A program made the translations under genes and the position numbers. From positions 1 through 64,000 of the forward strand of contig NZ_BANX01000024.1 of NCBI RefSeq assembly GCF_000334455.1: a DNA stretch of 64,000 bases, read 5' to 3'. The stretch comes from Gordonia soli NBRC 108243. Lineage in GTDB: Bacteria; Actinomycetota; Actinomycetes; Mycobacteriales; Mycobacteriaceae. The notes beneath the pieces were generated by a model that had not been told where the DNA came from, searched no databases, and worked only from the letters and a program-made list of their open reading frames with translations. Below, piece by piece: positions 1 through 64,000 of the stretch (its first letter is position 1; each line of letters starts with the position of its first letter).

Positions 1-2
1 CC

Positions 3-821
3 GGCGCGAACTTCGCGCTGGTATGCGGATCGGTGCTCGCGGTGGTGCGTGCCGTCGGCACCCCACCGCGCACCACTGCCGTGATCGGGGCGTTGGTCAT
101 CCTGGCGTTCGTGGTGCTGGTGCGACCCTCGCCGAGCGTGCTGCGCGCGGCCATGATGGGCGCGGTCGGCATCCTCGCGCTGGCGTCGTCGCGCCGGTCC
201 CAGGCGATCCCCGCGCTGGGCACGGCGACCATCGTCGGCCTGCTGTGGTGGCCGGGCCTCGCGGTCTCACCCGGCTTCGCCCTGTCGGTCGCCGCGACCG
301 GGGGACTCGTCGTGTTGGGTGCACCGATCCGTGATCGGCTGACCCGGCGTCGGGTCCCGCGAGGACTCGCCGAGGTGCTGGCCATGGCGATCGCTGCCCA
401 GATCGTGACGGCGCCGATCATCGCCGGGCTCAGCGGTTCCTACAGTGCCGTGTCGGTGGTCGCGAACGTCCTCGTGGCACCGGTGGTCGGGGTCATCGCC
501 ATCGCCGGCACCGCGGCCGCCCTGGTCGGTGCGATCGGTCCGCCGTCCGGGATATGCGCCGACGTCGCACTGGTGGTACTCCGTGGCTTGATCCCCGAGG
601 TGTGGTGGATGCTGGCTTGCGCCCGCACCGCCGCGAACACACCGTGGGCGCGGCTCCCGGTTCCCGACGGCGCAGTCGGCGCGGTGGTGGTGATCGCGGT
701 GACCGTGGTCGTGGTCCTGGTGGTGCGCAACCGGCACACGCGGCGCCTGCGATCCCGTGTCCGTCGGGTCTGGCAGCATGAACGCCGTGAGCGAGCGACT
801 GCATCTGCTGCTGGGCGATGA
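3..821 (+). CDS. comEC: ComEC/Rec2 family DNA-uptake channel protein, C-terminal part
   Basis: The frame is open from the left edge, so only the last 272 residues of a gene that starts outside the window are visible. They hold several hydrophobic helices (for example LVILAFVVLV and, near the end, AVVVIAVTVVVVLVV) and an Arg-rich cytoplasmic tail. The assignment to the competence-type membrane channel ComEC rests on this helix pattern and on the position directly ahead of holA, the order known in related actinobacteria. ComEC carries single-stranded DNA across the membrane in competent bacteria; its role in this group is unclear. The 3' end overlaps the start of holA. Confidence 0.7.
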   Translation, partial: GANFALVCGSVLAVVRAVGTPPRTTAVIGALVILAFVVLVRPSPSVLRAAMMGAVGILALASSRRSQAIPALGTATIVGLLWWPGLAVSPGFALSVAATGGLVVLGAPIRDRLTRRRVPRGLAEVLAMAIAAQIVTAPIIAGLSGSYSAVSVVANVLVAPVVGVIAIAGTAAALVGAIGPPSGICADVALVVLRGLIPEVWWMLACARTAANTPWARLPVPDGAVGAVVVIAVTVVVVLVVRNRHTRRLRSRVRRVWQHERRERATASAAGR

Positions 822-1761
822 CGACTTCCTCACCGGCCGGGTGATCGGCTCGGTGACCGGTGGTCGCGTCACCGACGTCGGGTCCGAGTTGCCGGTGACG
901 AGGGTGCGGGCAGGCGATGTGAGCGAGCACGAGCTCGCCGAGCTGCTCAGTCCGTCGCTCTTCGCCGAAGAGCGCGTCGTGGTCATCGAGTCGGCCGCCG
1001 ACGCCGGCAAGCAGCCGGCGGCATTGATCGCCGAGGCTGCGGCCAACCTGCCCGAGGGCATCACGCTGATGGTCGTCCACACCGGCGGTGGGCGCGCCAA
1101 GCCCTTGGTCGGCGACCTGAAGTCGGCAGGGGCGACCGAGCACGACTGCGCGGCACCGCGCTGGCCGTCCGAGCGGATGGACTTCGTCCGCAAGGAGTTC
1201 CGCTCGTTGGGTGTGCGCGTGAGCGCCGATGTCGTCGAGCAGGTGGTCGAGGGCGTCGGCTCGGAACTGCGCGAGCTCGCTGCCGCATGCAGTCAGCTGG
1301 TCGCCGACACCGGCGGAAAGATCGACCGCGATGCGGTTCGACTCTACTACGCGGGTCGGCCGGAGATCACCGGCTTCGAGGTCGCCGACAAGGCCGTCAC
1401 CGGTGATCGTGCCGGGGCGCTGGAGTCGCTGGCGTGGGCCCACCACCACGGCGTGCCACGGGTCCTGCTCGCCGACGCCCTGGCCGAGGCGGTCCACGCC
1501 ATCGCCCGGGTGCGGGCGATCGGTTCGATGGACCAGTACGCGGCCGCCTCGGAACTCGGCATGCCGCCCCGGCGGGTCAAGAAGGTACAGGCACAGGCTC
1601 GAGCGTGGGATTCTGCGTCCATCGCCGAGGCGGTCGTCGTGGTGGCGACGCTCAACGGTGACGTCAAGGGACAGGCCGCCGACGCCGATTACAGCCTCGA
1701 ACACGCGGTCGGCCGGGTGGCCGATCTCCGGCCGTCATCCGGCCGGGCAGCACGCGCCTGA
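778..1761 (+). CDS. holA: DNA polymerase III delta subunit
   Basis: 327 residues, the usual size for HolA, the clamp-loader subunit that opens the beta sliding clamp during replication. The N-terminus (LHLLLGDDDFLTGR) is the typical opening of the family and the C-terminal helical domain contains RVKKVQAQAR. I chose the ATG at 778; a GTG three codons further in (787) is an alternative and a start at 757 looks too long. The start lies inside the end of comEC in another frame, which suggests co-transcription. It converges on rpsT with a strong hairpin between them. Confidence 0.9.
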   Translation: MNAVSERLHLLLGDDDFLTGRVIGSVTGGRVTDVGSELPVTRVRAGDVSEHELAELLSPSLFAEERVVVIESAADAGKQPAALIAEAAANLPEGITLMVVHTGGGRAKPLVGDLKSAGATEHDCAAPRWPSERMDFVRKEFRSLGVRVSADVVEQVVEGVGSELRELAAACSQLVADTGGKIDRDAVRLYYAGRPEITGFEVADKAVTGDRAGALESLAWAHHHGVPRVLLADALAEAVHAIARVRAIGSMDQYAAASELGMPPRRVKKVQAQARAWDSASIAEAVVVVATLNGDVKGQAADADYSLEHAVGRVADLRPSSGRAARA

Positions 1762-1846
1762 CCGACCCGTCGACCGACGACACCCGAGCCGGCGGCAGAT
1801 GGGGGAGCGCCTCGTCTGCCGTCCGTCGTGGCCCGACAACGCAACG

Positions 1847-1889
1847 CAGCTCACCCCGGTGACCGCGTGGAGGTCGCCGGGGTGAGCTG
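1847..1889. terminator. Bidirectional hairpin between holA and rpsT
   Basis: Inverted repeat with perfect 13-bp outer arms (CAGCTCACCCCGG, 1847-1859, and its complement at 1877-1889). The stem extends inward through one G-T pair and four further pairs around a 7-nt loop. No U-run follows, as is common in high-GC actinobacteria. It sits between two converging genes, so it could end both transcripts. Confidence 0.6.
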
Positions 1890-1907
1890 AAGAAGTGTGT
1901 GTCTAGG

Positions 1908-2168
1908 TCAGAGCTTGTTGACCGCGACGGCCATGGCCGACTTCTTGTTGGCAGCCTGGTTGGCGTGGATGACGCCCTTGCTGGCTGCCTTGTCGAGCTT
2001 GCGGCTGGTGCTGGTCAGCAGCTCGGTGGCCTTGTCCTTGTCGCCCGCCTCGACGGCCTCACGGAAGCCACGGATGGCGGTGCGCAGCGACGACCGCACC
2101 GACTGGTTGCGGAGCCGACGCACCTCGTTGGTGCGGTTGCGCTTGACCTGGGACTTGATGTTCGCCAC
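1908..2168 (-). CDS. rpsT: 30S ribosomal protein S20
   Basis: 86 residues, the normal length of S20, beginning [18 protein letters not shown], which is the family signature. The protein is rich in Lys and Arg and binds 16S rRNA in the small subunit. It is transcribed alone on the minus strand, convergent with holA and divergent from the sulfotransferase-like gene. The 284 bases between the two divergent genes must contain both promoters; I could not pick a convincing -10/-35 pair there. Confidence 0.97.
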
Positions 2169-2452
2169 GCGTGTATACCTCGTCTATCGCTCGGATGGTT
2201 CGCTGTCTGTGTCCAGGCGTCCATCGTTGTTCGTACTGCGAGGCGCCTGAGCAGGTCGGATTCGATGGGCACGGCCATCGGCGTCTGACACTGCGACAGC
2301 GGTCGACTCTACCAGTCGGCGACGTACCGCCCCAAATCATCGCCGGTCGTCGGGCGAATCGCGGCCGACCGCCCGCGGTGATCGCGACTTCCGACGGTAT
2401 CGCCGAACGGATGCTCGGACGCACCGATGCCGACGGTACTGTCGATCTCGTC

Positions 2453-3619
2453 ATGCAGCGCGTATTCCTCCACCTCGGACTCCCCAAGACGGGGACCACG
2501 AATCTCCAGGACCGGCTCTGGCGTAACCGGGACACCGCGCTCGCCGACTTCGGCCTGCTCTATCCCGGCAACCTGATCTCCGATCACTTCCACGCTGCCG
2601 TACACCTCCAGCCCGACCGGTATCTCGACTGGGTCGATCCGGCGTTCGCGGGTAGTTGGCCGACGATGCTGGCGCAGATGAAGAACTGGCCGCAGACGTC
2701 GCTGGTGTCCCACGAGTTGTTCAGTACCGCGACACCGGAGACCGTCGACCGGATCCTCGCCGACCTGTCGTTCGCCGACGAAGTGCACGTCATCGCCACC
2801 GTCCGTGATCTGGCACGCCAGCTCGCGTCGGTGTGGCAGGAGAACGTCAAGAATCAGCGGGTCGCCACCTTCGGCGAATTCGTGTCATCGGTGCGGGCGC
2901 ACGCCGGGCCGCCCGGTGACGGGTCGCTGACCCCCGGCTCCGAGGGACGTCTCCTGCCGGAAGCCATCGAGGAAGAACCGTTCTGGGAGTTCCAAGATCA
3001 CGTCCGGATCCTGCGCACGTGGTCGGAGCGGCTGGGCGCCGCGCGCGTACACGTCGTCACGGTCCCGGCGCGCGGCACCGACGGTTCGCTCTGGGATCGC
3101 TTCCTGAGCGTGTTGGAGGTCGATGGTGCCGCTTTGACCGCGCAGGTGCCCGGCACCAACAGTTCACTCTCCGCCGCGCAGGCGGAGTTCCTGCGACTGC
3201 TCAACCGCCGCCTCGGTCCCGATCAGATCCCCTGGGAGCGATACGAGCGGGTGGTCAAGGGGCAGCTGGTCGGCGAGATCCTCTTCCGTTCACAGGAGGG
3301 CGTGCCTCAGGGGCTCTCCGCCGACCAGCGGGTATGGGTCTCGGCCCACGCTGCCGCGATGACCGGTTCGATCCGCTCGGCGGGGTATCGGGTCGGGGGT
3401 GATCTCGACGACCTCACGGTCAGCCGGGTCACCGGTCCCGATGCGAAACCCCCGACCGGACAAGCTGTCCTCGACGTCGCTCTGGACACGTTGTCGGAGA
3501 TGGTGCGATCTGCTCCGCTGCCGCGGACGCGGCCGCGTTGGCAGACCGAGGCCAAGAACGTCGCCCGTCGTATTCGGCGGCGTGCGCTGTCACTCAGGAC
3601 GCGCCGTACCGCGCACTGA
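2453..3619 (+). CDS. Sulfotransferase-family-like protein
   Basis: 388 residues from the ATG at 2453. The N-terminus VFLHLGLPKTGTTNLQDRL is a PAPS-binding P-loop of the sulfotransferase type (PKTGTT). Later segments such as VIATVRDLARQLASVWQENV resemble the second PAPS-binding strand-helix region (RDP-like, S, W). Members transfer sulfate from PAPS to carbohydrates or lipids; the acceptor cannot be inferred. The frame runs upstream to 2171, but the P-loop expected near the N-terminus favours 2453. It lies alone between rpsT and the ATP-grasp operon. Confidence 0.6.
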   Translation: MQRVFLHLGLPKTGTTNLQDRLWRNRDTALADFGLLYPGNLISDHFHAAVHLQPDRYLDWVDPAFAGSWPTMLAQMKNWPQTSLVSHELFSTATPETVDRILADLSFADEVHVIATVRDLARQLASVWQENVKNQRVATFGEFVSSVRAHAGPPGDGSLTPGSEGRLLPEAIEEEPFWEFQDHVRILRTWSERLGAARVHVVTVPARGTDGSLWDRFLSVLEVDGAALTAQVPGTNSSLSAAQAEFLRLLNRRLGPDQIPWERYERVVKGQLVGEILFRSQEGVPQGLSADQRVWVSAHAAAMTGSIRSAGYRVGGDLDDLTVSRVTGPDAKPPTGQAVLDVALDTLSEMVRSAPLPRTRPRWQTEAKNVARRIRRRALSLRTRRTAH

Positions 3620-3762
3620 CCCCCGGCCGGTCGGGTCCGACGCGGTTCCCGCTGTGGGACGGGCGAATCGGGCGCCAGGAGGCGCAGGCTCGCCTCGGAG
3701 ATGGTGGCTACATCGAGCGAGCATCCTGCCGCGTGCCGGATTTTGTAGCACCATGGCTCACT

Positions 3763-5550
3763 ATGACTCCCGCTCCAACCGCCTCGTCCACCAAGCGCGC
3801 GTCTCGCAAGAGCACGGCCACCACCTCGGATCAGCAGCGGGCGGCGAAGTCGAAGAAGTCCGACGGCTCGGCGAAGTCGGGGAGGGCGGAGCCGTCCTCC
3901 CGTGGCAAGGCCAGATCGACGTCGGCGACCAAACGATCACGACCCTCGTCCACCGAGGTCCGCGCATCCGCCGACTCCATCTTCGGTGCCTACGCCGGAG
4001 GCACCGGTGCCGCGGCGTTCGACGAGATGTTCGACGACGACGGGTCGGTGCGCTCGGCCTACCGGGGCATCTTCAAGGCCATGAGTGCATCCGAACGCGC
4101 CGACCTCGAGGTCCGGGTCGACGCGCTCGGTCGTGCGTTCATCGATCAGGGCGTCACCTTCTCGCTGTCGGGTAAGGAGCGCCCGTTCCCGCTCGACGTC
4201 GTGCCGCGCGTCATCTCCGCCTCCGAATGGACCAAGCTGGAGGCCGGCATCACCCAGCGGGTCGCAGCACTCGAACTGTTCCTCGACGACATCTACGGCG
4301 AGCAGGAGATCCTGCGCGACGGTGTGCTGCCCAAGCGGCTGGTCCACTCCTGTGAGCACTTCCATCGCCAGGCTGCGAACTTCAAGCCACCCAACGGTGT
4401 CCGCATCCATGTCGCCGGCATCGACCTCATCCGCGACGCGCAGGGCGACTTCCGCGTACTCGAGGACAACCTCCGATCGCCGTCGGGTGTCTCCTACGTG
4501 ATGGAGAACCGTCGCACCATGGCGCGGGTGTTCCCCGACCTGTTCTCGTCGCATCGAGTTCGCGCCGTGGGCGACTATCCCAGCCATCTGCTCCGCGCGC
4601 TGCGGGCGTCGGCAGCGTTCAACGAGGCGGACCCCAACATCGTGGTGCTCACACCCGGTGTCGCGAACTCCGCCTACTTCGAGCACTCCCTGCTCGCGCG
4701 GCAGATGGGAGTGGAGTTGGTGGAGGGGCGAGACCTCTTCTGCCGCGACAACATCGTTTACATGCGCACCACCGAGGGCGAGCAGCGCGTCGACGTCATC
4801 TACCGCCGGATCGACGACGACTTCCTCGACCCGATGCAGTTCCGGCCCGATTCGATGCTGGGGGTCGCCGGGCTGCTCAACGCAGCGCGGGCCGGCAACG
4901 TCGTCATCTCCAGCGCGGTCGGCAACGGGGTCGGCGACGACAAGCTGATCTACACCTACGTGCCCGAGATCATCGAGTACTACCTGGGCGAGAAACCGTC
5001 CCTGGCCAACGTCGACACGTTGCGATGTTGGCTCGACGACGAGCGTGAAGAGGTGCTGGACCGCATCGACGAACTGGTCGTGAAACCGGTCGAGGGGTCG
5101 GGTGGTTACGGGATCGTCTTCGGCCCGGATGCGACCGCAGCAGAGCTGGACACGCTGGCCCGCAAGGTTCGTAACGACCCGCGGGGCTGGATCGCCCAAC
5201 CGGTAGTGCAACTCTCGACCGTCCCGACCAAGATCGGCGACGACCTGTGTCCGCGCCACGTCGACCTGCGGCCGTTCGCGGTCAACGACGGCGAGTCGGT
5301 GTGGGTGCTGCCCGGCGGACTCACCCGTGTCGCGCTCCCGGAGGGTTCGCTCGTGGTGAACTCCAGCCAGGGTGGAGGATCGAAGGACACCTGGGTGCTC
5401 GCCTCTCGGTCGTCCGAGGCCGAGCAAGAGCTCGCAGGCGACCAGGTCGTCGCCGCATCCGGGGTCGCCAATGCGCGCCCGGCCGAGAGCGCGCCCGAAT
5501 CGTTGCGGACCCAGACCCAACAGCAGCAGCAGGCAGGTGATCTCGGATGA
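3763..5550 (+). CDS. Circularly permuted ATP-grasp family protein (DUF404/DUF407 type)
   Basis: 595 residues from the ATG at 3763. The first 65 residues or so are a low-complexity Lys/Ser/Ala-rich tail. The conserved core starts near IFGAYAGGTGAAAFDEMF and contains RVLEDNLRSPSGVSYV, VDVIYRRIDDDFLDP and VVKPVEGSGGYGIVFGP, all typical of the circularly permuted ATP-grasp family. Such enzymes probably ligate amino acids or peptides using ATP, but the substrate is not established. It is the first gene of a tight operon (ATGA overlap at 5547) with an alpha-E protein and a transglutaminase-like protein, a grouping conserved in many bacteria. Confidence 0.85.
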   Translation: MTPAPTASSTKRASRKSTATTSDQQRAAKSKKSDGSAKSGRAEPSSRGKARSTSATKRSRPSSTEVRASADSIFGAYAGGTGAAAFDEMFDDDGSVRSAYRGIFKAMSASERADLEVRVDALGRAFIDQGVTFSLSGKERPFPLDVVPRVISASEWTKLEAGITQRVAALELFLDDIYGEQEILRDGVLPKRLVHSCEHFHRQAANFKPPNGVRIHVAGIDLIRDAQGDFRVLEDNLRSPSGVSYVMENRRTMARVFPDLFSSHRVRAVGDYPSHLLRALRASAAFNEADPNIVVLTPGVANSAYFEHSLLARQMGVELVEGRDLFCRDNIVYMRTTEGEQRVDVIYRRIDDDFLDPMQFRPDSMLGVAGLLNAARAGNVVISSAVGNGVGDDKLIYTYVPEIIEYYLGEKPSLANVDTLRCWLDDEREEVLDRIDELVVKPVEGSGGYGIVFGPDATAAELDTLARKVRNDPRGWIAQPVVQLSTVPTKIGDDLCPRHVDLRPFAVNDGESVWVLPGGLTRVALPEGSLVVNSSQGGGSKDTWVLASRSSEAEQELAGDQVVAASGVANARPAESAPESLRTQTQQQQQAGDLG

Positions 5551-6530
5551 TGCTGGCGCGCAATGCCGAATCGCTCTACTGGATCGGTCGCTACGTCGAG
5601 CGTGCCGACGACATGGCCCGCATCCTCGACGTCGCCATCCACCAGCTGCTCGAGGACGCGACGGTCGACGTCGACCGCGCCGCCCGGCTGGTCATCAACG
5701 TCCTGGGACTCGATCCCGGTGACGCCGACGGCGACATGGACGTCTGGTCGCTGACCGAACGTGTGGCCTACGACAAGAGCTCGATCGGCTCCATCGTCGA
5801 CTTGATCGGGGCCGCACGCGAGAACGCGCGTGGCGCACGGGAGGTCACATCCAGTGAGATGTGGGAATGCCTCAACACCACTTACAACGGGCTCGGCGAC
5901 GCCGAACGTCGTGCGCGCCGACTGGGGCCGCACGAGTTCCTCTCGTACGTGAAGAACCGGGCCGCGATGTTCGCGGGGCTGGCCGATGCCACCCTCAGTC
6001 ACGACGACGGTTACCGCTACCTGCTGCTGGGCCGGTCGGTGGAACGTGTCGACATGACCATCCGGATGTTGCTCTCACGCGCCGGTGACCGCGTGAGTTC
6101 GCCTGCGTGGGTGAGTGTCCTGGTGTCCGCGGGCGCGCACGACACCTATCTGCGGACCTATCGCGGAATCCTCGACGCCGAACACGTGGTCGAGTTCATG
6201 CTTCTCGACCGACTCTTCCCGCGGTCGGTGTTCCACGCGTTGCGGGTCGCGGAAGGCACGCTCAGCGACCTCGAGACTCGCACCAGTCGTGTCGGCGCGC
6301 AGGCCGAGGCGTTGCTGCTGCTCGGTCGGGCGCGGAGTTCGCTAGAGTTCCTCGAACCCGGGCGTCTGCTCGACGATCTGCAGACCCGACTGCTCGACCT
6401 GCAGGACACCTGCCGTGCGGTGAACGAGGCCGTCACCGCCCAGTACTTCCATGTGTCGCCGTACGTCTCGTGGGCCGATGCCACGGTGAGCGACGGCGAA
6501 GACCACGTGATCGAGGAGAGTGAGCTGTGA
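5547..6530 (+). CDS. Alpha-E domain protein (DUF403)
   Basis: 327 residues beginning MMLARNAESLYWIGRYVERADDM after its own start, the diagnostic opening of the alpha-helical alpha-E/DUF403 family. The WIGRYxERAxD pattern recurs in altered form later (LLLGRSVERVDMTIRML), which fits an all-helical repeat structure. The biochemical role is unknown. The start overlaps the stop of the ATP-grasp gene and its own stop overlaps the transglutaminase start, so the three are surely translated as one unit. Confidence 0.88.
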   Translation: MMLARNAESLYWIGRYVERADDMARILDVAIHQLLEDATVDVDRAARLVINVLGLDPGDADGDMDVWSLTERVAYDKSSIGSIVDLIGAARENARGAREVTSSEMWECLNTTYNGLGDAERRARRLGPHEFLSYVKNRAAMFAGLADATLSHDDGYRYLLLGRSVERVDMTIRMLLSRAGDRVSSPAWVSVLVSAGAHDTYLRTYRGILDAEHVVEFMLLDRLFPRSVFHALRVAEGTLSDLETRTSRVGAQAEALLLLGRARSSLEFLEPGRLLDDLQTRLLDLQDTCRAVNEAVTAQYFHVSPYVSWADATVSDGEDHVIEESEL

Positions 6531-7375
6531 GCTGGCGTCTGCGAGTGGTGCACTCGACGGGGTTCGCGTACAAGAGTGCGGTCACCTCGTCCTACAACGA
6601 GGCTCGGCTGACGCCACGCAGCGACACACGCCAGAACGTGATCGTGAATCGTGTGGAGACCGTGCCCGCCACCCGTTCCTACCGGTACACCGACTACTGG
6701 GGCACGGCCGTCACGGCGTTCGATCTGCACGCACCGCACGAGGAACTCGAGGTGTCCGGATCGTCGGTGGTCGAGACGGAGGCCGGTGAGCGACCGGATG
6801 TCGAGCAACAGCTGACGTGGGACGACCTGTTGTCGGAGTACGTCGTCGACCGCTACGACGAGATGCTCTCCAACACCGCGTACGTCCCACGCAACCGGCA
6901 ATTGGTCGCCGCCGCCAAGCGTGTCGTCAAGGGACTGGGCCCAGAGGAGGCGGTCGAGGCGGTGTGTCGGCACGTCCATGCCGAAATGCAGTATGTGCCC
7001 GGCACGACCGGCGTGCACACGACCGCGGTGGACGCCTGGAACGAGCGCAAGGGGGTGTGTCAGGACTACGCCCACTTGACGCTGCTGATGTTGCGCGGCC
7101 TGGGAATCCCGGCCCGCTACGTGTCGGGATACCTGCATCCGAAGCGCGATGCCGCCGTCGACGAGACCGTCGAGGGGCAGAGTCACGCCTGGATCGAGGC
7201 ATGGACCGGCGGTTGGTGGGGGTACGACCCGACCAACGACACCCCGATCACCGAGCAGCACGTGTCGGTCGGCGTCGGGCGCGACTACTCCGACGTCTCA
7301 CCGTTGAAAGGTATCTACACCGGTGGCGGCGCAACCGATCTCGACGTCGTCGTCGAGATCACCCGGCTCGCCTGA
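6527..7375 (+). CDS. Transglutaminase-like cysteine protease-fold protein
   Basis: 282 residues from the GTG at 6527. The N-terminal part (LRVVHSTGFAYKSAVTSSYNEARLTP) is the usual beta domain of bacterial transglutaminase-like proteins. The catalytic triad is visible: Cys in ERKGVCQDYAHL, His in GQSHAWIEAW and Asp in YDPTND. The fold serves as protease or amide transferase; partner proteins in this operon suggest peptide ligation and cleavage, an inference only. The gene ends the operon and is followed by a long perfect hairpin. Confidence 0.88.
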   Translation: MSWRLRVVHSTGFAYKSAVTSSYNEARLTPRSDTRQNVIVNRVETVPATRSYRYTDYWGTAVTAFDLHAPHEELEVSGSSVVETEAGERPDVEQQLTWDDLLSEYVVDRYDEMLSNTAYVPRNRQLVAAAKRVVKGLGPEEAVEAVCRHVHAEMQYVPGTTGVHTTAVDAWNERKGVCQDYAHLTLLMLRGLGIPARYVSGYLHPKRDAAVDETVEGQSHAWIEAWTGGWWGYDPTNDTPITEQHVSVGVGRDYSDVSPLKGIYTGGGATDLDVVVEITRLA

Positions 7376-7398
7376 ATCGCTCGACACCGCGCCGATCC

Positions 7399-7435
7399 GT
7401 AGAAGTTGTTCCCGGAATCCGGGAACAACTTCTAC
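7399..7435. terminator. Perfect 17-bp hairpin after the transglutaminase operon
   Basis: Arms of 17 nt (7399-7415 and 7419-7435) are perfectly complementary around a 3-nt centre AAT. The sequence lies between two convergent transcripts, so it probably ends both. Neither side has a U-run, although five A's follow on the plus strand. Its A+T content is higher than that of the surrounding DNA, so a protein-binding role is also possible. Confidence 0.6.
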
Positions 7436-7461
7436 AAAAACGGGGGGCGGAATGGTCGGAG

Positions 7462-7869
7462 TCAGTGCCACCCGTGATGTCGACGCAGCAGATCGGCGAC
7501 CTCGTCGAACCTGCCGCGGTCCAGGATCGCCCCTTCGCGGCGGATCCCGTGTTCCTCGACGACCAGGACGCGGTCCAGCCGGACGAAGCTCTGGCGTCCC
7601 TGACTGTCCCAGCTCCCGCTGCCGATCGGGTACCAGTCCGGGTCGTCACGATGATACTCGCGGCTGGAGAGCATGAGTCCGAGCAGCGTCCGGTCGTCGC
7701 GCCCGACCACCAGCACCGGCCGGTCCTTCCCCTGATCCGGATGGTCCTCGTAGGCGACCCAGGTCCACACCACCTCGCCGGGATCGGCGGCGCCGTCGAG
7801 GTCGGGTGCGTAGGCGATCTCGCGGGCGAATTCGTTTGTCGGACGCGAGTTCTGCGGATGCGGGGTCAT
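7462..7869 (-). CDS. PemK/MazF-like protein without a recognisable antitoxin
   Basis: 135 residues. The central part (GEVVWTWVAYED, KDRPVLVVGRD, LGLMLSS) matches the SH3-like barrel of the PemK/MazF group, whose toxin members cut mRNA. No antitoxin gene lies next to it; the neighbour overlapping its start by 4 bases is a hydrolase. Such solitary relatives are common in actinobacteria and may not act as toxins. The call is by motif only. Confidence 0.6.
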   Translation of the reverse strand: MTPHPQNSRPTNEFAREIAYAPDLDGAADPGEVVWTWVAYEDHPDQGKDRPVLVVGRDDRTLLGLMLSSREYHRDDPDWYPIGSGSWDSQGRQSFVRLDRVLVVEEHGIRREGAILDRGRFDEVADLLRRHHGWH

Positions 7870-8510
7870 GCTCCCACCGACCAGAACTCGTCCACCGCGT
7901 CTGCGGCGAGCGGTGCGGTCGGTGTGCGATCGGGGCGCAGATCGTGTCCGGCACCCCGGATCTCGACGATCCGGGTGTCGGAGGGGATCAGTGCGACCGC
8001 GTCGGCGAGTTCGGTCGAGGTGGCGAACGGGTCGGAGTGCCCGTGGACCACGACCGTCGGGACCGCCAACGAGGGCAGGTGTTCGGTCCGCAGTCGGTCC
8101 GGCTTTCCCGGCGGATGCAACGGATAGGACGAGAGGAGCAGCCCGTCTGCCACCGACGCGTCCTCGGCCACGAGCATCGATGCCTGCCGTCCGCCGTAGG
8201 AGTGACCGCCGGCCAGGACCGGTCCCTCCGTGTCACCTCGGAGTGCCTCGATCGCCGTGCGTATGCCGTCACGATCGGCAGCCGCGGTCGACGGGCTCGG
8301 CGGTCCCTTCGGGCGGCGGCGCCGGTAGGGGAGGTCGATGCGGGCGACCACCCAGCCCCGGCTCGACAATTCATCTGCGTACGCGCGCAGGATCGCGGAG
8401 TTGCGATCACCGCCGGCGCCATGGGCCAGGACGATCGTGCCCCGGGCACCGCCGGCCGGCCTGTGGACGTCCGCGAGGAGCTCGTCGGAGTCGATCGTGA
8501 CCACCGTCAT
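7866..8510 (-). CDS. Alpha/beta-hydrolase family protein
   Basis: 214 residues from the ATG at 8510. Features of the fold are plain: an oxyanion region LAHGAGGDRNS, the nucleophile motif GGHSYGG (GxSxG), an acid in HGHSDPF and the catalytic His in GAGHDL. It resembles the small dienelactone-hydrolase-like group; the substrate is unknown. The frame extends upstream to 8609, but the core begins near MTVVTIDSDELLADVHRP, so 8510 is preferred. The last 4 bases overlap the PemK/MazF-like gene, implying co-transcription. Confidence 0.75.
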   Translation of the reverse strand: MTVVTIDSDELLADVHRPAGGARGTIVLAHGAGGDRNSAILRAYADELSSRGWVVARIDLPYRRRRPKGPPSPSTAAADRDGIRTAIEALRGDTEGPVLAGGHSYGGRQASMLVAEDASVADGLLLSSYPLHPPGKPDRLRTEHLPSLAVPTVVVHGHSDPFATSTELADAVALIPSDTRIVEIRGAGHDLRPDRTPTAPLAADAVDEFWSVGA

Positions 8511-8615
8511 GGTCGTCAACGGTAGCCCGCGGTGAGGCAGTCGGCGGTCCGGGGAGCCCGCGCCGAGCCGCTCGAGAGGCCGGTGTCCGGCGGCCGGTGT
8601 CGTGGACATGAGAAA

Positions 8616-10528
<1,913 letters not shown>

Positions 10529-10532
<4 letters not shown>

Positions 10533-12637
10533 CGGTGACGGGTACATCGCAGCAGGGGCGATCATCGCAGCACGATCCGGTCGGGAACGAGCCGCCGACC
10601 GGGGTGAACCCCGTTCTCGCGCACAGTGATCTGCCCCATGGGCTACCTGACTTCGGAGCGATCTCCGACGCCGACTTCCTGCCAGCCTTCGAGACCGCGA
10701 TGGCCGATCACCTCGCCGAGGTGGACGCGATCGCGAGCAACCCGGATACGCCGACGTTCGCCAACACCATCGCGGCACTGGAGTTCTCCGGCCGATCCCT
10801 CGCGCGGGCATCGGGGGTGTTCTTCAACCTCGTCGGGCCGGACACCAACCCGACACGTAACGAGATCGCCCAGCAACTCTCGACCCGTCTGACCGACCAC
10901 GGCAACGAGATCGCTCTCGATCCTCGCCTGTTCGCCCGTATCTCTGAGCTGTACGCACAGATCGAGACCCTCGACCTCACCGAACCGCAGCGTCGTCTCC
11001 TCGCGCGTCGGTACCGTGACGCGGTGCGATCGGGCGCGGGCCGCCAGTCGCCAGACCAGGACGAGATGCGGACGATCTCGTCGCGGCTCGCCTACCTCAC
11101 GACCGCGTTCTCGCAGCGCATTCTCGACGACACCAACGCATCGGCCGTACTCGTGGAGTCGGTCGCCGAACTCGACGGCTTGTCCGCCGGGGAGATCGCG
11201 GCTGCTCGACGCGCCGCGATCGACGCGGGGCACGGGTCCGGTCATCTCCTGACGCTGGAACTGCCGACCAGCCAGTCCGTCCTGACCTCGCTCTCCGACC
11301 CTGCCGTCCGCCGACGGATCTTCGACGCCTCGGTCCGTCGTTGCTCCCGTGGGAACGACTTCGACACACGAGAACTCGTCCTCGAGATCGTGACCCTGCG
11401 GGCGCGCCGTGCACATCTGCTGGGGTACCGCGACCACGCCGAGTACGTGATCGCCGAAGAGACCGCGCCGGGCCCAGCCGCGGTCGAGACCCTGCTGCGC
11501 GAGCTGGCCGCATCGGCGACCCGTGCCGCCGAACGCGAGATCGCCCAGTTGGATACGTCCGACGGCCCGATCGGTCCGGCGGACCTGACCTATCGCCTCG
11601 TGCGCGAACGGCGGTCGCAGGCGGCGGTGCCGCTCGACGACTTCGCCGACTACTGCGAACTCGACACGGTGATCGAGAACGGTGTCTTCCATGCGGCGAA
11701 GGTCCTCTACGGGTTGCGCTTCACCCCGCGGCCGGATCTGCCCGCCTATCACCCGGACGTGCGGGTGTGGGAGGTCTTCGACGAGTCGGACACCAGCATC
11801 GGGTTGTTCCTCGGTGACTATTACGCGCGCCCGTCCAAGCGCGGCGGCGCCTGGATGAACAACATCGTCGACCAGTCCGCGGTGCTCGGCGACCGGCCGA
11901 TCGTGGTCAACGTGCTGAATCTGACCGAGCCCGACGCGGGGGAGCCGTGTCTGCTGACGATGGACCAGCTCACCACCCTGTTCCACGAGTTCGGCCATGC
12001 GTTGCACGGGCTGCTGTCCGCTGTCGACTACCCGTCGCAGTCCGGGACGTCGGTGCCGCGAGACTTCGTCGAGTTCCCCTCTCAGGTCAACGAGATGTGG
12101 GCGCTGCACCCGGACGTCCTCGCGAACTATGCGAGGCACCACCGGACCGGTACGGCGATCCCCGCCGAACTCGCCGAGGCCGCACGCGAATCCGTTCGGA
12201 CCGAGTCGGCACATTCGACCGTCGAATACCTCGCGGCGGCGATCCTCGACCTGGCCTGGCATCGCGTGACCGTCGACGACACCGTGACCGACGTCGAAGC
12301 GTTCGAGGCACGTGTGCTCACCGACGCTGGACTCGATCCCGAGCTCATCCCGCCGCGGTACCGCAGCGCCTACTTCAACCACGTGTTCGGTGGCGGATAC
12401 TCGGCCGGCTACTACTCCTACATCTGGTCCGAGGTGCTCGACGCCGAGACCGAGCAGTGGTTCCTCGCCGAGGGCGGACTGCGTCGGGAGAGCGGTTCCC
12501 GATTCGCCGCATCGACGCTCTCCCGTGGCGACAGCGTGGACCCGTTGGTCGCGCATCAGGGACTGATCGGTCGGACAGCCCGGATCGAACCGCTGCTGCT
12601 GCGGCGCGGACTGCTCGAGGTGCCGGGGTCCGCCTGA
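10529..12637 (+). CDS. M3-family zinc metallopeptidase (Dcp/oligopeptidase type)
   Basis: 702 residues, the usual size of the thimet-oligopeptidase/Dcp family. The zinc motif HEFGH lies near residue 485 in [14 protein letters not shown]. The third zinc ligand probably lies in [11 protein letters not shown], and the tail [16 protein letters not shown] is the family's substrate-binding Tyr-rich loop. These cytoplasmic enzymes cut short peptides. Translation starts at a GTG (10529) overlapping the lepA stop; a second in-frame GTG lies two codons on. Dcp or oligopeptidase A subtype cannot be decided by eye. Confidence 0.88.
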
Positions 12638-12824
12638 GCCGGGATCCACACGGTCGTTCGCCCGTCGAACCGTCGGACGGGGCACACGCAACGGCGCGCT
12701 AGGATCGGGGATGCGCCCGGTTGCGCATCGCGGTCGCCCGACAACCCTCGAGTAGGGGTCAGGGGCGGTCCCGACGGTTGAAATCAGACTGAGAAAAAGT
12801 CACCGGGAGGCCCGGTAAGACGAG

Positions 12825-13034
12825 GTGATGGCGGTGTCGGCAGTGTTGTCCTGGTGGGACGGGGTCGAGGAGTGGTTGACCGGCCTGTCGTTCGTCCCGC
12901 AGTTGCTCGTCACCCTCGTGGTGGTGGTCCCTCTCGCCGTGTTCGTCGCGTTCGTGCTGAATCTGCTGGTGGAGGGTGTGGTCCCGCTGTTCGACCGTCG
13001 CCGCCTCTCCGACGACGACGGATCGGGGCTGTGA
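12825..13034 (+). CDS. Small single-pass membrane protein
   Basis: 69 residues. A Trp-containing N-terminal segment (LSWWDGVEEWL) is followed by one or two tightly packed hydrophobic helices (FVPQLLVTLVVVVPLAVFV and on) and a charged tail RRRLSDDDG. A purine-rich site GGGAGG lies about 15 bases upstream; the start may be the GTG at 12825 or the ATG at 12828. No family assigned. It stands with another tiny membrane protein between the M3 peptidase and the sulfate importer; M. tuberculosis has small membrane proteins in the corresponding place. Confidence 0.6.
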   Translation: MMAVSAVLSWWDGVEEWLTGLSFVPQLLVTLVVVVPLAVFVAFVLNLLVEGVVPLFDRRRLSDDDGSGL

Positions 13035-13038
13035 ACTG

Positions 13039-13116
13039 ATGATCCGCTCGCGCGTCACGCTCGCCCTCATCGCCCTGGTGGTGCTGGTCGTGTTGGCCTG
13101 GCTGTTGGCCCGTTAA
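13039..13116 (+). CDS. 25-residue hydrophobic micro-protein
   Basis: A very short frame starting ATG four bases after the previous stop. It encodes a basic start (MIRSRVT) and one hydrophobic helix (LALIALVVLVVLAWLLAR). The tight spacing to the preceding small membrane gene, the positive-inside arrangement and the clean stop make a real single-span micro-protein plausible. Chance cannot be excluded at this length. Confidence 0.4.
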   Translation: MIRSRVTLALIALVVLVVLAWLLAR

Positions 13117-13155
13117 CACAGTTCGAGCACCTTTCACGCTCGGTGAATGACACCG

Positions 13156-13184
13156 TTGGCGCCCCTCTCCGCTGTTGTTAGCGT
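13156..13184 (+). promoter_or_regulatory. Likely promoter of the sulfate importer operon
   Basis: A -35-like TTGGCG (13156-13161) and a -10-like TAGCGT (13179-13184) are separated by exactly 17 bases. The predicted transcript would start near 13191, leaving a leader of about 50 bases with a small GC-rich hairpin (CCGGCC...GGCCGG) before the ATG at 13242. Confidence 0.35.
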
Positions 13185-13241
13185 TAGCCGGCCGGATGAG
13201 GCCGGCCCACCGAACGGGGGCCGTCGGGGTGCTGGAGGTGA

Positions 13242-14360
13242 ATGGTGAGACGGGACAGATCCGCGCGCCACAGAGCGGGGATTCTCGCCTGTGTGGCGAT
13301 CGTCGGAACAGCTCTGGTGAGTGCGTGTGGGGGAGGCTCCACCGATGAACCCGGTGGTGCCGACATCTCGACCGGCAGTCGACACCTGAACCTGGTCGCG
13401 TACGCGGTCCCCAAGACGGGTTTCGACGTCATCATCCCGGCGTTCCGGAAGACCGAGGCCGGCCACGACGTCGGCTTCTCGCAGTCCTACGGCGCATCCG
13501 GTGACCAGTCGCGCAAGGTTGCACGTCGGGTTCCGGCCGACGTCGTCAACTTCTCCGTCGAACCCGACGTGACCCGCCTCGTCAAAGCCGGTGTCGTCGA
13601 CAAGGACTGGCAGGAGCAGGCCCCCAACAAGAGCACCCCCTTCGGTTCGGTGGTGGCGCTCGTCGTCCGTAAGGGCAACCCCAAGAACATCCGCGACTGG
13701 GACGATCTGCTCAAGCCGGGCGTCCAGGTCGTGACGCCCAACCCGGGCAGCTCCGGTTCGGCCAAATGGAACCTGCTGGCGCCGTACGCCGCCAAGAGCA
13801 ACGGCGGTCGCGACGACAAAGCCGGCCTCGACTACATCTCACAGCTGGTCCGCGACCACATCACCGTCGTCCCGAAGTCGGGCCGTGAGGCGACCACCGC
13901 GTTCGAACAGGGTCAGGGCGATGTCCTGATCAGCTACGAGAACGAGGCGATCATGCTGCAGCGGCAGAACGCGACCGCGTCGGCCAACAGCCAGGTCGAC
14001 TACGTGCTCCCGCCGCAGACCTTCAAGATCGAGAACCCGGTCGCGGTGGTGAACTTCTCCGAGGACAAGGCAGGCGCGAAGTCATTCGTGGACTTCTTGT
14101 TCACCGACGAGGCCCAACAGCTCTGGGCACAGCAGGGCTTCCGTCCGGTGGTGCCCGAGGTCATCGACCGCACCCGGTCGTTGTTCCCGGGTGACATCCA
14201 GAAGCTCTGGACCATCGACGAGGTCGGCAAAGTCCTGGGCAAGGGGACTGCCGAAGACAACGACGGCAAGGATCTGAAGGGATGGAAAGCTGTGGACCAG
14301 AAGCTCTTCGGGTCGAAGGGCTCGATCAGCAAGATCTATGACTCTGGGGGCCGGCAATGA
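13242..14360 (+). CDS. Sulfate ABC transporter substrate-binding lipoprotein
   Basis: 372 residues. A basic N-terminus and hydrophobic stretch end in a lipobox (LVSACGGG), so the mature protein is anchored at the outer face of the membrane. The body shows sulfate-binding-protein motifs such as FSQSYGASGDQSRKV and TPNPGSSGSAKWNLLAPY. It delivers sulfate or thiosulfate to the CysT/CysW/CysA importer encoded immediately downstream; the stop overlaps the cysT start by 4 bases. A GGAGG site precedes the ATG. The family is called SubI, Sbp or CysP in different species. Confidence 0.93.
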   Translation: MVRRDRSARHRAGILACVAIVGTALVSACGGGSTDEPGGADISTGSRHLNLVAYAVPKTGFDVIIPAFRKTEAGHDVGFSQSYGASGDQSRKVARRVPADVVNFSVEPDVTRLVKAGVVDKDWQEQAPNKSTPFGSVVALVVRKGNPKNIRDWDDLLKPGVQVVTPNPGSSGSAKWNLLAPYAAKSNGGRDDKAGLDYISQLVRDHITVVPKSGREATTAFEQGQGDVLISYENEAIMLQRQNATASANSQVDYVLPPQTFKIENPVAVVNFSEDKAGAKSFVDFLFTDEAQQLWAQQGFRPVVPEVIDRTRSLFPGDIQKLWTIDEVGKVLGKGTAEDNDGKDLKGWKAVDQKLFGSKGSISKIYDSGGRQ

Positions 14361-15202
14361 CCACCGAGACACCTGAGAAAGGTGCGCCGACCGGCTTCCT
14401 CGGTCGGTCGCGCACCTTCAGCGGGGTCAGCCCCATCGGCATCGGGGTGACCTGGCTGTGGCTGAGCATCATCGTCCTGCTGCCGCTGGCCGCCATCACC
14501 GTCCAGTCGTTCGGTGACGGATGGAGTGGGTTCTGGGACGCCATCAGCAGTGAGAACGCGATCGACGCACTGTGGATCACGGTGCTCGTCTCGCTGATCG
14601 TCGCCCTGATCAACGTCGTCTTCGGCACCATCATCGCGTGGGTCCTGGTCCGGGACGAGTTCCCCGGCAAGGCGTTCGTCAACGCCATCATCGATCTGCC
14701 CTTCGCGTTGCCGACGATCGTCGCCAGCCTGGTGTTGCTGTCGCTCTACGGACCCAACAGTCCGATCGACATCCAGCTCAACGCGACCAAGCCGGCGCTG
14801 GTCATCGCACTCACCTTCGTGACCCTCCCGTTCGTAGTCCGTCAGGTGCAGCCGGTGCTGCTCGAGGTCGACAAAGACGTCGAGGAGGCCGCAGCCGTGT
14901 TGGGGGCGAGCAACTGGACCACCTGGACCAAGATCCTCTTGCCGGCGCTGCTGCCCTCGATCCTGACCGGCGCCGGACTCGCGTTCACCCGCGCGATCGG
15001 TGAATTCGGTTCAGTGGTCCTGATCGGCGGCAACATCCCGGGCGACACACAGGTCGCCTCCCAGTACATCCAGCAGCAGATCGAGATCGACAAGCCCGCA
15101 GCTGCCGCCGCGGTCTCCGTGGTCCTGCTGCTGATCGCCTTCGTCGTGCTGTTGGTGCTGCGCATCGTCAGCCGCCGACAGGCCGTGCGAGAGGAGGACT
15201 GA
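14357..15202 (+). CDS. cysT: Sulfate ABC transporter permease CysT
   Basis: 281 residues with about six hydrophobic helices and the permease EAA loop (EEAAAVLGASNWTTWTKILLP), which docks on the ATPase. It forms half of the channel with CysW. The position between the binding protein and cysW identifies it as CysT (also called CysU). It overlaps the gene before it by 4 bases and lies 4 bases from cysW. Confidence 0.94.
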   Translation: MTTETPEKGAPTGFLGRSRTFSGVSPIGIGVTWLWLSIIVLLPLAAITVQSFGDGWSGFWDAISSENAIDALWITVLVSLIVALINVVFGTIIAWVLVRDEFPGKAFVNAIIDLPFALPTIVASLVLLSLYGPNSPIDIQLNATKPALVIALTFVTLPFVVRQVQPVLLEVDKDVEEAAAVLGASNWTTWTKILLPALLPSILTGAGLAFTRAIGEFGSVVLIGGNIPGDTQVASQYIQQQIEIDKPAAAAAVSVVLLLIAFVVLLVLRIVSRRQAVREED

Positions 15203-15206
15203 CCCG

Positions 15207-16175
15207 ATGAAGCTGTCACCGTTCACCCGCTATGGTCTGCGGGCCGTCGCGCTGATCTACTTGTTCGTCCTTCTCGTGGTACCGGTCGGGCTCATCTTCT
15301 GGCGATCCTTCCAGCACGGTTTCGGCCAGTTCTGGGAGTGGATCACCACCCCAGCAGCCATCTCCGCGCTGCAACTGAGCCTTCTCATCGTGGTGATCGT
15401 CGTCCCGTTGAACGTCATCTTCGGCATCGTCACAGCACTCGCGCTGGTCCGAGGAAAGTTCCCGGGCAAGGGATTCCTGCAAGCCGTCGTCGACCTTCCG
15501 TTCGCGGTGTCGCCGGTGGTCGCCGGTGTCGCCCTGATCCTGCTGTGGGGCTACGGCGGTTGGTTCGGCGGTGTGGAGAGTCTCGGGTTCAAGGTGATCT
15601 TCGGATTCCCCGGGCTGGTGCTCGCCACGATCTTCGTGACCCTGCCGTTCGTGGTCCGCGAAGTGGAGCCGGTCCTGCACGAGATCGGCACCGAGCAGGA
15701 GCAGGCCGCTGCCACCCTCGGCGCCAACGGCTGGCAGACCTTCGGCCGGATCACGTTGCCCGCCATCCGCTGGGGCCTGACCTACGGCATCGTCCTCACC
15801 ATCGCGCGAGCCCTCGGTGAGTACGGCGCGGTCACGATGGTGTCGTCGAACTTCCCGGGCATATCGCAGACCCTGACGCTGCTGGTGCATTCGCGCTACA
15901 CCGACGACTACAACGAGTTCGGCGCCTACGCAGCGGCGACGCTGCTGATGTTCGTCGCGATCGTGGTGCTCGTCGCGATGACGCTCATCGAGCGTCGGGC
16001 CCGTAGCCGCCTCGCGGAGGCCAGTACCACCTACACCTCCGAGGACGAAGTGGTCGAGCCTGCCCTCGCGGTCCCGCACGGACCGGCCGCGGTCGACGCA
16101 ACTCAAGAGGTTCGGGTCCGCCGCGACCCCCACAACGACAGCCGAGCCATCGGCATCGACACGGAAGGCGTGTGA
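15207..16175 (+). CDS. cysW: Sulfate ABC transporter permease CysW
   Basis: 322 residues. Membrane segments such as YLFVLLVVPVGLIFW and the EAA loop (EQAAATLGANGWQTFGRITLP) mark the second channel subunit. A C-terminal extension of about 50 polar residues after the last helix (RARSRLAEASTTYTSEDE onward) is longer than I would expect for CysW and probably lies in the cytoplasm. It is separated from cysA by a single base. Confidence 0.94.
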   Translation: MKLSPFTRYGLRAVALIYLFVLLVVPVGLIFWRSFQHGFGQFWEWITTPAAISALQLSLLIVVIVVPLNVIFGIVTALALVRGKFPGKGFLQAVVDLPFAVSPVVAGVALILLWGYGGWFGGVESLGFKVIFGFPGLVLATIFVTLPFVVREVEPVLHEIGTEQEQAAATLGANGWQTFGRITLPAIRWGLTYGIVLTIARALGEYGAVTMVSSNFPGISQTLTLLVHSRYTDDYNEFGAYAAATLLMFVAIVVLVAMTLIERRARSRLAEASTTYTSEDEVVEPALAVPHGPAAVDATQEVRVRRDPHNDSRAIGIDTEGV

Positions 16176-16176
16176 C

Positions 16177-17172
16177 ATGTCCATCTCGGTGATCGGCGCC
16201 AACAAGCGCTACGGCGACTTCGCGGCACTCGACGACGTCTCCATCGACATCCCGGCCGGGTCGTTGACCTCGCTGCTCGGTCCGTCGGGATCGGGGAAGT
16301 CCACCCTGCTCCGTGCGATCGCGGGACTCGACTCCCTCGACTCGGGCACGGTGGTCATCAACGGCGGCAACGTCACGGGCCTCTCGCCACAGAAGCGGGA
16401 CATCGGGTTCGTGTTCCAGCACTACGCCGCGTTCAAGCACCTGTCGGTTCGCGACAACGTCGCCTTCGGCCTGAAGATCCGTAAGCGACCCAAGCCGGAG
16501 ATCGACAAGAAGGTCGACGAGCTGCTGGAGATCGTGGGGCTCACCGGGTTCCAGCGGCGCTTCCCGGCGCAGCTGTCGGGTGGTCAGCGTCAGCGCATGG
16601 CGCTCGCCCGCGCGCTCGCCGTCGACCCCCAGGTCCTGCTCCTCGACGAACCGTTCGGTGCGCTCGACGCCAAGGTCCGTGAGGATCTCCGGAAGTGGTT
16701 GCGGCGCCTGCACGAGGACGTCAACGTCACCACCGTGCTGGTCACCCACGACCAGCAGGAGGCCCTCGACGTCAGCGATCGGATCGCGGTGCTCAACAAG
16801 GGACGCATCGAGCAGGTCGGCGCACCCGACGAGCTCTACGATCGTCCGGCGAACGTCTTCGTCGCATCGTTCCTCGGTTCGACGGTGCGGGTCAACGGAG
16901 AACTGGTGCGGCCGCACGACATCCGCATCGGACGCAATCCGGAGTTGGCGTTGCCGGCCGCCGACACATCGCTGGACACAGGTGTGATCAAGGCGCGCGT
17001 CGTCCGTGTGGTGAACCTCGGCTTCGAGACGCGGGTCGAGCTCGTCGCGGCGACGACCGGTGAGGAGTTCCACGCCCAGGTCACCCGCGGAGACGCGAAC
17101 GCGCTCAACCTGAGTCCTGGCGAGGACGTCTTCGCGCGCGCGACGAAGGTGCCGGAACTGGTCGCCGACTGA
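16177..17172 (+). CDS. cysA: Sulfate/thiosulfate import ATP-binding protein
   Basis: 331 residues. The ABC ATPase has Walker A GPSGSGKST, signature LSGGQRQRMALARAL and Walker B VLLLDEPFGALD, then the H-loop VTHDQQEA. The C-terminal 100 residues or so form a TOBE-like regulatory domain (RPHDIRIGRNPELAL). It powers the CysTW channel and ends the importer operon, followed by a strong hairpin. It is 20-30 residues shorter than some family members, with no missing motif. Confidence 0.95.
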   Translation: MSISVIGANKRYGDFAALDDVSIDIPAGSLTSLLGPSGSGKSTLLRAIAGLDSLDSGTVVINGGNVTGLSPQKRDIGFVFQHYAAFKHLSVRDNVAFGLKIRKRPKPEIDKKVDELLEIVGLTGFQRRFPAQLSGGQRQRMALARALAVDPQVLLLDEPFGALDAKVREDLRKWLRRLHEDVNVTTVLVTHDQQEALDVSDRIAVLNKGRIEQVGAPDELYDRPANVFVASFLGSTVRVNGELVRPHDIRIGRNPELALPAADTSLDTGVIKARVVRVVNLGFETRVELVAATTGEEFHAQVTRGDANALNLSPGEDVFARATKVPELVAD

Positions 17173-17194
17173 GGCGACCGAGAACGAGAACAGT

Positions 17195-17231
17195 CAGGGC
17201 CCCGTGGTCGATCTCCGACCACGGGGCCCTG
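17195..17231. terminator. Hairpin between cysA and the DUF1761 gene
   Basis: Perfect 16-bp inverted repeat (17195-17210 and 17216-17231, CAGGGCCCCGTGGTCG) around a 5-nt loop, between two convergent genes. There is no U-run. It probably ends both transcripts. Confidence 0.7.
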
Positions 17232-17294
17232 GCATGTTCGCGCCGGTCGGCAGTATCGCCGCGGCAGTCACCGGCGTCGCGGGTCGGGAGAATG

Positions 17295-17714
17295 CTACTG
17301 CAGCAACCCGATGGGAACGGTCATTCCGACGAACAGCACGAGCTGGTAGGCCGAGTTGATCGCGGTCAGCGCGGCTGGCTTCAGCTCGAATCCATTGTGC
17401 TGCGCCAGAGTTGTCAGAGAGAACCCCAACCACGCGGCCGCTCCGACTCCCACTGCGAGCCACAGGGAGTCGGTTTCGAAGAAGCCTTCCGCGACGGAAC
17501 TGGCTGCGGCGAGGGCGATCGCGGTGACCACGATCGATGCCACCAGGATCACGAAGGGCGCCTTGCCGCCTCGCGCCGAGTCGTCTGCGGTCACCCCGGT
17601 CAGTCGTCGCCAGGTGCTGCCGACCAGGCCCCAATCGCTGTACCAGACCCATGCGACGGCCATCCCGACCACGATCGCGATCACCACGGCCAACCAATCG
17701 ATGTTCAGCTCCAC
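17295..17714 (-). CDS. DUF1761-like membrane protein
   Basis: 139 residues with four hydrophobic segments. The first is followed by the conserved VAWVWYSDWGLVGSTW region that marks the DUF1761 family; the last is AYQLVLFVGMTVPIGLL. Function unknown. It is divergent from an HxlR-type regulator 54 bases away with a shared palindrome between them, so the regulator probably controls it. Confidence 0.7.
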   Translation of the reverse strand: MELNIDWLAVVIAIVVGMAVAWVWYSDWGLVGSTWRRLTGVTADDSARGGKAPFVILVASIVVTAIALAAASSVAEGFFETDSLWLAVGVGAAAWLGFSLTTLAQHNGFELKPAALTAINSAYQLVLFVGMTVPIGLLQ

Positions 17715-17749
17715 TGGAACCCCCTGGGTCTCGCCTCGACGGTGTTCTG

Positions 17750-17764
17750 GTTGATAGAATCAAC
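17750..17764. promoter_or_regulatory. Palindrome between the DUF1761 gene and the HxlR regulator
   Basis: GTTGAT-AGA-ATCAAC, a perfect 6-bp inverted repeat. It lies four bases before the regulator's ATG and about 36 bases upstream of the divergent gene. The position fits an operator used by the HxlR-type regulator to control itself and its neighbour (inference). Confidence 0.45.
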
Positions 17765-17768
17765 TGCG

Positions 17769-18425
17769 ATGGAGAAAGTCAATCAAAACCCGAAGGGGTC
17801 GCGCAGTTACGGGCAGTTCTGTGCGCTCGCCCGCTCCCTCGACATGGTGGGCGAACGGTGGACGCTGCTCATCGTGCGCGAGTTGCTTCCCGGGCCGATG
17901 CGGTACACCGACCTCAAGAACTCGCTGCACGGGATCGCGACGAATCTGCTCGCCGATCGTCTGCGAACGATGGAGGCGAACGGGATCGTCGAACGACGTC
18001 TCGAGGACACGGGGGTGGCCTACGCGCTGACATCGTGGGGTCAGGGGCTACGGGAACCGATGGAATCGCTCGGTCGCTGGGGGGCGCCGCTGCTCGCGTC
18101 CGGGCAAGGGGATGATGCGTTCCGGCCGCGGTGGCTCACCCTCGCGTTGCCCGCCCTCTTGCGCGGCGCGACCGCGTCACCTCCGGTCGAGCTCGGAATC
18201 GAGACCGACGGGTTCGTCATGGTGCTGCGTGTCGACGAGAACGGCCCCGATGCGTTCGTCAGTTCCGACGTGCCGGACACCGTGTTCGTCGCCGCGCCAG
18301 AGGTCGTCGTCGCCCTCGCAGCAGGTGGGATGGGCGTCGAGCAGGCCATCGCGGTCGGTGAGCTGCGCGGCGACCCAGGCATTCTGCGGGTCGTGTTCGG
18401 CGCCGGTTCGTCTGGCGACGAGTGA
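17769..18425 (+). CDS. HxlR-family transcriptional regulator with extra C-terminal domain
   Basis: 218 residues from the ATG at 17769. Residues 15-95 are a winged helix of the HxlR type (LARSLDMVGERWTLLIVREL, then YTDLKNSLHGIATNLLADRL and a wing). The remaining 110 residues or so form a second domain resembling the SCP2-like C-terminus seen in some actinobacterial members. It lacks an obvious redox Cys at the start of the wHTH apart from Cys in FCALA. It is divergent from the DUF1761 gene. Confidence 0.8.
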   Translation: MEKVNQNPKGSRSYGQFCALARSLDMVGERWTLLIVRELLPGPMRYTDLKNSLHGIATNLLADRLRTMEANGIVERRLEDTGVAYALTSWGQGLREPMESLGRWGAPLLASGQGDDAFRPRWLTLALPALLRGATASPPVELGIETDGFVMVLRVDENGPDAFVSSDVPDTVFVAAPEVVVALAAGGMGVEQAIAVGELRGDPGILRVVFGAGSSGDE

Positions 18426-18459
18426 CCGTAGGGGAGATGTCGTCGCCTGTGGTTCGCGC

Positions 18460-18516
18460 CGCGGCGTGAGCGCGAGGCCGCGACGATTATTGTCGCGGAG
18501 TCTCGCTCACGCCGCG
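18460..18516. terminator. Long imperfect hairpin between the HxlR gene and the chelatase
   Basis: The outer arms CGCGGCGTGAGCG (from 18460) and CGCTCACGCCGCG (to 18516) are fully complementary. An inner stem (CCGCGAC/GTCGCGG) surrounds an A+T-rich loop. It lies between convergent genes and probably serves as a shared terminator. Confidence 0.6.
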
Positions 18517-18546
18517 TTCGTGACCACTCCGGATCCCGGGACCGGA

Positions 18547-19314
18547 TCAGCGAACCGTGAGCGACGCCCCGACGGTGGCTGCGACGCCGGGCCCGACGGA
18601 GCGGAGGTAATGGCCGACGATCGCGGTCACCACGTCCGGGTGAGCCCCCAACGGAGCGGCCACCAGCGCCCCTGGCGCGATGACGTCCAGCGCACGTTCC
18701 ATGCGCTCGATGAGCAACCCGGCCGACAGGAAGTACGGGGACAGCGCGATCCGAGCGGCTCCGCGTCCCCTGAGGTGCTCCACCGCACCGGCGACCGCAG
18801 CCGCATTCTCACCCAGTCGCGTCGCGAACACGGTCACGACCGGTCGGCCAACGAGATGTGTGAGTTCACGAGCCCGTCGGCGGACATGGTCGTCGGCCGC
18901 CGGGTTGGATGACCCCACCGCACACAGGATCACGCCGTCGTCGTCGCGGAGACCGGCCGAGTGCAGCCGGTCGGCGAGTGCCGAGGCCAGGGGATGGGTT
19001 CCGATCACGGGGCTCTGGGTCACCCGCGCGCCCGGCAGACGCCGCTCGGTGATGATCGAGGGCAGGTCCACGCTGCTGTGATAGCCGTCTGCGAAGAGCA
19101 ACGGCACGACGACCTGGTCGCCGGCCGTCTCGGCGATGACATCGCCCACGGTGGGGGAGTTCAGGTCCAGGTACGCGGGACGGACGGTGATCCCACGCAG
19201 TCGGGCGCGAACCGCTGCCGCGACGCGCTCGGTGGTGGCAGCGAAGCGCGGGTCGCGGCTGCCGTGCGCGGCCAGGACCAGCGTCGGTCCGTCCCCGAAG
19301 CCGGGGGTGTGCAT
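18547..19314 (-). CDS. Sirohydrochlorin chelatase-type protein (CbiX family)
   Basis: 255 residues from the ATG at 19314, which overlaps the cysN stop. The opening LVLAAHGSRDPRF is the CbiX/SirB signature with the metal-binding His. The second half repeats the fold in altered form (ARIALSPYFLSAGLL, PLGAHPDVVTAI). It would insert iron into sirohydrochlorin to make siroheme, the cofactor of the sulfite reductase encoded first in this operon, so the location makes sense. The frame runs far upstream inside cysN; that part is a shadow. Confidence 0.88.
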   Translation of the reverse strand: MHTPGFGDGPTLVLAAHGSRDPRFAATTERVAAAVRARLRGITVRPAYLDLNSPTVGDVIAETAGDQVVVPLLFADGYHSSVDLPSIITERRLPGARVTQSPVIGTHPLASALADRLHSAGLRDDDGVILCAVGSSNPAADDHVRRRARELTHLVGRPVVTVFATRLGENAAAVAGAVEHLRGRGAARIALSPYFLSAGLLIERMERALDVIAPGALVAAPLGAHPDVVTAIVGHYLRSVGPGVAATVGASLTVR

Positions 19315-20618
19315 CAGACCGGGGCCGGCGACGCGTTCAGGTGCAGCTCGGCCAGAGCGTCGCCGACGAGTCCGGCGCCCAGGGTGTTGCCACCCTGCGG
19401 GTCGATGAGCAGGAAGCTGCCCGACTCGCGATTGGTCTGGTAGTCGTCGGCCGCGATCGGCTCGGCGGTCTGCACGGAGATCCGGCCGATCTGGTTGAGC
19501 TCCACCGACTCCGGTGCATCGACCAGCGACAGGCCCTGCTCGTCGAACAGCACATCGAGCGACCCGATGATGGCTTGCGTGGTGCGCGTGCCGTGCTTGA
19601 GGAGCAGGCGGGCACCGGGGCGAAGCGGCTTCTCTGCGAGCCAGCACACCGTCGCGGTGAACTGCTGGGTGGGTTCGGGGGCGTCGACCGCCGCCGCGAT
19701 GACGTCGCCGCGCGACACGTCGACATCGTCGGCCAGCAAGAGGGTGACACTCCGACCGGTATGTGCGGTCTCCAGATCGCCGTCCGCGGTGTCGATCTTG
19801 CTGATCGTGGTGCGGGTTCCCGACGGGAGCACGACCACCTCGTCGCCCACCGACACACGGCCGGCGGAGATCTGACCCGCGTAGCCGCGATAGTCCGGGA
19901 ACTCGGGTGTGCGCGGGCGGATCACGTACTGGACCGGGAACCGGAGTCCGACCGGACGGGGGTCGGTGACGTTGGGGACCGTTTCGAGATGCTCGATGAG
20001 TGCGGGCCCGTCGTAGAACGGGGTGCCCTCGGACCGGCTGGCGATGTTGTCGCCGTGCAGTGCCGAGACCGGGATCGAGATGACCTGGTCGGCCGACCAT
20101 CCGAGTGAGCGCGTCAACTCGACGAAGTCTGCGGAGATCTGACGGAACGCCGTCTCGGCGTCGTCGACGAGGTCGATCTTGTTGACCGCGAGCACGAGTT
20201 GCGGAACGCCCAGCAGCGCCATCACCGCGGCGTGCCTGCGGGTCTGTGCCACCACGCCGTTGCGGGCGTCGACCAGCAGGATGACCAACTGCGCGGTCGA
20301 TGCCCCGGACACCGTGTTTCGCGTGTACTGGACGTGCCCTGGGGTGTCGGCGAGCACGAACGACCGTGTGGGCGTGGCGAAGTAGCGGTACGCGACATCG
20401 ATGGTGATGCCCTGCTCGCGCTCCGCGCGCAGTCCGTCGACGAGCAGCGAGAGATCGGGCCCGTCGAGGCCGCGATCGACCGATGCCTTGGTGACCGCGT
20501 CGATCTGGTCGGCGAGAACCGATTTCGTGTCGTAGAGCAGACGTCCGACGAGAGTGGACTTGCCGTCGTCGACGCTGCCCGCCGTGGCGATTCGCAGGAG
20601 GTCAGGGGCGTGCGTCAT
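19314..20618 (-). CDS. cysN: Sulfate adenylyltransferase subunit 1 (GTPase)
   Basis: 434 residues. GTPase motifs are G1 GSVDDGKST, the switch-I/early region EREQGITIDVAYR, G3 DTPGHVQYTRN and G4 NKIDLVD. With CysD it activates sulfate to APS, driven by GTP hydrolysis. The protein stops after the EF-Tu-like beta domains, so it is a stand-alone CysN, not the CysN-CysC (APS kinase) fusion of M. tuberculosis. The start overlaps cysD's stop and the end overlaps the chelatase gene. Confidence 0.95.
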   Translation of the reverse strand: MTHAPDLLRIATAGSVDDGKSTLVGRLLYDTKSVLADQIDAVTKASVDRGLDGPDLSLLVDGLRAEREQGITIDVAYRYFATPTRSFVLADTPGHVQYTRNTVSGASTAQLVILLVDARNGVVAQTRRHAAVMALLGVPQLVLAVNKIDLVDDAETAFRQISADFVELTRSLGWSADQVISIPVSALHGDNIASRSEGTPFYDGPALIEHLETVPNVTDPRPVGLRFPVQYVIRPRTPEFPDYRGYAGQISAGRVSVGDEVVVLPSGTRTTISKIDTADGDLETAHTGRSVTLLLADDVDVSRGDVIAAAVDAPEPTQQFTATVCWLAEKPLRPGARLLLKHGTRTTQAIIGSLDVLFDEQGLSLVDAPESVELNQIGRISVQTAEPIAADDYQTNRESGSFLLIDPQGGNTLGAGLVGDALAELHLNASPAPV

Positions 20619-21559
20619 CAGAAGTATCCTTCGCGCTTGCGGTCTTCCATCGCGGCCTCGGACACTCGGTCGTCGCCGCGGGTGGCGCCACGCTCGGTGA
20701 GCCGGGACGCCGCGACCTCGTCGAGAACAGCGTCGTTGTCACGGGCCTCGGACAGGACGGCGCCGGTCGAGCTGCCGTCACCGACGGTCCGATACCGCAC
20801 CCAGCGACGCTCGAGGGTCTCGCCGTCGCGCGGTCCACCCCAGACCCCGGGGGTCATCCACATGCCGTCGCGCTGGAAGACATCGCGCTCGTGGGCGTAG
20901 TAGATCGACGGCAGGATGACCTGCTCGCGGGCGATGTAGCGCCAGATGTCGAGCTCGGTCCAGTTCGACAGCGGGAACACCCGGACGTGCTCGCCCGGCG
21001 CGTGCCGACCGTTGTACAGGTTCCACAGTTCCGGTCGCTGGCGTTTCGGGTCCCATTGGCCGAAGGCGTTGCGCAGCGAGAAGATCCGTTCCTTGGCGCG
21101 CGAGCGCTCCTCGTCGCGCCGGCCGCCGCCGAACACCGCGTCGAAGCGGTTCTCGGTGATCGCATCGAGCAGCGGGATGGTCTGCAGCGGGTTGCGGACG
21201 CCGTCGGGACGCTCTGTGAGGCGACCGTCGGCGAGGTAGTCCTCGACGCTGGCGACGTGCAGCCGCAGGCCGTGCCGTTCGATCACCTGGTCTCGGAACT
21301 CGAGTACCTCGGTGAGGTTGTGACCGGTGTCGACGTGCAGGAGCGAGAACGGCAGTGGCGCAGGCCAGAAGGCCTTCAGGGCGACATGCAGCAACACCGT
21401 CGAGTCCTTGCCGCCGGAGAACAGGATCACCGGCCGCTCGAACTCGCCCGCGACCTCGCGGAAGATGTGGATGGCCTCGGACTCGAGAGCATCCAGGGTG
21501 GTGAACTCGTCGTCGGTCACCGGGATCTCGCGGGTGGCGGCGTCGGAGGTGATGGTCAT
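20618..21559 (-). CDS. cysD: Sulfate adenylyltransferase subunit 2
   Basis: 313 residues. The PP-loop ATP-pyrophosphatase motif VILFSGGKDSTVLLHV and the conserved FGGGRRDEERSRAKER and FPLSNWTELDIWRYI segments identify CysD, the catalytic partner of CysN. The ATG at 21559 overlaps the cysH stop by 4 bases; longer starts would run into cysH. The product, APS, feeds the APS reductase next door. Confidence 0.95.
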   Translation of the reverse strand: MTITSDAATREIPVTDDEFTTLDALESEAIHIFREVAGEFERPVILFSGGKDSTVLLHVALKAFWPAPLPFSLLHVDTGHNLTEVLEFRDQVIERHGLRLHVASVEDYLADGRLTERPDGVRNPLQTIPLLDAITENRFDAVFGGGRRDEERSRAKERIFSLRNAFGQWDPKRQRPELWNLYNGRHAPGEHVRVFPLSNWTELDIWRYIAREQVILPSIYYAHERDVFQRDGMWMTPGVWGGPRDGETLERRWVRYRTVGDGSSTGAVLSEARDNDAVLDEVAASRLTERGATRGDDRVSEAAMEDRKREGYF

Positions 21560-22302
21560 GCGTGCAACCCACATTCTGTCTTGGCTCGGCCGGCCCAACG
21601 GCCGCTGCGCGGATCGGATCCGGGTTCGGGCTTCGCGGTGCACGGGGCGCATCCGATCGACGGATACCCTTCGTCCACCAGGGGATTGACCAGGACACCG
21701 TGTGTGTCGATGTAGTCCTGCATCGTCTCGTCGGACCAGGCGGCGATCGGGTTGATCTTCACCAGTCCGAAACCCTCGTCGAAGGTGATCAACGGGGCGT
21801 TGGCACGGGTCGGGGCCTCGACGCGGCGGATACCGGTCACCCAGGCGTCGAAGCGCGACAGGCCACTCTTCAGCGGCACGACCTTGCGGAGACGGCAGCA
21901 TTCACCCGGATCGCGGGCGAAGAGGTTGCGGCCCAACAGTTCGTCTTGCTCTGCGACGGTGTGCTCTGGGGTCAGGTTGACCATCTCGACGTCGTAGATC
22001 GACTCGACCGCATCGCGCGTGCCGATCGTCTCGGCGAAGTGATAACCGGTGTCGAGGAAGAGGATCTTGAGCTTGTCGCCGTCCAGGAGTTCGGAATCGA
22101 CGTGCGTGGCGGCGAGGTCGACCAACGCGGCATCCTGCATGTTCGATGCGACGACGAAATTGTTGCCGAAGGTCTGCGCGGTCCAGCGCAGGAGTTCCTC
22201 GGGAGTCGCGTCTGCTCCGAGATCCGCGGCGCCGCGTTCGGCGATCGCGCGCAGTTCCTCGGCGCTGTGTGTGCGTCCGGTCGAGGTGACGGAAGTGGTC
22301 AT
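21556..22302 (-). CDS. cysH: Adenylyl-sulfate (APS) reductase
   Basis: 248 residues. The Cys pairs CCRLRKVVPL and GCAPCTAKPE are the four ligands of the [4Fe-4S] cluster that separates APS reductases from PAPS reductases, and the active-site Cys lies at the end (ECGLHA). It reduces APS to sulfite. It overlaps cysI by 4 bases and cysD by 4 bases. Absence of cysC in the window agrees with a direct APS route. Confidence 0.95.
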   Translation of the reverse strand: MTTSVTSTGRTHSAEELRAIAERGAADLGADATPEELLRWTAQTFGNNFVVASNMQDAALVDLAATHVDSELLDGDKLKILFLDTGYHFAETIGTRDAVESIYDVEMVNLTPEHTVAEQDELLGRNLFARDPGECCRLRKVVPLKSGLSRFDAWVTGIRRVEAPTRANAPLITFDEGFGLVKINPIAAWSDETMQDYIDTHGVLVNPLVDEGYPSIGCAPCTAKPEPGSDPRSGRWAGRAKTECGLHA

Positions 22303-24071
22303 CGCAGAGCCTCCTCGTCTGCGCGGACCGCCCACTGGGCGAACCGCTCTCCCTCGTCGCGCTGGTCGAGGAAGTTGCGCACCACGCGGTCGATGTAGTC
22401 GCCGATCTCGGTGGCGCTCACCTTGTGCTGACGCAGCTTCCGGCCGAACCCGGCGTCCTGGCCGAGGCTGCCGCCGAGGTGGACCTGGAAGCCATCGGTC
22501 GGGCGGCCGTCCTCGCCGTCGATGAGCTGGCCCTTGAAGCCGATGTCGGCGATCTGGGAGCGTGCGCACGAATTGGGGCAGCCGTTGATGTTGACCGTGA
22601 TCGGCACGTCCAGGGCGTCGTTGATGTCGGCCAGCCGCTCCTCGAGTTCGGGGACGAGCCGCTGCGAGCGCTTGCGGGTCTCGGTGAACGAGAGCTTGCA
22701 GAACTCGATACCGCTGCACGCCATCAGGTTCCGGCGCCAGTTCGTCGGACGAGCCGACAGGCCCAACTCGCCGACCTCGGCGATGAGCTGCTCGACCTTG
22801 TCGTCGGGGACGTCGAGGACGACGAGCTTCTGGTAGGGCGTGAAGCGGATTCGGTCGGAGCCGACGCGCTCGGCGGCATCGGCGACAGCGGTCAGGATCG
22901 TGCCCGAGACGCGTCCGGCGATCGCCGCGAAACCGACCGAGTTCTTACCGTTCTTGAGGCGCTGGACGCCGACGTGGTCGCGGGGCGCGGTCAGCGGTAC
23001 CGGAGCGGGTCCGTCGATCAGCTTGCGGCCCAGGTACTCGTCCTCGAGCACCTGGCGGAACTTCTCGATGCCCCAGTCCTTGATCAAGAACTTCAGGCGT
23101 GCCTTGGCGCGGAGGCGGCGGTATCCGTAGTCGCGGAAGATGGCGACAACGCCCTCCCAGACGTCGGGGACCTCGTCGAGCGGGATCCAGGCACCGACGC
23201 GTTGAGCGAGCATCGGGTTGGTGGACAGGCCGCCGCCGACCCACAGGTCGAGGCCGGGGCCGTGCTCGGGGTGCTCGACGCCGATGAAGGCGACGTCGTT
23301 GGTCTCGTGGGAGACGTCCTGCAGACCGGAGATCGCCGTCTTGAACTTGCGCGGCAGATTCGAGTACTGCGGGTCGCCGATGTACCGGCGCACGATCTCG
23401 TCGATTGCCGGTGTGGGGTCCAGCACCTCGTCCACCGCCTCGCCGGCGAGCGGCGAACCGAGCACGACGCGCGGGCAGTCGCCGCAGGCCTCGGTGGTCT
23501 TGAGGCCCACGGACTCGAGACGTTCCCAGATCGTCGGGACGTCCTCGATCTTGATCCAGTGGTACTGGACGTTCTCGCGGTCGGAGAGGTCTGCGGTGTC
23601 GCGGCCGAACTCGGTCGAGATCTGGCCGATGGTGCGCAGCCGGGCGACGTTGAGATCGCCTGCGTCGCAACGCACCCGCATCATGAAGTGGTTGTCCTCC
23701 AGGATGTCGATGTTGTCGTCACCGGTGAAGGTGCCGTCGAATCCCTTGGCGCGCTGGGTGTACAGGCCCCACCAGCGCAGCCGACCGCGGAGGTCCTGCT
23801 TGTCGATGGAGTCGAACCCGCGTTTGGAATAGATGTTCTCGACCCGGGCCCGGACGTTGAGCGGGTTGTCGTCCTTCTTGACCTGCTCGTTGGGGGTCAG
23901 TGGCTCGCGGTAGCCGAGCTTCCACTGGCCCTCGGCGCGACGCTTGGTCGGGCGCGGGCGGGCGGTACGGGCCGGTCGGTCGCCGTTCGCGGCGCCACCG
24001 CGTGCGCGGGCGGGCCGAGTGGGCTCGCCGCCGGACTCGGCGGTGCTGATCGCGTCAGTCGTCGACGTCAT
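22299..24071 (-). CDS. cysI: Ferredoxin-dependent sulfite reductase
   Basis: 590 residues from the ATG at 24071, preceded by AGGAG. The N-terminal 50 residues are a Ser/Ala/Arg-rich tail. The siroheme/[4Fe-4S] ligands appear as ACGDCPR with GSPL, CSGIEFCKL and NGCPNSCAR. The protein belongs to the nitrite/sulfite reductase family; the cys neighbours make sulfite reductase (SirA/NirA type in mycobacteria) far more likely than nitrite reductase. First gene of the operon cysI-cysH-cysD-cysN-chelatase, and preceded by a leader peptide gene. Confidence 0.93.
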   Translation of the reverse strand: MTSTTDAISTAESGGEPTRPARARGGAANGDRPARTARPRPTKRRAEGQWKLGYREPLTPNEQVKKDDNPLNVRARVENIYSKRGFDSIDKQDLRGRLRWWGLYTQRAKGFDGTFTGDDNIDILEDNHFMMRVRCDAGDLNVARLRTIGQISTEFGRDTADLSDRENVQYHWIKIEDVPTIWERLESVGLKTTEACGDCPRVVLGSPLAGEAVDEVLDPTPAIDEIVRRYIGDPQYSNLPRKFKTAISGLQDVSHETNDVAFIGVEHPEHGPGLDLWVGGGLSTNPMLAQRVGAWIPLDEVPDVWEGVVAIFRDYGYRRLRAKARLKFLIKDWGIEKFRQVLEDEYLGRKLIDGPAPVPLTAPRDHVGVQRLKNGKNSVGFAAIAGRVSGTILTAVADAAERVGSDRIRFTPYQKLVVLDVPDDKVEQLIAEVGELGLSARPTNWRRNLMACSGIEFCKLSFTETRKRSQRLVPELEERLADINDALDVPITVNINGCPNSCARSQIADIGFKGQLIDGEDGRPTDGFQVHLGGSLGQDAGFGRKLRQHKVSATEIGDYIDRVVRNFLDQRDEGERFAQWAVRADEEALR

Positions 24072-24186
24072 GAAATCTCCTGAGTCGGCGCATGGAAGCG
24101 CCGGGCACTTGCACGGTTGGGCTGAATCACGTGCCGGCATCCCCGCGAAGAAGGCAGCGGGAACTGTCTCGGGGCCAGTACGTCGT

Positions 24187-24276
24187 CTACGGACGACAGA
24201 ATGCGCTGTTGACGCGCTTGAGATCGATGTGGCGGCGAGCGGCCAGCCACACCCCGGGGAAAATCACGGTGTCCAT
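24187..24276 (-). CDS. Cys-operon leader peptide (putative attenuator)
   Basis: A 29-residue frame starting at the ATG at 24276 and ending TAG at 24187, about 115 bases before cysI. Its centre and end read ARRHIDLKRV and AFCRP, the pattern (RRHxDLxRV...C-R) of the short leader peptides often annotated upstream of sulfur-assimilation genes in actinobacteria. Ribosome stalling at the late Cys codon could couple cysteine supply to cysI expression (known idea for the group, inference here). A GAGGAAG stretch lies about 11 bases upstream of the ATG, and a TAGACT -10-like element lies further up. Confidence 0.7.
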   Translation of the reverse strand: MDTVIFPGVWLAARRHIDLKRVNSAFCRP

Positions 24277-24315
24277 AGTGCCACGTGCTTCCTCGCGGAG
24301 TCTACTAGGGGTTAT

Positions 24316-24336
24316 TTTGCATCACGGTGATGCAAA
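24316..24336. promoter_or_regulatory. 21-bp perfect palindrome between cysI leader and hemW
   Basis: TTTGCATCAC-G-GTGATGCAAA: 10-bp perfect arms with a one-base centre. It lies 40 bases upstream of the leader peptide ATG on the minus strand, just ahead of a TAGACT element, and 87 bases upstream of hemW. It looks like a dimeric regulator site. The regulator is unknown. Confidence 0.6.
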
Positions 24337-24422
24337 GAGGCCGATGGTGACCTCGTTCCAGTTCCAAGGGCCTCGGGATGGCCGATATTCCCGGCGCCCG
24401 ATGGTCGGCGCACAATGGTCGG

Positions 24423-25649
24423 GTGAGTTCTGCAGCCCCCGACACGTCGTCCCGACCGGGTACGGCGCTGTCCGCCGACCTCCGCGACGGCCTGTCGTCG
24501 GTCGACCCGACCACGCCCCTCGGGCTCTACGTACACGTGCCTTTCTGTGCCACACGCTGCGGATACTGCGACTTCAACACGTACACGGCAGGGGAGCTGG
24601 GCAGCAGTTCGTCGCCCGAGTCGTGGCGCACCGCCGTCCGTGCCGAACTGGACCTCGCGGCCGAGCTGATGAGTCCGCGACGTCCCGTCTCGACGATCTT
24701 CGTCGGTGGCGGCACCCCGTCGTTGCTCGGCGCGTCCGGACTGGGTGGTCTGTTGGACGACATCCGGGAGCGGTTCGAGTTGACGGCCGACGCCGAGACC
24801 ACCACCGAGTCGAATCCGGAGAGCACCGATCCGGAGTTCTTCGCCGGCATCCGTGCTGCGGGTTTCACCCGCGTCTCACTCGGGATGCAGTCCGCGGCAG
24901 CACATGTCCTGGCCGTCCTCGACCGCACGCACACCCCTGGACGGGCGGCTGCCGCTGCTCGCGAGGCTGCCGCGGCGGGCTTCGACCACGTGAACCTGGA
25001 CATGATCTACGGCACACCGGGGGAGACCGACGCGGATCTGCACGCGACGCTCGACGCGATCCTGGGCGCACCGGTCGACCACGTGTCGGCATACGCGCTG
25101 ATCGTCGAGGACGGGACCGCGCTCGCCCGGCGCATCCGACGTGGTGAGCTGCCCGCACCCGACGACGACGTCCTCGCGCGGCGCTATCAGATCATCGACG
25201 ATCGGCTGACCGAGGCGGGTCTGCGCTGGTACGAGGTCTCCAATTGGTCTCGCCCGGAACCGGAGTCCTGGTGTCGGCACAACCTCGGCTACTGGTACAG
25301 CCACGATTGGTGGGGGGTGGGGCCCGGAGCCCACTCGCATGTGAACGGTGTGCGGTGGTGGAACCACAAACATCCGGCGCGCTACGCCGATTCGCTGGCC
25401 GTCCGCGAGCTGCCGGTGAACGGTCACGAGGTACCCGATGGTGACGAGTCCCACACCGAACGCGTGATGTTGACCGCGCGCTGTGCCTCGGGATTGGCGG
25501 ATGCCGATCTGGACTCGGCCGAACGCCGCCGTGCCGCCCGCCTGGTCACCGACGGACTGCTCCGGCGTGTGGATGACGAACGCCTGGTGCTCACCGACCG
25601 GGGACGGTTGCTCGCCGACGGTGTGGTGCGCGACATCCTCTGGGGCTGA
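24423..25649 (+). CDS. hemW: Radical SAM heme chaperone HemW-like protein
   Basis: 408 residues. The radical-SAM cluster motif is CATRCGYCDF (CxxxCxxC) preceded by LYVHVPFC. Further family motifs are FVGGGTPSLL and GMQS. HemW inserts heme into target proteins and is often misnamed oxygen-independent coproporphyrinogen oxidase (HemN). I use the GTG at 24423, next to the conserved core; an ATG at 24378 with an AAGGG upstream is a real alternative. Divergent from the cysI leader. Confidence 0.88.
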   Translation: MSSAAPDTSSRPGTALSADLRDGLSSVDPTTPLGLYVHVPFCATRCGYCDFNTYTAGELGSSSSPESWRTAVRAELDLAAELMSPRRPVSTIFVGGGTPSLLGASGLGGLLDDIRERFELTADAETTTESNPESTDPEFFAGIRAAGFTRVSLGMQSAAAHVLAVLDRTHTPGRAAAAAREAAAAGFDHVNLDMIYGTPGETDADLHATLDAILGAPVDHVSAYALIVEDGTALARRIRRGELPAPDDDVLARRYQIIDDRLTEAGLRWYEVSNWSRPEPESWCRHNLGYWYSHDWWGVGPGAHSHVNGVRWWNHKHPARYADSLAVRELPVNGHEVPDGDESHTERVMLTARCASGLADADLDSAERRRAARLVTDGLLRRVDDERLVLTDRGRLLADGVVRDILWG

Positions 25650-25702
25650 CCTCCCGCGCGGCGGCGGTCACGCCCTGCGTCGGTACCGAGGATCGTCCGT
25701 GT

Positions 25703-26164
25703 TCACCACACGCGCGGCTGTGAGCCGCTCGGCGGACCGGGCGGCGGGGTCCAGCCGGTCGAGCGAGCCGGCCGGCGGGTTGGCCCGGTGACCGCGGGCC
25801 TCGCAGGTGTCGGGATCTCCGCCGTGTCCAGCTGATCGTCGAGCGATGCCGCCGGGTCGTCGAGGTCCAGGGCGTCGAGGTCCAGCATCCGGGCATGGAT
25901 GATGTGCCGGTTCCGCAGCGCCGAACGCACGGCACGGTGGAGCCCGTCTTCCAGGTAGATCTCGCCCTGCCACCGCACCACGTGCGAGAACAGGTCGCCG
26001 TAGAAGGTGGAGTCCTCACTGAGCAGGCGGTCGAGGGCGAGCACGGTGGTCACGGTGGTCAGTTCGTCGAGCCGGAACTGGCGTGGCGGAATCTTGGCCC
26101 AGCCCCGAGCGGACAAGCCGTGGTCCGGATACGGTTTGCCGTCCCGGACGCCCTTGAAGATCAT
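25703..26164 (-). CDS. VapB-like conserved actinobacterial protein
   Basis: 153 residues beginning MIFKGVRDGKPYPDHGLS. The conserved core includes IPPRQFRLDELTTV, EDSTFYGDLFSHVVRWQ and YLEDGLHRAVRSAL; the last 50 residues are low-complexity Pro/Arg-rich. From memory it matches the gene beside hrcA in M. tuberculosis (Rv2375), sometimes annotated as a VapB-family antitoxin. No toxin gene adjoins it, so a true antitoxin role is doubtful. It is divergent from hrcA. The start at 26164 is the only sensible one; the open frame upstream is antisense shadow. Confidence 0.72.
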   Translation of the reverse strand: MIFKGVRDGKPYPDHGLSARGWAKIPPRQFRLDELTTVTTVLALDRLLSEDSTFYGDLFSHVVRWQGEIYLEDGLHRAVRSALRNRHIIHARMLDLDALDLDDPAASLDDQLDTAEIPTPARPAVTGPTRRPARSTGWTPPPGPPSGSQPRVW

Positions 26165-26314
26165 TCCCCGATGACTTCCTGATAGCTGCGCCGAGGTCGG
26201 TCGGCGGGCTCGGGGCGTGCCTGGACGCTCGCCTCCCGCTTCTGCGCACGGCGGTTTCGTAAGATGGACGACACCTACTGTATGGCAGTCGCCGGGTACT
26301 GGGAGGAGTGTCGC

Positions 26315-27349
26315 GTGTCGAGTACCGATGACCGACGGTTCGAGATCCTGCGTGCCATCGTCACGGATTTCGTCGACACCCAGGAGCCCATCGGTTCCAA
26401 AGCGCTGGTCGAGCGCCATCAGCTCGGGGTCTCCAGTGCGACGGTCCGCAACGACATGGCGGTCCTCGAGGCCGAGGGATACATCGCCCAGCCGCACACC
26501 AGCTCCGGACGCATCCCCACCGACAAGGGATACCGGATGTTCGTCGACCGGATCAGCGAGATCAAACCGCTGTCGGGTGCCGAGCGCCGCGCGATCCTGT
26601 CGGTCCTGGACTCCGGAGTCGATCTCGACGACGTCCTGCGTCGGTCGGTGCGGCTGCTCGCGCAGCTGACGCGACAGGTCGCGGTCATCCAGTATCCGGT
26701 GCTCTCGACCGCCACGGTCCGTCACCTCGAGGTGGTCTCGCTCTCGCCGTCGCGGCTGCTCCTGGTCGTCATCACCGACAACGGCAGGGTCGAGCAGAGG
26801 ATGGTGGTTCTCTCGGAGGATGTCGACGACGACGACCTCAGCCGGATCCGCGACATGTTCTCCGCGGCACTGCACGGTCAGCGGCTCGAAGCGGCCTCCG
26901 CCGCGGTGGCCGAGGTCGCCAACGGGACGCCGGCAGACATCCGCGGAGCCGTGGTCAACGTCGCGACGGTCCTGGTCGAGACACTGGTCGAGCGGGGTGA
27001 CGACCGACTGGTGCTGGGTGGGACGTCGAACCTGACCCGGTCGGCGGCCGACTTCGCGCCGGTCCTCGGCGGTATGGACACCGTCCTCGAGGCACTCGAG
27101 GAGCAGGTGGTCGTGCTCAAGTTGCTCGCGACGACGCAGCGTATGGGACGGGTGACCGTCCAGATCGGCGAGGAGACGCAGACCGAGAACCTCCGTGGAA
27201 CGTCGGTGGTGTCCACGGGGTACGGTGCATCGGGCACCGTGTTCGGGGGCGTCGGTGTGGTCGGGCCCACCCGTATGGACTACCCGGGAACAATCGCCTC
27301 CGTGGCGGCCGTTGCCAAATATGTCGGCGAAGTGCTGGCCGAACGCTGA
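26315..27349 (+). CDS. hrcA: Heat-inducible transcription repressor HrcA
   Basis: 344 residues from the GTG at 26315, with GGGAGGAG 7 bases upstream. The N-terminal winged helix ([54 protein letters not shown]) is the family signature. HrcA represses chaperone genes through CIRCE elements; I see no CIRCE copy in this window, so the targets are elsewhere. First gene of the hrcA-dnaJ-rsmE series. Confidence 0.95.
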
Positions 27350-27472
27350 ACGCTGCATCCGCGCGGTGCGATCGGAACCCTGCCGCAGACGGCGGAGATC
27401 GCCGAACACCCGACCGATGCGAACCACCGGCGCTGCCGGTGACGACTGGTGAGACGAAGGACCGAGACAACC

Positions 27473-28636
27473 GTGGCACGTGACTACTACGGAATCCTGG
27501 GCGTCGCCCAAGGGGCGACCGACCAGGAGATCAAACGCGCCTATCGCAAGAAGGCACGTGAACTCCACCCGGACGTCAACCCGGGTGAAGAGGAGAAGTT
27601 CAAGGAGGTGAGCACCGCCTACGAGGTGCTCACCGATCCGGAGAAGCGACGCATCGTCGACGCGGGCGGGGATCCCCTGGCCGGCGCGGGTGCCGGTGGC
27701 TTCGGCGGCGGCGGCTTCGGGAGCGGCGGTCTCGGTGACGTCTTCGAGGCCTTCTTCGGCAACGGAGGCGGTTTCGGTGGCGGTGGATTCGGTTCCGGTC
27801 GCGGACCCAAGAGTCGGGTGCAGCCCGGCGAGCCGGCGCTGGTCGCGATGGAACTCGATCTCGAGGAGTGCGCCGCGGGGGTGGCCAAGGAGATCACGGT
27901 CGACACCGCCATCCTGTGCGATCTGTGCCACGGTGCGGGCACGAACGGCGACTCGAAGCCCACCACGTGCGACACGTGCAAGGGCGCCGGTGAGATCCAG
28001 GCGGTGCAGCGCTCGTTCCTCGGTCAGGTGATGACCGTGCGTGAATGCCCGACGTGCCACGGCACCGGCGACATCATCCCGGATCCGTGCCGTAAGTGCG
28101 GTGGTGACGGGCGCGTCCGGTCGCGTCGCACGATGACGGTGCGCATCCCGGCCGGTGTGGAGAGCGGCATGCGTGTCCGTCTCGCCGGCCAGGGAGAGGT
28201 CGGCGCCGGTGGCGGCCCCGCGGGCGATCTCTACGTCGAGGTCGCCGAACGCGCGCACGACGTCTTCGTCCGCGACAAGGACGATCTGCACTGCACCATC
28301 CGTGTCCCCATCGCCGACGCCGCGTTGGGCACCGAACTCACGATCGACACCATCCTCGACGGCTCGGCGACGATCACGATCGCCGCCGGTACCCAGCCCG
28401 GACAGGTCGTGAAGGTGAAGGGTCAGGGCGTGCCGCACCTGAACACCGGCGTCCGCGGCACCTTGCACGCGCACCTGGACGTCGCCGTCCCGACGCGACT
28501 CGACGCCGCGCAGACCGACGCGCTCAAGCGATTCCGCGAGGTGTCCGGCGACGCCTCCGAACTCGTCAGCACGAGCGCGGCCACGGCACCCGGGGGCCTG
28601 TTCTCCCGTCTGCGCAACGCTTTCGCCGGTCGCTGA
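27473..28636 (+). CDS. dnaJ: Chaperone DnaJ (second type, DnaJ2)
   Basis: 387 residues from the GTG at 27473. In order: the J domain with HPD (ELHPDVNPG), a Gly/Phe-rich linker with repeated GFGGGGFG units (about residues 70-115), four CxxCxGxG-type zinc motifs ([32 protein letters not shown]) and the C-terminal substrate-binding domains. It stimulates DnaK. The partner dnaK is not in the window, as usual for the copy linked to hrcA. Confidence 0.96.
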
Positions 28637-28652
28637 GCGCAGGCGTCGGCCG

Positions 28653-29405
28653 ATGAGCCCTCCGGTCTTCTGGGTCGACCAGGTCCCTTCTGCGGGAGCC
28701 GATGTCGTCATCGACGGCCCCGAGGGCAGACACGCGGTGACCGTCACCCGACTCAAGGTCGGGGAGGCCGTCGTCGTCTCCGACGGTCGTGGCGCACGCG
28801 CTGAATGCGAGGTCGTCGCGGTCGAGGGCAAGGACCGACTGCGCGGACGCGTCCGGACCTTCGTCTTCACCGACCGCCCGCGTCCGGTGGTGACCGTGGT
28901 GCAGGCCCTGCCGAAATCGGAACGGTCGGAACTCGCGGTCGACCTGGCCACCGAGGCCGGTGCCGACCGTATCGTCCCGTGGCAGGCGGCGCGGTGCGTC
29001 GCGCGCTGGTCGGGCAAAGCCGACAAAGGGGTGGCCAAGTGGCGCTCCGTCGCCGCAGCGGCGGCAAAGCAGAGTCGGCGATCGTGGATTCCCGAGATCA
29101 CCGAGCTGGCGAGCACCACCGACGTCCGGGCCCGGGCCGCCGACGTCCTGGCCGGCGGAGGCAGGGTCCTCCTCCTGCACGAGGAGGCCGCAGAGCCGCT
29201 TCGCGACATCCCACTGGCCGGGCTCCCGGAGATCTTGCTGGTCGTCGGGCCCGAAGGCGGCCTCGACGACGCCGAGATCGCCGATCTCGTCGCGCTCGGT
29301 GCGCAGCCGGTCGTACTCGGTCCCGAGGTGCTCCGGACCTCGGCGGCGGCAGTAGTCGCACTGGGAGCCATCGGCGCCCTCACCGACCGCTGGGTTCGGC
29401 GATGA
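28653..29405 (+). CDS. rsmE: 16S rRNA (uracil-1498-N3)-methyltransferase
   Basis: 250 residues. The SPOUT/RsmE features are the N-terminal PUA-like strand (DGPEGRHAVTVTRLKVGE) and the C-terminal knot LLVVGPEGGLDDAEI followed by VLGPEVLRTSAAAVVAL, where SAM binds. It methylates U1498 of 16S rRNA. It lies 16 bases after dnaJ and overlaps the following hydrolase gene by 4 bases. Confidence 0.93.
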   Translation: MSPPVFWVDQVPSAGADVVIDGPEGRHAVTVTRLKVGEAVVVSDGRGARAECEVVAVEGKDRLRGRVRTFVFTDRPRPVVTVVQALPKSERSELAVDLATEAGADRIVPWQAARCVARWSGKADKGVAKWRSVAAAAAKQSRRSWIPEITELASTTDVRARAADVLAGGGRVLLLHEEAAEPLRDIPLAGLPEILLVVGPEGGLDDAEIADLVALGAQPVVLGPEVLRTSAAAVVALGAIGALTDRWVRR

Positions 29406-30202
29406 GCGGTCGCGTCCATCGCGTGAAAGTGCACTATGGTTCGGCGCCTTCCCAATTCGGTCACGTCTATCATCCCGTCGATGACGAAGGGGGCTCCGAT
29501 CCGACGGGTGGAGGCGAGACGGTCCCGCTGATCGTGCTCGTCCACGGCGGCTACTGGACCACCGAGTTCGCGCTGACCATCGAGACCGCCATCGCCCGGC
29601 TGCTCGCCGCGCGTGGATGCGTCGTCTGGAACATCGAGTACCGCCGTGTCGGTGAGCCGGGTGGTGGGTGGCCGTCCACCGGACGAGACGTCGTCGCGGC
29701 GATCCGTGCACTCGACGGTCCGGTCCCCGACGCACTCCCGTCGCCGATCGCCGAACGGTTGGCCCGGAGATCGGTCGTCGTCATCGGCCATTCCGCCGGC
29801 GGTCAACTCGCGGTCTGGGCGACCGCCCGACTCGGAGCGCGCACCGACACCTGCACCATCACCACCGTGGTCGCGCAGTCTGCGCCACTCGACCTTGCCG
29901 ATCCCGATGCCGGCGACCGACCGTCGCTGGTCGGGCTGCTCGGCGGTCGCCGAGCCGACGTCCCCGACCGATACCGCGACGCATCGCCGGCCCACCAGCC
30001 GGCGTTTCCCGCACGCGTGGTCGCCGTGCACGCGGGGGAGGACCGCGCCGTACCGGTCGAGGCCAGCCGCCGATTCGTGCGGGCGGCGGCAGCGCGCGGT
30101 CAGGACGCGGAGTTGCTCGTGGTGCCCGGCGAAGGACACGACGCCTTCGTCGACCCTCACAGTCAATGCACCCGACAGACCATCCGCCTGCTCGGCGTCT
30201 GA
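29402..30202 (+). CDS. Alpha/beta hydrolase (BD-FAE/kynurenine formamidase-like)
   Basis: 266 residues. The oxyanion motif VLVHGGYW (HGGxW), the nucleophile GHSAGGQLAVW and the late VPGEGHDAF His are typical of the formamidase/BD-FAE branch of the hydrolase superfamily. Substrate unknown; kynurenine formamidase is possible, but there are no tryptophan-degradation neighbours. The ATG overlaps the rsmE stop. Confidence 0.75.
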   Translation: MSGRVHRVKVHYGSAPSQFGHVYHPVDDEGGSDPTGGGETVPLIVLVHGGYWTTEFALTIETAIARLLAARGCVVWNIEYRRVGEPGGGWPSTGRDVVAAIRALDGPVPDALPSPIAERLARRSVVVIGHSAGGQLAVWATARLGARTDTCTITTVVAQSAPLDLADPDAGDRPSLVGLLGGRRADVPDRYRDASPAHQPAFPARVVAVHAGEDRAVPVEASRRFVRAAAARGQDAELLVVPGEGHDAFVDPHSQCTRQTIRLLGV

Positions 30203-30343
30203 TCACCCGAGGTCGAGGCACGGAAATATTGCCTGCTGATCGCGGGTTCAATCGCGATAGAATGAACCGGTCATCGGCCGATCGAGCCGACCGACCCCAC
30301 CTCCCCGACACCGGGGACACACCACCGAGGAGTGATCTCATAC

Positions 30344-31438
30344 GTGAGTGACGACAACACCGGCGCAGCCAGGACGACCAGCAGGACCGGCGCGGGCGCG
30401 AGTGTGGTCACCTCCACTGTGGAGATCTCTCCCGAGGCGGTGTTCGGCCTACTCGGGGCGAGTGACGTCAATCTGCGCTCCCTCGAACAACTCCTGCCCG
30501 CCGACATCCATGTCCGCGGCAACCAAGTGACCCTCACCGGGACCCCCGCCGACGTCGGCGCCTCCGAGCGGGTCGTGGCCGAACTCGTCGATCTCGTCGG
30601 ACGTGGCACGCCGTTGACGCCGGATCTCGTGCGTCACAGCGTCTCGATGCTGTCGAAAGGCGACTCGGAGTCACCAGCGGAAGTGCTGTCCCTGGACATC
30701 CTCTCGCGCCGCGGCAAGACGATCCGGCCGAAGACGCTGAACCAGAAGCGGTACGTCGACGCGATCGACACCAACACCATCGTGTTCGGCCTCGGTCCGG
30801 CCGGTACCGGTAAGACCTATCTGGCGATGGCGAAGGCTGTACAGGCGCTGCAGAACAAGTCGGTCACCCGGATCATCCTGACCCGGCCGGCTGTCGAGGC
30901 AGGGGAGCGGCTCGGCTTCCTGCCGGGCACGCTCAGCGAGAAGATCGATCCGTACCTGCGCCCGCTCTACGACGCGCTGCACGACATGATGGATCCGGAC
31001 TCGATCCCCAAACTGATGGCCGCCGGGGTGATCGAGGTCGCGCCGCTGGCGTACATGCGGGGGCGGACCCTCAACGACGCGTTCATCATCCTCGACGAGG
31101 CACAGAACACCACCGGCGAGCAGATGAAGATGTTCCTCACCCGGCTGGGTTTCGGTTCCAAGATCGTGGTCACCGGTGACACCACCCAGGTCGATCTGCC
31201 GGGCGGCGCGCAGAGCGGGCTGAGCACGGCGACCCGAATCCTGGACGGGGTCGACGACATCCACTTCTCGCAGCTCACCAGTGCCGACGTGGTCCGCCAC
31301 CGACTGGTCGCCGACATCGTGGACGCTTACGGCCGAGCCGAGGAGAACGCCCGCGCCGCGAGCAATCTGCGTGATGCCGACCGTCTGCCCGGCAACCGGG
31401 CGGCACGGCGTGCGGCCGGACACGGACGTCGTTCATGA
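30344..31438 (+). CDS. phoH: PhoH-family ATPase/RNA helicase-like protein
   Basis: 364 residues from the GTG at 30344; GAGGAG lies 11 bases upstream. An N-terminal KH-like region is followed by Walker [14 protein letters not shown], the conserved [15 protein letters not shown] and Walker [10 protein letters not shown]. PhoH proteins are linked to RNA handling; the gene overlaps ybeY by 4 bases, an arrangement conserved widely, which supports a joint role in rRNA/RNA quality control. Confidence 0.93.
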
Positions 31439-32016
31439 GCATCGAGCTCGCGAACGAGTCGGGTGTCGAGGTCCCCGAGGGCCTGATCATCGAGGCTGCG
31501 CGCTTCGCCATCGCTGCGATGGACGTCCACCCGGCCGCCGAGTTGTCGGTGGTGCTCGTCGATCTCGACACGATGGCCGACCTGCATGTGCAGTGGATGG
31601 ATCTGCCTGGGCCCACCGACGTCATGAGCTTCCCGATGGACGAGTTGTCACCGGGTGGGCGGCCGGATGCCGCCGACCCGGGACCCGCCCTGCTCGGCGA
31701 CATCGTGCTGTGCCCCGAGTTCGCGGCAGACCAGGCCAAGGCGGCGCATCACTCCTTCGATCACGAACTGGCCGTGCTCACCGTGCACGGTGTCCTGCAT
31801 CTCCTCGGCTACGACCACGCCGAACCCGAGGAGGAGAAGGAGATGTTCGGTCTGCAGGGCCGAATCCTCGAGGACTGGTACGCCGATCGTCATCGCCGTG
31901 CTCGTGAGCAACGTCAGTCCGATCGGGACTCGCGACTGCTGACCAACATCGGCTTCGCCGATCAGCAGGCGCCCGGAGTCGGACGAGAGGGCCGTACCGC
32001 GGCCGAGGAGGAGTGA
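31435..32016 (+). CDS. ybeY: Endoribonuclease/rRNA maturation factor YbeY
   Basis: 193 residues. The zinc motif [11 protein letters not shown] (HxxxHxxxxxH) is complete and [11 protein letters not shown] is the other conserved block. YbeY is needed for 16S rRNA 3'-end maturation and ribosome quality control. The 30-residue C-terminal extension after the core (RREREQ-like, then a flexible tail) is common in actinobacteria. Overlaps phoH and the next gene by 4 bases each. Confidence 0.95.
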
Positions 32017-33473
32017 GCGTGCCACACGACGTGTGGTTCGTCGTCGCAGCGATCGTGCTCATGGTGGTCGGTGGCGTCTTCGCCGCAGTCGACACCGCGG
32101 TGTCGACGGTCTCTAACGCCCGCGTCGACGATCTCCTCAAAGATCATCGCGCCGGTGCCCGCCCGCTGATGACGATCCTGCGATCACGGGGGACCTACGT
32201 CGGTATCGCCGTCCTGCTGCGCGTGGTCTGCGAGACGGCCGCCGTGGCTCTGATCGCGGTCGCCGCAACGGATTCCATCGGGGTGGGGTGGGGTCTGCTG
32301 CTCGCCATCGGGGTGATGGCGGTGGTCTCCTACGTTGCGATCGGGGTCGGACCCCGGACATTGGGCAGGCAACACGCCTACAGCATCGCCCTCGCGTCCG
32401 CGGTCGTGTTGCAGGCGTTGGGTGTCCTGCTGACCCCGCTGACCCGCCTGTTGATCCTCATCGGTAACGCACTCACGCCGGGTAAGGGATTCCGCAACGG
32501 CCCGTTCGCGACCGAGGTCGAGTTGCGCGAGGTCGTCGACCTCGCCGAGGCGAGTGGTGTGGTGGCCGCCGACGAGCGGCGGATGATCCAGTCGGTCTTC
32601 GACCTCGGCGACACCAACGCGCGCGAGGTGATGGTGCCCCGACCGGAGATGGTCTGGATCGAGGTCGACAAGTCGGTCGCGCAGGCGACGAGTCTTGCCG
32701 TGCGATCCGGACATTCGCGGATCCCGGTGATCGGCGAGAATCCCGACGACATCCTCGGTGTGGTCTATCTCAAGGACCTCGTCGCCCATTCGACGCGCGG
32801 TGAGGCGTCGTCGATCCTGGTCCGCGAGTTGATGCGTGATGCCGAGTTCATCCCGGACTCCAAGCCGCTCGACAAGGTCCTCGCCGACATGCAGCGCACC
32901 CGCAACCACATGGCACTGCTGGTCGACGAGTACGGCGGGATAGCGGGTCTGGTGACCATCGAGGACGTGCTCGAGGAGATCGTCGGTGAGATCACCGACG
33001 AGTACGACCTCGACGAGGTCGCGCCGATCGAGGAACTCGACGACGGTCGTTATCGCGTGTCCGCCCGTCTCTCGGTGGAGGATCTCGCCGAGCTCGTAGG
33101 CATCGAGATCGACGAGGACGAGGTCGAGACCGTCGGCGGACTGGTCGGACTCGCACTCGGCCGCGTGCCGCTGCCCGGCGCCGACGTCGAGTCCAACGGG
33201 CTCCGGCTCACCGCCGAAGGAGGCCCCAATCGGCAAGGGCGTCAGCGCATCATCACCGTCCTGGTGACCAGACTGGCGCAGGACCCGGACGACGAGGACG
33301 CCGAATCCCGAGATGGCGGCGACACCGACGACGAGACCGACCGCGATGCCGGTGGCGAACAGAGATCCCGCGGTGAGGGATACTCCGGGGCGGACGATCG
33401 CCGCGACCGCGAACGCGGCTCGCGCCACCGTGACCGTGACCCCAGCCGTGCAGGCAGCAAGGATCGATCGTGA
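32013..33473 (+). CDS. Hemolysin/CorC-type membrane protein with CBS domains
   Basis: 486 residues. A DUF21 membrane domain with about four helices occupies the first 150 residues. A CBS pair follows ([69 protein letters not shown]) and then a CorC_HlyC domain. The last 60 residues are very acidic and Arg/Asp-rich and probably disordered. Relatives take part in magnesium/cobalt transport. Part of the phoH-ybeY-era operon. Confidence 0.88.
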
Positions 33474-33814
33474 CTTCTGAGGTGATCCTCGACGACGAGG
33501 ACGGCAAGCTCGTGACGCTGGCGCGTGGTGCGCAGGCGCGCGCCGATACGGCGCAGGGGGCTGCGGTGCGCGACGGTGACGGCCGCACGTACGCGGGCGC
33601 TCCGGTGACCGCTCGAACCCTGTCGTTGAGCGCGCTCCAGGTGGCGGTCGCGACGGCACTGTCCAGCGGTGCAGACGCATTCGAGGCCGCGGTCCTGGTC
33701 GGTGGCGCCGACGACGATCCCGGTCTGGCCACGCTCGCCGAGATCAGCTCCGATGCCTACGCGATCCTGACCGACGGTCGGGGTGCCCCGGTAGAGCGCC
33801 TGGGTGGTCGATGA
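33470..33814 (+). CDS. Cytidine-deaminase-like conserved protein
   Basis: 114 residues in the place occupied by a deaminase-like gene before era in mycobacteria. The segment [28 protein letters not shown] resembles a cytidine deaminase core, but the zinc-binding HAE/CPCG residues are absent, so it is unlikely to be an active deaminase. It overlaps both neighbours by 4 bases and is surely translated with them. Confidence 0.7.
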
Positions 33815-34782
33815 TGTCGGAGTTCCGTTCGGGTTTCATCTGCTTCGTCGGCCGGCCGAACACGGGCAAGTCGACACTGACCAACGCGTTGGTCGGCGAG
33901 AAGATCGCGATCACGTCCAACCGCCCGCAGACCACCCGACACACCATCCGCGGCATCGTGAACCGTCCGGATGCGCAGCTGATCCTGGTCGACACACCGG
34001 GGCTGCACAAGCCACGGACACTGCTCGGGCAGCGACTCAACGACCTGGTGCGCGACACGTATTCCGAGGTCGACGTCATCTGTCTGTGCATCCCCGCCGA
34101 CGAGGCGATCGGCCCGGGAGACAAATGGATCATCACGCAGCTGCGCGAGATGGCACCGCGGACCACCGTTCTGGGTGTGGTCACCAAGATCGACCGCGTC
34201 ACACCCGACCGGGTCGCCGCCCAACTACTCGCCCTCTCGCAGATCCTCGGGCCGTCGTCCGAGGTAGTCCCGGTCTCGGCGAAGTCGGGCAAACAACTCG
34301 ACGTGCTGTCCGATCTGCTGGTCTCACTGGTCGAGCCCGGCCCCGCGTTCTATCCCGACGGTGAGCTCACCGACGAGCCGGAACAGGTGCTGATGGCCGA
34401 GTTCATCCGCGAGGCCGCTCTCGAGGGAGTCCATGACGAACTGCCCCACTCTCTGGCGGTGGTCATCGAGGAGGTCATCCCACGAGAGGAACGCGACCCG
34501 GAGCCGCAATCCGCGCCGGGAGCAGGCGGAGGATCGAAATCCGCGCCGGGAGCGGGCGGAAAGCCTCCCATGGTCGATGTCCATGCGATTCTCTATGTCG
34601 AACGTGACAGCCAGAAGGGCATCATCATCGGGCACCGCGGAGCACGCCTGAAAGAGGTCGGTACGGTGGCTCGCGCACAGATCGAGAAGCTGCTGGGTGT
34701 CCGGGTCTACCTGGATCTGCACGTGAAGGTCGCCAAGGACTGGCAACGGGACCCCCGCCAGCTCGGCCGACTGGGTTTCTGA
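33811..34782 (+). CDS. era: GTPase Era
   Basis: 323 residues. G1 GRPNTGKST, the G2 region RPQTTRHTIRGI, G3 DTPGLHKP and G4 TKID are present. The KH domain follows (GIIIGHRGARLKEVG, VYLDLHVKVAKDWQRDP). Era binds 16S rRNA and helps assemble the small subunit. Unusually, a 20-25 residue insert rich in Ser/Pro/Gly, containing a duplicated KSAPGAGG-like unit, sits in the KH domain before VDVHAILYVER. Confidence 0.95.
   Translation: MMSEFRSGFICFVGRPNTGKSTLTNALVGEKIAITSNRPQTTRHTIRGIVNRPDAQLILVDTPGLHKPRTLLGQRLNDLVRDTYSEVDVICLCIPADEAIGPGDKWIITQLREMAPRTTVLGVVTKIDRVTPDRVAAQLLALSQILGPSSEVVPVSAKSGKQLDVLSDLLVSLVEPGPAFYPDGELTDEPEQVLMAEFIREAALEGVHDELPHSLAVVIEEVIPREERDPEPQSAPGAGGGSKSAPGAGGKPPMVDVHAILYVERDSQKGIIIGHRGARLKEVGTVARAQIEKLLGVRVYLDLHVKVAKDWQRDPRQLGRLGF
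34508..34560 (+). repeat. 30-bp tandem repeat inside era
   Basis: Two near-identical copies start with AATCCGCGCCGGGAGC at 34508 and 34538, 30 bases apart, keeping the frame (10 codons). They encode the SAPGAGG insert of Era. Confidence 0.8.
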
Positions 34783-34819
34783 CGAGACGACCGCCGAGGT
34801 CGACGAACCGAGAGGTGGC

Positions 34820-36472
34820 GTGGACATGGCCGGACCGGACGAGAGCAACACCTACGGCAACGGGTCGGGGACGAGTGGCGACAGCCCGGCGACTCCCGAC
34901 CCGGTAGCTCCCGACACCGCCGACACCGCCGACGCCGGGGTTGCCGACGTCGGCGCCCCAGAGACCGGTGCACCGGGAGCGTCGACCCGTCACCACGGTC
35001 GGCACGAGGCTCCCGAGTCCGATTTCGACGAGTCCGATCCCGATGTGCCCGCTGCCGACGTGTCCGCTGACGGCGTGCCCGTCTCCGGCGAGTCCACTGC
35101 CGGCGCGGAGCAGACCCCGCCCGAAGAGGACGAAGAAGAGGCCGCCGGGACAATCGCCGCCGTGATCGGCTCGCCCAGGTTCTGGCTCGCCCCGCTGGTG
35201 CTCGTGCTGATCCTCATGTCCCTGATGGCCGCGCTCTACATGGGCGCCGTGGCCAGCCCCCGTGAGAACCTGCACGACTTCCCGATCGCACTGGTCAACG
35301 CCGACCGCGGCGCCGAGGTCGACAATCCCGACGGCAACGGCTCCACCGAACAGAACTTCGGTGATCAGGTCGCGGCGGGGATCATTGACGCCGCACGGCC
35401 CAACGGGTTCGATGTGCACCGGTCCGACCGGACCACGGCCCTGAACGAGCTCAACGCGGGCAAGGTGTACGGCGTCATCGTCATCGGCCCGAACTTCTCC
35501 GAGCACGCGGTCAGCCTCGGTCGGGCCGCAGTGCTGCAGGCGAAGCCGGATGCGCCGTCGATCGACGTGTTCATCAACCGCGGGTCGGGGACGTTCGCGT
35601 CGTCGGTGACCACGACCTTCGCGCAGGAGATCGACAAACAGGTCAACTCCCAGTTCGGCGAACGGCTCACCGCCACGGTCCGCCAGCAGCTCGCGCGCGC
35701 CGACGTACCGTTCTCGGGCGCCGCCCAGTTGGCCCTGGCCAATCCGGTGAACGTGGCCGTGGTCGAGCCGACCCCGCTTCCCGACGGCGCCGGAAACGGG
35801 TTGTCGGCGTTCTATTTCACCCTCCTGCTGGTGCTCGCAGGTTTCACCGGCGCGATGATGGTCAGCGTCATCGTCGACGGGTTCCTCGGTCAGACCCCGG
35901 TCGAGTACGGCCCGTTCTACTCGCTGCGCAAGCGTCTGGCGATCTCTCGGTGGGGCACCCTCGCCGCCAAGTGGACGATCCTGTTGCTGGTCGCGCTGCT
36001 GCAGTCGGCGCTGTTCATCGCCGTGTGCACCGCCGTCGGGACCTCACTGCCGAACAGCTTCTTGCTGTGGGCCTTCTCGGTGCTGGTGATCTTCGCCGTC
36101 GGTGTCACCGCGAGTTCGGTGCTCGCGATCTTCGGCAATCCCGGTCTGCTGGTGAACCTGATCTTCTTCGTGATCCTGGGACTGCCCTCGTCGGGTGGCA
36201 CGATCCCCCTCGAGGCGAGTCCACGACTGTTCAGCTGGATCGCGGCGTTCGAGCCCATGCACGTGGTGTACCTCGGGGTCCGGTCGATCCTGTACTTCGA
36301 CGCCGACCCCGGCTCCGGCCTCGCCCGCTCGATCGTCCAGACGCTGCTCGGGTTGATCCTCGGTGCGCTCCTGGGTCTGGCGGTGACCAAGTTGTACGAC
36401 CGCAAGGGCTGGCATCGCTACCCGGGCGGGATGACCCTGCCGCCCCGGCTGGCCGCGGCCGCGGGACTCTGA
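34820..36472 (+). CDS. DUF3533/YhgE-Pip-like membrane protein
   Basis: 550 residues. The first 120 are a disordered acidic Asp/Pro/Thr-rich cytoplasmic tail. A first membrane helix follows (FWLAPLVLVLILMSLMAALYMGAV), then an extracytoplasmic domain of about 200 residues (with FPIALVNADRGAEVDN) and five or six further helices (FYFTLLLVLAGFTGAMMVSV onward). This layout and the ALVNADxG motif fit the ABC-2-type YhgE/Pip/DUF3533 group. No ATPase adjoins it; the function is unknown. GAGAGG precedes the GTG. Confidence 0.7.
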   Translation: MDMAGPDESNTYGNGSGTSGDSPATPDPVAPDTADTADAGVADVGAPETGAPGASTRHHGRHEAPESDFDESDPDVPAADVSADGVPVSGESTAGAEQTPPEEDEEEAAGTIAAVIGSPRFWLAPLVLVLILMSLMAALYMGAVASPRENLHDFPIALVNADRGAEVDNPDGNGSTEQNFGDQVAAGIIDAARPNGFDVHRSDRTTALNELNAGKVYGVIVIGPNFSEHAVSLGRAAVLQAKPDAPSIDVFINRGSGTFASSVTTTFAQEIDKQVNSQFGERLTATVRQQLARADVPFSGAAQLALANPVNVAVVEPTPLPDGAGNGLSAFYFTLLLVLAGFTGAMMVSVIVDGFLGQTPVEYGPFYSLRKRLAISRWGTLAAKWTILLLVALLQSALFIAVCTAVGTSLPNSFLLWAFSVLVIFAVGVTASSVLAIFGNPGLLVNLIFFVILGLPSSGGTIPLEASPRLFSWIAAFEPMHVVYLGVRSILYFDADPGSGLARSIVQTLLGLILGALLGLAVTKLYDRKGWHRYPGGMTLPPRLAAAAGL

Positions 36473-36551
36473 CGTCCGGACGCATCGATCCCGACTCCGA
36501 TCCCGGTATGTCGTGGTCGGTTGTGGTGGACGCCGGTGGAAGAATGTCGGG

Positions 36552-37310
36552 GTGAGGTTCTATCGGGATGAAGCCGTCGTGCTCCGCCAGCACAAGCTGG
36601 GCGAGGCCGATCGGATCATCACGCTGCTCACCCAGGATCATGGGCTGGTGCGCGCGGTGGCCAAGGGCGTCCGGCGCACCCGGTCCAAGTTCGGAGCCCG
36701 CCTCGAGCCGTTCGCCCACATCGACGTCCATCTCTATCCGGGTCGCAGTCTCGATGTGGTCACTCAGGTGCACAGCCTCAACGCCTTCGCGGCCGACATC
36801 GTCGCCGACTACGGCCGCTACACGACCGCCTGCGCGGTCCTGGAGACGGCCGAGCGTCTCGCCGGTGAGGAGCGGGCACCAGCGCATCAGCTGCACCGAC
36901 TCACCGTCGGCGCACTGGAGGCGCTCGCCACCGATCGCCGACCGCGGGAACTGATACTCGACGCCTTCCTCTTGCGCGCCATGCACTGCGCCGGGTGGAT
37001 GCCTGCCCTGGACGAGTGCGCGCGCTGTGCCCGGCCCGGCCCGCACCGTGCGTTCCACGTGGCCGCAGGTGGCGCCGTGTGCACACACTGCAGACCGTCG
37101 GGTGCCGCGACGCCGTCGCTCGGGGTCATGGATCTGATGGAGGCTCTCTTCCGCGGCGACTGGGACCACACCGAACTGGTCAGCGCCTCGGTGGCGCGCC
37201 AGGCCAGCGGGCTGACGGCAGCACATCTGCAGTGGCATCTCGAGCGTCAGCTGCGAACCCTGCCGCTCATCGAGCGCACGGCTCCCCATAGGCTGGTGGA
37301 AACCGCGTGA
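36552..37310 (+). CDS. recO: DNA repair protein RecO
   Basis: 252 residues from the GTG at 36552. The OB-fold start [21 protein letters not shown] and [12 protein letters not shown] are the family signature. A zinc-binding Cys set lies near residues 150-180 (CARCARPG and CTHC). RecO works with RecR to load RecA at gaps in DNA. It lies just upstream of uppS, the usual actinobacterial order. Confidence 0.93.
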
Positions 37311-37323
37311 GGGGAGTCGGGTG

Positions 37324-38136
37324 ATGGCACGTCGGCCGGGGTCTAGGTCGGCCGAATCGGTGGCGCCGCAGACTGTGCGACCACCGGATCCGCACCCGAG
37401 TGGCGCTCGTCCGCCGGAGATCCCCGCGCAGTTCGTGCCGCGGCACGTCGCGCTGGTGATGGACGGCAACGGTCGTTGGGCGACCGACCGCGGCCTGCCC
37501 CGCACCGAAGGACACAAGCGTGGCGAAGCCGTTCTGATGGATACCGTCTGCGGCTGTATCGAACTCGGTGTCGGATGGTTGTCGGCGTATGCGTTCTCCA
37601 CCGAGAACTGGTCGCGCAGTCCCGACGAGGTGAAGTTCCTGATGGGCTTCAACCGCGACGTCATCCGGCGCAGGCGCGACGAGATGAACGAGATGGGCGT
37701 CCGGGTCCGGTGGGCCGGTCGCCGACCGCGACTGTGGCGCAGTGTGATCCGTGAGCTCGAGGTCGCGGAGGAACTCACCCGCGACAACACGGTCATGACC
37801 CTGACGATGTGCGTCAACTATGGCGGTCGCGCCGAGATCGCGGACGCGGCCAAGGAGATCGCGCGCCGCGCGGTCGCCGGCGAGATCAACCCCGACCGGA
37901 TAACCGAGTCGACGTTCGCACGGTTCCTCGACGAGCCGGACATGCCCGACGTCGACCTGTTCCTCCGGCCGTCGGGGGAGCAGCGCATCTCGAATTTCCT
38001 GCTCTGGCAGTCGGCATATGCCGAGATGGTCTACCAGGAGAAGCTGTTCCCCGACTTCGATCGCCGCGACCTGTGGGAGGCGTGCCTCGAATATGCCCGG
38101 CGCGACCGACGATTCGGAGGGGTGGCACCGCGATGA
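37324..38136 (+). CDS. uppS: Isoprenyl transferase (undecaprenyl/decaprenyl diphosphate synthase type)
   Basis: 270 residues from the ATG at 37324 (a GTG just before is the alternative; GGGGAG lies 7 bases upstream of the ATG). The cis-prenyltransferase signature [20 protein letters not shown] and FSTENWSR are complete, with the late [23 protein letters not shown]. It makes the long polyprenyl carrier lipid for cell-wall synthesis. The stop overlaps the next gene by 4 bases. Confidence 0.95.
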
Positions 38137-38534
38137 CCGCCGCCGGAACACTGCTCACACGTGTGGCAGCACTCGCAGCCGAGATCGGCACCGTCGACAC
38201 CACCGACGACGAGTCGGTGGTGGTCCAGGTCGGCACCACCAGGGCGTCACTGCGGGTCCTCACACTGGCGCCCGGTCTCGAGGTCCTGTCGGTCACCCAG
38301 CTGATCGCAGTGAACCTGCCCAACACCGAGGCGTTGCGCACCGACGTCGAGAACTGCGACGCAGAGCTGAGTTTCGGGGCGTTGCGCCGTTCGGAACCGC
38401 AGGGGGTGACCACGGATGTGTTGCAGTACTACACGTTTCCGGCAGGATCCCTCGAGGACGTGCCATTGCTGACCATCGTCCACATCGTGTTGTCGGCGGG
38501 TTCGGACGTCGCCGATCGCCTCACCGGGGCCTGA
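38133..38534 (+). CDS. Conserved hypothetical protein next to uppS
   Basis: 133 residues beginning [19 protein letters not shown]. No motif of a known enzyme is visible; the sequence has alternating strands and the block [18 protein letters not shown]. The position between uppS and zur is shared with mycobacteria (Rv2360c, from memory). The ATG overlaps the uppS stop, so it belongs to that operon. Function unknown. Confidence 0.75.
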
Positions 38535-38543
38535 TCCGCAGGA

Positions 38544-38561
38544 CTGCGCGGACTAGCGCAG
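38544..38561. terminator. Short hairpin between the uppS-linked gene and zur
   Basis: CTGCGC-GGACTA-GCGCAG, a 6-bp stem in the 18-base gap between convergent genes, running slightly into the 3' end of zur. A weak terminator candidate. Confidence 0.3.
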
Positions 38562-39005
38562 CGCCGCCTGACATTCGGCGCAGTAGCCGAACACCTCGAC
38601 GGTGTGGTTGATGTCGGAGAAGCCATGTTCCGCCGCGACCGTCGCGGCCCACCGCTCCACCGGATCGGCCTGGACCTCGACGGTGGTACCGCAGCGACGG
38701 CAGACGAGATGGTGGTGGTGACCGGTGGAGCAATGCCGGTACCGGGTCTCGCCGGAGCCGTCCCAGAGGGCGTCGATCTGGCCGGCCTGACTCAGGGCCT
38801 GCAGGTTGCGGTAGACGGTGGTGAGTCCGATCGACTCGCCCCGCGCCTTCAGTTGCTCGTGGAGTTCTTGCGCGGACCGGAAGTCGTCACCGGCGGCGAG
38901 GGCATCGGCGATGGCGGCACGCTGACGCGTCGAGCGCACACCCGTCACCGGGCGGTCGCGGGTGTCGGCACCGGCGGTCGGGTCCGCCGAACCCTGCGTG
39001 GTCAT
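38553..39005 (-). CDS. zur: Fur-family zinc uptake regulator Zur (FurB)
   Basis: 150 residues. The Fur winged helix (VRSTRQRAAIADAL, GLTTVYRNLQAL) is followed by the metal-binding run HCSTGHHHHLVCRRCG and the structural zinc pair CAEC. The position after an ArsR/SmtB gene and the sequence type point to the zinc-sensing Zur branch. It overlaps the smtB stop by 4 bases, making the smtB-zur operon that controls zinc uptake and ribosomal-protein switching in mycobacteria. Confidence 0.92.
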   Translation of the reverse strand: MTTQGSADPTAGADTRDRPVTGVRSTRQRAAIADALAAGDDFRSAQELHEQLKARGESIGLTTVYRNLQALSQAGQIDALWDGSGETRYRHCSTGHHHHLVCRRCGTTVEVQADPVERWAATVAAEHGFSDINHTVEVFGYCAECQAALR

Positions 39006-39436
39006 TCGACGACGGTCCGGCCGGACGTCGTCGGGGCCTGCGCGGAACCATCGTCTCGGGGCTCCTGCACGTGGGTGATCGCGTCGGTGACGATGTGTGC
39101 GAGGTGATGGTCGACCAACTCGTACATGATCTCGCGGCCGTGTCGGTGACCTCGGACCACACCCGCATCTTTCAGCACCCGAAGGTGCTGGCTGACCAGC
39201 GGTTGGCTGAGCCCGAGGAGACCGACCAACTCGTGTACGCAGCGTGAGTGCTCACGCAGGTTGAGGACGATCGCGATCCGCGTGGGCGCAGCCAGGGCGC
39301 GCAGCAACTCGCTCGCCGCCTCGCGCGCCTGCGGATCGGCGGCCTCGCCGGCGGGATGTCCCTCGACGACCTCGCCGGTCGAATGCTTGCTGACGGAATC
39401 GTCGACGGTCATCGGCAACCCTTCGCTCGTACTCAC
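39002..39436 (-). CDS. smtB: ArsR/SmtB-family metal-sensing repressor
   Basis: 144 residues. The winged helix spans about residues 45-120 (LLRALAAPTRIAIVLNL, CVHELVGLLGLSQPLVSQHLRVLKDAGVV). The C-terminal helix has metal-ligand residues of the alpha-5 site (DHHLAHIVTD, with H and D). It is the zinc sensor partner of Zur in mycobacteria. A second ATG at 39412 could be the start. A Zur-box-like sequence lies about 17 bases upstream. Confidence 0.88.
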   Translation of the reverse strand: MSTSEGLPMTVDDSVSKHSTGEVVEGHPAGEAADPQAREAASELLRALAAPTRIAIVLNLREHSRCVHELVGLLGLSQPLVSQHLRVLKDAGVVRGHRHGREIMYELVDHHLAHIVTDAITHVQEPRDDGSAQAPTTSGRTVVE

Positions 39437-39452
39437 CGGCCCCCAGTCTAAG

Positions 39453-39466
39453 GGAAATGATTTTCA
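39453..39466. promoter_or_regulatory. Zur-box-like A+T-rich palindrome
   Basis: On the minus strand it reads TGAAAATCATTTCC, an imperfect copy of the TGAAAA-TCATTTTCA type of site bound by mycobacterial Zur/FurB. It stands out in GC-rich DNA and lies just upstream of smtB-zur, where autoregulation is expected. Confidence 0.45.
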
Positions 39467-39599
39467 ACCGGTGCCGTGGCGGGCGGGCCGCGATCGAGAA
39501 CGAGCAGGCGGCTAACCTGTTGGGAGCCGACCGGTCGTCGACCGACGAACCGATCAGCACCTCCGCTGACCCCCAACACTCCGGGAGAAGAAGCTCATC

Positions 39600-40988
39600 G
39601 TGGCCGCTCAGACCAACCGCGTCGAATCCGTCGTCAATCTCGCCAAGCGGCGAGGTCTGGTGTTCCCGTGCGGTGAGATCTACGGCGGTACCCGCTCGGC
39701 CTGGGATTACGGACCGCTGGGCGTGGAGCTCAAGGACAACATCAAGCGGCAGTGGTGGCGGACGATGGTCACCAGTCGCGACGACGTCGTCGGCCTCGAC
39801 TCCTCGGTGATCCTGCCGCGTCGAGTGTGGGAGGCATCCGGTCACGTCGAGGTGTTCACCGATCCGCTGGTGGAATCGCTGTACACGCACAAGCGCTACC
39901 GCGCCGACCACCTGCTCGAGGCCTACGAGATCAAGCACGGCCACCCGCCGGAGAACGGCCTGGCCGACATCAACGATCCCGACACAGGTCAGCCCGGCAA
40001 CTGGACCGAGCCCAGGGCGTTCAGCGGTCTGATGAAGACCTACCTCGGCCCCGTCGACGACGAGGAGGGTCTGCACTACCTCCGGCCGGAGACCGCGCAG
40101 GGCATCTTCGTGAACTTCAAGAACGTCATGACCACGGCTCGCAAGAAGCCGCCGTTCGGCATCGCGCAGATCGGCAAGAGCTTCCGCAACGAGATCACGC
40201 CGGGCAACTTCATCTTCCGGACACGTGAGTTCGAGCAGATGGAGATGGAGTTCTTCGTCAAGCCGGGCGACGACGAGGAATGGCACCAGTACTGGATCGA
40301 CCATCGCTTCGACTGGTACGTCGGCCTGGGCATCGATCCGGAGAATCTGCGTCTGTACGAGCACGCACCCGAGAAGCTGTCGCACTACTCCAAGCGGACG
40401 GTCGACGTCGAGTACAAGTTCGGCTTTGCCGGCAACCCGTGGGGTGAACTCGAGGGCGTGGCCAATCGCACCGACTTCGACCTCAGCACCCACAGCAAGC
40501 ACTCCGGAGAGGACCTGTCGTTCTTCGACCAGGCATCGGGAGAGCGCTACACCCCGTTCGTGATCGAGCCCGCGGCCGGCCTCACCCGATCGCTGATGGC
40601 GTTCCTGTGCGATGCCTACACCGAGGAAGAGGTGCCGAACGCCAAGGGCGGCACCGACACCCGCACGGTCCTCAAGCTGGATCGACGACTGGCCCCGGTC
40701 AAGGTCGCGGTGTTGCCGCTGTCGCGCAACGAGAAGCTCTCGCCGAAGGCCAAGGATCTCGCCGCCGAGCTGCGCACCCACTGGAATGTGGAGTTCGACG
40801 ATGCGCAGGGCATCGGCAAGCGTTACCGCCGACAGGATGAGATCGGCACCCCGTTCTGCGTCACGGTCGATTTCGACACCCTCGACGACCAGGCGGTCAC
40901 CGTGCGCGAGCGCGACACGATGAGTCAGGAGCGGGTGGCGCTCGACAAGGTCGTCGAGTACCTGGGCGGAAAGCTCGTCGGCGCCTGA
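39600..40988 (+). CDS. glyS: Glycyl-tRNA synthetase
   Basis: 462 residues, the single-chain alpha2 type. Class II motifs are clear: motif 2 [25 protein letters not shown] and motif 3 [17 protein letters not shown], with the N-terminal [17 protein letters not shown]-terminal anticodon-binding domain follows (VAVLPLSRN). It charges tRNA-Gly. Starts at the GTG at 39600. Monocistronic as far as can be seen, with 163 bases to the smtB start on the other side. Confidence 0.96.
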
Positions 40989-41149
40989 TCGTCCGGTGCG
41001 GACGGCGCGCATCGTCACACCACATGGGTCGCGAGGTCGTCATCTCCGCGAATGGTCGCGACCTGCGCGGATCTGTCATAGTTGAGTGGAAAGTTGTCGC
41101 CGCGCGGGCACGGGGTCCGAGGTAGGGCGACGAAGAGAGTGAGTCTGTT

Positions 41150-41641
41150 GTGTCTGTCAGTGGGAAAGTCGTGCACTACGACGCCAATCGCGGTTTCGGG
41201 TTCCTCGCGCCGGAGTCCGGCGGAGCCGATGTGTTCTTGCACATCAACGACATCGACATCGACGAGAACTCGCTGAAGCCCGGCGCCAAGGTCGAGTTCG
41301 ACATCGAGGAGACCGATCGCGGGTCCAAAGCGGTCAACGTCGCCGTGACCGAGGCCGCGCCGGCCGACGAGGCGCCCGCGGGTCGTCCGCAGCGGCGCGA
41401 CAGCCATGATCACGGTCGGGGGCACGGGTCGGACCGCGATCGCGGAGACCGCGGTGATCGCGGTCGCCGTACGCGTTCGCACGGTGGCGGCGGATCGGGG
41501 TCGCTCGACGCCGCTGCCTTCACCGAGGAGATCACCGAGGTTCTGCTCGATTCGGCCGACGACCTCACCGCAGCGCAGATCGTCGCGATCCGGCAGCGCG
41601 TCACGGACTTCGCCATCGCCCGGGGCTGGGTGTTTGACTGA
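41150..41641 (+). CDS. Cold-shock domain protein with Arg/Asp/Gly-rich extension
   Basis: 163 residues. Residues 1-66 are a cold-shock domain with the RNP motifs GFGFLAPES (RNP1-like) and VFLHINDI (RNP2). Then comes a low-complexity stretch with Arg, Gly, Asp and His (about residues 80-120) and a helical C-terminus ([26 protein letters not shown]). Standard Csp proteins end near residue 67, so the tail probably adds RNA or protein contacts. The stop lies about 10 bases before the dgt start. Confidence 0.88.
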
Positions 41642-41651
41642 CTCACCGTTG

Positions 41652-42938
41652 GTGGGCGCCCAGCGGCCACCAGGTGCGGCGTACGGAGACGAGGCGATCG
41701 AGCGTGTGGTCGCCGAGGACGCGAAGCTCGCGAGCCTTCCCGGCACCCGCACCGACCACCGCAGCGACTTCGCGCGAGACCGCGCGCGAGTGCTGCATTC
41801 CGCGGCGCTCCGGCGCCTCGCGGACAAGACGCAGGTCGTCGGGCCGCGCGAGGGTGACACCCCGCGCACCCGGCTGACGCATTCCCTCGAGGTGGGGCAG
41901 ATCGGCCGAGGCATCGCCATCGGTCTCGGGTGCGAGCCCGATCTGGTGGAGTTGGCAGGTCTGGCGCACGACATCGGTCATCCGCCCTATGGGCACAACG
42001 GCGAACGGGCGCTCGACGAGGTGGCCGCCGAGATCGGTGGGTTCGAGGGCAATGCGCAGAACCTCCGCATCCTGACGCGCCTGGAGCCGAAGCTGCTCGA
42101 CGACCAGGGCCACAGTGTCGGCTTGAATCTCACACGCGCGTCATTGGACGCGACGCTGAAGTACCCGTGGCGACGGACCGTGCCGTCGGGCAAGTTCGGG
42201 GCGTACGAGGACGACGCCGATGCCCTTGCCTGGATTCGGCGCGGAGCACCTGAGGGAGTGCGGTGTGTCGAGGCGCAGTTGATGGACTGGTCGGACGATG
42301 TCGCCTATTCGGTGCACGACCTCGAGGACGGCGTCATCTCGAACCGCATCGATCTGCGCACCCTCGGAGACGCCGACGATCAGCGTGAGCTCGCCGAGAT
42401 CGGGGTTCGACAGTTCGACGGGCTGGAAGTGGAGGCGTTGATCGATGCGGCGCAACGGCTCTCGCAGATGGAGATCGTCGCCGCGATCGGTTCCTTCGAC
42501 GGCACCCTCGATGCGTCGGTCGCGCTCAAACGACTTACCAGCGAACTGATCGGACGCTTCGCGTCGGCTGCGATCACGGGGACGCGAGCGGTGGTCGGAG
42601 ACCGGTCGGTGTCGCGGTACGACGCCGACATCACGGTGCCGCCGCTGGTCGCGGCCGAGGTCGCCGTGCTCAAAACGGTCGCCTTGCGGTTCATCTTCTC
42701 CGACGCGCGGCACAAGTCGCACCAGGAGCGGCAGCGTGAGCGCATCCATCGGGTCGCGTCCTGGCTGACCGCGGCCGCGCCCGGTGGACTCGACCCCATC
42801 TTCGTGCCGATGTGGCACTCGGCGCCGGATGACTCCGCGCGGTTGCGTGTCATCGTCGATCAGATCGCCTCGATGACCGAAGGTCGTCTGGAACGCACCG
42901 ACCGCCAGAATTCGGGCGCGCAAGCCCATCTGGGATGA
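41652..42938 (+). CDS. dgt: dGTP triphosphohydrolase-like HD protein
   Basis: 428 residues from the GTG at 41652; TTG codons at 41634 or 41649 are possible starts. HD-domain metal ligands appear as [16 protein letters not shown] and [15 protein letters not shown], with the conserved [25 protein letters not shown] ahead of them split by charged loops. It splits dGTP to deoxyguanosine and triphosphate. It lies near dnaG, as in mycobacteria. Confidence 0.93.
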
Positions 42939-43085
42939 CGCATCTGGGATGGCGGTAGCGCCGGCAAAATCGGCTGGGTGCCTGCGCCGGTACATGGGTA
43001 GGGTGCAGGGTATGTCGAGTCCCGAAGCGTCCAGGTCGGGGTCTGTCGGTTCCGCCGCCGGCCCCGAGAACCCCTGATCTGACAC

Positions 43086-43112
43086 ATGATGCGTGGTGAT
43101 CACCACGCATGA
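43086..43112 (+). CDS. Possible 8-residue leader peptide of the MFS exporter
   Basis: ATG-ATG-CGT-GGT-GAT-CAC-CAC-GCA-TGA encodes MMRGDHHA, and most of it is a perfect 22-bp palindrome (43089-43110). It lies about 70 bases before the exporter gene. Short leader peptides overlapping hairpins control several chloramphenicol-resistance genes, so a drug-induced switch is plausible but unproven. Confidence 0.35.
   Translation: MMRGDHHA
43089..43110. promoter_or_regulatory. 22-bp perfect palindrome before the MFS gene
   Basis: ATGCGTGGTGA followed directly by its complement TCACCACGCAT. As DNA it could be an operator; as RNA it would fold into a hairpin with almost no loop at the leader peptide. 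Confidence 0.55.
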
Positions 43113-43179
43113 CGCGGTTCGCGGTGCCCGGCCGCGGTGACGAGAAGCTCTCACTGCTCTCACTCATCCCGGAGACTCG

Positions 43180-44352
43180 ATGCCTCTTCCGCTGTATCTT
43201 CTTGCTGCCGCCGTGTTCGCCATGGGCACATCGGAATTCATGCTCGCCGGACTCACGCCGGACATCGCCGCCGGGCTCGGTGTGTCCACCGCGACAGCCG
43301 GCTTGCTGACCTCGGCGTTCGCTGTGGGGATGGTGGTCGGTGCGCCGACCACTGCTGCACTCGCACGTCGCTGGCCACCCCGAGCCGCCCTGCTGACCTT
43401 CCTGTCCGTGTTCGCCGGCTGCCATGTGGTGGGTGCACTCACCGACGACTTCGGGATCCTCGTGGCGTCGCGTGTGGTGGCGGCAGTTGTGAGCGCCGGC
43501 TTCCTGTCCGTCGCCCTGAGTACCGTCACCGCTCTCGTCGCGCCCGATCGCACGGCTCGCGCTCTCGCGGTGCTGTTGTCGGGGACGACGCTGGCGACCA
43601 TCGTCGGGGTCCCCGGCGGTGCAGCGCTCGGCTCCCTGCTCGACTGGCGCGCGACATTCTGGTCGATCGTCATCCTCTGCGCGTTCGCAATGATCGGGGT
43701 CGCCGCAATCGACATGCGACGCGACCAGGAGGCACCGCGATCGGCGGGCCCGCGCCTCGCGGACGAGTTGCGTGTGATCACGAGGCCGCGGTTGGTGATG
43801 ATGATGCTGCTCGGTGTCCTGGTGAACGCTGCCACCTTCGCGACATTCACCTACCTGGCCCCGGTCGTGACCGACGTCGCCGGTCTGGGGGACCTGTGGG
43901 TCCCGTTGGCACTCTTCGGTTTCGGAGTCGGATCGTTCTGCGGCGTGACCGTGGCCGGACGACTCGCCGATCGCCGACCCTTCGAGGTGGTGGCGCTCGG
44001 AGGTCCGGCCCTCCTCGTCGGTTGGATCGTGCTCGCGGTCGGGGGCTCGGTGCCGGAACTGTTGCTGCCGATGACGTTCGTCCAGGGCACACTCTGCTTC
44101 GCGGTCGGGAGCACGGTGATCGCCCGGATTCTCGCGGAATCACACGGTGCTCCGACGATGGGTGGGTCGTACGCCACCGTGGCGCTCAACCTCGGTGCCG
44201 CTGTCGGCCCGGCTGTCGGTGGGGTGATGCTCGGAACCGCGGCCGGCCCGCTCGGTCCGGTGTGGCTGAGCGCCGGTCTGGTCGGTGCGGCGCTCGTCGT
44301 CGGGGCAGTGTGCTGGACGGTGATCCGGCGATCGTGCGCTCTGATTCGTTGA
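43180..44352 (+). CDS. Chloramphenicol-type MFS drug exporter (Cmx/CmrA-like)
   Basis: 390 residues with about 12 hydrophobic helices. The start MPLPLYLLAAAVFAMGTSEFML and the loop FAVGMVVGAPTTAALARRWPP strongly recall the Cmx/CmlR/CmrA chloramphenicol efflux family (family knowledge, by eye). A GGAGA site precedes the ATG. The last residues (RRSCALIR) are encoded by the first unit of a 21-bp repeat array, so the C-terminus may have been altered by repeat insertion. A possible leader peptide lies upstream. Confidence 0.8.
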   Translation: MPLPLYLLAAAVFAMGTSEFMLAGLTPDIAAGLGVSTATAGLLTSAFAVGMVVGAPTTAALARRWPPRAALLTFLSVFAGCHVVGALTDDFGILVASRVVAAVVSAGFLSVALSTVTALVAPDRTARALAVLLSGTTLATIVGVPGGAALGSLLDWRATFWSIVILCAFAMIGVAAIDMRRDQEAPRSAGPRLADELRVITRPRLVMMMLLGVLVNAATFATFTYLAPVVTDVAGLGDLWVPLALFGFGVGSFCGVTVAGRLADRRPFEVVALGGPALLVGWIVLAVGGSVPELLLPMTFVQGTLCFAVGSTVIARILAESHGAPTMGGSYATVALNLGAAVGPAVGGVMLGTAAGPLGPVWLSAGLVGAALVVGAVCWTVIRRSCALIR

Positions 44353-44380
44353 TCGTGCGCTGGGAATCGTTGATCGTGCG
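44330..44380 (-). repeat. 21-bp repeat array, left side, minus orientation
   Basis: GATCGTGCG recurs at 44330, 44351 and 44372, exactly 21 bases apart, with spacers of the CTGATTCGTT type. Read on the minus strand the unit is GCGCACGATCAACGATTC, the same family as the array at 46201. The first unit lies inside the 3' end of the MFS gene. Confidence 0.8.
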
Positions 44381-44420
44381 TTACTGCGGCCGCGGGTCGG
44401 CGAGGCTTCTGGCGGCGAGT

Positions 44421-44480
44421 GCGCAGTCGACGTTTGCCGCGCACGGTCGACGTTTTGGAGCGCACGGTCGACGGGGTATG
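44421..44480 (+). repeat. 21-bp repeat array, left side, plus orientation
   Basis: Three units of the GCGCACGGTCGACG type begin at 44421 (shortened, GCGCAGTCGACG), 44439 and 44460. Orientation is opposite to the array at 44330-44380, so the two face each other around a short spacer. The array ends 12 bases before the HNH gene's stop codon. Confidence 0.8.
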
Positions 44481-44491
44481 AGTGTGGCAGG

Positions 44492-45985
44492 TCAGTCGTG
44501 ATTCGGTGGTTGGGCGCGTGTGAGTGCCCGGTCGGGGTGGTGGATGTTGTTGATGCGTGGTGTCGGTGGGCCGTTGATGGGTTGGGTGGTTGCTGGTGGT
44601 GTCCAGGTGACTCGTCTGGTGGTGCGGTCCAGGCGGGTGGTCCATTGGTCTCGGCGTGGGCCGGCGGCGCGGTTGTGTTTGGGGCATGCCACGCCGAGTT
44701 CGTTGATGTCGGTGCGTCCGCCTTCAGCCCAGTCGGTGAGGTGGTGGGCTTCGGAGTGCATGGCGGGTTGGTCGCAGTCGGGTGCGGTGCAGCCACGGTC
44801 GCTGGCGAACAGGGCCATGCGTTGGGCGCGGGATGCGGTTCGGCGTGCTCGTCCGAAGTAGAGGATTTCTTGGGTGTGATCGGCAAATACCGCCAGGTGC
44901 GGATCGGCGTGGGCGGCGAGGTCGACAACATCGCGCCACGGCAGATCAGCGCTGGTGGCGGTGACGCCGAGGCCGGCGGATTCGCGGAGTTGGGTTTCGG
45001 TGATGGAGATGATCAGCTGCGGTGGCAGTCCGCGATGACTCCCTCCCAAGGCCCCGCCGTCCAACACGCACTTGAGGAGGGCGTTCAGGGCGTCGTGGTT
45101 GCGCTGGGCTTGGGAGCGTGAGTCGCGTTGGGCTGCATCCTTGATCACCTCGGTGTCGGGGTCGGTGTCGTCGATGCTGCCTGATGGGGAGTGTGGGTCG
45201 TCGGGGTTGTTCATCCCGGGTGCTGCCCATTTGGCGAGGACGACGTCGAGCATGGCTCGGGTGATCGGGTCGAGGGTGGCGGTCAGTGTCGACATCAGCT
45301 GCGCGTCTTGGCGCGACAGGGTCATCGAGCGTTGCAGAGCCCGGTCACGCTCGTCGGTGAGTACACCATCGGGATTCAGGTGAGCCAACAATCTGACGCC
45401 CACCTGACTCAATGCGTGCAGCGACAAGGTCCGTGCGTGTTCGGCCAGCGCGACTTCGGCGGCCACCTGATCATCGACTTCGACGTGCGTGGGGATGCGG
45501 TTGGTGATGTCGAGGATCACCGACACGTGTTCGGGCGCGATCGCACCTTCGGCGAGTGCATCTGCTGTTGCCGACAGTTCCGGTGGCTGCTGGAGTCCGG
45601 TGATGGTGAATGTTTCCGACAGCGCTGCAGCGTGATCGAGGCGGCGTTTCACATCCGGCACACCGAGGTGGTTGGCCATAAACATCCGTATCGTCGCCGC
45701 ACCGGTCAGCCGCCACGCGTCACGGTCGGCCACGTCCATCAGACGGCGATGCCCGATCGACTGCATCTGCCGAGTCAGTTTCTCGTGTTCGACAGCGAGA
45801 TGCACAGTGTCGCTGTCGGTACAAGCATCGGCGTCGAGCTCCTGGATCCGTGCTACCGCTCGTGCCAGATCGGAATACGCATCGATCAACTCAGCGCGCA
45901 CAGTCGCACTGCTCGTCGCAGTGGTCGGCGGCGGCGCAACATCTGTCGGCCGAATGGGTGTGGGTGGTGGCTTGTCGAAAGCCAT
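44492..45985 (-). CDS. HNH endonuclease / DUF222 (13E12 repeat family) protein
   Basis: 497 residues from the ATG at 45985, with GAGGAG 9 bases upstream (two further ATGs lie inside that gap). A long helical DUF222 region is followed by a C-terminal HNH nuclease fold: CTAPDCDQPAMHSEAHHL, then GGRTDINELGVACPKHN, with zinc Cys pairs and the two catalytic His. The family is abundant and repeated in mycobacteria and relatives; function is unproven. Both sides carry arrays of 21-bp repeats, suggesting it moved or spread as a unit. Confidence 0.88.
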   Translation of the reverse strand: MAFDKPPPTPIRPTDVAPPPTTATSSATVRAELIDAYSDLARAVARIQELDADACTDSDTVHLAVEHEKLTRQMQSIGHRRLMDVADRDAWRLTGAATIRMFMANHLGVPDVKRRLDHAAALSETFTITGLQQPPELSATADALAEGAIAPEHVSVILDITNRIPTHVEVDDQVAAEVALAEHARTLSLHALSQVGVRLLAHLNPDGVLTDERDRALQRSMTLSRQDAQLMSTLTATLDPITRAMLDVVLAKWAAPGMNNPDDPHSPSGSIDDTDPDTEVIKDAAQRDSRSQAQRNHDALNALLKCVLDGGALGGSHRGLPPQLIISITETQLRESAGLGVTATSADLPWRDVVDLAAHADPHLAVFADHTQEILYFGRARRTASRAQRMALFASDRGCTAPDCDQPAMHSEAHHLTDWAEGGRTDINELGVACPKHNRAAGPRRDQWTTRLDRTTRRVTWTPPATTQPINGPPTPRINNIHHPDRALTRAQPPNHD

Positions 45986-46200
45986 GATCATCATCTCCTC
46001 ATAGCTTCCGTTATCTGAACAGAACACTATCCCGACCCACCGACAATTCCGTTCGTCGACAGTTGTCGGTCACTGCCCACCGCGCAACTGACACGTGAGC
46101 GAACCACGCTGTGCACCAACCACACCGCGCCCCGCTGACGTGTCAGGAATCCGAACACCGCCGCGCCGAGATGCAGATTGCAGGGACGTGCAGCTGCCCC

Positions 46201-46280
46201 GCGCACGATCGACAGATCCGAGCGCACGGTCGACGGATCCGCGCGCACGGTCGACGAGTTGGAGCGCACGGTGGGCGACG
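46201..46280 (+). repeat. 21-bp repeat array, right side
   Basis: Four units starting GCGCACGRTCGAC at 46201, 46222, 46243 and 46264, exactly 21 bases apart (the last is degenerate, GCGCACGGTGGGCG). The family matches the arrays at 44330-44480 on the far side of the HNH gene. The rest of the 350-base gap between the HNH gene and the SDR gene shows no gene. Confidence 0.82.
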
Positions 46281-46334
46281 AACACCTGGAGCGTTCGCGA
46301 CTCCCGAATCGCGAACTGTGTCAGACTCGGAACC

Positions 46335-47264
46335 GTGGCGGACACGTCAGCAGGGGACCGGCTGCGAGGCAGAGTTGCTGTCGTGGCAGGTGCGACGCGC
46401 GGTGCCGGACGTGGCATCGCAGCGGCGCTGGGCGAGGCCGGGGCGACCGTGGTGTGCACCGGTCGCAGCAGCCGCGGCGGGAACATCGCGATCCGCTCCG
46501 ATTACGACCGGGGCGAGACCATCGAAGAGACCGCCGAGATGGTCTCCGGACTCGGCGGTGCCGGGGTGGCGATCCAGGTCGACCATCTCGATCCTGATCA
46601 GGTGCGCCGTCTGGCCGATCGGCTCCGGGCCGATCACGGGCACATCGACATCCTGGTCAACGACATATGGGGAGCCGAGCAGCTCAAGGGGCCGCCACCG
46701 ACCTGGAACACCCCGATCTGGGAACACGACCTCGACACCGGGCTACGCATCCTGCGGTTGGCGATCGACACACATCTGATCACCTCACATCACCTGTTGC
46801 CGTTGCTGGTCGACCGTCCGGGCGGACTGCTCGTCGAGATCACCGACGGCACAACGTCGTTCAATGCAGACAATTATCGGATCTCGGTGTACTACGACCT
46901 GGCGAAGGTGGCCGTCAACCGACTGGCGTTCTCGCAAGGACACGAACTCGCCGAACGCGGTGGCACGGCTATCGCGGTCACACCGGGATGGCTCCGGTCG
47001 GAGATGATGCTCGATGCCTTCGGCGTGACCGAGTCCACCTGGCGCAACGCCCTCGACGGTTCGGTCGACGGCCACCCGCAGGCTCCGCCCGGGTTCGCCG
47101 GGTCCGAATCGCCGCGTTACGTCGGCCGCAGCATAGCAGCCCTCGCCGCCGACCCCGACCGGGGGCGGTGGAACCAGGGGTCGGTGACCGCCGGCGAGCT
47201 CGCCCGTGAGTACGGGGTCACCGACCTCGACGGGACTCGGCCGGACAGCTGGAGTGACGAGTGA
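46335..47264 (+). CDS. Short-chain dehydrogenase/reductase
   Basis: 309 residues from the GTG at 46335. The Rossmann NAD(P) motif VVAGATRGAGRGIAAAL (TGxxxGxG type) lies near residue 15. Ser/Tyr/Lys catalytic residues are seen in EITDGTTSF and ISVYYDLAKVAVN (YxxxK as YDLAK). It is longer than classical 250-residue members, with an extended C-terminus. Substrate unknown. It stands alone between the HNH region and dnaG. Confidence 0.85.
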   Translation: MADTSAGDRLRGRVAVVAGATRGAGRGIAAALGEAGATVVCTGRSSRGGNIAIRSDYDRGETIEETAEMVSGLGGAGVAIQVDHLDPDQVRRLADRLRADHGHIDILVNDIWGAEQLKGPPPTWNTPIWEHDLDTGLRILRLAIDTHLITSHHLLPLLVDRPGGLLVEITDGTTSFNADNYRISVYYDLAKVAVNRLAFSQGHELAERGGTAIAVTPGWLRSEMMLDAFGVTESTWRNALDGSVDGHPQAPPGFAGSESPRYVGRSIAALAADPDRGRWNQGSVTAGELAREYGVTDLDGTRPDSWSDE

Positions 47265-47402
47265 CGCATACGAGAACGCAGAGCTCGGCCCCGACCGCCT
47301 GACGTCGTCGTCTGTGCGCGCGGCAGGTCGTCGTCGCCCGGGCGCCGGACGGTCTGCGACCGGTCGGCACCGGGACCGCTCACCGGTCACTACACTGGTC
47401 GC

Positions 47403-49328
47403 GTGCCAGGCCGAATCCCCGATCGCGACATCACGGAGATCCGTGAACAGACGCGGATCGAGGACATCGTCGGCGACTACGTGGCTCTGCGGCGGGCAGG
47501 AGCGGACAGCCTCAAGGGCCTGTGTCCTTTCCACGACGAGAAGAGCCCGTCGTTCCACGTCCGGCCCAACCACGGGCACTTTCACTGCTTCGGCTGCGGC
47601 GAGGGCGGCGACGTCTACAGCTTCCTGCAGAAACAGGAGCACATCAGCTTCGTGGAAGCGGTCGAGCAGCTCGCCGACCGCATCGGCTACCGGATCAACT
47701 ACGAGGGCGGCGGCACCGCCATCAATCGCGATCGCGGGACCAGGGCACGTCTGGTCGCGGCCAATGCCGCGGCTCAGAAGTACTACGCCGAACAGCTGCG
47801 AACTCCTGACGCCCAGGCCGCCCGCGACTACCTGAAAGACCGTGATTTCGACGGCGCGACCGCCGTGACCTTTGGGTGTGGCTACGCGCCGGCCGGCTGG
47901 GACACCATGACCAAGGCTCTCCTCTCGCAGGGGTTCGAGTTCTCCGAGCTGGAGGCCGCCGGGTTGTCGAAGCAAGGGCGCAAGGGACCCATCGACCGGT
48001 TCCACCGTCGGCTCCTGTGGCCCATCAGGAACCTCGGTGGCGACATCATCGGATTCGGTGCCCGCAAGCTCTACGACGACGACAACCTCGGCAAGTACAT
48101 GAACACGCCGGAGACGATGTTGTACAAGAAGTCTCAGGTGCTGTTCGGACTCGACCACGCCAAGAAGAACATCGCCCGCGGTCACCAGGTGGTGATCGTC
48201 GAGGGTTACACCGACGTGATGGCGATGCACCTGGCCGGCGTGACCACCGCGGTCGCGTCGTGTGGCACCGCATTCGGCGAGGACCACCTCGCGCTGGTCC
48301 GACGTCTGATGATGGACGACTCGTACTTCCGCGGTGAGGTGATCTACACCTTCGACGGCGACGACGCGGGTAAGGCGGCCGCGCTCAAGGCATTCGAAGG
48401 TGAACAGAGTATTGCCGGACAGACCTTCGTGGCCATCGCGCCGGACGGCATGGACCCATGCGAACTGCGGCAGGACAAGGGTGACGGAGCTGTTCGTGAC
48501 CTGATCGCGCGGCGGGTCCCGATGTTCGAGTTCGCGATCAACGCCCTGCTGGGCGGACACGATCTCGACACCGCCGAGGGGCGAGTGCACGCGCTGCGCG
48601 ACGCCGTGCCGGTGGTGGCCAGGATCAAGGACGTCGCCCTCCGGGACGAGTACGCCCGACAACTCGCCGGCTGGGTCGGTTGGGAAGACGTGGGGCAGGT
48701 CCTCGGTCGGGTTCGGGAGGAAGCCGCCAAGGCGGCTCGGTCACGTCCCGCCGAGTCGACCCGCGGTGGCCGGAATCGCGGTACCGCGACCCGCCCCCAA
48801 CGTCCCGAGGCGACATCGGCCGCCGCTGCGCGGCCGATTGCCTCCGACCCGCGGCTGTGGCCCCAGCGCGAGGCGCTGAAGGCCGCGCTGCAGTATCCGG
48901 CGATCGCTGGGACCGTGTTCGACTCGCTGCCGCTGGAGTGCTTCACCGAGGGTGCCTACGGCCTGATCCGGACGGCGATGACCGACCTCGGTGGTACGTC
49001 GTCGGGGATGGGTGGCGCGGCCTGGGTCGATGCGGTGCGCAACGCTGTCGACGATCCCGTGATCGGACCGCTCGTCACCGAACTCGCCGTTGAGTCGATG
49101 CCGGTGGGGGAGAACAACATCCCGCGCTACATCAGCAGCGTGCTCGCGCGTCTGCAAGAGGTCTGGGTCGGTGCGCAGATCGCCGACATCAAGTCGCGCC
49201 TGCGACGGATGGCCCCCAGCGAGGATCCTGACGCCTACAACGCCGTCTTCGGAGATCTCGTCGCGCTCGAGGCGTACCGGCGGAGCCTGTTGGAGCAGGC
49301 CGTCGACCCTGACGCCGACGCCGGTTGA
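47403..49328 (+). CDS. dnaG: DNA primase
   Basis: 641 residues from the GTG at 47403. The N-terminal CHC2 zinc finger is [11 protein letters not shown] and then [10 protein letters not shown]. The TOPRIM core has [13 protein letters not shown] and [14 protein letters not shown]-terminal DnaB-binding region of about 150 residues follows. It makes RNA primers at the replication fork. The downstream small secreted protein and tRNA genes match the mycobacterial layout. Confidence 0.96.
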
Positions 49329-49458
49329 GCGGTCTGACGATCCGGTTGTCCTCGGAGTCGGTGGCGCACAGACACGTGATTTTCGGGCTTCGACCGATCG
49401 AATGAACCTCGGGCCCGAGCATGTCCTTGCGTGGCATTGGCCGAATACTCTGTGGCGC

Positions 49459-49800
49459 ATGATGATGAAGCGTGCCGCGGCTGCGGGACTCATCGCCGCG
49501 GGGGTCCTCACCGGTGGGGTCGTGAGCCTCGTCGAGGCCGGTGAAGCCGATGCAACCGTCCCTCGTGTCGGCGCCCATTGCGACAGAGCAGAAGTCAACT
49601 CGTTGCGTCGGACGAAGGGCATCTCGGTGGTGTGTGCCCACACCGGTCCGCGCTCGGGCACCAGGTGGGTCCGTACCGCGCCGGCCGATCCCGTGGTCCG
49701 CTACGCCGGGCAGTCGTGCTCGGGGCGATATGCGGTCGCGGCCACCCGGATCGGTGTCGCACTCAAGTGTGTGGACGGCAGGTGGCGGTTCGGTCCGTAG
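49459..49800 (+). CDS. Small secreted protein with four Cys
   Basis: 113 residues. A signal peptide is plain: MMMKRAAAAGLIAAGVLTG, then VVSLVEAGEADA with a probable cleavage around AEA/ADA. The mature part has Cys in GAHCDRAE, VVCAHTG, QSCSGRY and LKCVDGRW, spaced to form two disulfides, and closes with the WRFGP tail of small secreted proteins in this group. Three ATGs in a row make the exact start uncertain. It matches the small secreted gene next to dnaG in mycobacteria (by position). Confidence 0.72.
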   Translation: MMMKRAAAAGLIAAGVLTGGVVSLVEAGEADATVPRVGAHCDRAEVNSLRRTKGISVVCAHTGPRSGTRWVRTAPADPVVRYAGQSCSGRYAVAATRIGVALKCVDGRWRFGP

Positions 49801-49909
49801 CGGGATTCGATCAGCGCGCCGCACACGCTGCCCGGTCGCGGCGTAGGCGTCCCCGGGCGGCGCTGTCGGGTGCGGTAATCTCTCGGATCGGACACCACGG
49901 TGCCCGGTC

Positions 49910-49983
49910 GGGGCGGTAGCTCAGTCGGTTAGAGCCGCGGACTCATAATCCGTAGGTCGCGGGTTCGAGCCCCGCCCGCCCCA
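49910..49983 (+). tRNA. tRNA-Met (CAU), elongator type or Ile2
   Basis: 74 bases fold as a clean cloverleaf. The acceptor is GGGGCGG/CCGCCCC, the anticodon loop is CTCATAA (anticodon CAU), and the T arm is GCGGG-TTCGAGC-CCCGC. The discriminator is A; the next bases are CCC, so CCA is not encoded. CAU could be elongator Met or lysidine-modified Ile; Met is more likely given the location in related genomes. Confidence 0.9.
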
Positions 49984-49999
49984 CCCGCCCGCCCCACCC
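49971..49999 (+). repeat. Tandem copy of the tRNA-Met 3' end
   Basis: CCCGCCCGCCCCACCC at 49971-49986 recurs at 49984-49999, a 13-base step. The second copy lies just outside the tRNA. A related 11-base core, GCCCGCCCCAC, occurs again at 60016-60026 at the far side of the accessory region, so this may be the scar of an attachment site. Confidence 0.45.
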
Positions 50000-50186
50000 G
50001 CGCGCACAAGGCTCGAAACCTTGCCAATGGAATCGTTGACTGGGGTTCGGGCGTTGTTGGCGTTCTGAGCCCAGTTGAGGGCGTTGGCGTCCTTGGTGGA
50101 GGACCATCTCGCCTTCAAATCGAGCAGCGCCGCCGCTCGCGAGCACGTTCCGCGTCTCGTGACAACAGCCGAACGGATGATCAGAA

Positions 50187-50541
50187 GTGAGCGCCGGAAC
50201 GATCGCGCCCAGGCACCCATCGTCCGGGCAACGCCGCCGGGCTCTTCGCACGAGCTGGGCTCTTGCGCCCAGCACCCTGCTTGCCGCGGTGGTGTGTTTC
50301 GTCGGTGTCAGCGGCGCGATGCTAGTGGCCCAGGCGGTGATGCTGGCGCTCGGGCTCGGCGGGATTATGCGGCACTTGCGCACGCTGCCCTCATGGCTGT
50401 CGCCCGACGAGTGGGGTTTGTGGGGCTACGCAGCGGGTCACATCGTCGTGGTCGTGCGGATGATGGGTATCGCGTTCGGTGTCGTGAGCCTGCTGGGCGC
50501 GGCAGCCTGCTGGGCGGTGGCGGTCCAGTGCCTTCACGGCC
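50187..50541 (+). pseudogene. Remnant of a small membrane protein
   Basis: From the GTG at 50187 the frame encodes about 118 residues with two hydrophobic segments (LLAAVVCFVGVSGAMLVAQAV and HIVVVVRMMGIAFGVVSLL). It then runs without a stop into the relaxase debris in a wrong frame. It is probably a truncated membrane protein of a conjugative element. The stretch from the tRNA to 50187 holds no gene I can support. Confidence 0.4.
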
Positions 50542-52480
50542 GTGACGCCGGGCGTTGGTGCGATCGCCGTCTCCGGCCGCGTCCTCGATGTCCTGGTCGG
50601 CCCGGCCGGTGCCGGGAAGACGACGGCGATGAATGCGTTGCGACGTGCCTGGGAGAAGAATCATGGCAAAGGCTCGGTGGTCGGGCTTGCGCCGTCCGCG
50701 GTGGCCGCGCAGGTTCTCTCCGAGGACTTGGGGATTGCGACGGAGAACACGGCGAAGTGGTGGCAGAACCACCTCACTCACGGAACCGACTTCCAGGCCG
50801 GTCAGCTCGTCATCATCGACGAAGCCTCCCTCGCCGGCACCCTCTGTCTGGACCGCATCACGCACCTGGCCGAATGAGCCGGAGCGAAGGTGCTGATGTC
50901 GGCGACTACGCCCAGCTCCAATCCGTCGACGCCGGCTGTGCCTTCTGACTCCTTGTGGGCGATCGCGATGATGCGCCCGAGCTGGTCGACGTCCACCGCT
51001 TCACAGGCGCCTGGGACAAGCCCCTTCCCTGAGGTCACGACATGGCAGTACGCAGGTGATCGACACCTACCTCGACCACGCCCGCATCCACGACGGCGAC
51101 GCCGAGACGATGACCGATACCGCCTACACCGCCTGGCGCACCGACCGGCAACGAGGGTGAGGTCGGTGCTGATCGCCGAGACCCGCGACGACGTGACCAC
51201 TCTGAACCAGCGTGCTCGTGCGGACCTGATCCTCGACGGCACGTTGACGCCGGGCCGAGAGGTCGAGTTCAACGACGGCACCCACCGCCGGGGTGGGGGA
51301 CACGTTCATTACCCGACGCAACGACCGCCGCCTACGGTCCGGGAAGACCTGGGTGCGCAACGGCGATGCCTGGACCATCACTGGCGTTCGTGACGACGGG
51401 TCGGTCACGACAAGACCGGCCGCCGGTTCGGCGGTTCCATCGTCCTGCCCACGGCCTATGCGGTCGAGCATGTTGATCTTCGTTACGCGGTCACCGCGCA
51501 TCGGGGCCCAGGGCGTCACGGTCGATACCGGGCACGTGCTTGTCGAGCCGACCACCACGCGGGAGAATCTCTACGTCGCGATGACCCGCGGCAAGCACTC
51601 CAATCACGCCTACGTGATCCTCGACCGGCCCGACGAGCACGCCCACCCGAATCCAGGCGACAACCCACACGCCACCGGCCGCTCCGTGCTGTTCGGAGTG
51701 CTCCAGAACGTCAGGGCGGAGCTGTCCGCGCACGAGACCATCACCGCCGAACAGGAGCAGTGGGGGTCGATCGCCCAGCTCGCCGCCGAGTACGAGACCA
51801 TCGCCGCCGCCCAACGAGACCGCTGGGCCACCCTCATCGTGCCTCTGGTCTGACTGCCGAGCAAGCCGACGCCGCGATCGAGTCCGAGCGTTCGGTGCAC
51901 TCACCGCGGAACTGCGCCGTGCCGAGGCCAACCACCACGACCTCGACATTCTGTTGCCGCGTCTCGTGGCCGCGCGCGGGTTCGCCGATGCCGACGACAT
52001 CGCTCTGTCCTGCACTACCGGGTGGCGCGTGCCACCAGCCGCCCGACAGGCTCGGGCCGCACGCGGAAGGCGCCGCGGTTGATCGCCGGACTGGTCCCAT
52101 CCGCGGACGGACCGATGACCAGCGACATGCGCCACGCGCTCGATGAGCGACGCGAGCTGATCGAGACCCGCACCGACGCCGTACTCGACACCGCCCGCGA
52201 CGCCGCGGAGCCCTGGACGCTGTCACTCGGTGACCCGCCGCGCGACCCACGCAAGGCAGCGGCGTGGCGACGGCACGTTCGCACCGTCGCTGGCTACCGC
52301 GACCGCTACGGCATCACCGAAGACACGCCCCTCGTACAGGAACCGGAGGACACGGCGCAGAAAATCGACTTCGCCTGCGCAAGAAGTGCGCTCGCACGGT
52401 CACGCGCTATTGCTCGGCAGCGCCCGACTGCCGCCGAGCGACGACCTGTCGAGCCCGATGCCCCCAACCGGCGCCTGTGA
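50542..52480 (+). pseudogene. Decayed TraA/MobF-type conjugative relaxase-helicase
   Basis: Pieces of one large protein appear in order but in different frames. First is the helicase Walker A VLVGPAGAGKTTAM with APSAVAAQVLSEDLGIATENTAKWW and LVIIDEASLAGT (50542-50877), ended by a stop at LAE. Next is VGDYAQLQSVDAG in a shifted frame (to 50948). Later come GDTFITRRNDRRLRSGKTWVRNGDAWTITG and VEPTTTRENLYVAMTRGKHSNHAY (to 51853), and last a C-terminal helical part up to 52480. The N-terminal relaxase domain is missing. At least four frameshifts or stops show it is dead; it marks the region as plasmid or ICE-derived. Confidence 0.78.
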
Positions 52481-52697
52481 CGCCACCCTGCCCGGGTCGC
52501 ACGCAAGATCCGACACGTCTATATGCGTCACAGAACTGACTCCAAGCGAGACAATCGTCAGGAGGGCGGTCCAGGTCTCCATCAGGATGGCCTAACTGCG
52601 TCAGGCGCTATCCCGACTACGAGGTGAGGAGGACGAGGCCGATGATGAGACAGCCTCGCTGGTGTCGGCGCTGGGGCGAGGGGCCGAGGCGGCAGCG

Positions 52698-53231
52698 ATG
52701 ACCGACATGCCGCCAGACCTCGGTGCTCTCTACCTCCGCCATCGAGACGCCATGCACAAGGTTGCGGCCTCAGTGCTGCGCGAGGCTGGTCGCGCCTCTG
52801 AGGCGGAGGACGCGGTGCAGGACGCGATCGTCTCCATCATGGCTTCGCCGCCGGGGAATGTGCGGAACTGGGAAGCATTTCTCGTGACCGCGGCGAAGCG
52901 AAAGGCGCTGGATCGAATCAGATCAGCAGAGGTACGGCACGCCGGACCTGAGTTCGTCGAAGCCGTCGATGACCGTGCCGATGACTCCGACCTCGCGGAA
53001 GACATTGCGGAAGCCATCGACCAACAGGAACGGGCAGGTCATGCGTGGGACTGTCTCACGATATTGGACGAACGCCATCGAAAGGCGGTGTGGGAGACCG
53101 CGGCGTTGGGGCGGCCGCGATCTGAGGTGGCAGCCGAAATGAACGTGAGTCCGGCGCGTGTGAGCCAGATGTCGACACGATCGCTAGCGCTCCTTCGAGA
53201 GGAAATGCACAGAAAGGAGGAAGGGAAATGA
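52698..53231 (+). CDS. ECF-type sigma factor
   Basis: 177 residues from the ATG at 52698 (an upstream GTG at 52662 is possible). Sigma region 2 reads LYLRHRDAMHKVAASVL, then SEAEDAVQDAIVSIM. Region 4 is ERHRKAVWETAALGRPRSEVAAEMNVSPARVSQ, a helix-turn-helix for -35 recognition. No anti-sigma gene is present; instead the start of an XRE-family gene overlaps its stop (ATGA at 53228). First gene of the sigma/XRE/ImmA operon in the island. Promoter targets unknown. Confidence 0.82.
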   Translation: MTDMPPDLGALYLRHRDAMHKVAASVLREAGRASEAEDAVQDAIVSIMASPPGNVRNWEAFLVTAAKRKALDRIRSAEVRHAGPEFVEAVDDRADDSDLAEDIAEAIDQQERAGHAWDCLTILDERHRKAVWETAALGRPRSEVAAEMNVSPARVSQMSTRSLALLREEMHRKEEGK

Positions 53232-53893
53232 ATGACGACGAACGCGACAGACTTGTCGCAGAGCTGCTTGAACGACCCCAAGAGCGCGAACTTATCCTGC
53301 GTGACGTCGAGCTGAACGACCGAGAGCGCGCAGAACTTGATGGCATCGTTGAGACGGCGGATGCACTCTGGCTCGCCGCCCGAGGCGCGCCAGCACTTGA
53401 AGATGACCCCGTGGCAGCGATGCTGGGTCTACTCCCTGACAGCGAATGCCGTCTCGACTCTGCCGCGTTGTCTCGTGTAAGAAAGCGTGCGCGACTGAGC
53501 GTCAGTGACGTTGCCGCGCGCTTGCATGAGCGAGGGTGGCAGTTCGACAAGAGCGACGTTTTCAGGTGGGAGACTCGTACAGCGGCTGACGTACCTCCCG
53601 CCGTGGTCCAGGCAATCGCTGACATCTTCGGAGCACGGGTAGACGACCTGATCTCAGCTCCGTCATCGGCGTCTCTGCCCGATCACGTAGGCGCTGTACG
53701 CGCGAATCCGCTGTTTGAACAGCTCGTCACGCGCTGGTCACAGGCCCGACGAGTGTCACGTGCCGTGGCTGCTGCGACGCTCGAAAGCCGGATGCTTGCG
53801 ACCGTGCACCGAGGAGAGCGCCCCGACACAGAGCAACTGTTGCGCTCGCTCGACGCCCTTGTCGCTTCTGTCGAGCAAGCCGACCGTGGGTGA
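53228..53893 (+). CDS. XRE-like helix-turn-helix protein of the sigma/ImmA operon
   Basis: 221 residues. The middle (about residues 80-140: RVRKRARLSVSDVAARLHER, then FDKSDVFRWETR and FGARVDDLI) has the shape of an XRE/Cro-C1 helix-turn-helix. The flanking N-terminal Asp/Glu-rich part and C-terminal helix are unassigned. ImmA/IrrE proteases typically cut XRE repressors, and here the protease gene follows 7 bases later, so this protein is the likely substrate. It could instead restrain the sigma factor encoded just before it (inference). Confidence 0.72.
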   Translation: MNDDERDRLVAELLERPQERELILRDVELNDRERAELDGIVETADALWLAARGAPALEDDPVAAMLGLLPDSECRLDSAALSRVRKRARLSVSDVAARLHERGWQFDKSDVFRWETRTAADVPPAVVQAIADIFGARVDDLISAPSSASLPDHVGAVRANPLFEQLVTRWSQARRVSRAVAAATLESRMLATVHRGERPDTEQLLRSLDALVASVEQADRG

Positions 53894-53900
53894 TACCCGC

Positions 53901-54917
53901 ATGAACCTGGAAGGTTGTGTTGACCAGGCACTGTCCCTGCTGACGGATGACGTCCGAGCCCGCTTCGCCGGGGACCCGTTTGGCGTCCTCCGCGACGAGC
54001 TTGAGCTGACTGTCAGAGCCGTCGAACACCTAGCTAGTTCCCGTGACGACGGTGGCGCGTGTGATGGCGTCTCGTTCCTCGAAGACGGGGTGATCCTGTA
54101 TGCGCCCACGCCAGCGAGTCGGCGTGAGAACTTCACTCTCGCCCATGAACTTGGGCATTGGCTCGCCGAGAGGGCGCCGGACATCTATGACTGGATAGCC
54201 GACCAGGACGAGCCCGGCCGCCTTCTCGAAACCGTCTGTGACCGGATCGCCCAGCGATTGCTCTTGCCCGAGTCTGCGGCAACAGCGGTCATCGCCAACG
54301 GACCGATCAGAGCGCAGCACCTGGTCGACCTCTATAACGCCTCCCAGGCCAGCCGGCCGGTGTGTGCGATCGCTATCGCCAAGCACCTACCCGGCTTGGG
54401 GGCCATCGCCATCATCGACCGCTACACCGGCACCGTTACACACGCCAGCGTCAAGCCCGACCCCGAGCAAGGCTGGCCCACCGTTTTCCCTTGGCGTGAC
54501 CAGAAGCTCACTGAACGCCACTCCCTACTGGGCCTGGCACCAGGAGCATCTGCGGCTCGGCGCCTTTCCTGGCGAACCCCCTGGGGCACGCAAGCAGACT
54601 TCTACGTCGACGCGATCGGGGACGACAAGCGCGTCGTGGCCGTGTTTTGCGATCGAGACATTTGGGAGGTCGAGCAGTTTCATGCGCCCATCCAACGCGA
54701 CTTCGACACCCGCCCCCTGCTCACAGGGTCATGCTGCGGGACCAGTTTCGAGCGCCGAGGGTACCCCTGCTCGGACTGTGGCCAGCCGTTCTGTCCTCGT
54801 TGCGGCGACTGCCGTTGTCAGCGAGATGCCAAGCGCGCACTGACCTGCACCGAGTGCTTCCTTCAGTTCCAACCACACCTCGTTGTCGACGGCCTCTGCG
54901 TGGACTGCCGTTCCTGA
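53901..54917 (+). CDS. ImmA/IrrE-family metallopeptidase with Cys-rich tail
   Basis: 338 residues from the ATG at 53901 (a GTG at 53886 would overlap the XRE gene). The zinc motif HELGHW is at residues 82-87, with downstream helices ETVCDRIAQRLLLPES typical of ImmA/IrrE (RxxxxFLLP-like). The last 80 residues hold about 13 Cys in CxxC pairs (CSDCGQPFCPRCGDCRCQ, CTEC, CVDC), probably zinc ribbons. Such proteases inactivate XRE repressors after DNA damage or infection. The Cys-rich extension is not typical and may sense a signal. Confidence 0.8.
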   Translation: MNLEGCVDQALSLLTDDVRARFAGDPFGVLRDELELTVRAVEHLASSRDDGGACDGVSFLEDGVILYAPTPASRRENFTLAHELGHWLAERAPDIYDWIADQDEPGRLLETVCDRIAQRLLLPESAATAVIANGPIRAQHLVDLYNASQASRPVCAIAIAKHLPGLGAIAIIDRYTGTVTHASVKPDPEQGWPTVFPWRDQKLTERHSLLGLAPGASAARRLSWRTPWGTQADFYVDAIGDDKRVVAVFCDRDIWEVEQFHAPIQRDFDTRPLLTGSCCGTSFERRGYPCSDCGQPFCPRCGDCRCQRDAKRALTCTECFLQFQPHLVVDGLCVDCRS

Positions 54918-55003
54918 CGCTAACTCCACACAGCCCTATCTCGACTACTCAGTGAGAGCCCCCGCGCACGCGGATCTGGGCTGTCGGGACGGAGGTGAAG
55001 GAG

Positions 55004-55159
55004 ATGGCCAAGAACACCGGACAAGGACACCGCGTCGGTGCCGTGAAGAGCCGGAGCGAGTTCAAGCGCGGCACCACATGGTTCAAGCGTGATACCGGCA
55101 CTGGCCGGATTCTCAACGGCAGCCCCAACCAGCACAAGGGCGTCCGTAACGAGAAGTAG
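55004..55159 (+). CDS. Small basic protein linked to the Cas2-like gene
   Basis: 51 residues starting MAKNTGQGHRVGAVKSRSEF and ending KGVRNEK; 14 are Lys or Arg. GGAGG and GGAG lie just before the ATG. I recall similar short MxKNTGxG proteins next to SinR-type genes in varied bacteria, so the two probably form a pair. The pattern KRGTTWFKRDTGTGRI looks like a small nucleic-acid- or protein-binding fold. Function unknown. Confidence 0.65.
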   Translation: MAKNTGQGHRVGAVKSRSEFKRGTTWFKRDTGTGRILNGSPNQHKGVRNEK

Positions 55160-55220
55160 CCGGTGGGCCGGCGATGCCTCGGTGTCGCCGGCCTAACCCA
55201 TTACACGTCAGGAGAAGAAC

Positions 55221-55490
55221 ATGAGCGCACTGCTCATCAGTTATGACCTCAACAAACCTGGACAGAAGTACGATGATCTCTACGAGAAGATCAAGGCGCT
55301 TGGCCCTTGGTGGCACTATCTCGACTCAACCTGGATCGTCGTCTCGTCACTCAGCCCGAGCCAAGCCCTCGACCGACTCAAGCCCGCGCTGGACGACTCC
55401 GACAGTGTGCTCGTCGTTGACATCTCGGGCGACAGCTACTCGGGCTGGCTCCCACAGAAGGCTTGGGATTGGCTCCGTAAGCATGTCTAG
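55221..55490 (+). CDS. SinR-family, Cas2-like small protein
   Basis: 89 residues. It opens with LLISYDLNKPGQKYDDLYEKI, which is the ferredoxin-fold strand-helix shared with Cas2 and VapD proteins (Asp in SYDLNKPG). Then comes WWHYLDSTWIVVSSLSPSQAL. Relatives are called SinR-family or Cas2-like; some have nuclease activity. GGAG lies about 7 bases upstream. It is 61 bases after the 51-residue gene and 167 bases ahead of the patatin gene. No CRISPR array or other cas gene is present. Confidence 0.72.
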   Translation: MSALLISYDLNKPGQKYDDLYEKIKALGPWWHYLDSTWIVVSSLSPSQALDRLKPALDDSDSVLVVDISGDSYSGWLPQKAWDWLRKHV

Positions 55491-55656
55491 GCGGGGGAAG
55501 CCAACAAGCCGCGCATGCGGAGCCGACTGCTCGGCGAGCAAGGGCATGAGTACGACCGGTACGGCTCCGTCTCGCGCCTCGGTGGTGTCGGTGCGGCGGG
55601 CGCAAAATACTTACATGGGTGTAGTTCCTGCAAGATCGACCGATCCCGGAGGCGAG

Positions 55657-56727
55657 ATGCTGCCCGGGCAGGCCGACGCGCCCGGACGGCAGGACCATCC
55701 ATCCACGACGATCGAGCCGAGGCCCCCATCCGTCGATCGCTTCCAGATTCTCGCCCTCGATGGTGGCGGAGCCAAGGCACTGTTCACCGCTCACGTGCTG
55801 GCGCGGCTGGAACAGGACCTCGGTGTGAGCATCAAGGACTCGTTCGACTTGATCGCCGGGACGTCGGCGGGTGGCATCGTCGCGCTCGGGTTGGGTGCCG
55901 GTCTCACCCCGAGCGCGATCGTGGGGCACTACGAAGAACTGGTCGAGGCGGTCTTCCCGACCACGCGTCGGCGACTGTGGCGGCGGCCTCGCCAACTCAC
56001 TGCACCCATCTACGACGGCGATGCGCTGCGCACCGCCTTGACGAAGGTGCTCGGTGTGCGGCTGCTTGGGGACAGCGCGAAGCGGTTGGTCATCCCGGCG
56101 TGGGACGTGCAACGAGGCTCCGTGCACGTCTTCAAGACGCCGCACCACACACGGCTCGCCCGCGACTGGCGCATCCCGATAGTGGACATCGCGATGGCGA
56201 CCTCGGCGGCGCCGCTCTACTTTCCTGCCGCACGTGTGGATGGACACCGCCTCATCGACGGCGGCGTGTGGGCGAATAACCCCTCTGTCGTCGCAATCGC
56301 CGAGGCCGTGAGCATGCTCGACGTTCCGCTGGCCTCGATCAGGGTGCTCAACGTCGGCACCATCGACCAGCTCACGAACCACCCCAAGCGCCTCGACCGC
56401 GGCGGGCTGTTCAACTGGGCGAAGCCGATCGCGCCTCTGATTCTCACAGCCGGCAGCCGTGGCGGACAGGGCATCGCGGAGCATCTGATCGGCAAGGCCG
56501 CTTTCACCAGGTTCGATGCTCTCGTGCCGGGCGGACTGTACGCACTTGACTCGGCAGACCCGAGCGATGTCGCCGGCCTCGCCGCGTCGGTGAGTCGCGA
56601 GCTCAGCCCCATCTACACCGCGCGGTTCGCAGATCATCGCGCTGCCGAGTACGCACCGTTGATCGGAGACCGACACTGCGGCGACCCGACCAATACGACG
56701 ACGGAGGTCTCCGATGAAGCTCACTGA
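55657..56727 (+). CDS. CBASS patatin-like phospholipase effector (CapV-like)
   Basis: 356 residues from the ATG at 55657, preceded by GGAGG; an ATG at 55615 is an alternative. The patatin fold shows the oxyanion DGGG at residues 35-38 (LALDGGGAKALF), the nucleophile Ser70 in LIAGTSAGG, and the second catalytic Asp201 in IDGGVWANNP. In CBASS such enzymes degrade the membrane when bound by a cyclic nucleotide, killing the infected cell. The stop overlaps the start of the nucleotidyltransferase by 14 bases, which fixes its partner. Confidence 0.88.
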   Translation: MLPGQADAPGRQDHPSTTIEPRPPSVDRFQILALDGGGAKALFTAHVLARLEQDLGVSIKDSFDLIAGTSAGGIVALGLGAGLTPSAIVGHYEELVEAVFPTTRRRLWRRPRQLTAPIYDGDALRTALTKVLGVRLLGDSAKRLVIPAWDVQRGSVHVFKTPHHTRLARDWRIPIVDIAMATSAAPLYFPAARVDGHRLIDGGVWANNPSVVAIAEAVSMLDVPLASIRVLNVGTIDQLTNHPKRLDRGGLFNWAKPIAPLILTAGSRGGQGIAEHLIGKAAFTRFDALVPGGLYALDSADPSDVAGLAASVSRELSPIYTARFADHRAAEYAPLIGDRHCGDPTNTTTEVSDEAH

Positions 56728-57709
56728 CTACTTCAACGTCCTGCTCAAGGACACCGTCAACCTCGGCCAGGTGAAGCTCGACTCGCTCGACTCTCGCGTC
56801 GAGGCGGTCTACAAGGCGTTGAAGGCCGACGAGCAGATCGGGCACCTAATCCTCGGCAAGACGCCTCAGGGCTCGTGGGCGCACAAGACAATTGTCAACC
56901 CGGTGGGCAGCAACGAGTTCGACGCGGACTTCATGCTCGACATGAGCGAGAACGCTGACTGGTCCGACGACCCAAAGAAGTACATCGAGGAGGTCTACGC
57001 GGCTCTGCACCGCCACAGCACCTACGGCAACATGCCGCACTCACGCAAGTGCCGTTGCGTCCGACTCGTCTACGCGAACTCCATGCACCTGGACATCGTG
57101 CCGCACCTCAACCTCGCCGATGGTCGCGAAGTCATCGTCAACCGCGACGACAACGGCTGGGAGTTGACCGATCCCCAGGGCTTCACGGACTGGATGAAGA
57201 GCAAGGACGCGCTCGCGAAGGGCAACCTTCGCAAGGTCATTCGACTGATGAAGTACCTGCGCGACCACAAGAACTCCTTCACCGGCACGCGGTCTATTCT
57301 CCTGACGACACTGCTCGGCGAGCAGGTCACCGAGCTGCGCACGCTGCTCGACCCCGGCTACTACAGCGACGTCCCCACGACTCTCCTGCACCTCGTCAAG
57401 GACCTCGACGCCTGGCTCCAGGCACGCCCGACCAAGCCCTCCATTCCAGACCCGTCGAGGTCGGGGGTCACCTTCGACCATCGGTGGGAGCAGTCCACCT
57501 ACAGCTACTTCCGGGACCGCATTCATGTCCACGCCGCCGAAATCGAGGAGGCGTACGAGGAGGAAGACAAGGAGCGCAGCATCGAGCTGTGGCAGGGCAT
57601 CTTCGGTGATGGCTTCAAGGCTCCGGCTACCTCGTCTAGCAGCGCGAAGTTCCCGGCAGCAGCTCCCGCGGCCGCTTCCACCGTGGGGCGGTCTGGCCGC
57701 GCGGGATGA
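56714..57709 (+). CDS. CBASS CD-NTase (cGAS/DncV-like nucleotidyltransferase)
   Basis: 331 residues. The active-site GS is G53-S54 (GKTPQGSWAHKTIV), the metal-binding acids are D70 and D72 in NEFDADFML, and the third is D127 in MHLDIVP. All catalytic residues are present, so it should make a cyclic oligonucleotide. The nucleotides used cannot be read from sequence. The last residues, GRSGRAG, end in glycine, as needed for Cap2 to attach the enzyme's C-terminus to a target. Overlaps the genes on both sides. Confidence 0.88.
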   Translation: MKLTDYFNVLLKDTVNLGQVKLDSLDSRVEAVYKALKADEQIGHLILGKTPQGSWAHKTIVNPVGSNEFDADFMLDMSENADWSDDPKKYIEEVYAALHRHSTYGNMPHSRKCRCVRLVYANSMHLDIVPHLNLADGREVIVNRDDNGWELTDPQGFTDWMKSKDALAKGNLRKVIRLMKYLRDHKNSFTGTRSILLTTLLGEQVTELRTLLDPGYYSDVPTTLLHLVKDLDAWLQARPTKPSIPDPSRSGVTFDHRWEQSTYSYFRDRIHVHAAEIEEAYEEEDKERSIELWQGIFGDGFKAPATSSSSAKFPAAAPAAASTVGRSGRAG

Positions 57710-59457
57710 GCCGACGCAACCGGGCCACGCTGTCGGCCTGGCAGAAGCATCTTGTTGACGAGTTGAGGTCACTAGCTAGGGACCATCCCCGCGACGTGCG
57801 GATAGCTCAGCAGCCTCAGGTTGGCACCGACGGCGACGCCACCCTCCGACTCCGGCTCCACACTGCCGACATCCCTCACCGTCCCGGCGGACTGGAACTT
57901 GGAGAAGACGAGGAATTCATCGTCAAGATTCGCCCCTCGCTGTTCTCGCCGCCGAGCGCGGAGGTTAAACACACTCGCTTCCTCGGTTTCCCGCACGTCC
58001 TCCAAGGGCAGCGGCTCTGCATCTATCTCGACCCCTCCCGTGAGTGGCGACCGTCTGCCGGCATGGCCGGATTTCTCAGCCGACCGTGGGACTGGCTTAC
58101 CGATGCCGCCGGCGGAGCATTCGATCCCTCGACCGCGATGTACCACGCTGTCGGAGGAGTGCTCCACCACGCAGACGACACACCCACCATCGTCGTCCGC
58201 GAACCTGGGCCGCCGAAGCGGCAGCAGATCGCCCGGCTCCTCGCCCGCTCATCGCACCGCTACGACCTCACCTACTCGACCGACCACGACGGACACCGCA
58301 CGCCCGTCTTTGTCCTCGCGAGCGACCTCCCGTTCGGCGCGGCATCCACCTTCGCGCTGTTCCTGACGCTCCTGGACGACCCGCACCTTCACCGCTCCGA
58401 AGGACGACCGCCAGAGGTCTCACCGCAGTCGCCCGCGTTCCTTACCTCGCTCCTGGCCAGCGCTCTACGAAACCCCGACGGCACCGAGCAGTACTTCGTG
58501 CTCGCCGTTCCGCACCCCGCAGGCGGACCGCATCATCTTCTCGGCGGACGCCTCCCCGCAACTACCGCCGACGCCCTCCGGCGACTCACCAAGAAGCACG
58601 GCACCGCGGTCACCCTCGACCCTGCGATCATCAACGCCGACATCCCCATCGAATGGTGCAACATGTCCGACGAACGGCAAGAAATCACAACCCGGCGCGA
58701 CGACAACCGTCCCGTCAACGGCTTCCAAGGACGGACCGTCCACATCTGGGGCTGCGGCGGACTCGGCTCATGGCTCGCCGAATTCATCGCACGCGCCGGA
58801 GCCAGCACCATCACCGTCTGCGATCCCGGCACCATCACCGGCGGACTGCTCGTGCGACAGAACTACACCGAAGCCGACATCGGCCAGACCAAGGCCGATG
58901 CCCTCGCCACACGCCTCCGCGCGATCCGCGACGACCTGACCGTCACCGTCGCAGAAGGAGGCGTCCCCGATCCAGCCGTCTCCCTTTCCGCGGACCTCAT
59001 CATCGACGCCACCGTCAGCCACAGCATCACCACCTACCTCGACATCCTCGTCGGCGAAGACCGCACGGCACTCATTGCCCAGGTCGCCACCGACGCCAGG
59101 ACGGGAACGCTCGGTATCGCCAATATCTGCGCGCCCGGTGCCCCCTGTACGCCGTCTGAGCTTGACGACCAGGCAGGACGCTCGGTAGTGGCCGATGGGT
59201 TGGAGCTGTACCACCCACTCTGGGAGGAAGCGGCCGAAGGCGACGAACTAATCCCCACCAGAGGATGCTCCGTACCCACGTTCCACGGCTCGGCCGCAGA
59301 CCTCGCTGCCGTCGCCGCGACACTCGTCAACATGATCGGCCTGCACCTCCAACAGACAGAGACACCCGTTTCAGGAACCCACCTCATCGCCCTGCCACAC
59401 GCACCAGCCGGCCCACGGCATCACTTCCGCCCCGCGGCGTCGGACTCCCGCGAATGA
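57706..59457 (+). CDS. CBASS E2-E1 ubiquitin-transfer-like protein (Cap2)
   Basis: 583 residues. The N-terminal 150 are an E2-like domain with the likely catalytic Cys105 (GQRLCIYL). A middle region leads to a ThiF/E1 adenylation domain from residue 345 (VHIWGCGGLGSWLAEF, GxGxxG; VCDPGTI with Asp373). Cys521 in TRGCSVPTFHGSAADL is the probable E1 Cys. The order E2-E1 and the spacing match Cap2 of type II CBASS, which conjugates the CD-NTase to prime it. No Cap3 (JAB/JAMM isopeptidase) follows. Confidence 0.88.
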   Translation: MSRRNRATLSAWQKHLVDELRSLARDHPRDVRIAQQPQVGTDGDATLRLRLHTADIPHRPGGLELGEDEEFIVKIRPSLFSPPSAEVKHTRFLGFPHVLQGQRLCIYLDPSREWRPSAGMAGFLSRPWDWLTDAAGGAFDPSTAMYHAVGGVLHHADDTPTIVVREPGPPKRQQIARLLARSSHRYDLTYSTDHDGHRTPVFVLASDLPFGAASTFALFLTLLDDPHLHRSEGRPPEVSPQSPAFLTSLLASALRNPDGTEQYFVLAVPHPAGGPHHLLGGRLPATTADALRRLTKKHGTAVTLDPAIINADIPIEWCNMSDERQEITTRRDDNRPVNGFQGRTVHIWGCGGLGSWLAEFIARAGASTITVCDPGTITGGLLVRQNYTEADIGQTKADALATRLRAIRDDLTVTVAEGGVPDPAVSLSADLIIDATVSHSITTYLDILVGEDRTALIAQVATDARTGTLGIANICAPGAPCTPSELDDQAGRSVVADGLELYHPLWEEAAEGDELIPTRGCSVPTFHGSAADLAAVAATLVNMIGLHLQQTETPVSGTHLIALPHAPAGPRHHFRPAASDSRE

Positions 59458-59611
59458 GGTGGCACAGGGGTTACGTCTGTCCGGGCTCCGGCGTACGGTG
59501 AAGACCGAGGCAGGTTCTCCTCGATTGCGGGTCCTTCGGGACGGCCCAGCTTGGGCGCTCATACACGTACTGCCTCCTCGACGGAGAGACACGTGTGACG
59601 AGAGGCCCGCG

Positions 59612-59992
59612 ATGATCCGCCTGATCTGGTCGTTCAGCGCGCACATCCGCTGCTACCTGCGCCGCTACATGCCCACCAGCTGGCTGCTCGACGCGATCCG
59701 ACGCCGACGCAACTTGAAGTGGGGCATCCCCGCGATGCTCCTCGCCGTGCCCTACTTGCTCATCGCGAGCATCTGCACCAACGCCCTCGCTGACGGTGCC
59801 CCAAGCTGGCTGCATCTGGTCGTGCTGTGGGCGGTGTGGAACGCGCTGAAGTTCACCATCATGGGACCGGTCAGCCTTATCCTCCTGATTCACGCCCGGA
59901 CCCAGGAAGCCATCGCCCGGCACCGCAACCGGCAGGCCACCTGTGACAGCTCGCAGTCCCAGGCGCCCATGACCGCAGGGGCGGTCCGATGA
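59612..59992 (+). CDS. Small membrane protein downstream of CBASS
   Basis: 126 residues from the ATG at 59612. A basic amphipathic start (WSFSAHIRCYLRRYMP) is followed by two hydrophobic helices (AMLLAVPYLLIASICTNAL and FTIMGPVSLILLIH) and a polar tail. Proteins of this shape occur on actinobacterial conjugative elements. It may be a neighbour from the carrier element rather than a CBASS part. The ATG of a truncated 7-residue frame overlaps its stop. Confidence 0.6.
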   Translation: MIRLIWSFSAHIRCYLRRYMPTSWLLDAIRRRRNLKWGIPAMLLAVPYLLIASICTNALADGAPSWLHLVVLWAVWNALKFTIMGPVSLILLIHARTQEAIARHRNRQATCDSSQSQAPMTAGAVR

Positions 59993-60330
59993 ACGCCGCC
60001 ACCTACACATAAGTTGCCCGCCCCACGCGCCAGGCGCACGAGCAGCAGCAGACCGCTTGCCTGGTGCTCGCCTGCGACCTTGATCTTGATGTCACTTGTA
60101 GCTATAGCGACGGGGCCGGCGATCGCTCGGAACTGACCCGATTGATCGCTGATACCGCAGCAGGCGTCTCGGGCGGACGATCCCGGCGGCCCCGCACGTC
60201 CTGGCAGACCTCGATGACGCTGGCGTGACTGTCTGTGCGGTCGATCTCGGCGTGCTCCCGCTCACTGACCCGGCCTCACTGGCAGGCGTCCTGACCGCCA
60301 TGCTTCGTCCGTGCGCGTCCGGTCGGAACA
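59989..60330 (+). pseudogene. Debris of a truncated gene and possible attachment scar
   Basis: A frame starts at 59989 in ATGA overlap with the membrane protein but stops after MNAATYT. Downstream frames read coherent fragments such as TACLVLACDLDLDVTCSYSD and then ADLDDAGVTVCAVDLGVLPL, interrupted by stops and shifts, so this is a decayed gene of unknown type. It contains the GCCCGCCCCAC core (60016-60026) also found at the tRNA-Met end. Confidence 0.4.
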
Positions 60331-60657
60331 TCACGCGCTGACCTGAGTGCGGCGTCCGCTCGGCCGGATTAGGACGCCCTCCACGGCCAGTGCGCGTCGG
60401 ACTGTCTGCTGGCTGACTCCGAACCGCAGTCCGACCTCCATCAGGCTCAGCTCTCCGGCATACAGATCGACCGCTTCGGCGAGGTGGGACTCCTTGAGAC
60501 CGCGCCTGCGGATCGGGACCGAGCGGCGGACCAGATGTGCAGCAGCCGTTCGGCGATGCACGCCGAACTGCTCACCCAGCTCCACCAACGTCGCGCCCGC
60601 CTCGTGGAGGCCTACCAGCTCGTCCACCTGCGCCGGGCTCAGAAAGGTTTGAGTCAT
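60331..60657 (-). CDS. Tandem helix-turn-helix protein
   Basis: 108 residues. Two helix-turn-helix units follow each other: VDELVGLHEAGATLVELGEQF with GVHRRTAAAHL, and LAEAVDLYAGELSLMEVGLRFGVSQQTVRRAL. The architecture resembles the DNA-binding end of resolvases or of recombination accessory proteins; no catalytic domain is attached. The start could be 36 bases further upstream. It might be a remnant of the enzyme that moved the island. The 295 bases from here to tRNA-Asn hold no clear gene. Confidence 0.55.
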   Translation of the reverse strand: MTQTFLSPAQVDELVGLHEAGATLVELGEQFGVHRRTAAAHLVRRSVPIRRRGLKESHLAEAVDLYAGELSLMEVGLRFGVSQQTVRRALAVEGVLIRPSGRRTQVSA

Positions 60658-60951
60658 CCCAACTGTGCGTACCACTCGCTCTCGCGAGTCCATCACGGAC
60701 GGCTCCAGCGGCCTCCGGTCGCCGGTAGACGCCCCGCGACCTGCGGGAAGCCACGGTTTCAAGGCCACGCAGGTTTTCGAACTCTCTACGGAGGTCCACC
60801 ACCGACCGCCCGGCGACAAGGCGGGCACGCGACTCACATCGGGAGTGTCGCGACTCGTCCAGCCGTTTTGTTTCCGACTGTGGTCATGCGCTAGAGTCAG
60901 CTTTCGGTTCAGATGGTCCGGCCCTGGTCGGCGAGCCTGGATCGAGGACAA

Positions 60952-61024
60952 TCCCCCATAGCTCAATTGGCAGAGCTTCCGACTGTTAATCGGACGGTTA
61001 CTGGTTCGAGTCCAGTTGGGGGAG
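60952..61024 (+). tRNA. tRNA-Asn (GUU)
   Basis: 73 bases, clean cloverleaf: acceptor TCCCCCA/TGGGGGA, anticodon loop with GTT, T arm ACTGG-TTCGAGT-CCAGT. Discriminator G; CCA is not encoded (CAG follows). Its 3' part plus the downstream terminator are copied 1.2 kb away, showing use as an integration site. Confidence 0.95.
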
Positions 61025-61067
61025 CAGAGTTCTTCCAGGTCAGACCCGGCATCCGCCGGGTCTTTCT
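61005..61067 (+). repeat. Direct repeat copy 1: tRNA-Asn 3' end and terminator (attachment site)
   Basis: Starts with TTCGAGTCCAGTTGGGGGAG, continues through the GACCCGGC-ATCC-GCCGGGTC hairpin and its T-rich tail. It matches 62203-62266 with a single base insertion and one substitution. Left boundary of the 1.2-kb cassette. Confidence 0.85.
61042..61063 (+). terminator. Rho-independent terminator of tRNA-Asn
   Basis: AGACCCGGC / GCCGGGTCT (9-bp stem, 4-nt loop ATCC) followed by TTCTTG. A second copy with ATCT as loop is at 62241-62262. Confidence 0.75.
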
Positions 61068-61171
61068 TGTTTGGTCCGGTTGAACCGGATGGAATCGGCG
61101 TGGCGATCAGGCGTTCCTGTATGGACCGTGTCTGATCGCCGACCAGTTCCGGGCGCCGGTAGCCTGAGCGC

Positions 61172-61858
61172 GTGGACGACCTGGTTGATTGGATTGCGAT
61201 CGCGATTTCGATTGTGGCCGCCTGCGTGGCTGGCGGGATCCTAATCCACAATCGAAGTGTGGAGAGGGCGCACGCCGCCAAGCTGAATATTTACTTCATC
61301 CACAAAGAGCAGATCCCCGTTCAGAAGGCAGCGAGTCTGCTCCTAACCAACCCGAGCCGCGAGCCGATATCTGTCTCAGCCATTCGAATTTCGGTCGTCG
61401 GCAGAGAACCTCGCTATGTGTTTCTTCAAGGTGCGGACGGGCTCAATCTTGGCGATGTGCACGGTGCGACGCTAGAGTCCCCGAACCTCCTAGCCTCCGC
61501 CTTATTGAAGGTGGAGCATTTGGATCTGCCACCCGGAGGTACCAATATACTTACGCTGTACGGTCCCAGCCTTGCTCTGGAAGCGGCATCGCATCGACTC
61601 CCGCTCGCAAATCTGTGTCTTGAGCTCATCACCGGATACGGGGCGTTCAAGATTCCACGAAACCAGGCGTTTCAGTCGACGCTGGTGGGGATGGTCGCGA
61701 CGCTGGATCAACTCAACTTCAGCGATGTTCCGTTGAACTCTATGGACCCGACCGCGGTTCGGCTTCTGCAGTCCACGCTTTCAAATGTTCTTCACAAGCC
61801 AGAGGCCCACGATTTGGACGCAGTTAGCCAGTGGGTTCGCACCTTCCGCCGGGTTTGA
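61172..61858 (+). CDS. Unknown protein in the tRNA-Asn cassette, with an N-terminal membrane anchor
   Basis: 228 residues from the GTG at 61172. One membrane helix opens the protein (IAIAISIVAACVAGGILIH); the rest is predicted to be soluble, mixed strand/helix (ISVSAIRISVVGREPRYVFL, PPGGTNILTLYGPSLALEAA). No family recognised. Base composition looks less GC-rich than the neighbours, which fits acquisition. It is the only gene between the two copies of the tRNA-Asn 3' repeat. The 435 bases after it contain the second repeat copy and no other gene I can support. Confidence 0.65.
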   Translation: MDDLVDWIAIAISIVAACVAGGILIHNRSVERAHAAKLNIYFIHKEQIPVQKAASLLLTNPSREPISVSAIRISVVGREPRYVFLQGADGLNLGDVHGATLESPNLLASALLKVEHLDLPPGGTNILTLYGPSLALEAASHRLPLANLCLELITGYGAFKIPRNQAFQSTLVGMVATLDQLNFSDVPLNSMDPTAVRLLQSTLSNVLHKPEAHDLDAVSQWVRTFRRV

Positions 61859-62202
61859 TCGGCAGGCGTCGACTGCCGAGCGCTCTCACAAGAAATCGAT
61901 GGCGCAACGCGCCCTAGATGGTCCCGCACGACAGCACGAGGTCGGTTCTCGGGGCCCCGAGCTGACTCGGTGGCATCTCCGAGGGTTGCGGTGCACGTTG
62001 GCCGCATCCAAAGCGGGTAGCTCGGTTGCTTATAGCCGAGGAGCTCAAGATCCGACGGTCGTAATGACGAACCACCCAACCGGCAGAAGTAACGGGCGAG
62101 GCGTACGTCGGACCCATGTCAACGACCGTGGTCATTCGCGAGTTCTGGAATTGCTGCGAACCAAGTCTATCCGAGGCCCTCACCGACATCGTGGTCATCC
62201 AA

Positions 62203-62266
62203 TTCGAGTCCAGTTGGGGGAGCCAGAGTTCTTCCAGGTCAGACCCGGCATCTGCCGGGTCTTTCT
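62203..62266 (+). repeat. Direct repeat copy 2: tRNA-Asn 3' end and terminator (attachment site)
   Basis: Same sequence as 61005-61067 (one C inserted, giving GAGCCAGAG, and one base change in the hairpin loop). It is the original tRNA 3' end displaced by integration, or a duplicate of it. Right boundary of the cassette. Confidence 0.85.
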
Positions 62267-62292
62267 CTTTCTGCAGTGCCGTGTGGCCGCCA

Positions 62293-62787
62293 CTACGGTT
62301 GCCAGAGCATGACCCCGTCGGCGGTGCGGTCCGGCACCGCGGTGAACCCGAGGGATTCGTACAGGTGTCGCGCGCGTGAGTTCCCGGCCTCCACCGACAG
62401 GCTGACTCTGCATGTGCGCAGAGTCGCCTCGGCCAGCAAGCCGGCGGTCAGCCGGCGGCCGATGCCGCGGTCGCGGTGGGTCCGGTGTACCCATAGGCTG
62501 AACTCGGGCGTGCGATCGTCGACGAATCCATAGCCCGCGTCGCGGGCGGACAGGGCGAGCGCCCACGCGACGCCGACCGCTCGACCATCGGCCTCGGCGA
62601 CGACGCCGAAGTCGCCGCGAGACAGCGACAGCTGTGTGTACTTCGCGAATTCGGGTGATTCGAGGACGTCGGCGACGGTGAAGCGTGGAGCGGCCCAGTT
62701 GAGATTCTCCAGCGTCGCGGTCGCCAGGAGCGTGTCATCGGCGGCGGTCAGCGGACGCAGCCGCACGCGATCGACCATGTCGACCAT
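62293..62787 (-). CDS. GNAT-family N-acetyltransferase
   Basis: 164 residues. The acetyl-CoA loop is in HRTHRDRGIGRRLTAGLL (Q/RxxGxG/A) and the late NSRARHLYESLGF is the conserved GNAT motif B. ATGs at 62787, 62790 and 62778 compete as starts. Acetyl acceptor unknown. Divergent from the flavin-reductase-like gene. Confidence 0.85.
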   Translation of the reverse strand: MVDMVDRVRLRPLTAADDTLLATATLENLNWAAPRFTVADVLESPEFAKYTQLSLSRGDFGVVAEADGRAVGVAWALALSARDAGYGFVDDRTPEFSLWVHRTHRDRGIGRRLTAGLLAEATLRTCRVSLSVEAGNSRARHLYESLGFTAVPDRTADGVMLWQP

Positions 62788-62851
62788 CATGCCGCCCGGT
62801 GCGAAGGCCCGCATCGACGAAACTGTCGGTGGTCGCACCTACGGTGAAGAC

Positions 62852-63277
62852 ATGAGTCTCAGCAGAGCAGAACGCGAACAGTATCTGGCCCAGCCCAAGA
62901 TCGCCTCGCTGGCTGTCGAGGCGGGCCCCGATCGTGCGCCGCTCGTGGTGCCGATCTGGTACCAGTACGAGGTCGGTGGTCAGCCATGGATTCTCACCGC
63001 CACCGAATCCCGCAAGTTGGACCTGATCCGGTCGGCCGGACGGTTCACGCTGGCTATCGACGACGTCGAACCCACCATCCGTTATGTCTCGGTGTCCGGC
63101 GAGGTCGACCGGTACGAGGACGGCACGCACGATGATCTCGTCGAGATGTCGGCGCGCTACCTGCCTGCCGACAAGGTCGAGGGATACGTCGCATTCGCCG
63201 AGAAGGAACACGGCGCACAGACCAAGGTCTATCTGCGCCCCCAGCAATGGGTTTCGGCCGATCTCGGCAACGTCTGA
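62852..63277 (+). CDS. Pyridoxamine 5'-phosphate oxidase-fold (F420/FMN) protein
   Basis: 141 residues beginning MSLSRAEREQYLAQPKIASLAV. The block PLVVPIWYQYEVGGQPWILTA and the repeated strand pattern are the split-barrel fold of PNPOx/F420-dependent reductases. Substrate unknown. A -10-like TACGGT ends 6 bases before the ATG, so transcription may start at the ATG itself (leaderless), a common mode in these bacteria. Confidence 0.8.
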   Translation: MSLSRAEREQYLAQPKIASLAVEAGPDRAPLVVPIWYQYEVGGQPWILTATESRKLDLIRSAGRFTLAIDDVEPTIRYVSVSGEVDRYEDGTHDDLVEMSARYLPADKVEGYVAFAEKEHGAQTKVYLRPQQWVSADLGNV

Positions 63278-63320
63278 CGGTGCCGTGCACGCCGACGAAT
63301 GGCGGCCGCCCGACGCTTGA

Positions 63321-63989
63321 TCAGGTGTCGTCGGAGACGTCCCAGATCCCGGTGCTCTCCAGGTGTCGGGTCAGCCGGGCAGCGCCGTCGGTGAACTGTC
63401 GACGGGTCTGCTCGACGACCTGATCGCGATCGCCGTCGCGGTAGGCGACGATCAGCCGCGAGTGGCTGTCGACCGCGACCGATCCCCAGTCGGGATCGGT
63501 CGCGTACAGCTGCGTCGGGGTGTAGCGGGTGGCACTCAACAGGAACCACGCGAGCTTGCCGCCGGACGCGATCAAGTTGTGGACCCGGTGGAACTCGAAT
63601 TCGGCGTCGGCGACCTGCGTTCCGTCGCCGGTGCCCAACGCTGCGCGTAGTTGCTGGTTGTGCCACTCGAGGTCGGCGATCTGATCCGCGGTGATCGCGT
63701 CTGCCGTGCGCAGCGCGAGTTTCACCGCGATCTCACCCTGTAACCAGAAGAGATCTTCGACATCGGTCCGACTCAGCTCGGCGACCACGTACCCGCGGTG
63801 CGGGGCGAGGTTGACCATGCCCTCGCCCCGCAGCGTGAGCAATGCCTCGCGAACAGGGGTCACGCTGACGCCGAGACGTTCGGCGGTGTCGTCCATCCGG
63901 ATGAATTCCCCGGGTCGGGTCGATGCGGTCATGATCTGCTCGCGCAGATGCGATGCCACCTCGTCGGACAACTGCGGACGCCTCCGCAA
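63321..63989 (-). CDS. GntR-family regulator (FCD type), 5' end near the window edge
   Basis: 222 residues from the TTG at 63989; the frame stays open to the right edge, so the true start may be outside. The N-terminal winged helix (LSDEVASHLREQIM, LGVSVTPVREALLTL, PHRGYVVAEL) is followed by an FCD-type helical ligand domain with metal-binding-like His (FHRVHN, DSHSRLI). It regulates metabolism genes in response to small acids, the targets being outside the window. Confidence 0.88.
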   Translation of the reverse strand: MRRRPQLSDEVASHLREQIMTASTRPGEFIRMDDTAERLGVSVTPVREALLTLRGEGMVNLAPHRGYVVAELSRTDVEDLFWLQGEIAVKLALRTADAITADQIADLEWHNQQLRAALGTGDGTQVADAEFEFHRVHNLIASGGKLAWFLLSATRYTPTQLYATDPDWGSVAVDSHSRLIVAYRDGDRDQVVEQTRRQFTDGAARLTRHLESTGIWDVSDDT

Positions 63990-64000
63990 CCGCTGTCCGG

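Follow-up and report, generated by a model that had tools for sequence, protein, structure and literature searches.

A type II CBASS operon without Cap3 in Gordonia soli

The window analysed here, 64,000 nucleotides of contig NZ_BANX01000024.1 of Gordonia soli NBRC 108243, probably carries a Cap3-less type II CBASS whose lineage spreads horizontally, here in actinomycetes, and which would conjugate without a dedicated deconjugase. Three overlapping ORFs on the + strand, at 55615 or 55657 to 59457, form an operon that looks intact: the first encodes a patatin phospholipase of the CBASS kind, the second a CD-NTase of the SMODS family and the third an E2-E1 Cap2. The preliminary description of a three-gene overlapping operon was thus confirmed by the agreement of ORFs and profile matches; each protein matched CBASS families far beyond chance, and all the residues named for the three were found where they had been placed. 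The type II assignment was likewise upheld by an E2-E1 Cap2 with both cysteines, a CD-NTase ending in glycine and a CBASS effector.

The effector, a capV-like patatin phospholipase (55615 or 55657 to 56727, + strand), adjoins the CD-NTase gene and matched the NCBIfam CBASS_lipase model NF041079 (3.9e-78; 262.9 bits against a cut-off of 200), PDLC00757 (1.3e-111) and, over cut-off, Pfam Patatin (5.2e-33). Numbered from 55657, it shows DGGG at 35, GTSAGG with Ser70 and DGG with Asp201. Its stop at 56727 stood as described, but the start at 55657 became doubtful: most close relatives retain the alternative ATG at 55615 (MGVV...), while the internal Met at 55657 is not conserved; on the other hand, 55657 has the better Shine-Dalgarno-like GGAGG, leaving the choice uncertain. 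Among the related loci, patatin and HNH-SAVED effectors replace each other or co-occur beside the same CD-NTase type.

The CD-NTase (cyclase) of 331 aa (56714 to 57709, + strand) matched PADLOC PDLC00787 (2.4e-169) and Pfam SMODS (1.4e-31, over cut-off). The GS pair and acidic catalytic residues of a SMODS/DncV-like enzyme (G53, S54, D70, D72 and D127) were invariant in 23/23 aligned sequences. Its last residue is G331, as type II systems have Gly or Ala at this end, and the glycine previously noted proved to be part of a GRAG tail (codons 57695 to 57706, + strand), the presumed Cap2 substrate, common to all 32 visible CD-NTase ends of the subfamily (32/32) even though identity to the window protein drops to 43%. 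In the linker preceding GRAG, 0/25 columns were invariant and the length ranged from 25 to 37 residues.

Cap2 (583 aa; 57706 to 59457, + strand) matched the PADLOC E1-E2 model PDLC00857 (2.5e-287) and, over the Pfam cut-offs, ThiF (3.8e-17, residues 345-459) and Prok-E2_A (5e-9, residues 27-145), so that both the E1 and the E2 domains are present. The E2-domain cysteine Cys105 (codon 58018 to 58020, + strand) and the presumed E1 catalytic cysteine Cys521 in the RGCSVPTFHGSAAD block (codon 59266 to 59268, + strand) were each invariant in 20/20 aligned Cap2 sequences and also in L080 and L081, hence in 22/22 compared. From their motif positions, both presumably correspond to the known catalytic cysteines. 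The AlphaFold models were poor (mean pLDDT of 45.0 for the CD-NTase and 44.0 for Cap2), and therefore active-site geometry was not drawn from them. Foldseek, run with Cap2 alone and with this poor model as query, gave 7to3 (Cap2) as its top match; the profile alignment toward 7to3 covered profile positions 331-455 only, a stretch with neither cysteine inside.

Judging from dN/dS values against the window proteins of 0.15-0.20 for Cap2 and 0.07-0.15 for the CD-NTase (ten pairs each), both proteins are under purifying selection. This bears on the idea that Cap2 is a decaying passenger and that the operon functions in type I fashion, with CD-NTase and effector alone. Outside the lineage, the closest CD-NTases (L059-L061 and L063, at 33-40% identity) do lie in CBASS loci with no adjoining annotated Cap2, and the Cap2 reading frame is partial or disrupted in L017, L019 and L020. 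However, in the other loci compared, the selection on Cap2, the invariant cysteines and the invariant GRAG argue against decay, and we consider this idea very unlikely. Unlike the window enzyme, the CD-NTases of those four loci are about 150 residues longer and end in Glu or Lys; the L059 protein, the sole one scanned of its group, fitted PDLC00793 best.

No Cap3 found in the operon or beside its relatives

The claim that the operon has no Cap3 held in the profile searches. Prok-JAB at E<=10 had only one match in the 5.38-Mb window genome, on another contig (C41) and not adjoining the operon; this gene is Mec-like, with MoaD/CysO-like and CysM-like ORFs beside it. No matches to PF01398 were found, nor any to the PADLOC JAB model PDLC00890 at E<=0.1, these being profile searches that would miss a highly divergent JAB or a deconjugase with a different fold. 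Four JAMM-like strings were present in the whole window, all in ORFs judged by eye to be chance ones. The operon therefore lacks the Cap3 JAB isopeptidase of canonical type II systems.

The small ORF directly after Cap2 (59459 to 59992, + strand), possibly a membrane protein, was considered as a hidden Cap3 and rejected: it has neither a JAMM motif nor any Pfam match, and a relative of it is present in L088, an element without this CBASS. It follows Cap2 in 12/19 close relatives and precedes the patatin gene in L011, and it is a mobile-element gene rather than part of the CBASS.

No neighbouring or fused JAB was detected among 34 distinct loci of the window Cap2 subfamily, five of them with short downstream flanks (L006 and L045 end at or just after Cap2; L012, L019 and L041 within about 2 kb). 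As controls, the same JAB profile detected Cap3 or a fused JAB in 3/3 plasmid records and a JAB directly after the Cap2-like genes of the actinomycetes G148 and G295. In the tree, 15 Cap3-less Cap2 proteins formed one group (support 100/99). On these comparisons, the absence of Cap3 is a property of the whole group of relatives and not a local loss. A loss confined to this genome, or a misassembly, might be imagined for a draft of 60 contigs, but other assemblies made independently, four complete plasmids among them, show the Cap3-less gene order as well, and this explanation, already refuted by the relatives, is hardly credible.

PMC11153139 reports that Cap3 is not required for immunity in the V. 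cholerae and P. aeruginosa systems, that it strengthens immunity in B. cereus without being essential, and that in E. coli it is needed against some phages only; its role is disputed in published work, as summarised there, between antagonist of priming, helper of activation and dispensable component. The preliminary description was right in reading a type II CBASS without Cap3, but the missing gene is less of an oddity than it had supposed, because the absence is common to the relatives and Cap3 has been published as dispensable in some systems; for the latter reason the window system is a variant and not a new kind. No prior account of a Cap3-less E2-E1 lineage was found in titles and abstract openings, a scope outside which most subscription papers lie.

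A host JAB as a substitute

It had also been suggested that a host enzyme might release the conjugate. An isopeptidase of the host replacing Cap3, with conjugation still reversible, would fit the single Mec-like JAB of the window genome beside its cysO/cysM-like ORFs, and an enzyme of another fold may also serve. Of 30 genomes searched, 27 counted as distinct carriers of the subfamily; the other three were a repeat and two remote kin whose JAB is fused. Prok-JAB was over cut-off in 17/27, which favours a host enzyme, but the other 10/27, of which the completeness is not given, had none over cut-off. These ten comprise five MAGs and five named isolates (Agromyces mediolanus, Actinotalea ferrariae, Tersicoccus phoenicis, Intrasporangium chromatireducens and Bifidobacterium tibiigranuli), with Cap2 broken in three of the ten, among them B. 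tibiigranuli. Also against it, a further carrier with an estimated completeness of 100% (G453) gave no Prok-JAB match at E<=1; its copy of the element is identical to that of L011 over 10.3 kb. Moreover, as the system moves between genera, it should not rely on a single host JAB. A host JAB as a general requirement is thus not supported, and the suggestion is weakened as far as JAB-type enzymes are concerned; replacement of Cap3 by a host isopeptidase in the wider sense appears unlikely.

Comparison with known systems

Canonical type II systems with Cap2 and Cap3 are in print for E. coli, V. cholerae, E. cloacae and B. cereus. In the present data they comprise L056, L066, L067, L073, L075, L076 and L078, plus L071 and L072 in actinomycetes. 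They resemble the window operon in that an E2-E1-type Cap2 gene comes directly after the CD-NTase gene or overlaps its end, that the CD-NTase ends in Gly or Ala and that, in several, the effectors are patatin or SAVED proteins; the window lineage differs in having no Cap3. These nine loci with L057 and L077 made up the 11 with a JAB adjoining or fused to Cap2, and 10/11 of their CD-NTases end in Gly or Ala, against 0/7 in plasmid loci without annotated Cap2. In L057 the JAB is fused and the cyclase ends in Ser, in L077 an annotated JAB goes with a split E2 and an Ala end, and in L056 an unannotated JAB-like ORF follows Cap2. In L064, an annotation gap holds an E2-like reading frame, as judged by eye. 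The tails differ as well: Phe or Tyr stands before the last residue in 8/11 CD-NTases of the JAB-bearing loci, whereas all visible ends in the window lineage are GRAG.

The type II short systems (CD-NTase plus E2-only protein; L065, L068 and L070) have a ubiquitin-like accessory and, in plasmid gene tables that are incomplete, no annotated adjoining Cap3. The window Cap2, in contrast, is a full E2-E1 fusion with ThiF and not an E2-only protein. The small protein of L065, the only one scanned, matched PADLOC E2 models, and the cyclases of the three loci end in Gly plus one residue.

In the sampled tree, the nearest Cap2 group was the 6A-MBL cap2_3 family of E2-E1-JAB fusions (L046, L047 and L052-L054; support 93/82 with midpoint root), which was also the best NCBIfam match of the window Cap2 (127.3 bits, below the cut-off of 320; profile positions 11-508 of 665 only). 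The window protein lies outside this family, with no match to the JAB fused there. The protein preceding Cap2 in L052 has no Pfam match and is no recognisable CD-NTase, L053 and L054 look the same by eye, and L046 and L047 yielded no relative of the window CD-NTase.

Proposed working of the system

According to PMC10097602 and PMC11153139, Cap2 conjugates the CD-NTase through its C-terminal Gly or Ala, and immunity is independent of Cap3 in some systems. By analogy, the glycine at the C terminus of the CD-NTase would be adenylated by the E1 domain of the window Cap2, transferred as a thioester to the E2 cysteine and finally joined to amines on other CD-NTases or on cell proteins, which would prime the cyclase. 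Phage infection would make the cyclase produce a cyclic nucleotide; this would open the phospholipase, and the cell would die before new phages are released. With no Cap3 to undo it, the attachment would be one-way, and synthesis, dilution and ordinary proteolysis, not a dedicated isopeptidase, would determine how much of it is present.

Alternatively, conjugation might mainly join CD-NTases with one another or with a single fixed carrier; recycling would then be unnecessary and Cap3 superfluous in the lineage. The tail, four invariant residues standing alone after a variable linker, suits a fixed partner, but CD-NTase tails are also conserved where Cap3 is present (PMC11153139), so that the GRAG tail alone is no argument for Cap3-free working. 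This alternative is possible, though clearly less probable than the type II reading with one-way attachment given above. More speculatively, and with rather low probability, GRAG might be a one-way code read by Cap2 alone and fixed when a JAB was lost or never gained on the branch sharing an ancestor with the JAB-fused 6A-MBL proteins, whereas Cap3-bearing tails would tend to keep the near-terminal aromatic because Cap3 must read it. If so, irreversible conjugation would be enough for regulated phage defence.

A lineage that keeps Cap2, both cysteines and the tail, shows no Cap3 and moves between genera offers a clean test case of whether conjugation alone primes the cyclase and of how toxicity is restrained without a deconjugase, and such a natural variant would be useful for learning the purpose of Cap3.

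The mobile element and the flanking genes

The operon is best read as having moved on a relaxase-bearing element, with the lineage horizontally mobile. With the 1184-aa relaxase ORF of L004 (TrwC, 1.2e-90) as tblastn query, a broken MobF/TrwC-type relaxase-helicase remnant was located at 50563 to 52477 (+ strand), from which the first about 542 residues are gone and in which the matches spread over several frames. Because this copy is broken, the window element may be immobile. On the right, a segment of the element lies at 60342 to 60802; its boundary, at about 60802, is shared to within about 2 bases by 10 relatives, in which the similarity ends there. Neither terminal inverted repeats nor a target duplication was evident at the element ends, and no matches were found in phage records.

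Between the remnant and the operon lies an optional upstream module (52662 to 55490, + strand), recognised with Pfam and NCBIfam, of four + strand genes: a sigma-70-like gene (52662-53231), an HTH protein (53228-53893), an ImmA/IrrE M78-like protein with HELGH (53901-54917) and a small ORF (55221-55490). Its first three genes were whole in 3/19 close relatives (L003, L006 and L008) and part of the M78-like gene was present in L002, and the sigma/HTH/M78 module was accordingly rejected as an obligate part of the system. An HTH gene and an M78-type peptidase gene thus stand upstream of the operon, a possible but uncertain case of CapH-CapP regulation, in which an HTH repressor goes with a metallopeptidase; the M78 match was over and the HTH match below the Pfam cut-off.

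Operon genes and catalytic residues

Three overlapping genes on the + strand, at 55.6-59.5 kb of the window, encode a patatin (356 aa if the start is taken at 55657), a CD-NTase of 331 aa and a Cap2 of 583 aa. The patatin matched CBASS_lipase NF041079 with 262.9 bits (cut-off 200), the CD-NTase matched the PADLOC cyclase profile PDLC00787 (2.4e-169), Cap2 matched the PADLOC E1-E2 profile PDLC00857 (2.5e-287), and the Pfam domains Patatin (first protein), SMODS and DncV-like NTFase (second) and ThiF and Prok-E2_A (third) all scored above cut-off. Judged by these profiles, the three proteins can be assigned without doubt, and every residue that the preliminary description had named in them was found where it had been placed. 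The start of the patatin gene is uncertain, being either 55657, with a good Shine-Dalgarno-like GGAGG, or 55615, with an ATG kept in most close relatives.

Absence of Cap3 from the genome and the lineage

That the operon lacks Cap3, as had been read from the window, was borne out by a six-frame search of the Gordonia soli genome (5,375,815 bases in 60 contigs, estimated 100% complete). A single Prok-JAB match was detected in the whole genome at E<=10, on a contig other than that of the window and adjoining MoaD/CysO-like and CysM-like ORFs; judged by eye, it looks like a Mec-type enzyme of cysteine synthesis. PF01398 gave no match in the genome and the PADLOC JAB profile PDLC00890 none at E<=0.1.

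A related-locus search returned 20 loci, 19 of them (L002-L020) in the lineage and one (L021) a remote ThiF match. When 394 genomes of the class were scanned, PDLC00857 matched in 12, namely the window, eight new loci (L038-L045), two genomes with JAB-fused proteins (G018 and G347) and G283, which was L010 again. Besides the window, the order scan (397 genomes) yielded the new loci L080 and L081 plus G453 (copy L079), and the phylum scan (396 genomes) only G1000, the same genome as L013 (identical JAB hits and contig number). Tblastn yielded 20 plasmid records, from which we counted the four distinct loci whose match covered most of the protein (L048-L051); records H5 and H6 were near copies of H4 and the remaining ones were more remote. 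After removal of L037 (= L010), L079 (an identical copy of L011), G1000, H5 and H6, 34 distinct loci were counted: the window, L002-L020, L038-L045, L048-L051, L080 and L081.

No JAB adjoining or fused to Cap2 was found in any of the 34, with sequence stopping at or just after Cap2 in L006 and L045 and short downstream flanks in L012, L019 and L041. The missing Cap3 is not a local loss in the window genome; the pattern is lineage-wide. Prok-JAB scored over cut-off in 20/30 genomes of one set and 3/4 of another, and these hits, the fused G018 and G347 excepted, lay on other contigs or far away, a placement which for locus-derived genomes assumes that contig numbers follow accession numbers (checked only with L010 and L013). 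When the flanks were scanned by regular expression for the JAMM motif, genuine-looking matches appeared only in the fused L046 and L047 and in the Mec-like gene of L001, the others being judged by eye to be chance ORFs. As a control, PDLC00890 recovered Cap3 or a fused JAB in 3/3 records (L066, L067, L052) and, in G148 and G295, a JAB directly downstream of the Cap2-like ORF. These two genomes and G225 were the three remaining among 15 of the class sample with a Prok-E2_A match; ORFs upstream of the Cap2-like genes of G148 and G295 matched SMODS over cut-off, and G225 carries a Cap2-like fragment with an internal stop and no JAB hit.

In a Deinococcus CBASS (plasmid locus L056), a JAB-like ORF (Cap3) at ~5.8-6.3 kb, between the ThiF and SAVED genes, is missing from the plasmid's gene table, a warning that Cap3 absent in annotation can be an annotation gap.

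In a 24-row, midpoint-rooted Cap2 tree, the 15 Cap3-less Cap2s formed one group (support 100/99), and the nearest sampled group consisted of five JAB-fused 6A-MBL-type proteins (93/82); two Cap3-bearing Cap2s lay further away, on long branches flagged as unsure by the program. This grouping implies that either the CBASS side has lost the JAB or the MBL side has acquired it by fusion, and the tree favours neither.

Conservation of Cap2 and of the CD-NTase tail

C105 and C521, the E2-domain and presumed E1 cysteines, were kept in 20/20 aligned Cap2s and also in L080 and L081; the alignment left out partial, disrupted or start-unclear sequences (L017, L019, L020, L042, L044, L045) and close copies (L003-L006, L010, L015). 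Compared with the window, dN/dS was 0.15-0.20 for Cap2 and 0.07-0.15 for CD-NTase (ten pairs each). All 32 visible CD-NTases ended in GRAG, 30 of them in SGRAG (L017 and L020 show no CD-NTase), and the linker before this tail, 25-37 residues long, had 0/25 invariant columns (23 sequences). Overlap of the two genes does not account for the tail, because in several diverged loci (e.g. L038, L039, L080) Cap2 starts after the CD-NTase stop. The tail is the most telling sign on whether Cap2 has been kept for a purpose.

The CD-NTases of seven plasmid loci without annotated Cap2 (L059-L063, L069, L074) have E, E, E, V, K, V and Q as their last residues. Among 11 loci in which a JAB adjoins Cap2 or is fused to it (L056, L057, L066, L067, L071, L072, L073, L075, L076, L077, L078), Gly or Ala is the end in 10, and the haloarchaeal L057 ends, as annotated, in Ser. 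The penultimate residue is Phe or Tyr in 8/11; the sample is small, was assembled by hand and is confounded with descent. The passages of Jenson et al. that treat 1,583 cyclases from Cap2 plus Cap3 operons give Gly or Ala as the last residue with varying penultimate ones, which speaks against a simple penultimate-residue rule (PMC10097602). Most cyclases of E2-E1 loci end in Gly or Ala, whereas those of the E2-only (type II short) loci L065, L068 and L070, with which L064 was grouped on an E2-like frame seen by eye, end in Gly plus one more residue and are perhaps trimmed before use.

Effectors and the proposed mechanism

A patatin was present in 18/34 loci (14 of the window plus L002-L020 set, and L040, L041, L043 and L049), and HNH-SAVED or SAVED without a whole patatin in 13/34 (L009, L010, L012, L038, L039, L042, L044, L045, L048, L050, L051, L080, L081), a patatin remnant persisting beside the SAVED-type effector in L012. 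Neither kind was seen in L017, L019 and L020. The SAVED proteins of L010, L012, L044 and L048 matched the PADLOC endonuclease and SAVED_HNH models and that of L040 matched Pfam SAVED, the remaining assignments resting on likeness or record annotation. Three of the 18 loci (L040, L041, L049) combine patatin and a SAVED-type effector with a single CD-NTase. As one CD-NTase type serves both, these data suggest that patatin and SAVED effectors share one signal. The solved relatives of the CD-NTase nearest in sequence were 9sa4/9sa5, followed by other CD-NTases.

The sequence data show the parts of the system, their residues, the selection acting on them, the lack of a detected JAB, the lineage-wide pattern and transfer. 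By analogy with the published Cap2 mechanism, Cap2 would activate the C-terminal glycine of the CD-NTase and pass it by thioester relay to conjugation, priming the cyclase; the cyclic nucleotide made would then switch on the phospholipase and lead to abortive infection. The least sure step is that conjugation may be one-way in the Cap3-less lineage. The sections of PMC11153139 on Cap3 loss describe it as tolerated in several studied systems, so the lineage is a natural variant and not a paradox.

Mobile element and neighbouring genes

The operon is located in a mobile element, found at several stages among the relatives, with copies at 50563-60802 in the window, 2215-14883 in both L004 (Microbacterium) and L005 (Agromyces) and ~6.8-15.3 kb in L088. 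L004 and L005 have 12.67 kb in common at 99.7%, L002 (Herbiconiux MAG) and L003 (Arthrobacter) 8.0 kb at 99.98%, and L011 and L079 10.3 kb at 100%, but in different locations. The right end, at 60802 in the window, coincides to within ~2 bases with that of ten relatives; past it the flanking DNA is different. The L004 element contains a TrwC-type relaxase, CBASS, a small ORF, an AAA gene, a subtilase gene and, near the right end, a small HTH ORF (scanned in its L003 copy); no integrase or transposase was recognised among the main ORFs of its 25 of at least 150 aa. TrwC-type enzymes can perform insertion, and the relaxase itself may carry out that of the element. L088 has the relaxase, different cargo and the same right end; the window relaxase is a broken remnant. 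The family is characterised by a TrwC/MobF relaxase, exchangeable cargo and near-identical copies across genera.

An AAA ATPase and subtilase pair forms a second cargo after CBASS (10836-14343 in L004), with counterparts in L005, L008, L016 and L018, assigned by Pfam for both in L004 and for AAA in L018 and otherwise by likeness or position. Upstream of CBASS, sigma-70-like, HTH and ImmA/IrrE M78-like genes lie consecutively at 52662-54917, a row common to L003, L006 and L008 and partial in L002; it resembles the CapH-CapP damage-response pair, with an extra sigma factor. A small ORF of 89 aa (55221-55490), also upstream of CBASS in L002, L003, L006, L008 and L013 (33-98% identity), had no Pfam, NCBIfam or PADLOC match and may be Cas2-like/SinR-like. 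Finally, the region 60952-61067 holds a tRNA-Asn gene whose 3' end, with the terminator-like stretch after it, is repeated 1.2 kb downstream (62203-62266), flanking an ORF without Pfam match (61172-61858); the repeats look like paired att sites bounding a small integrated element.
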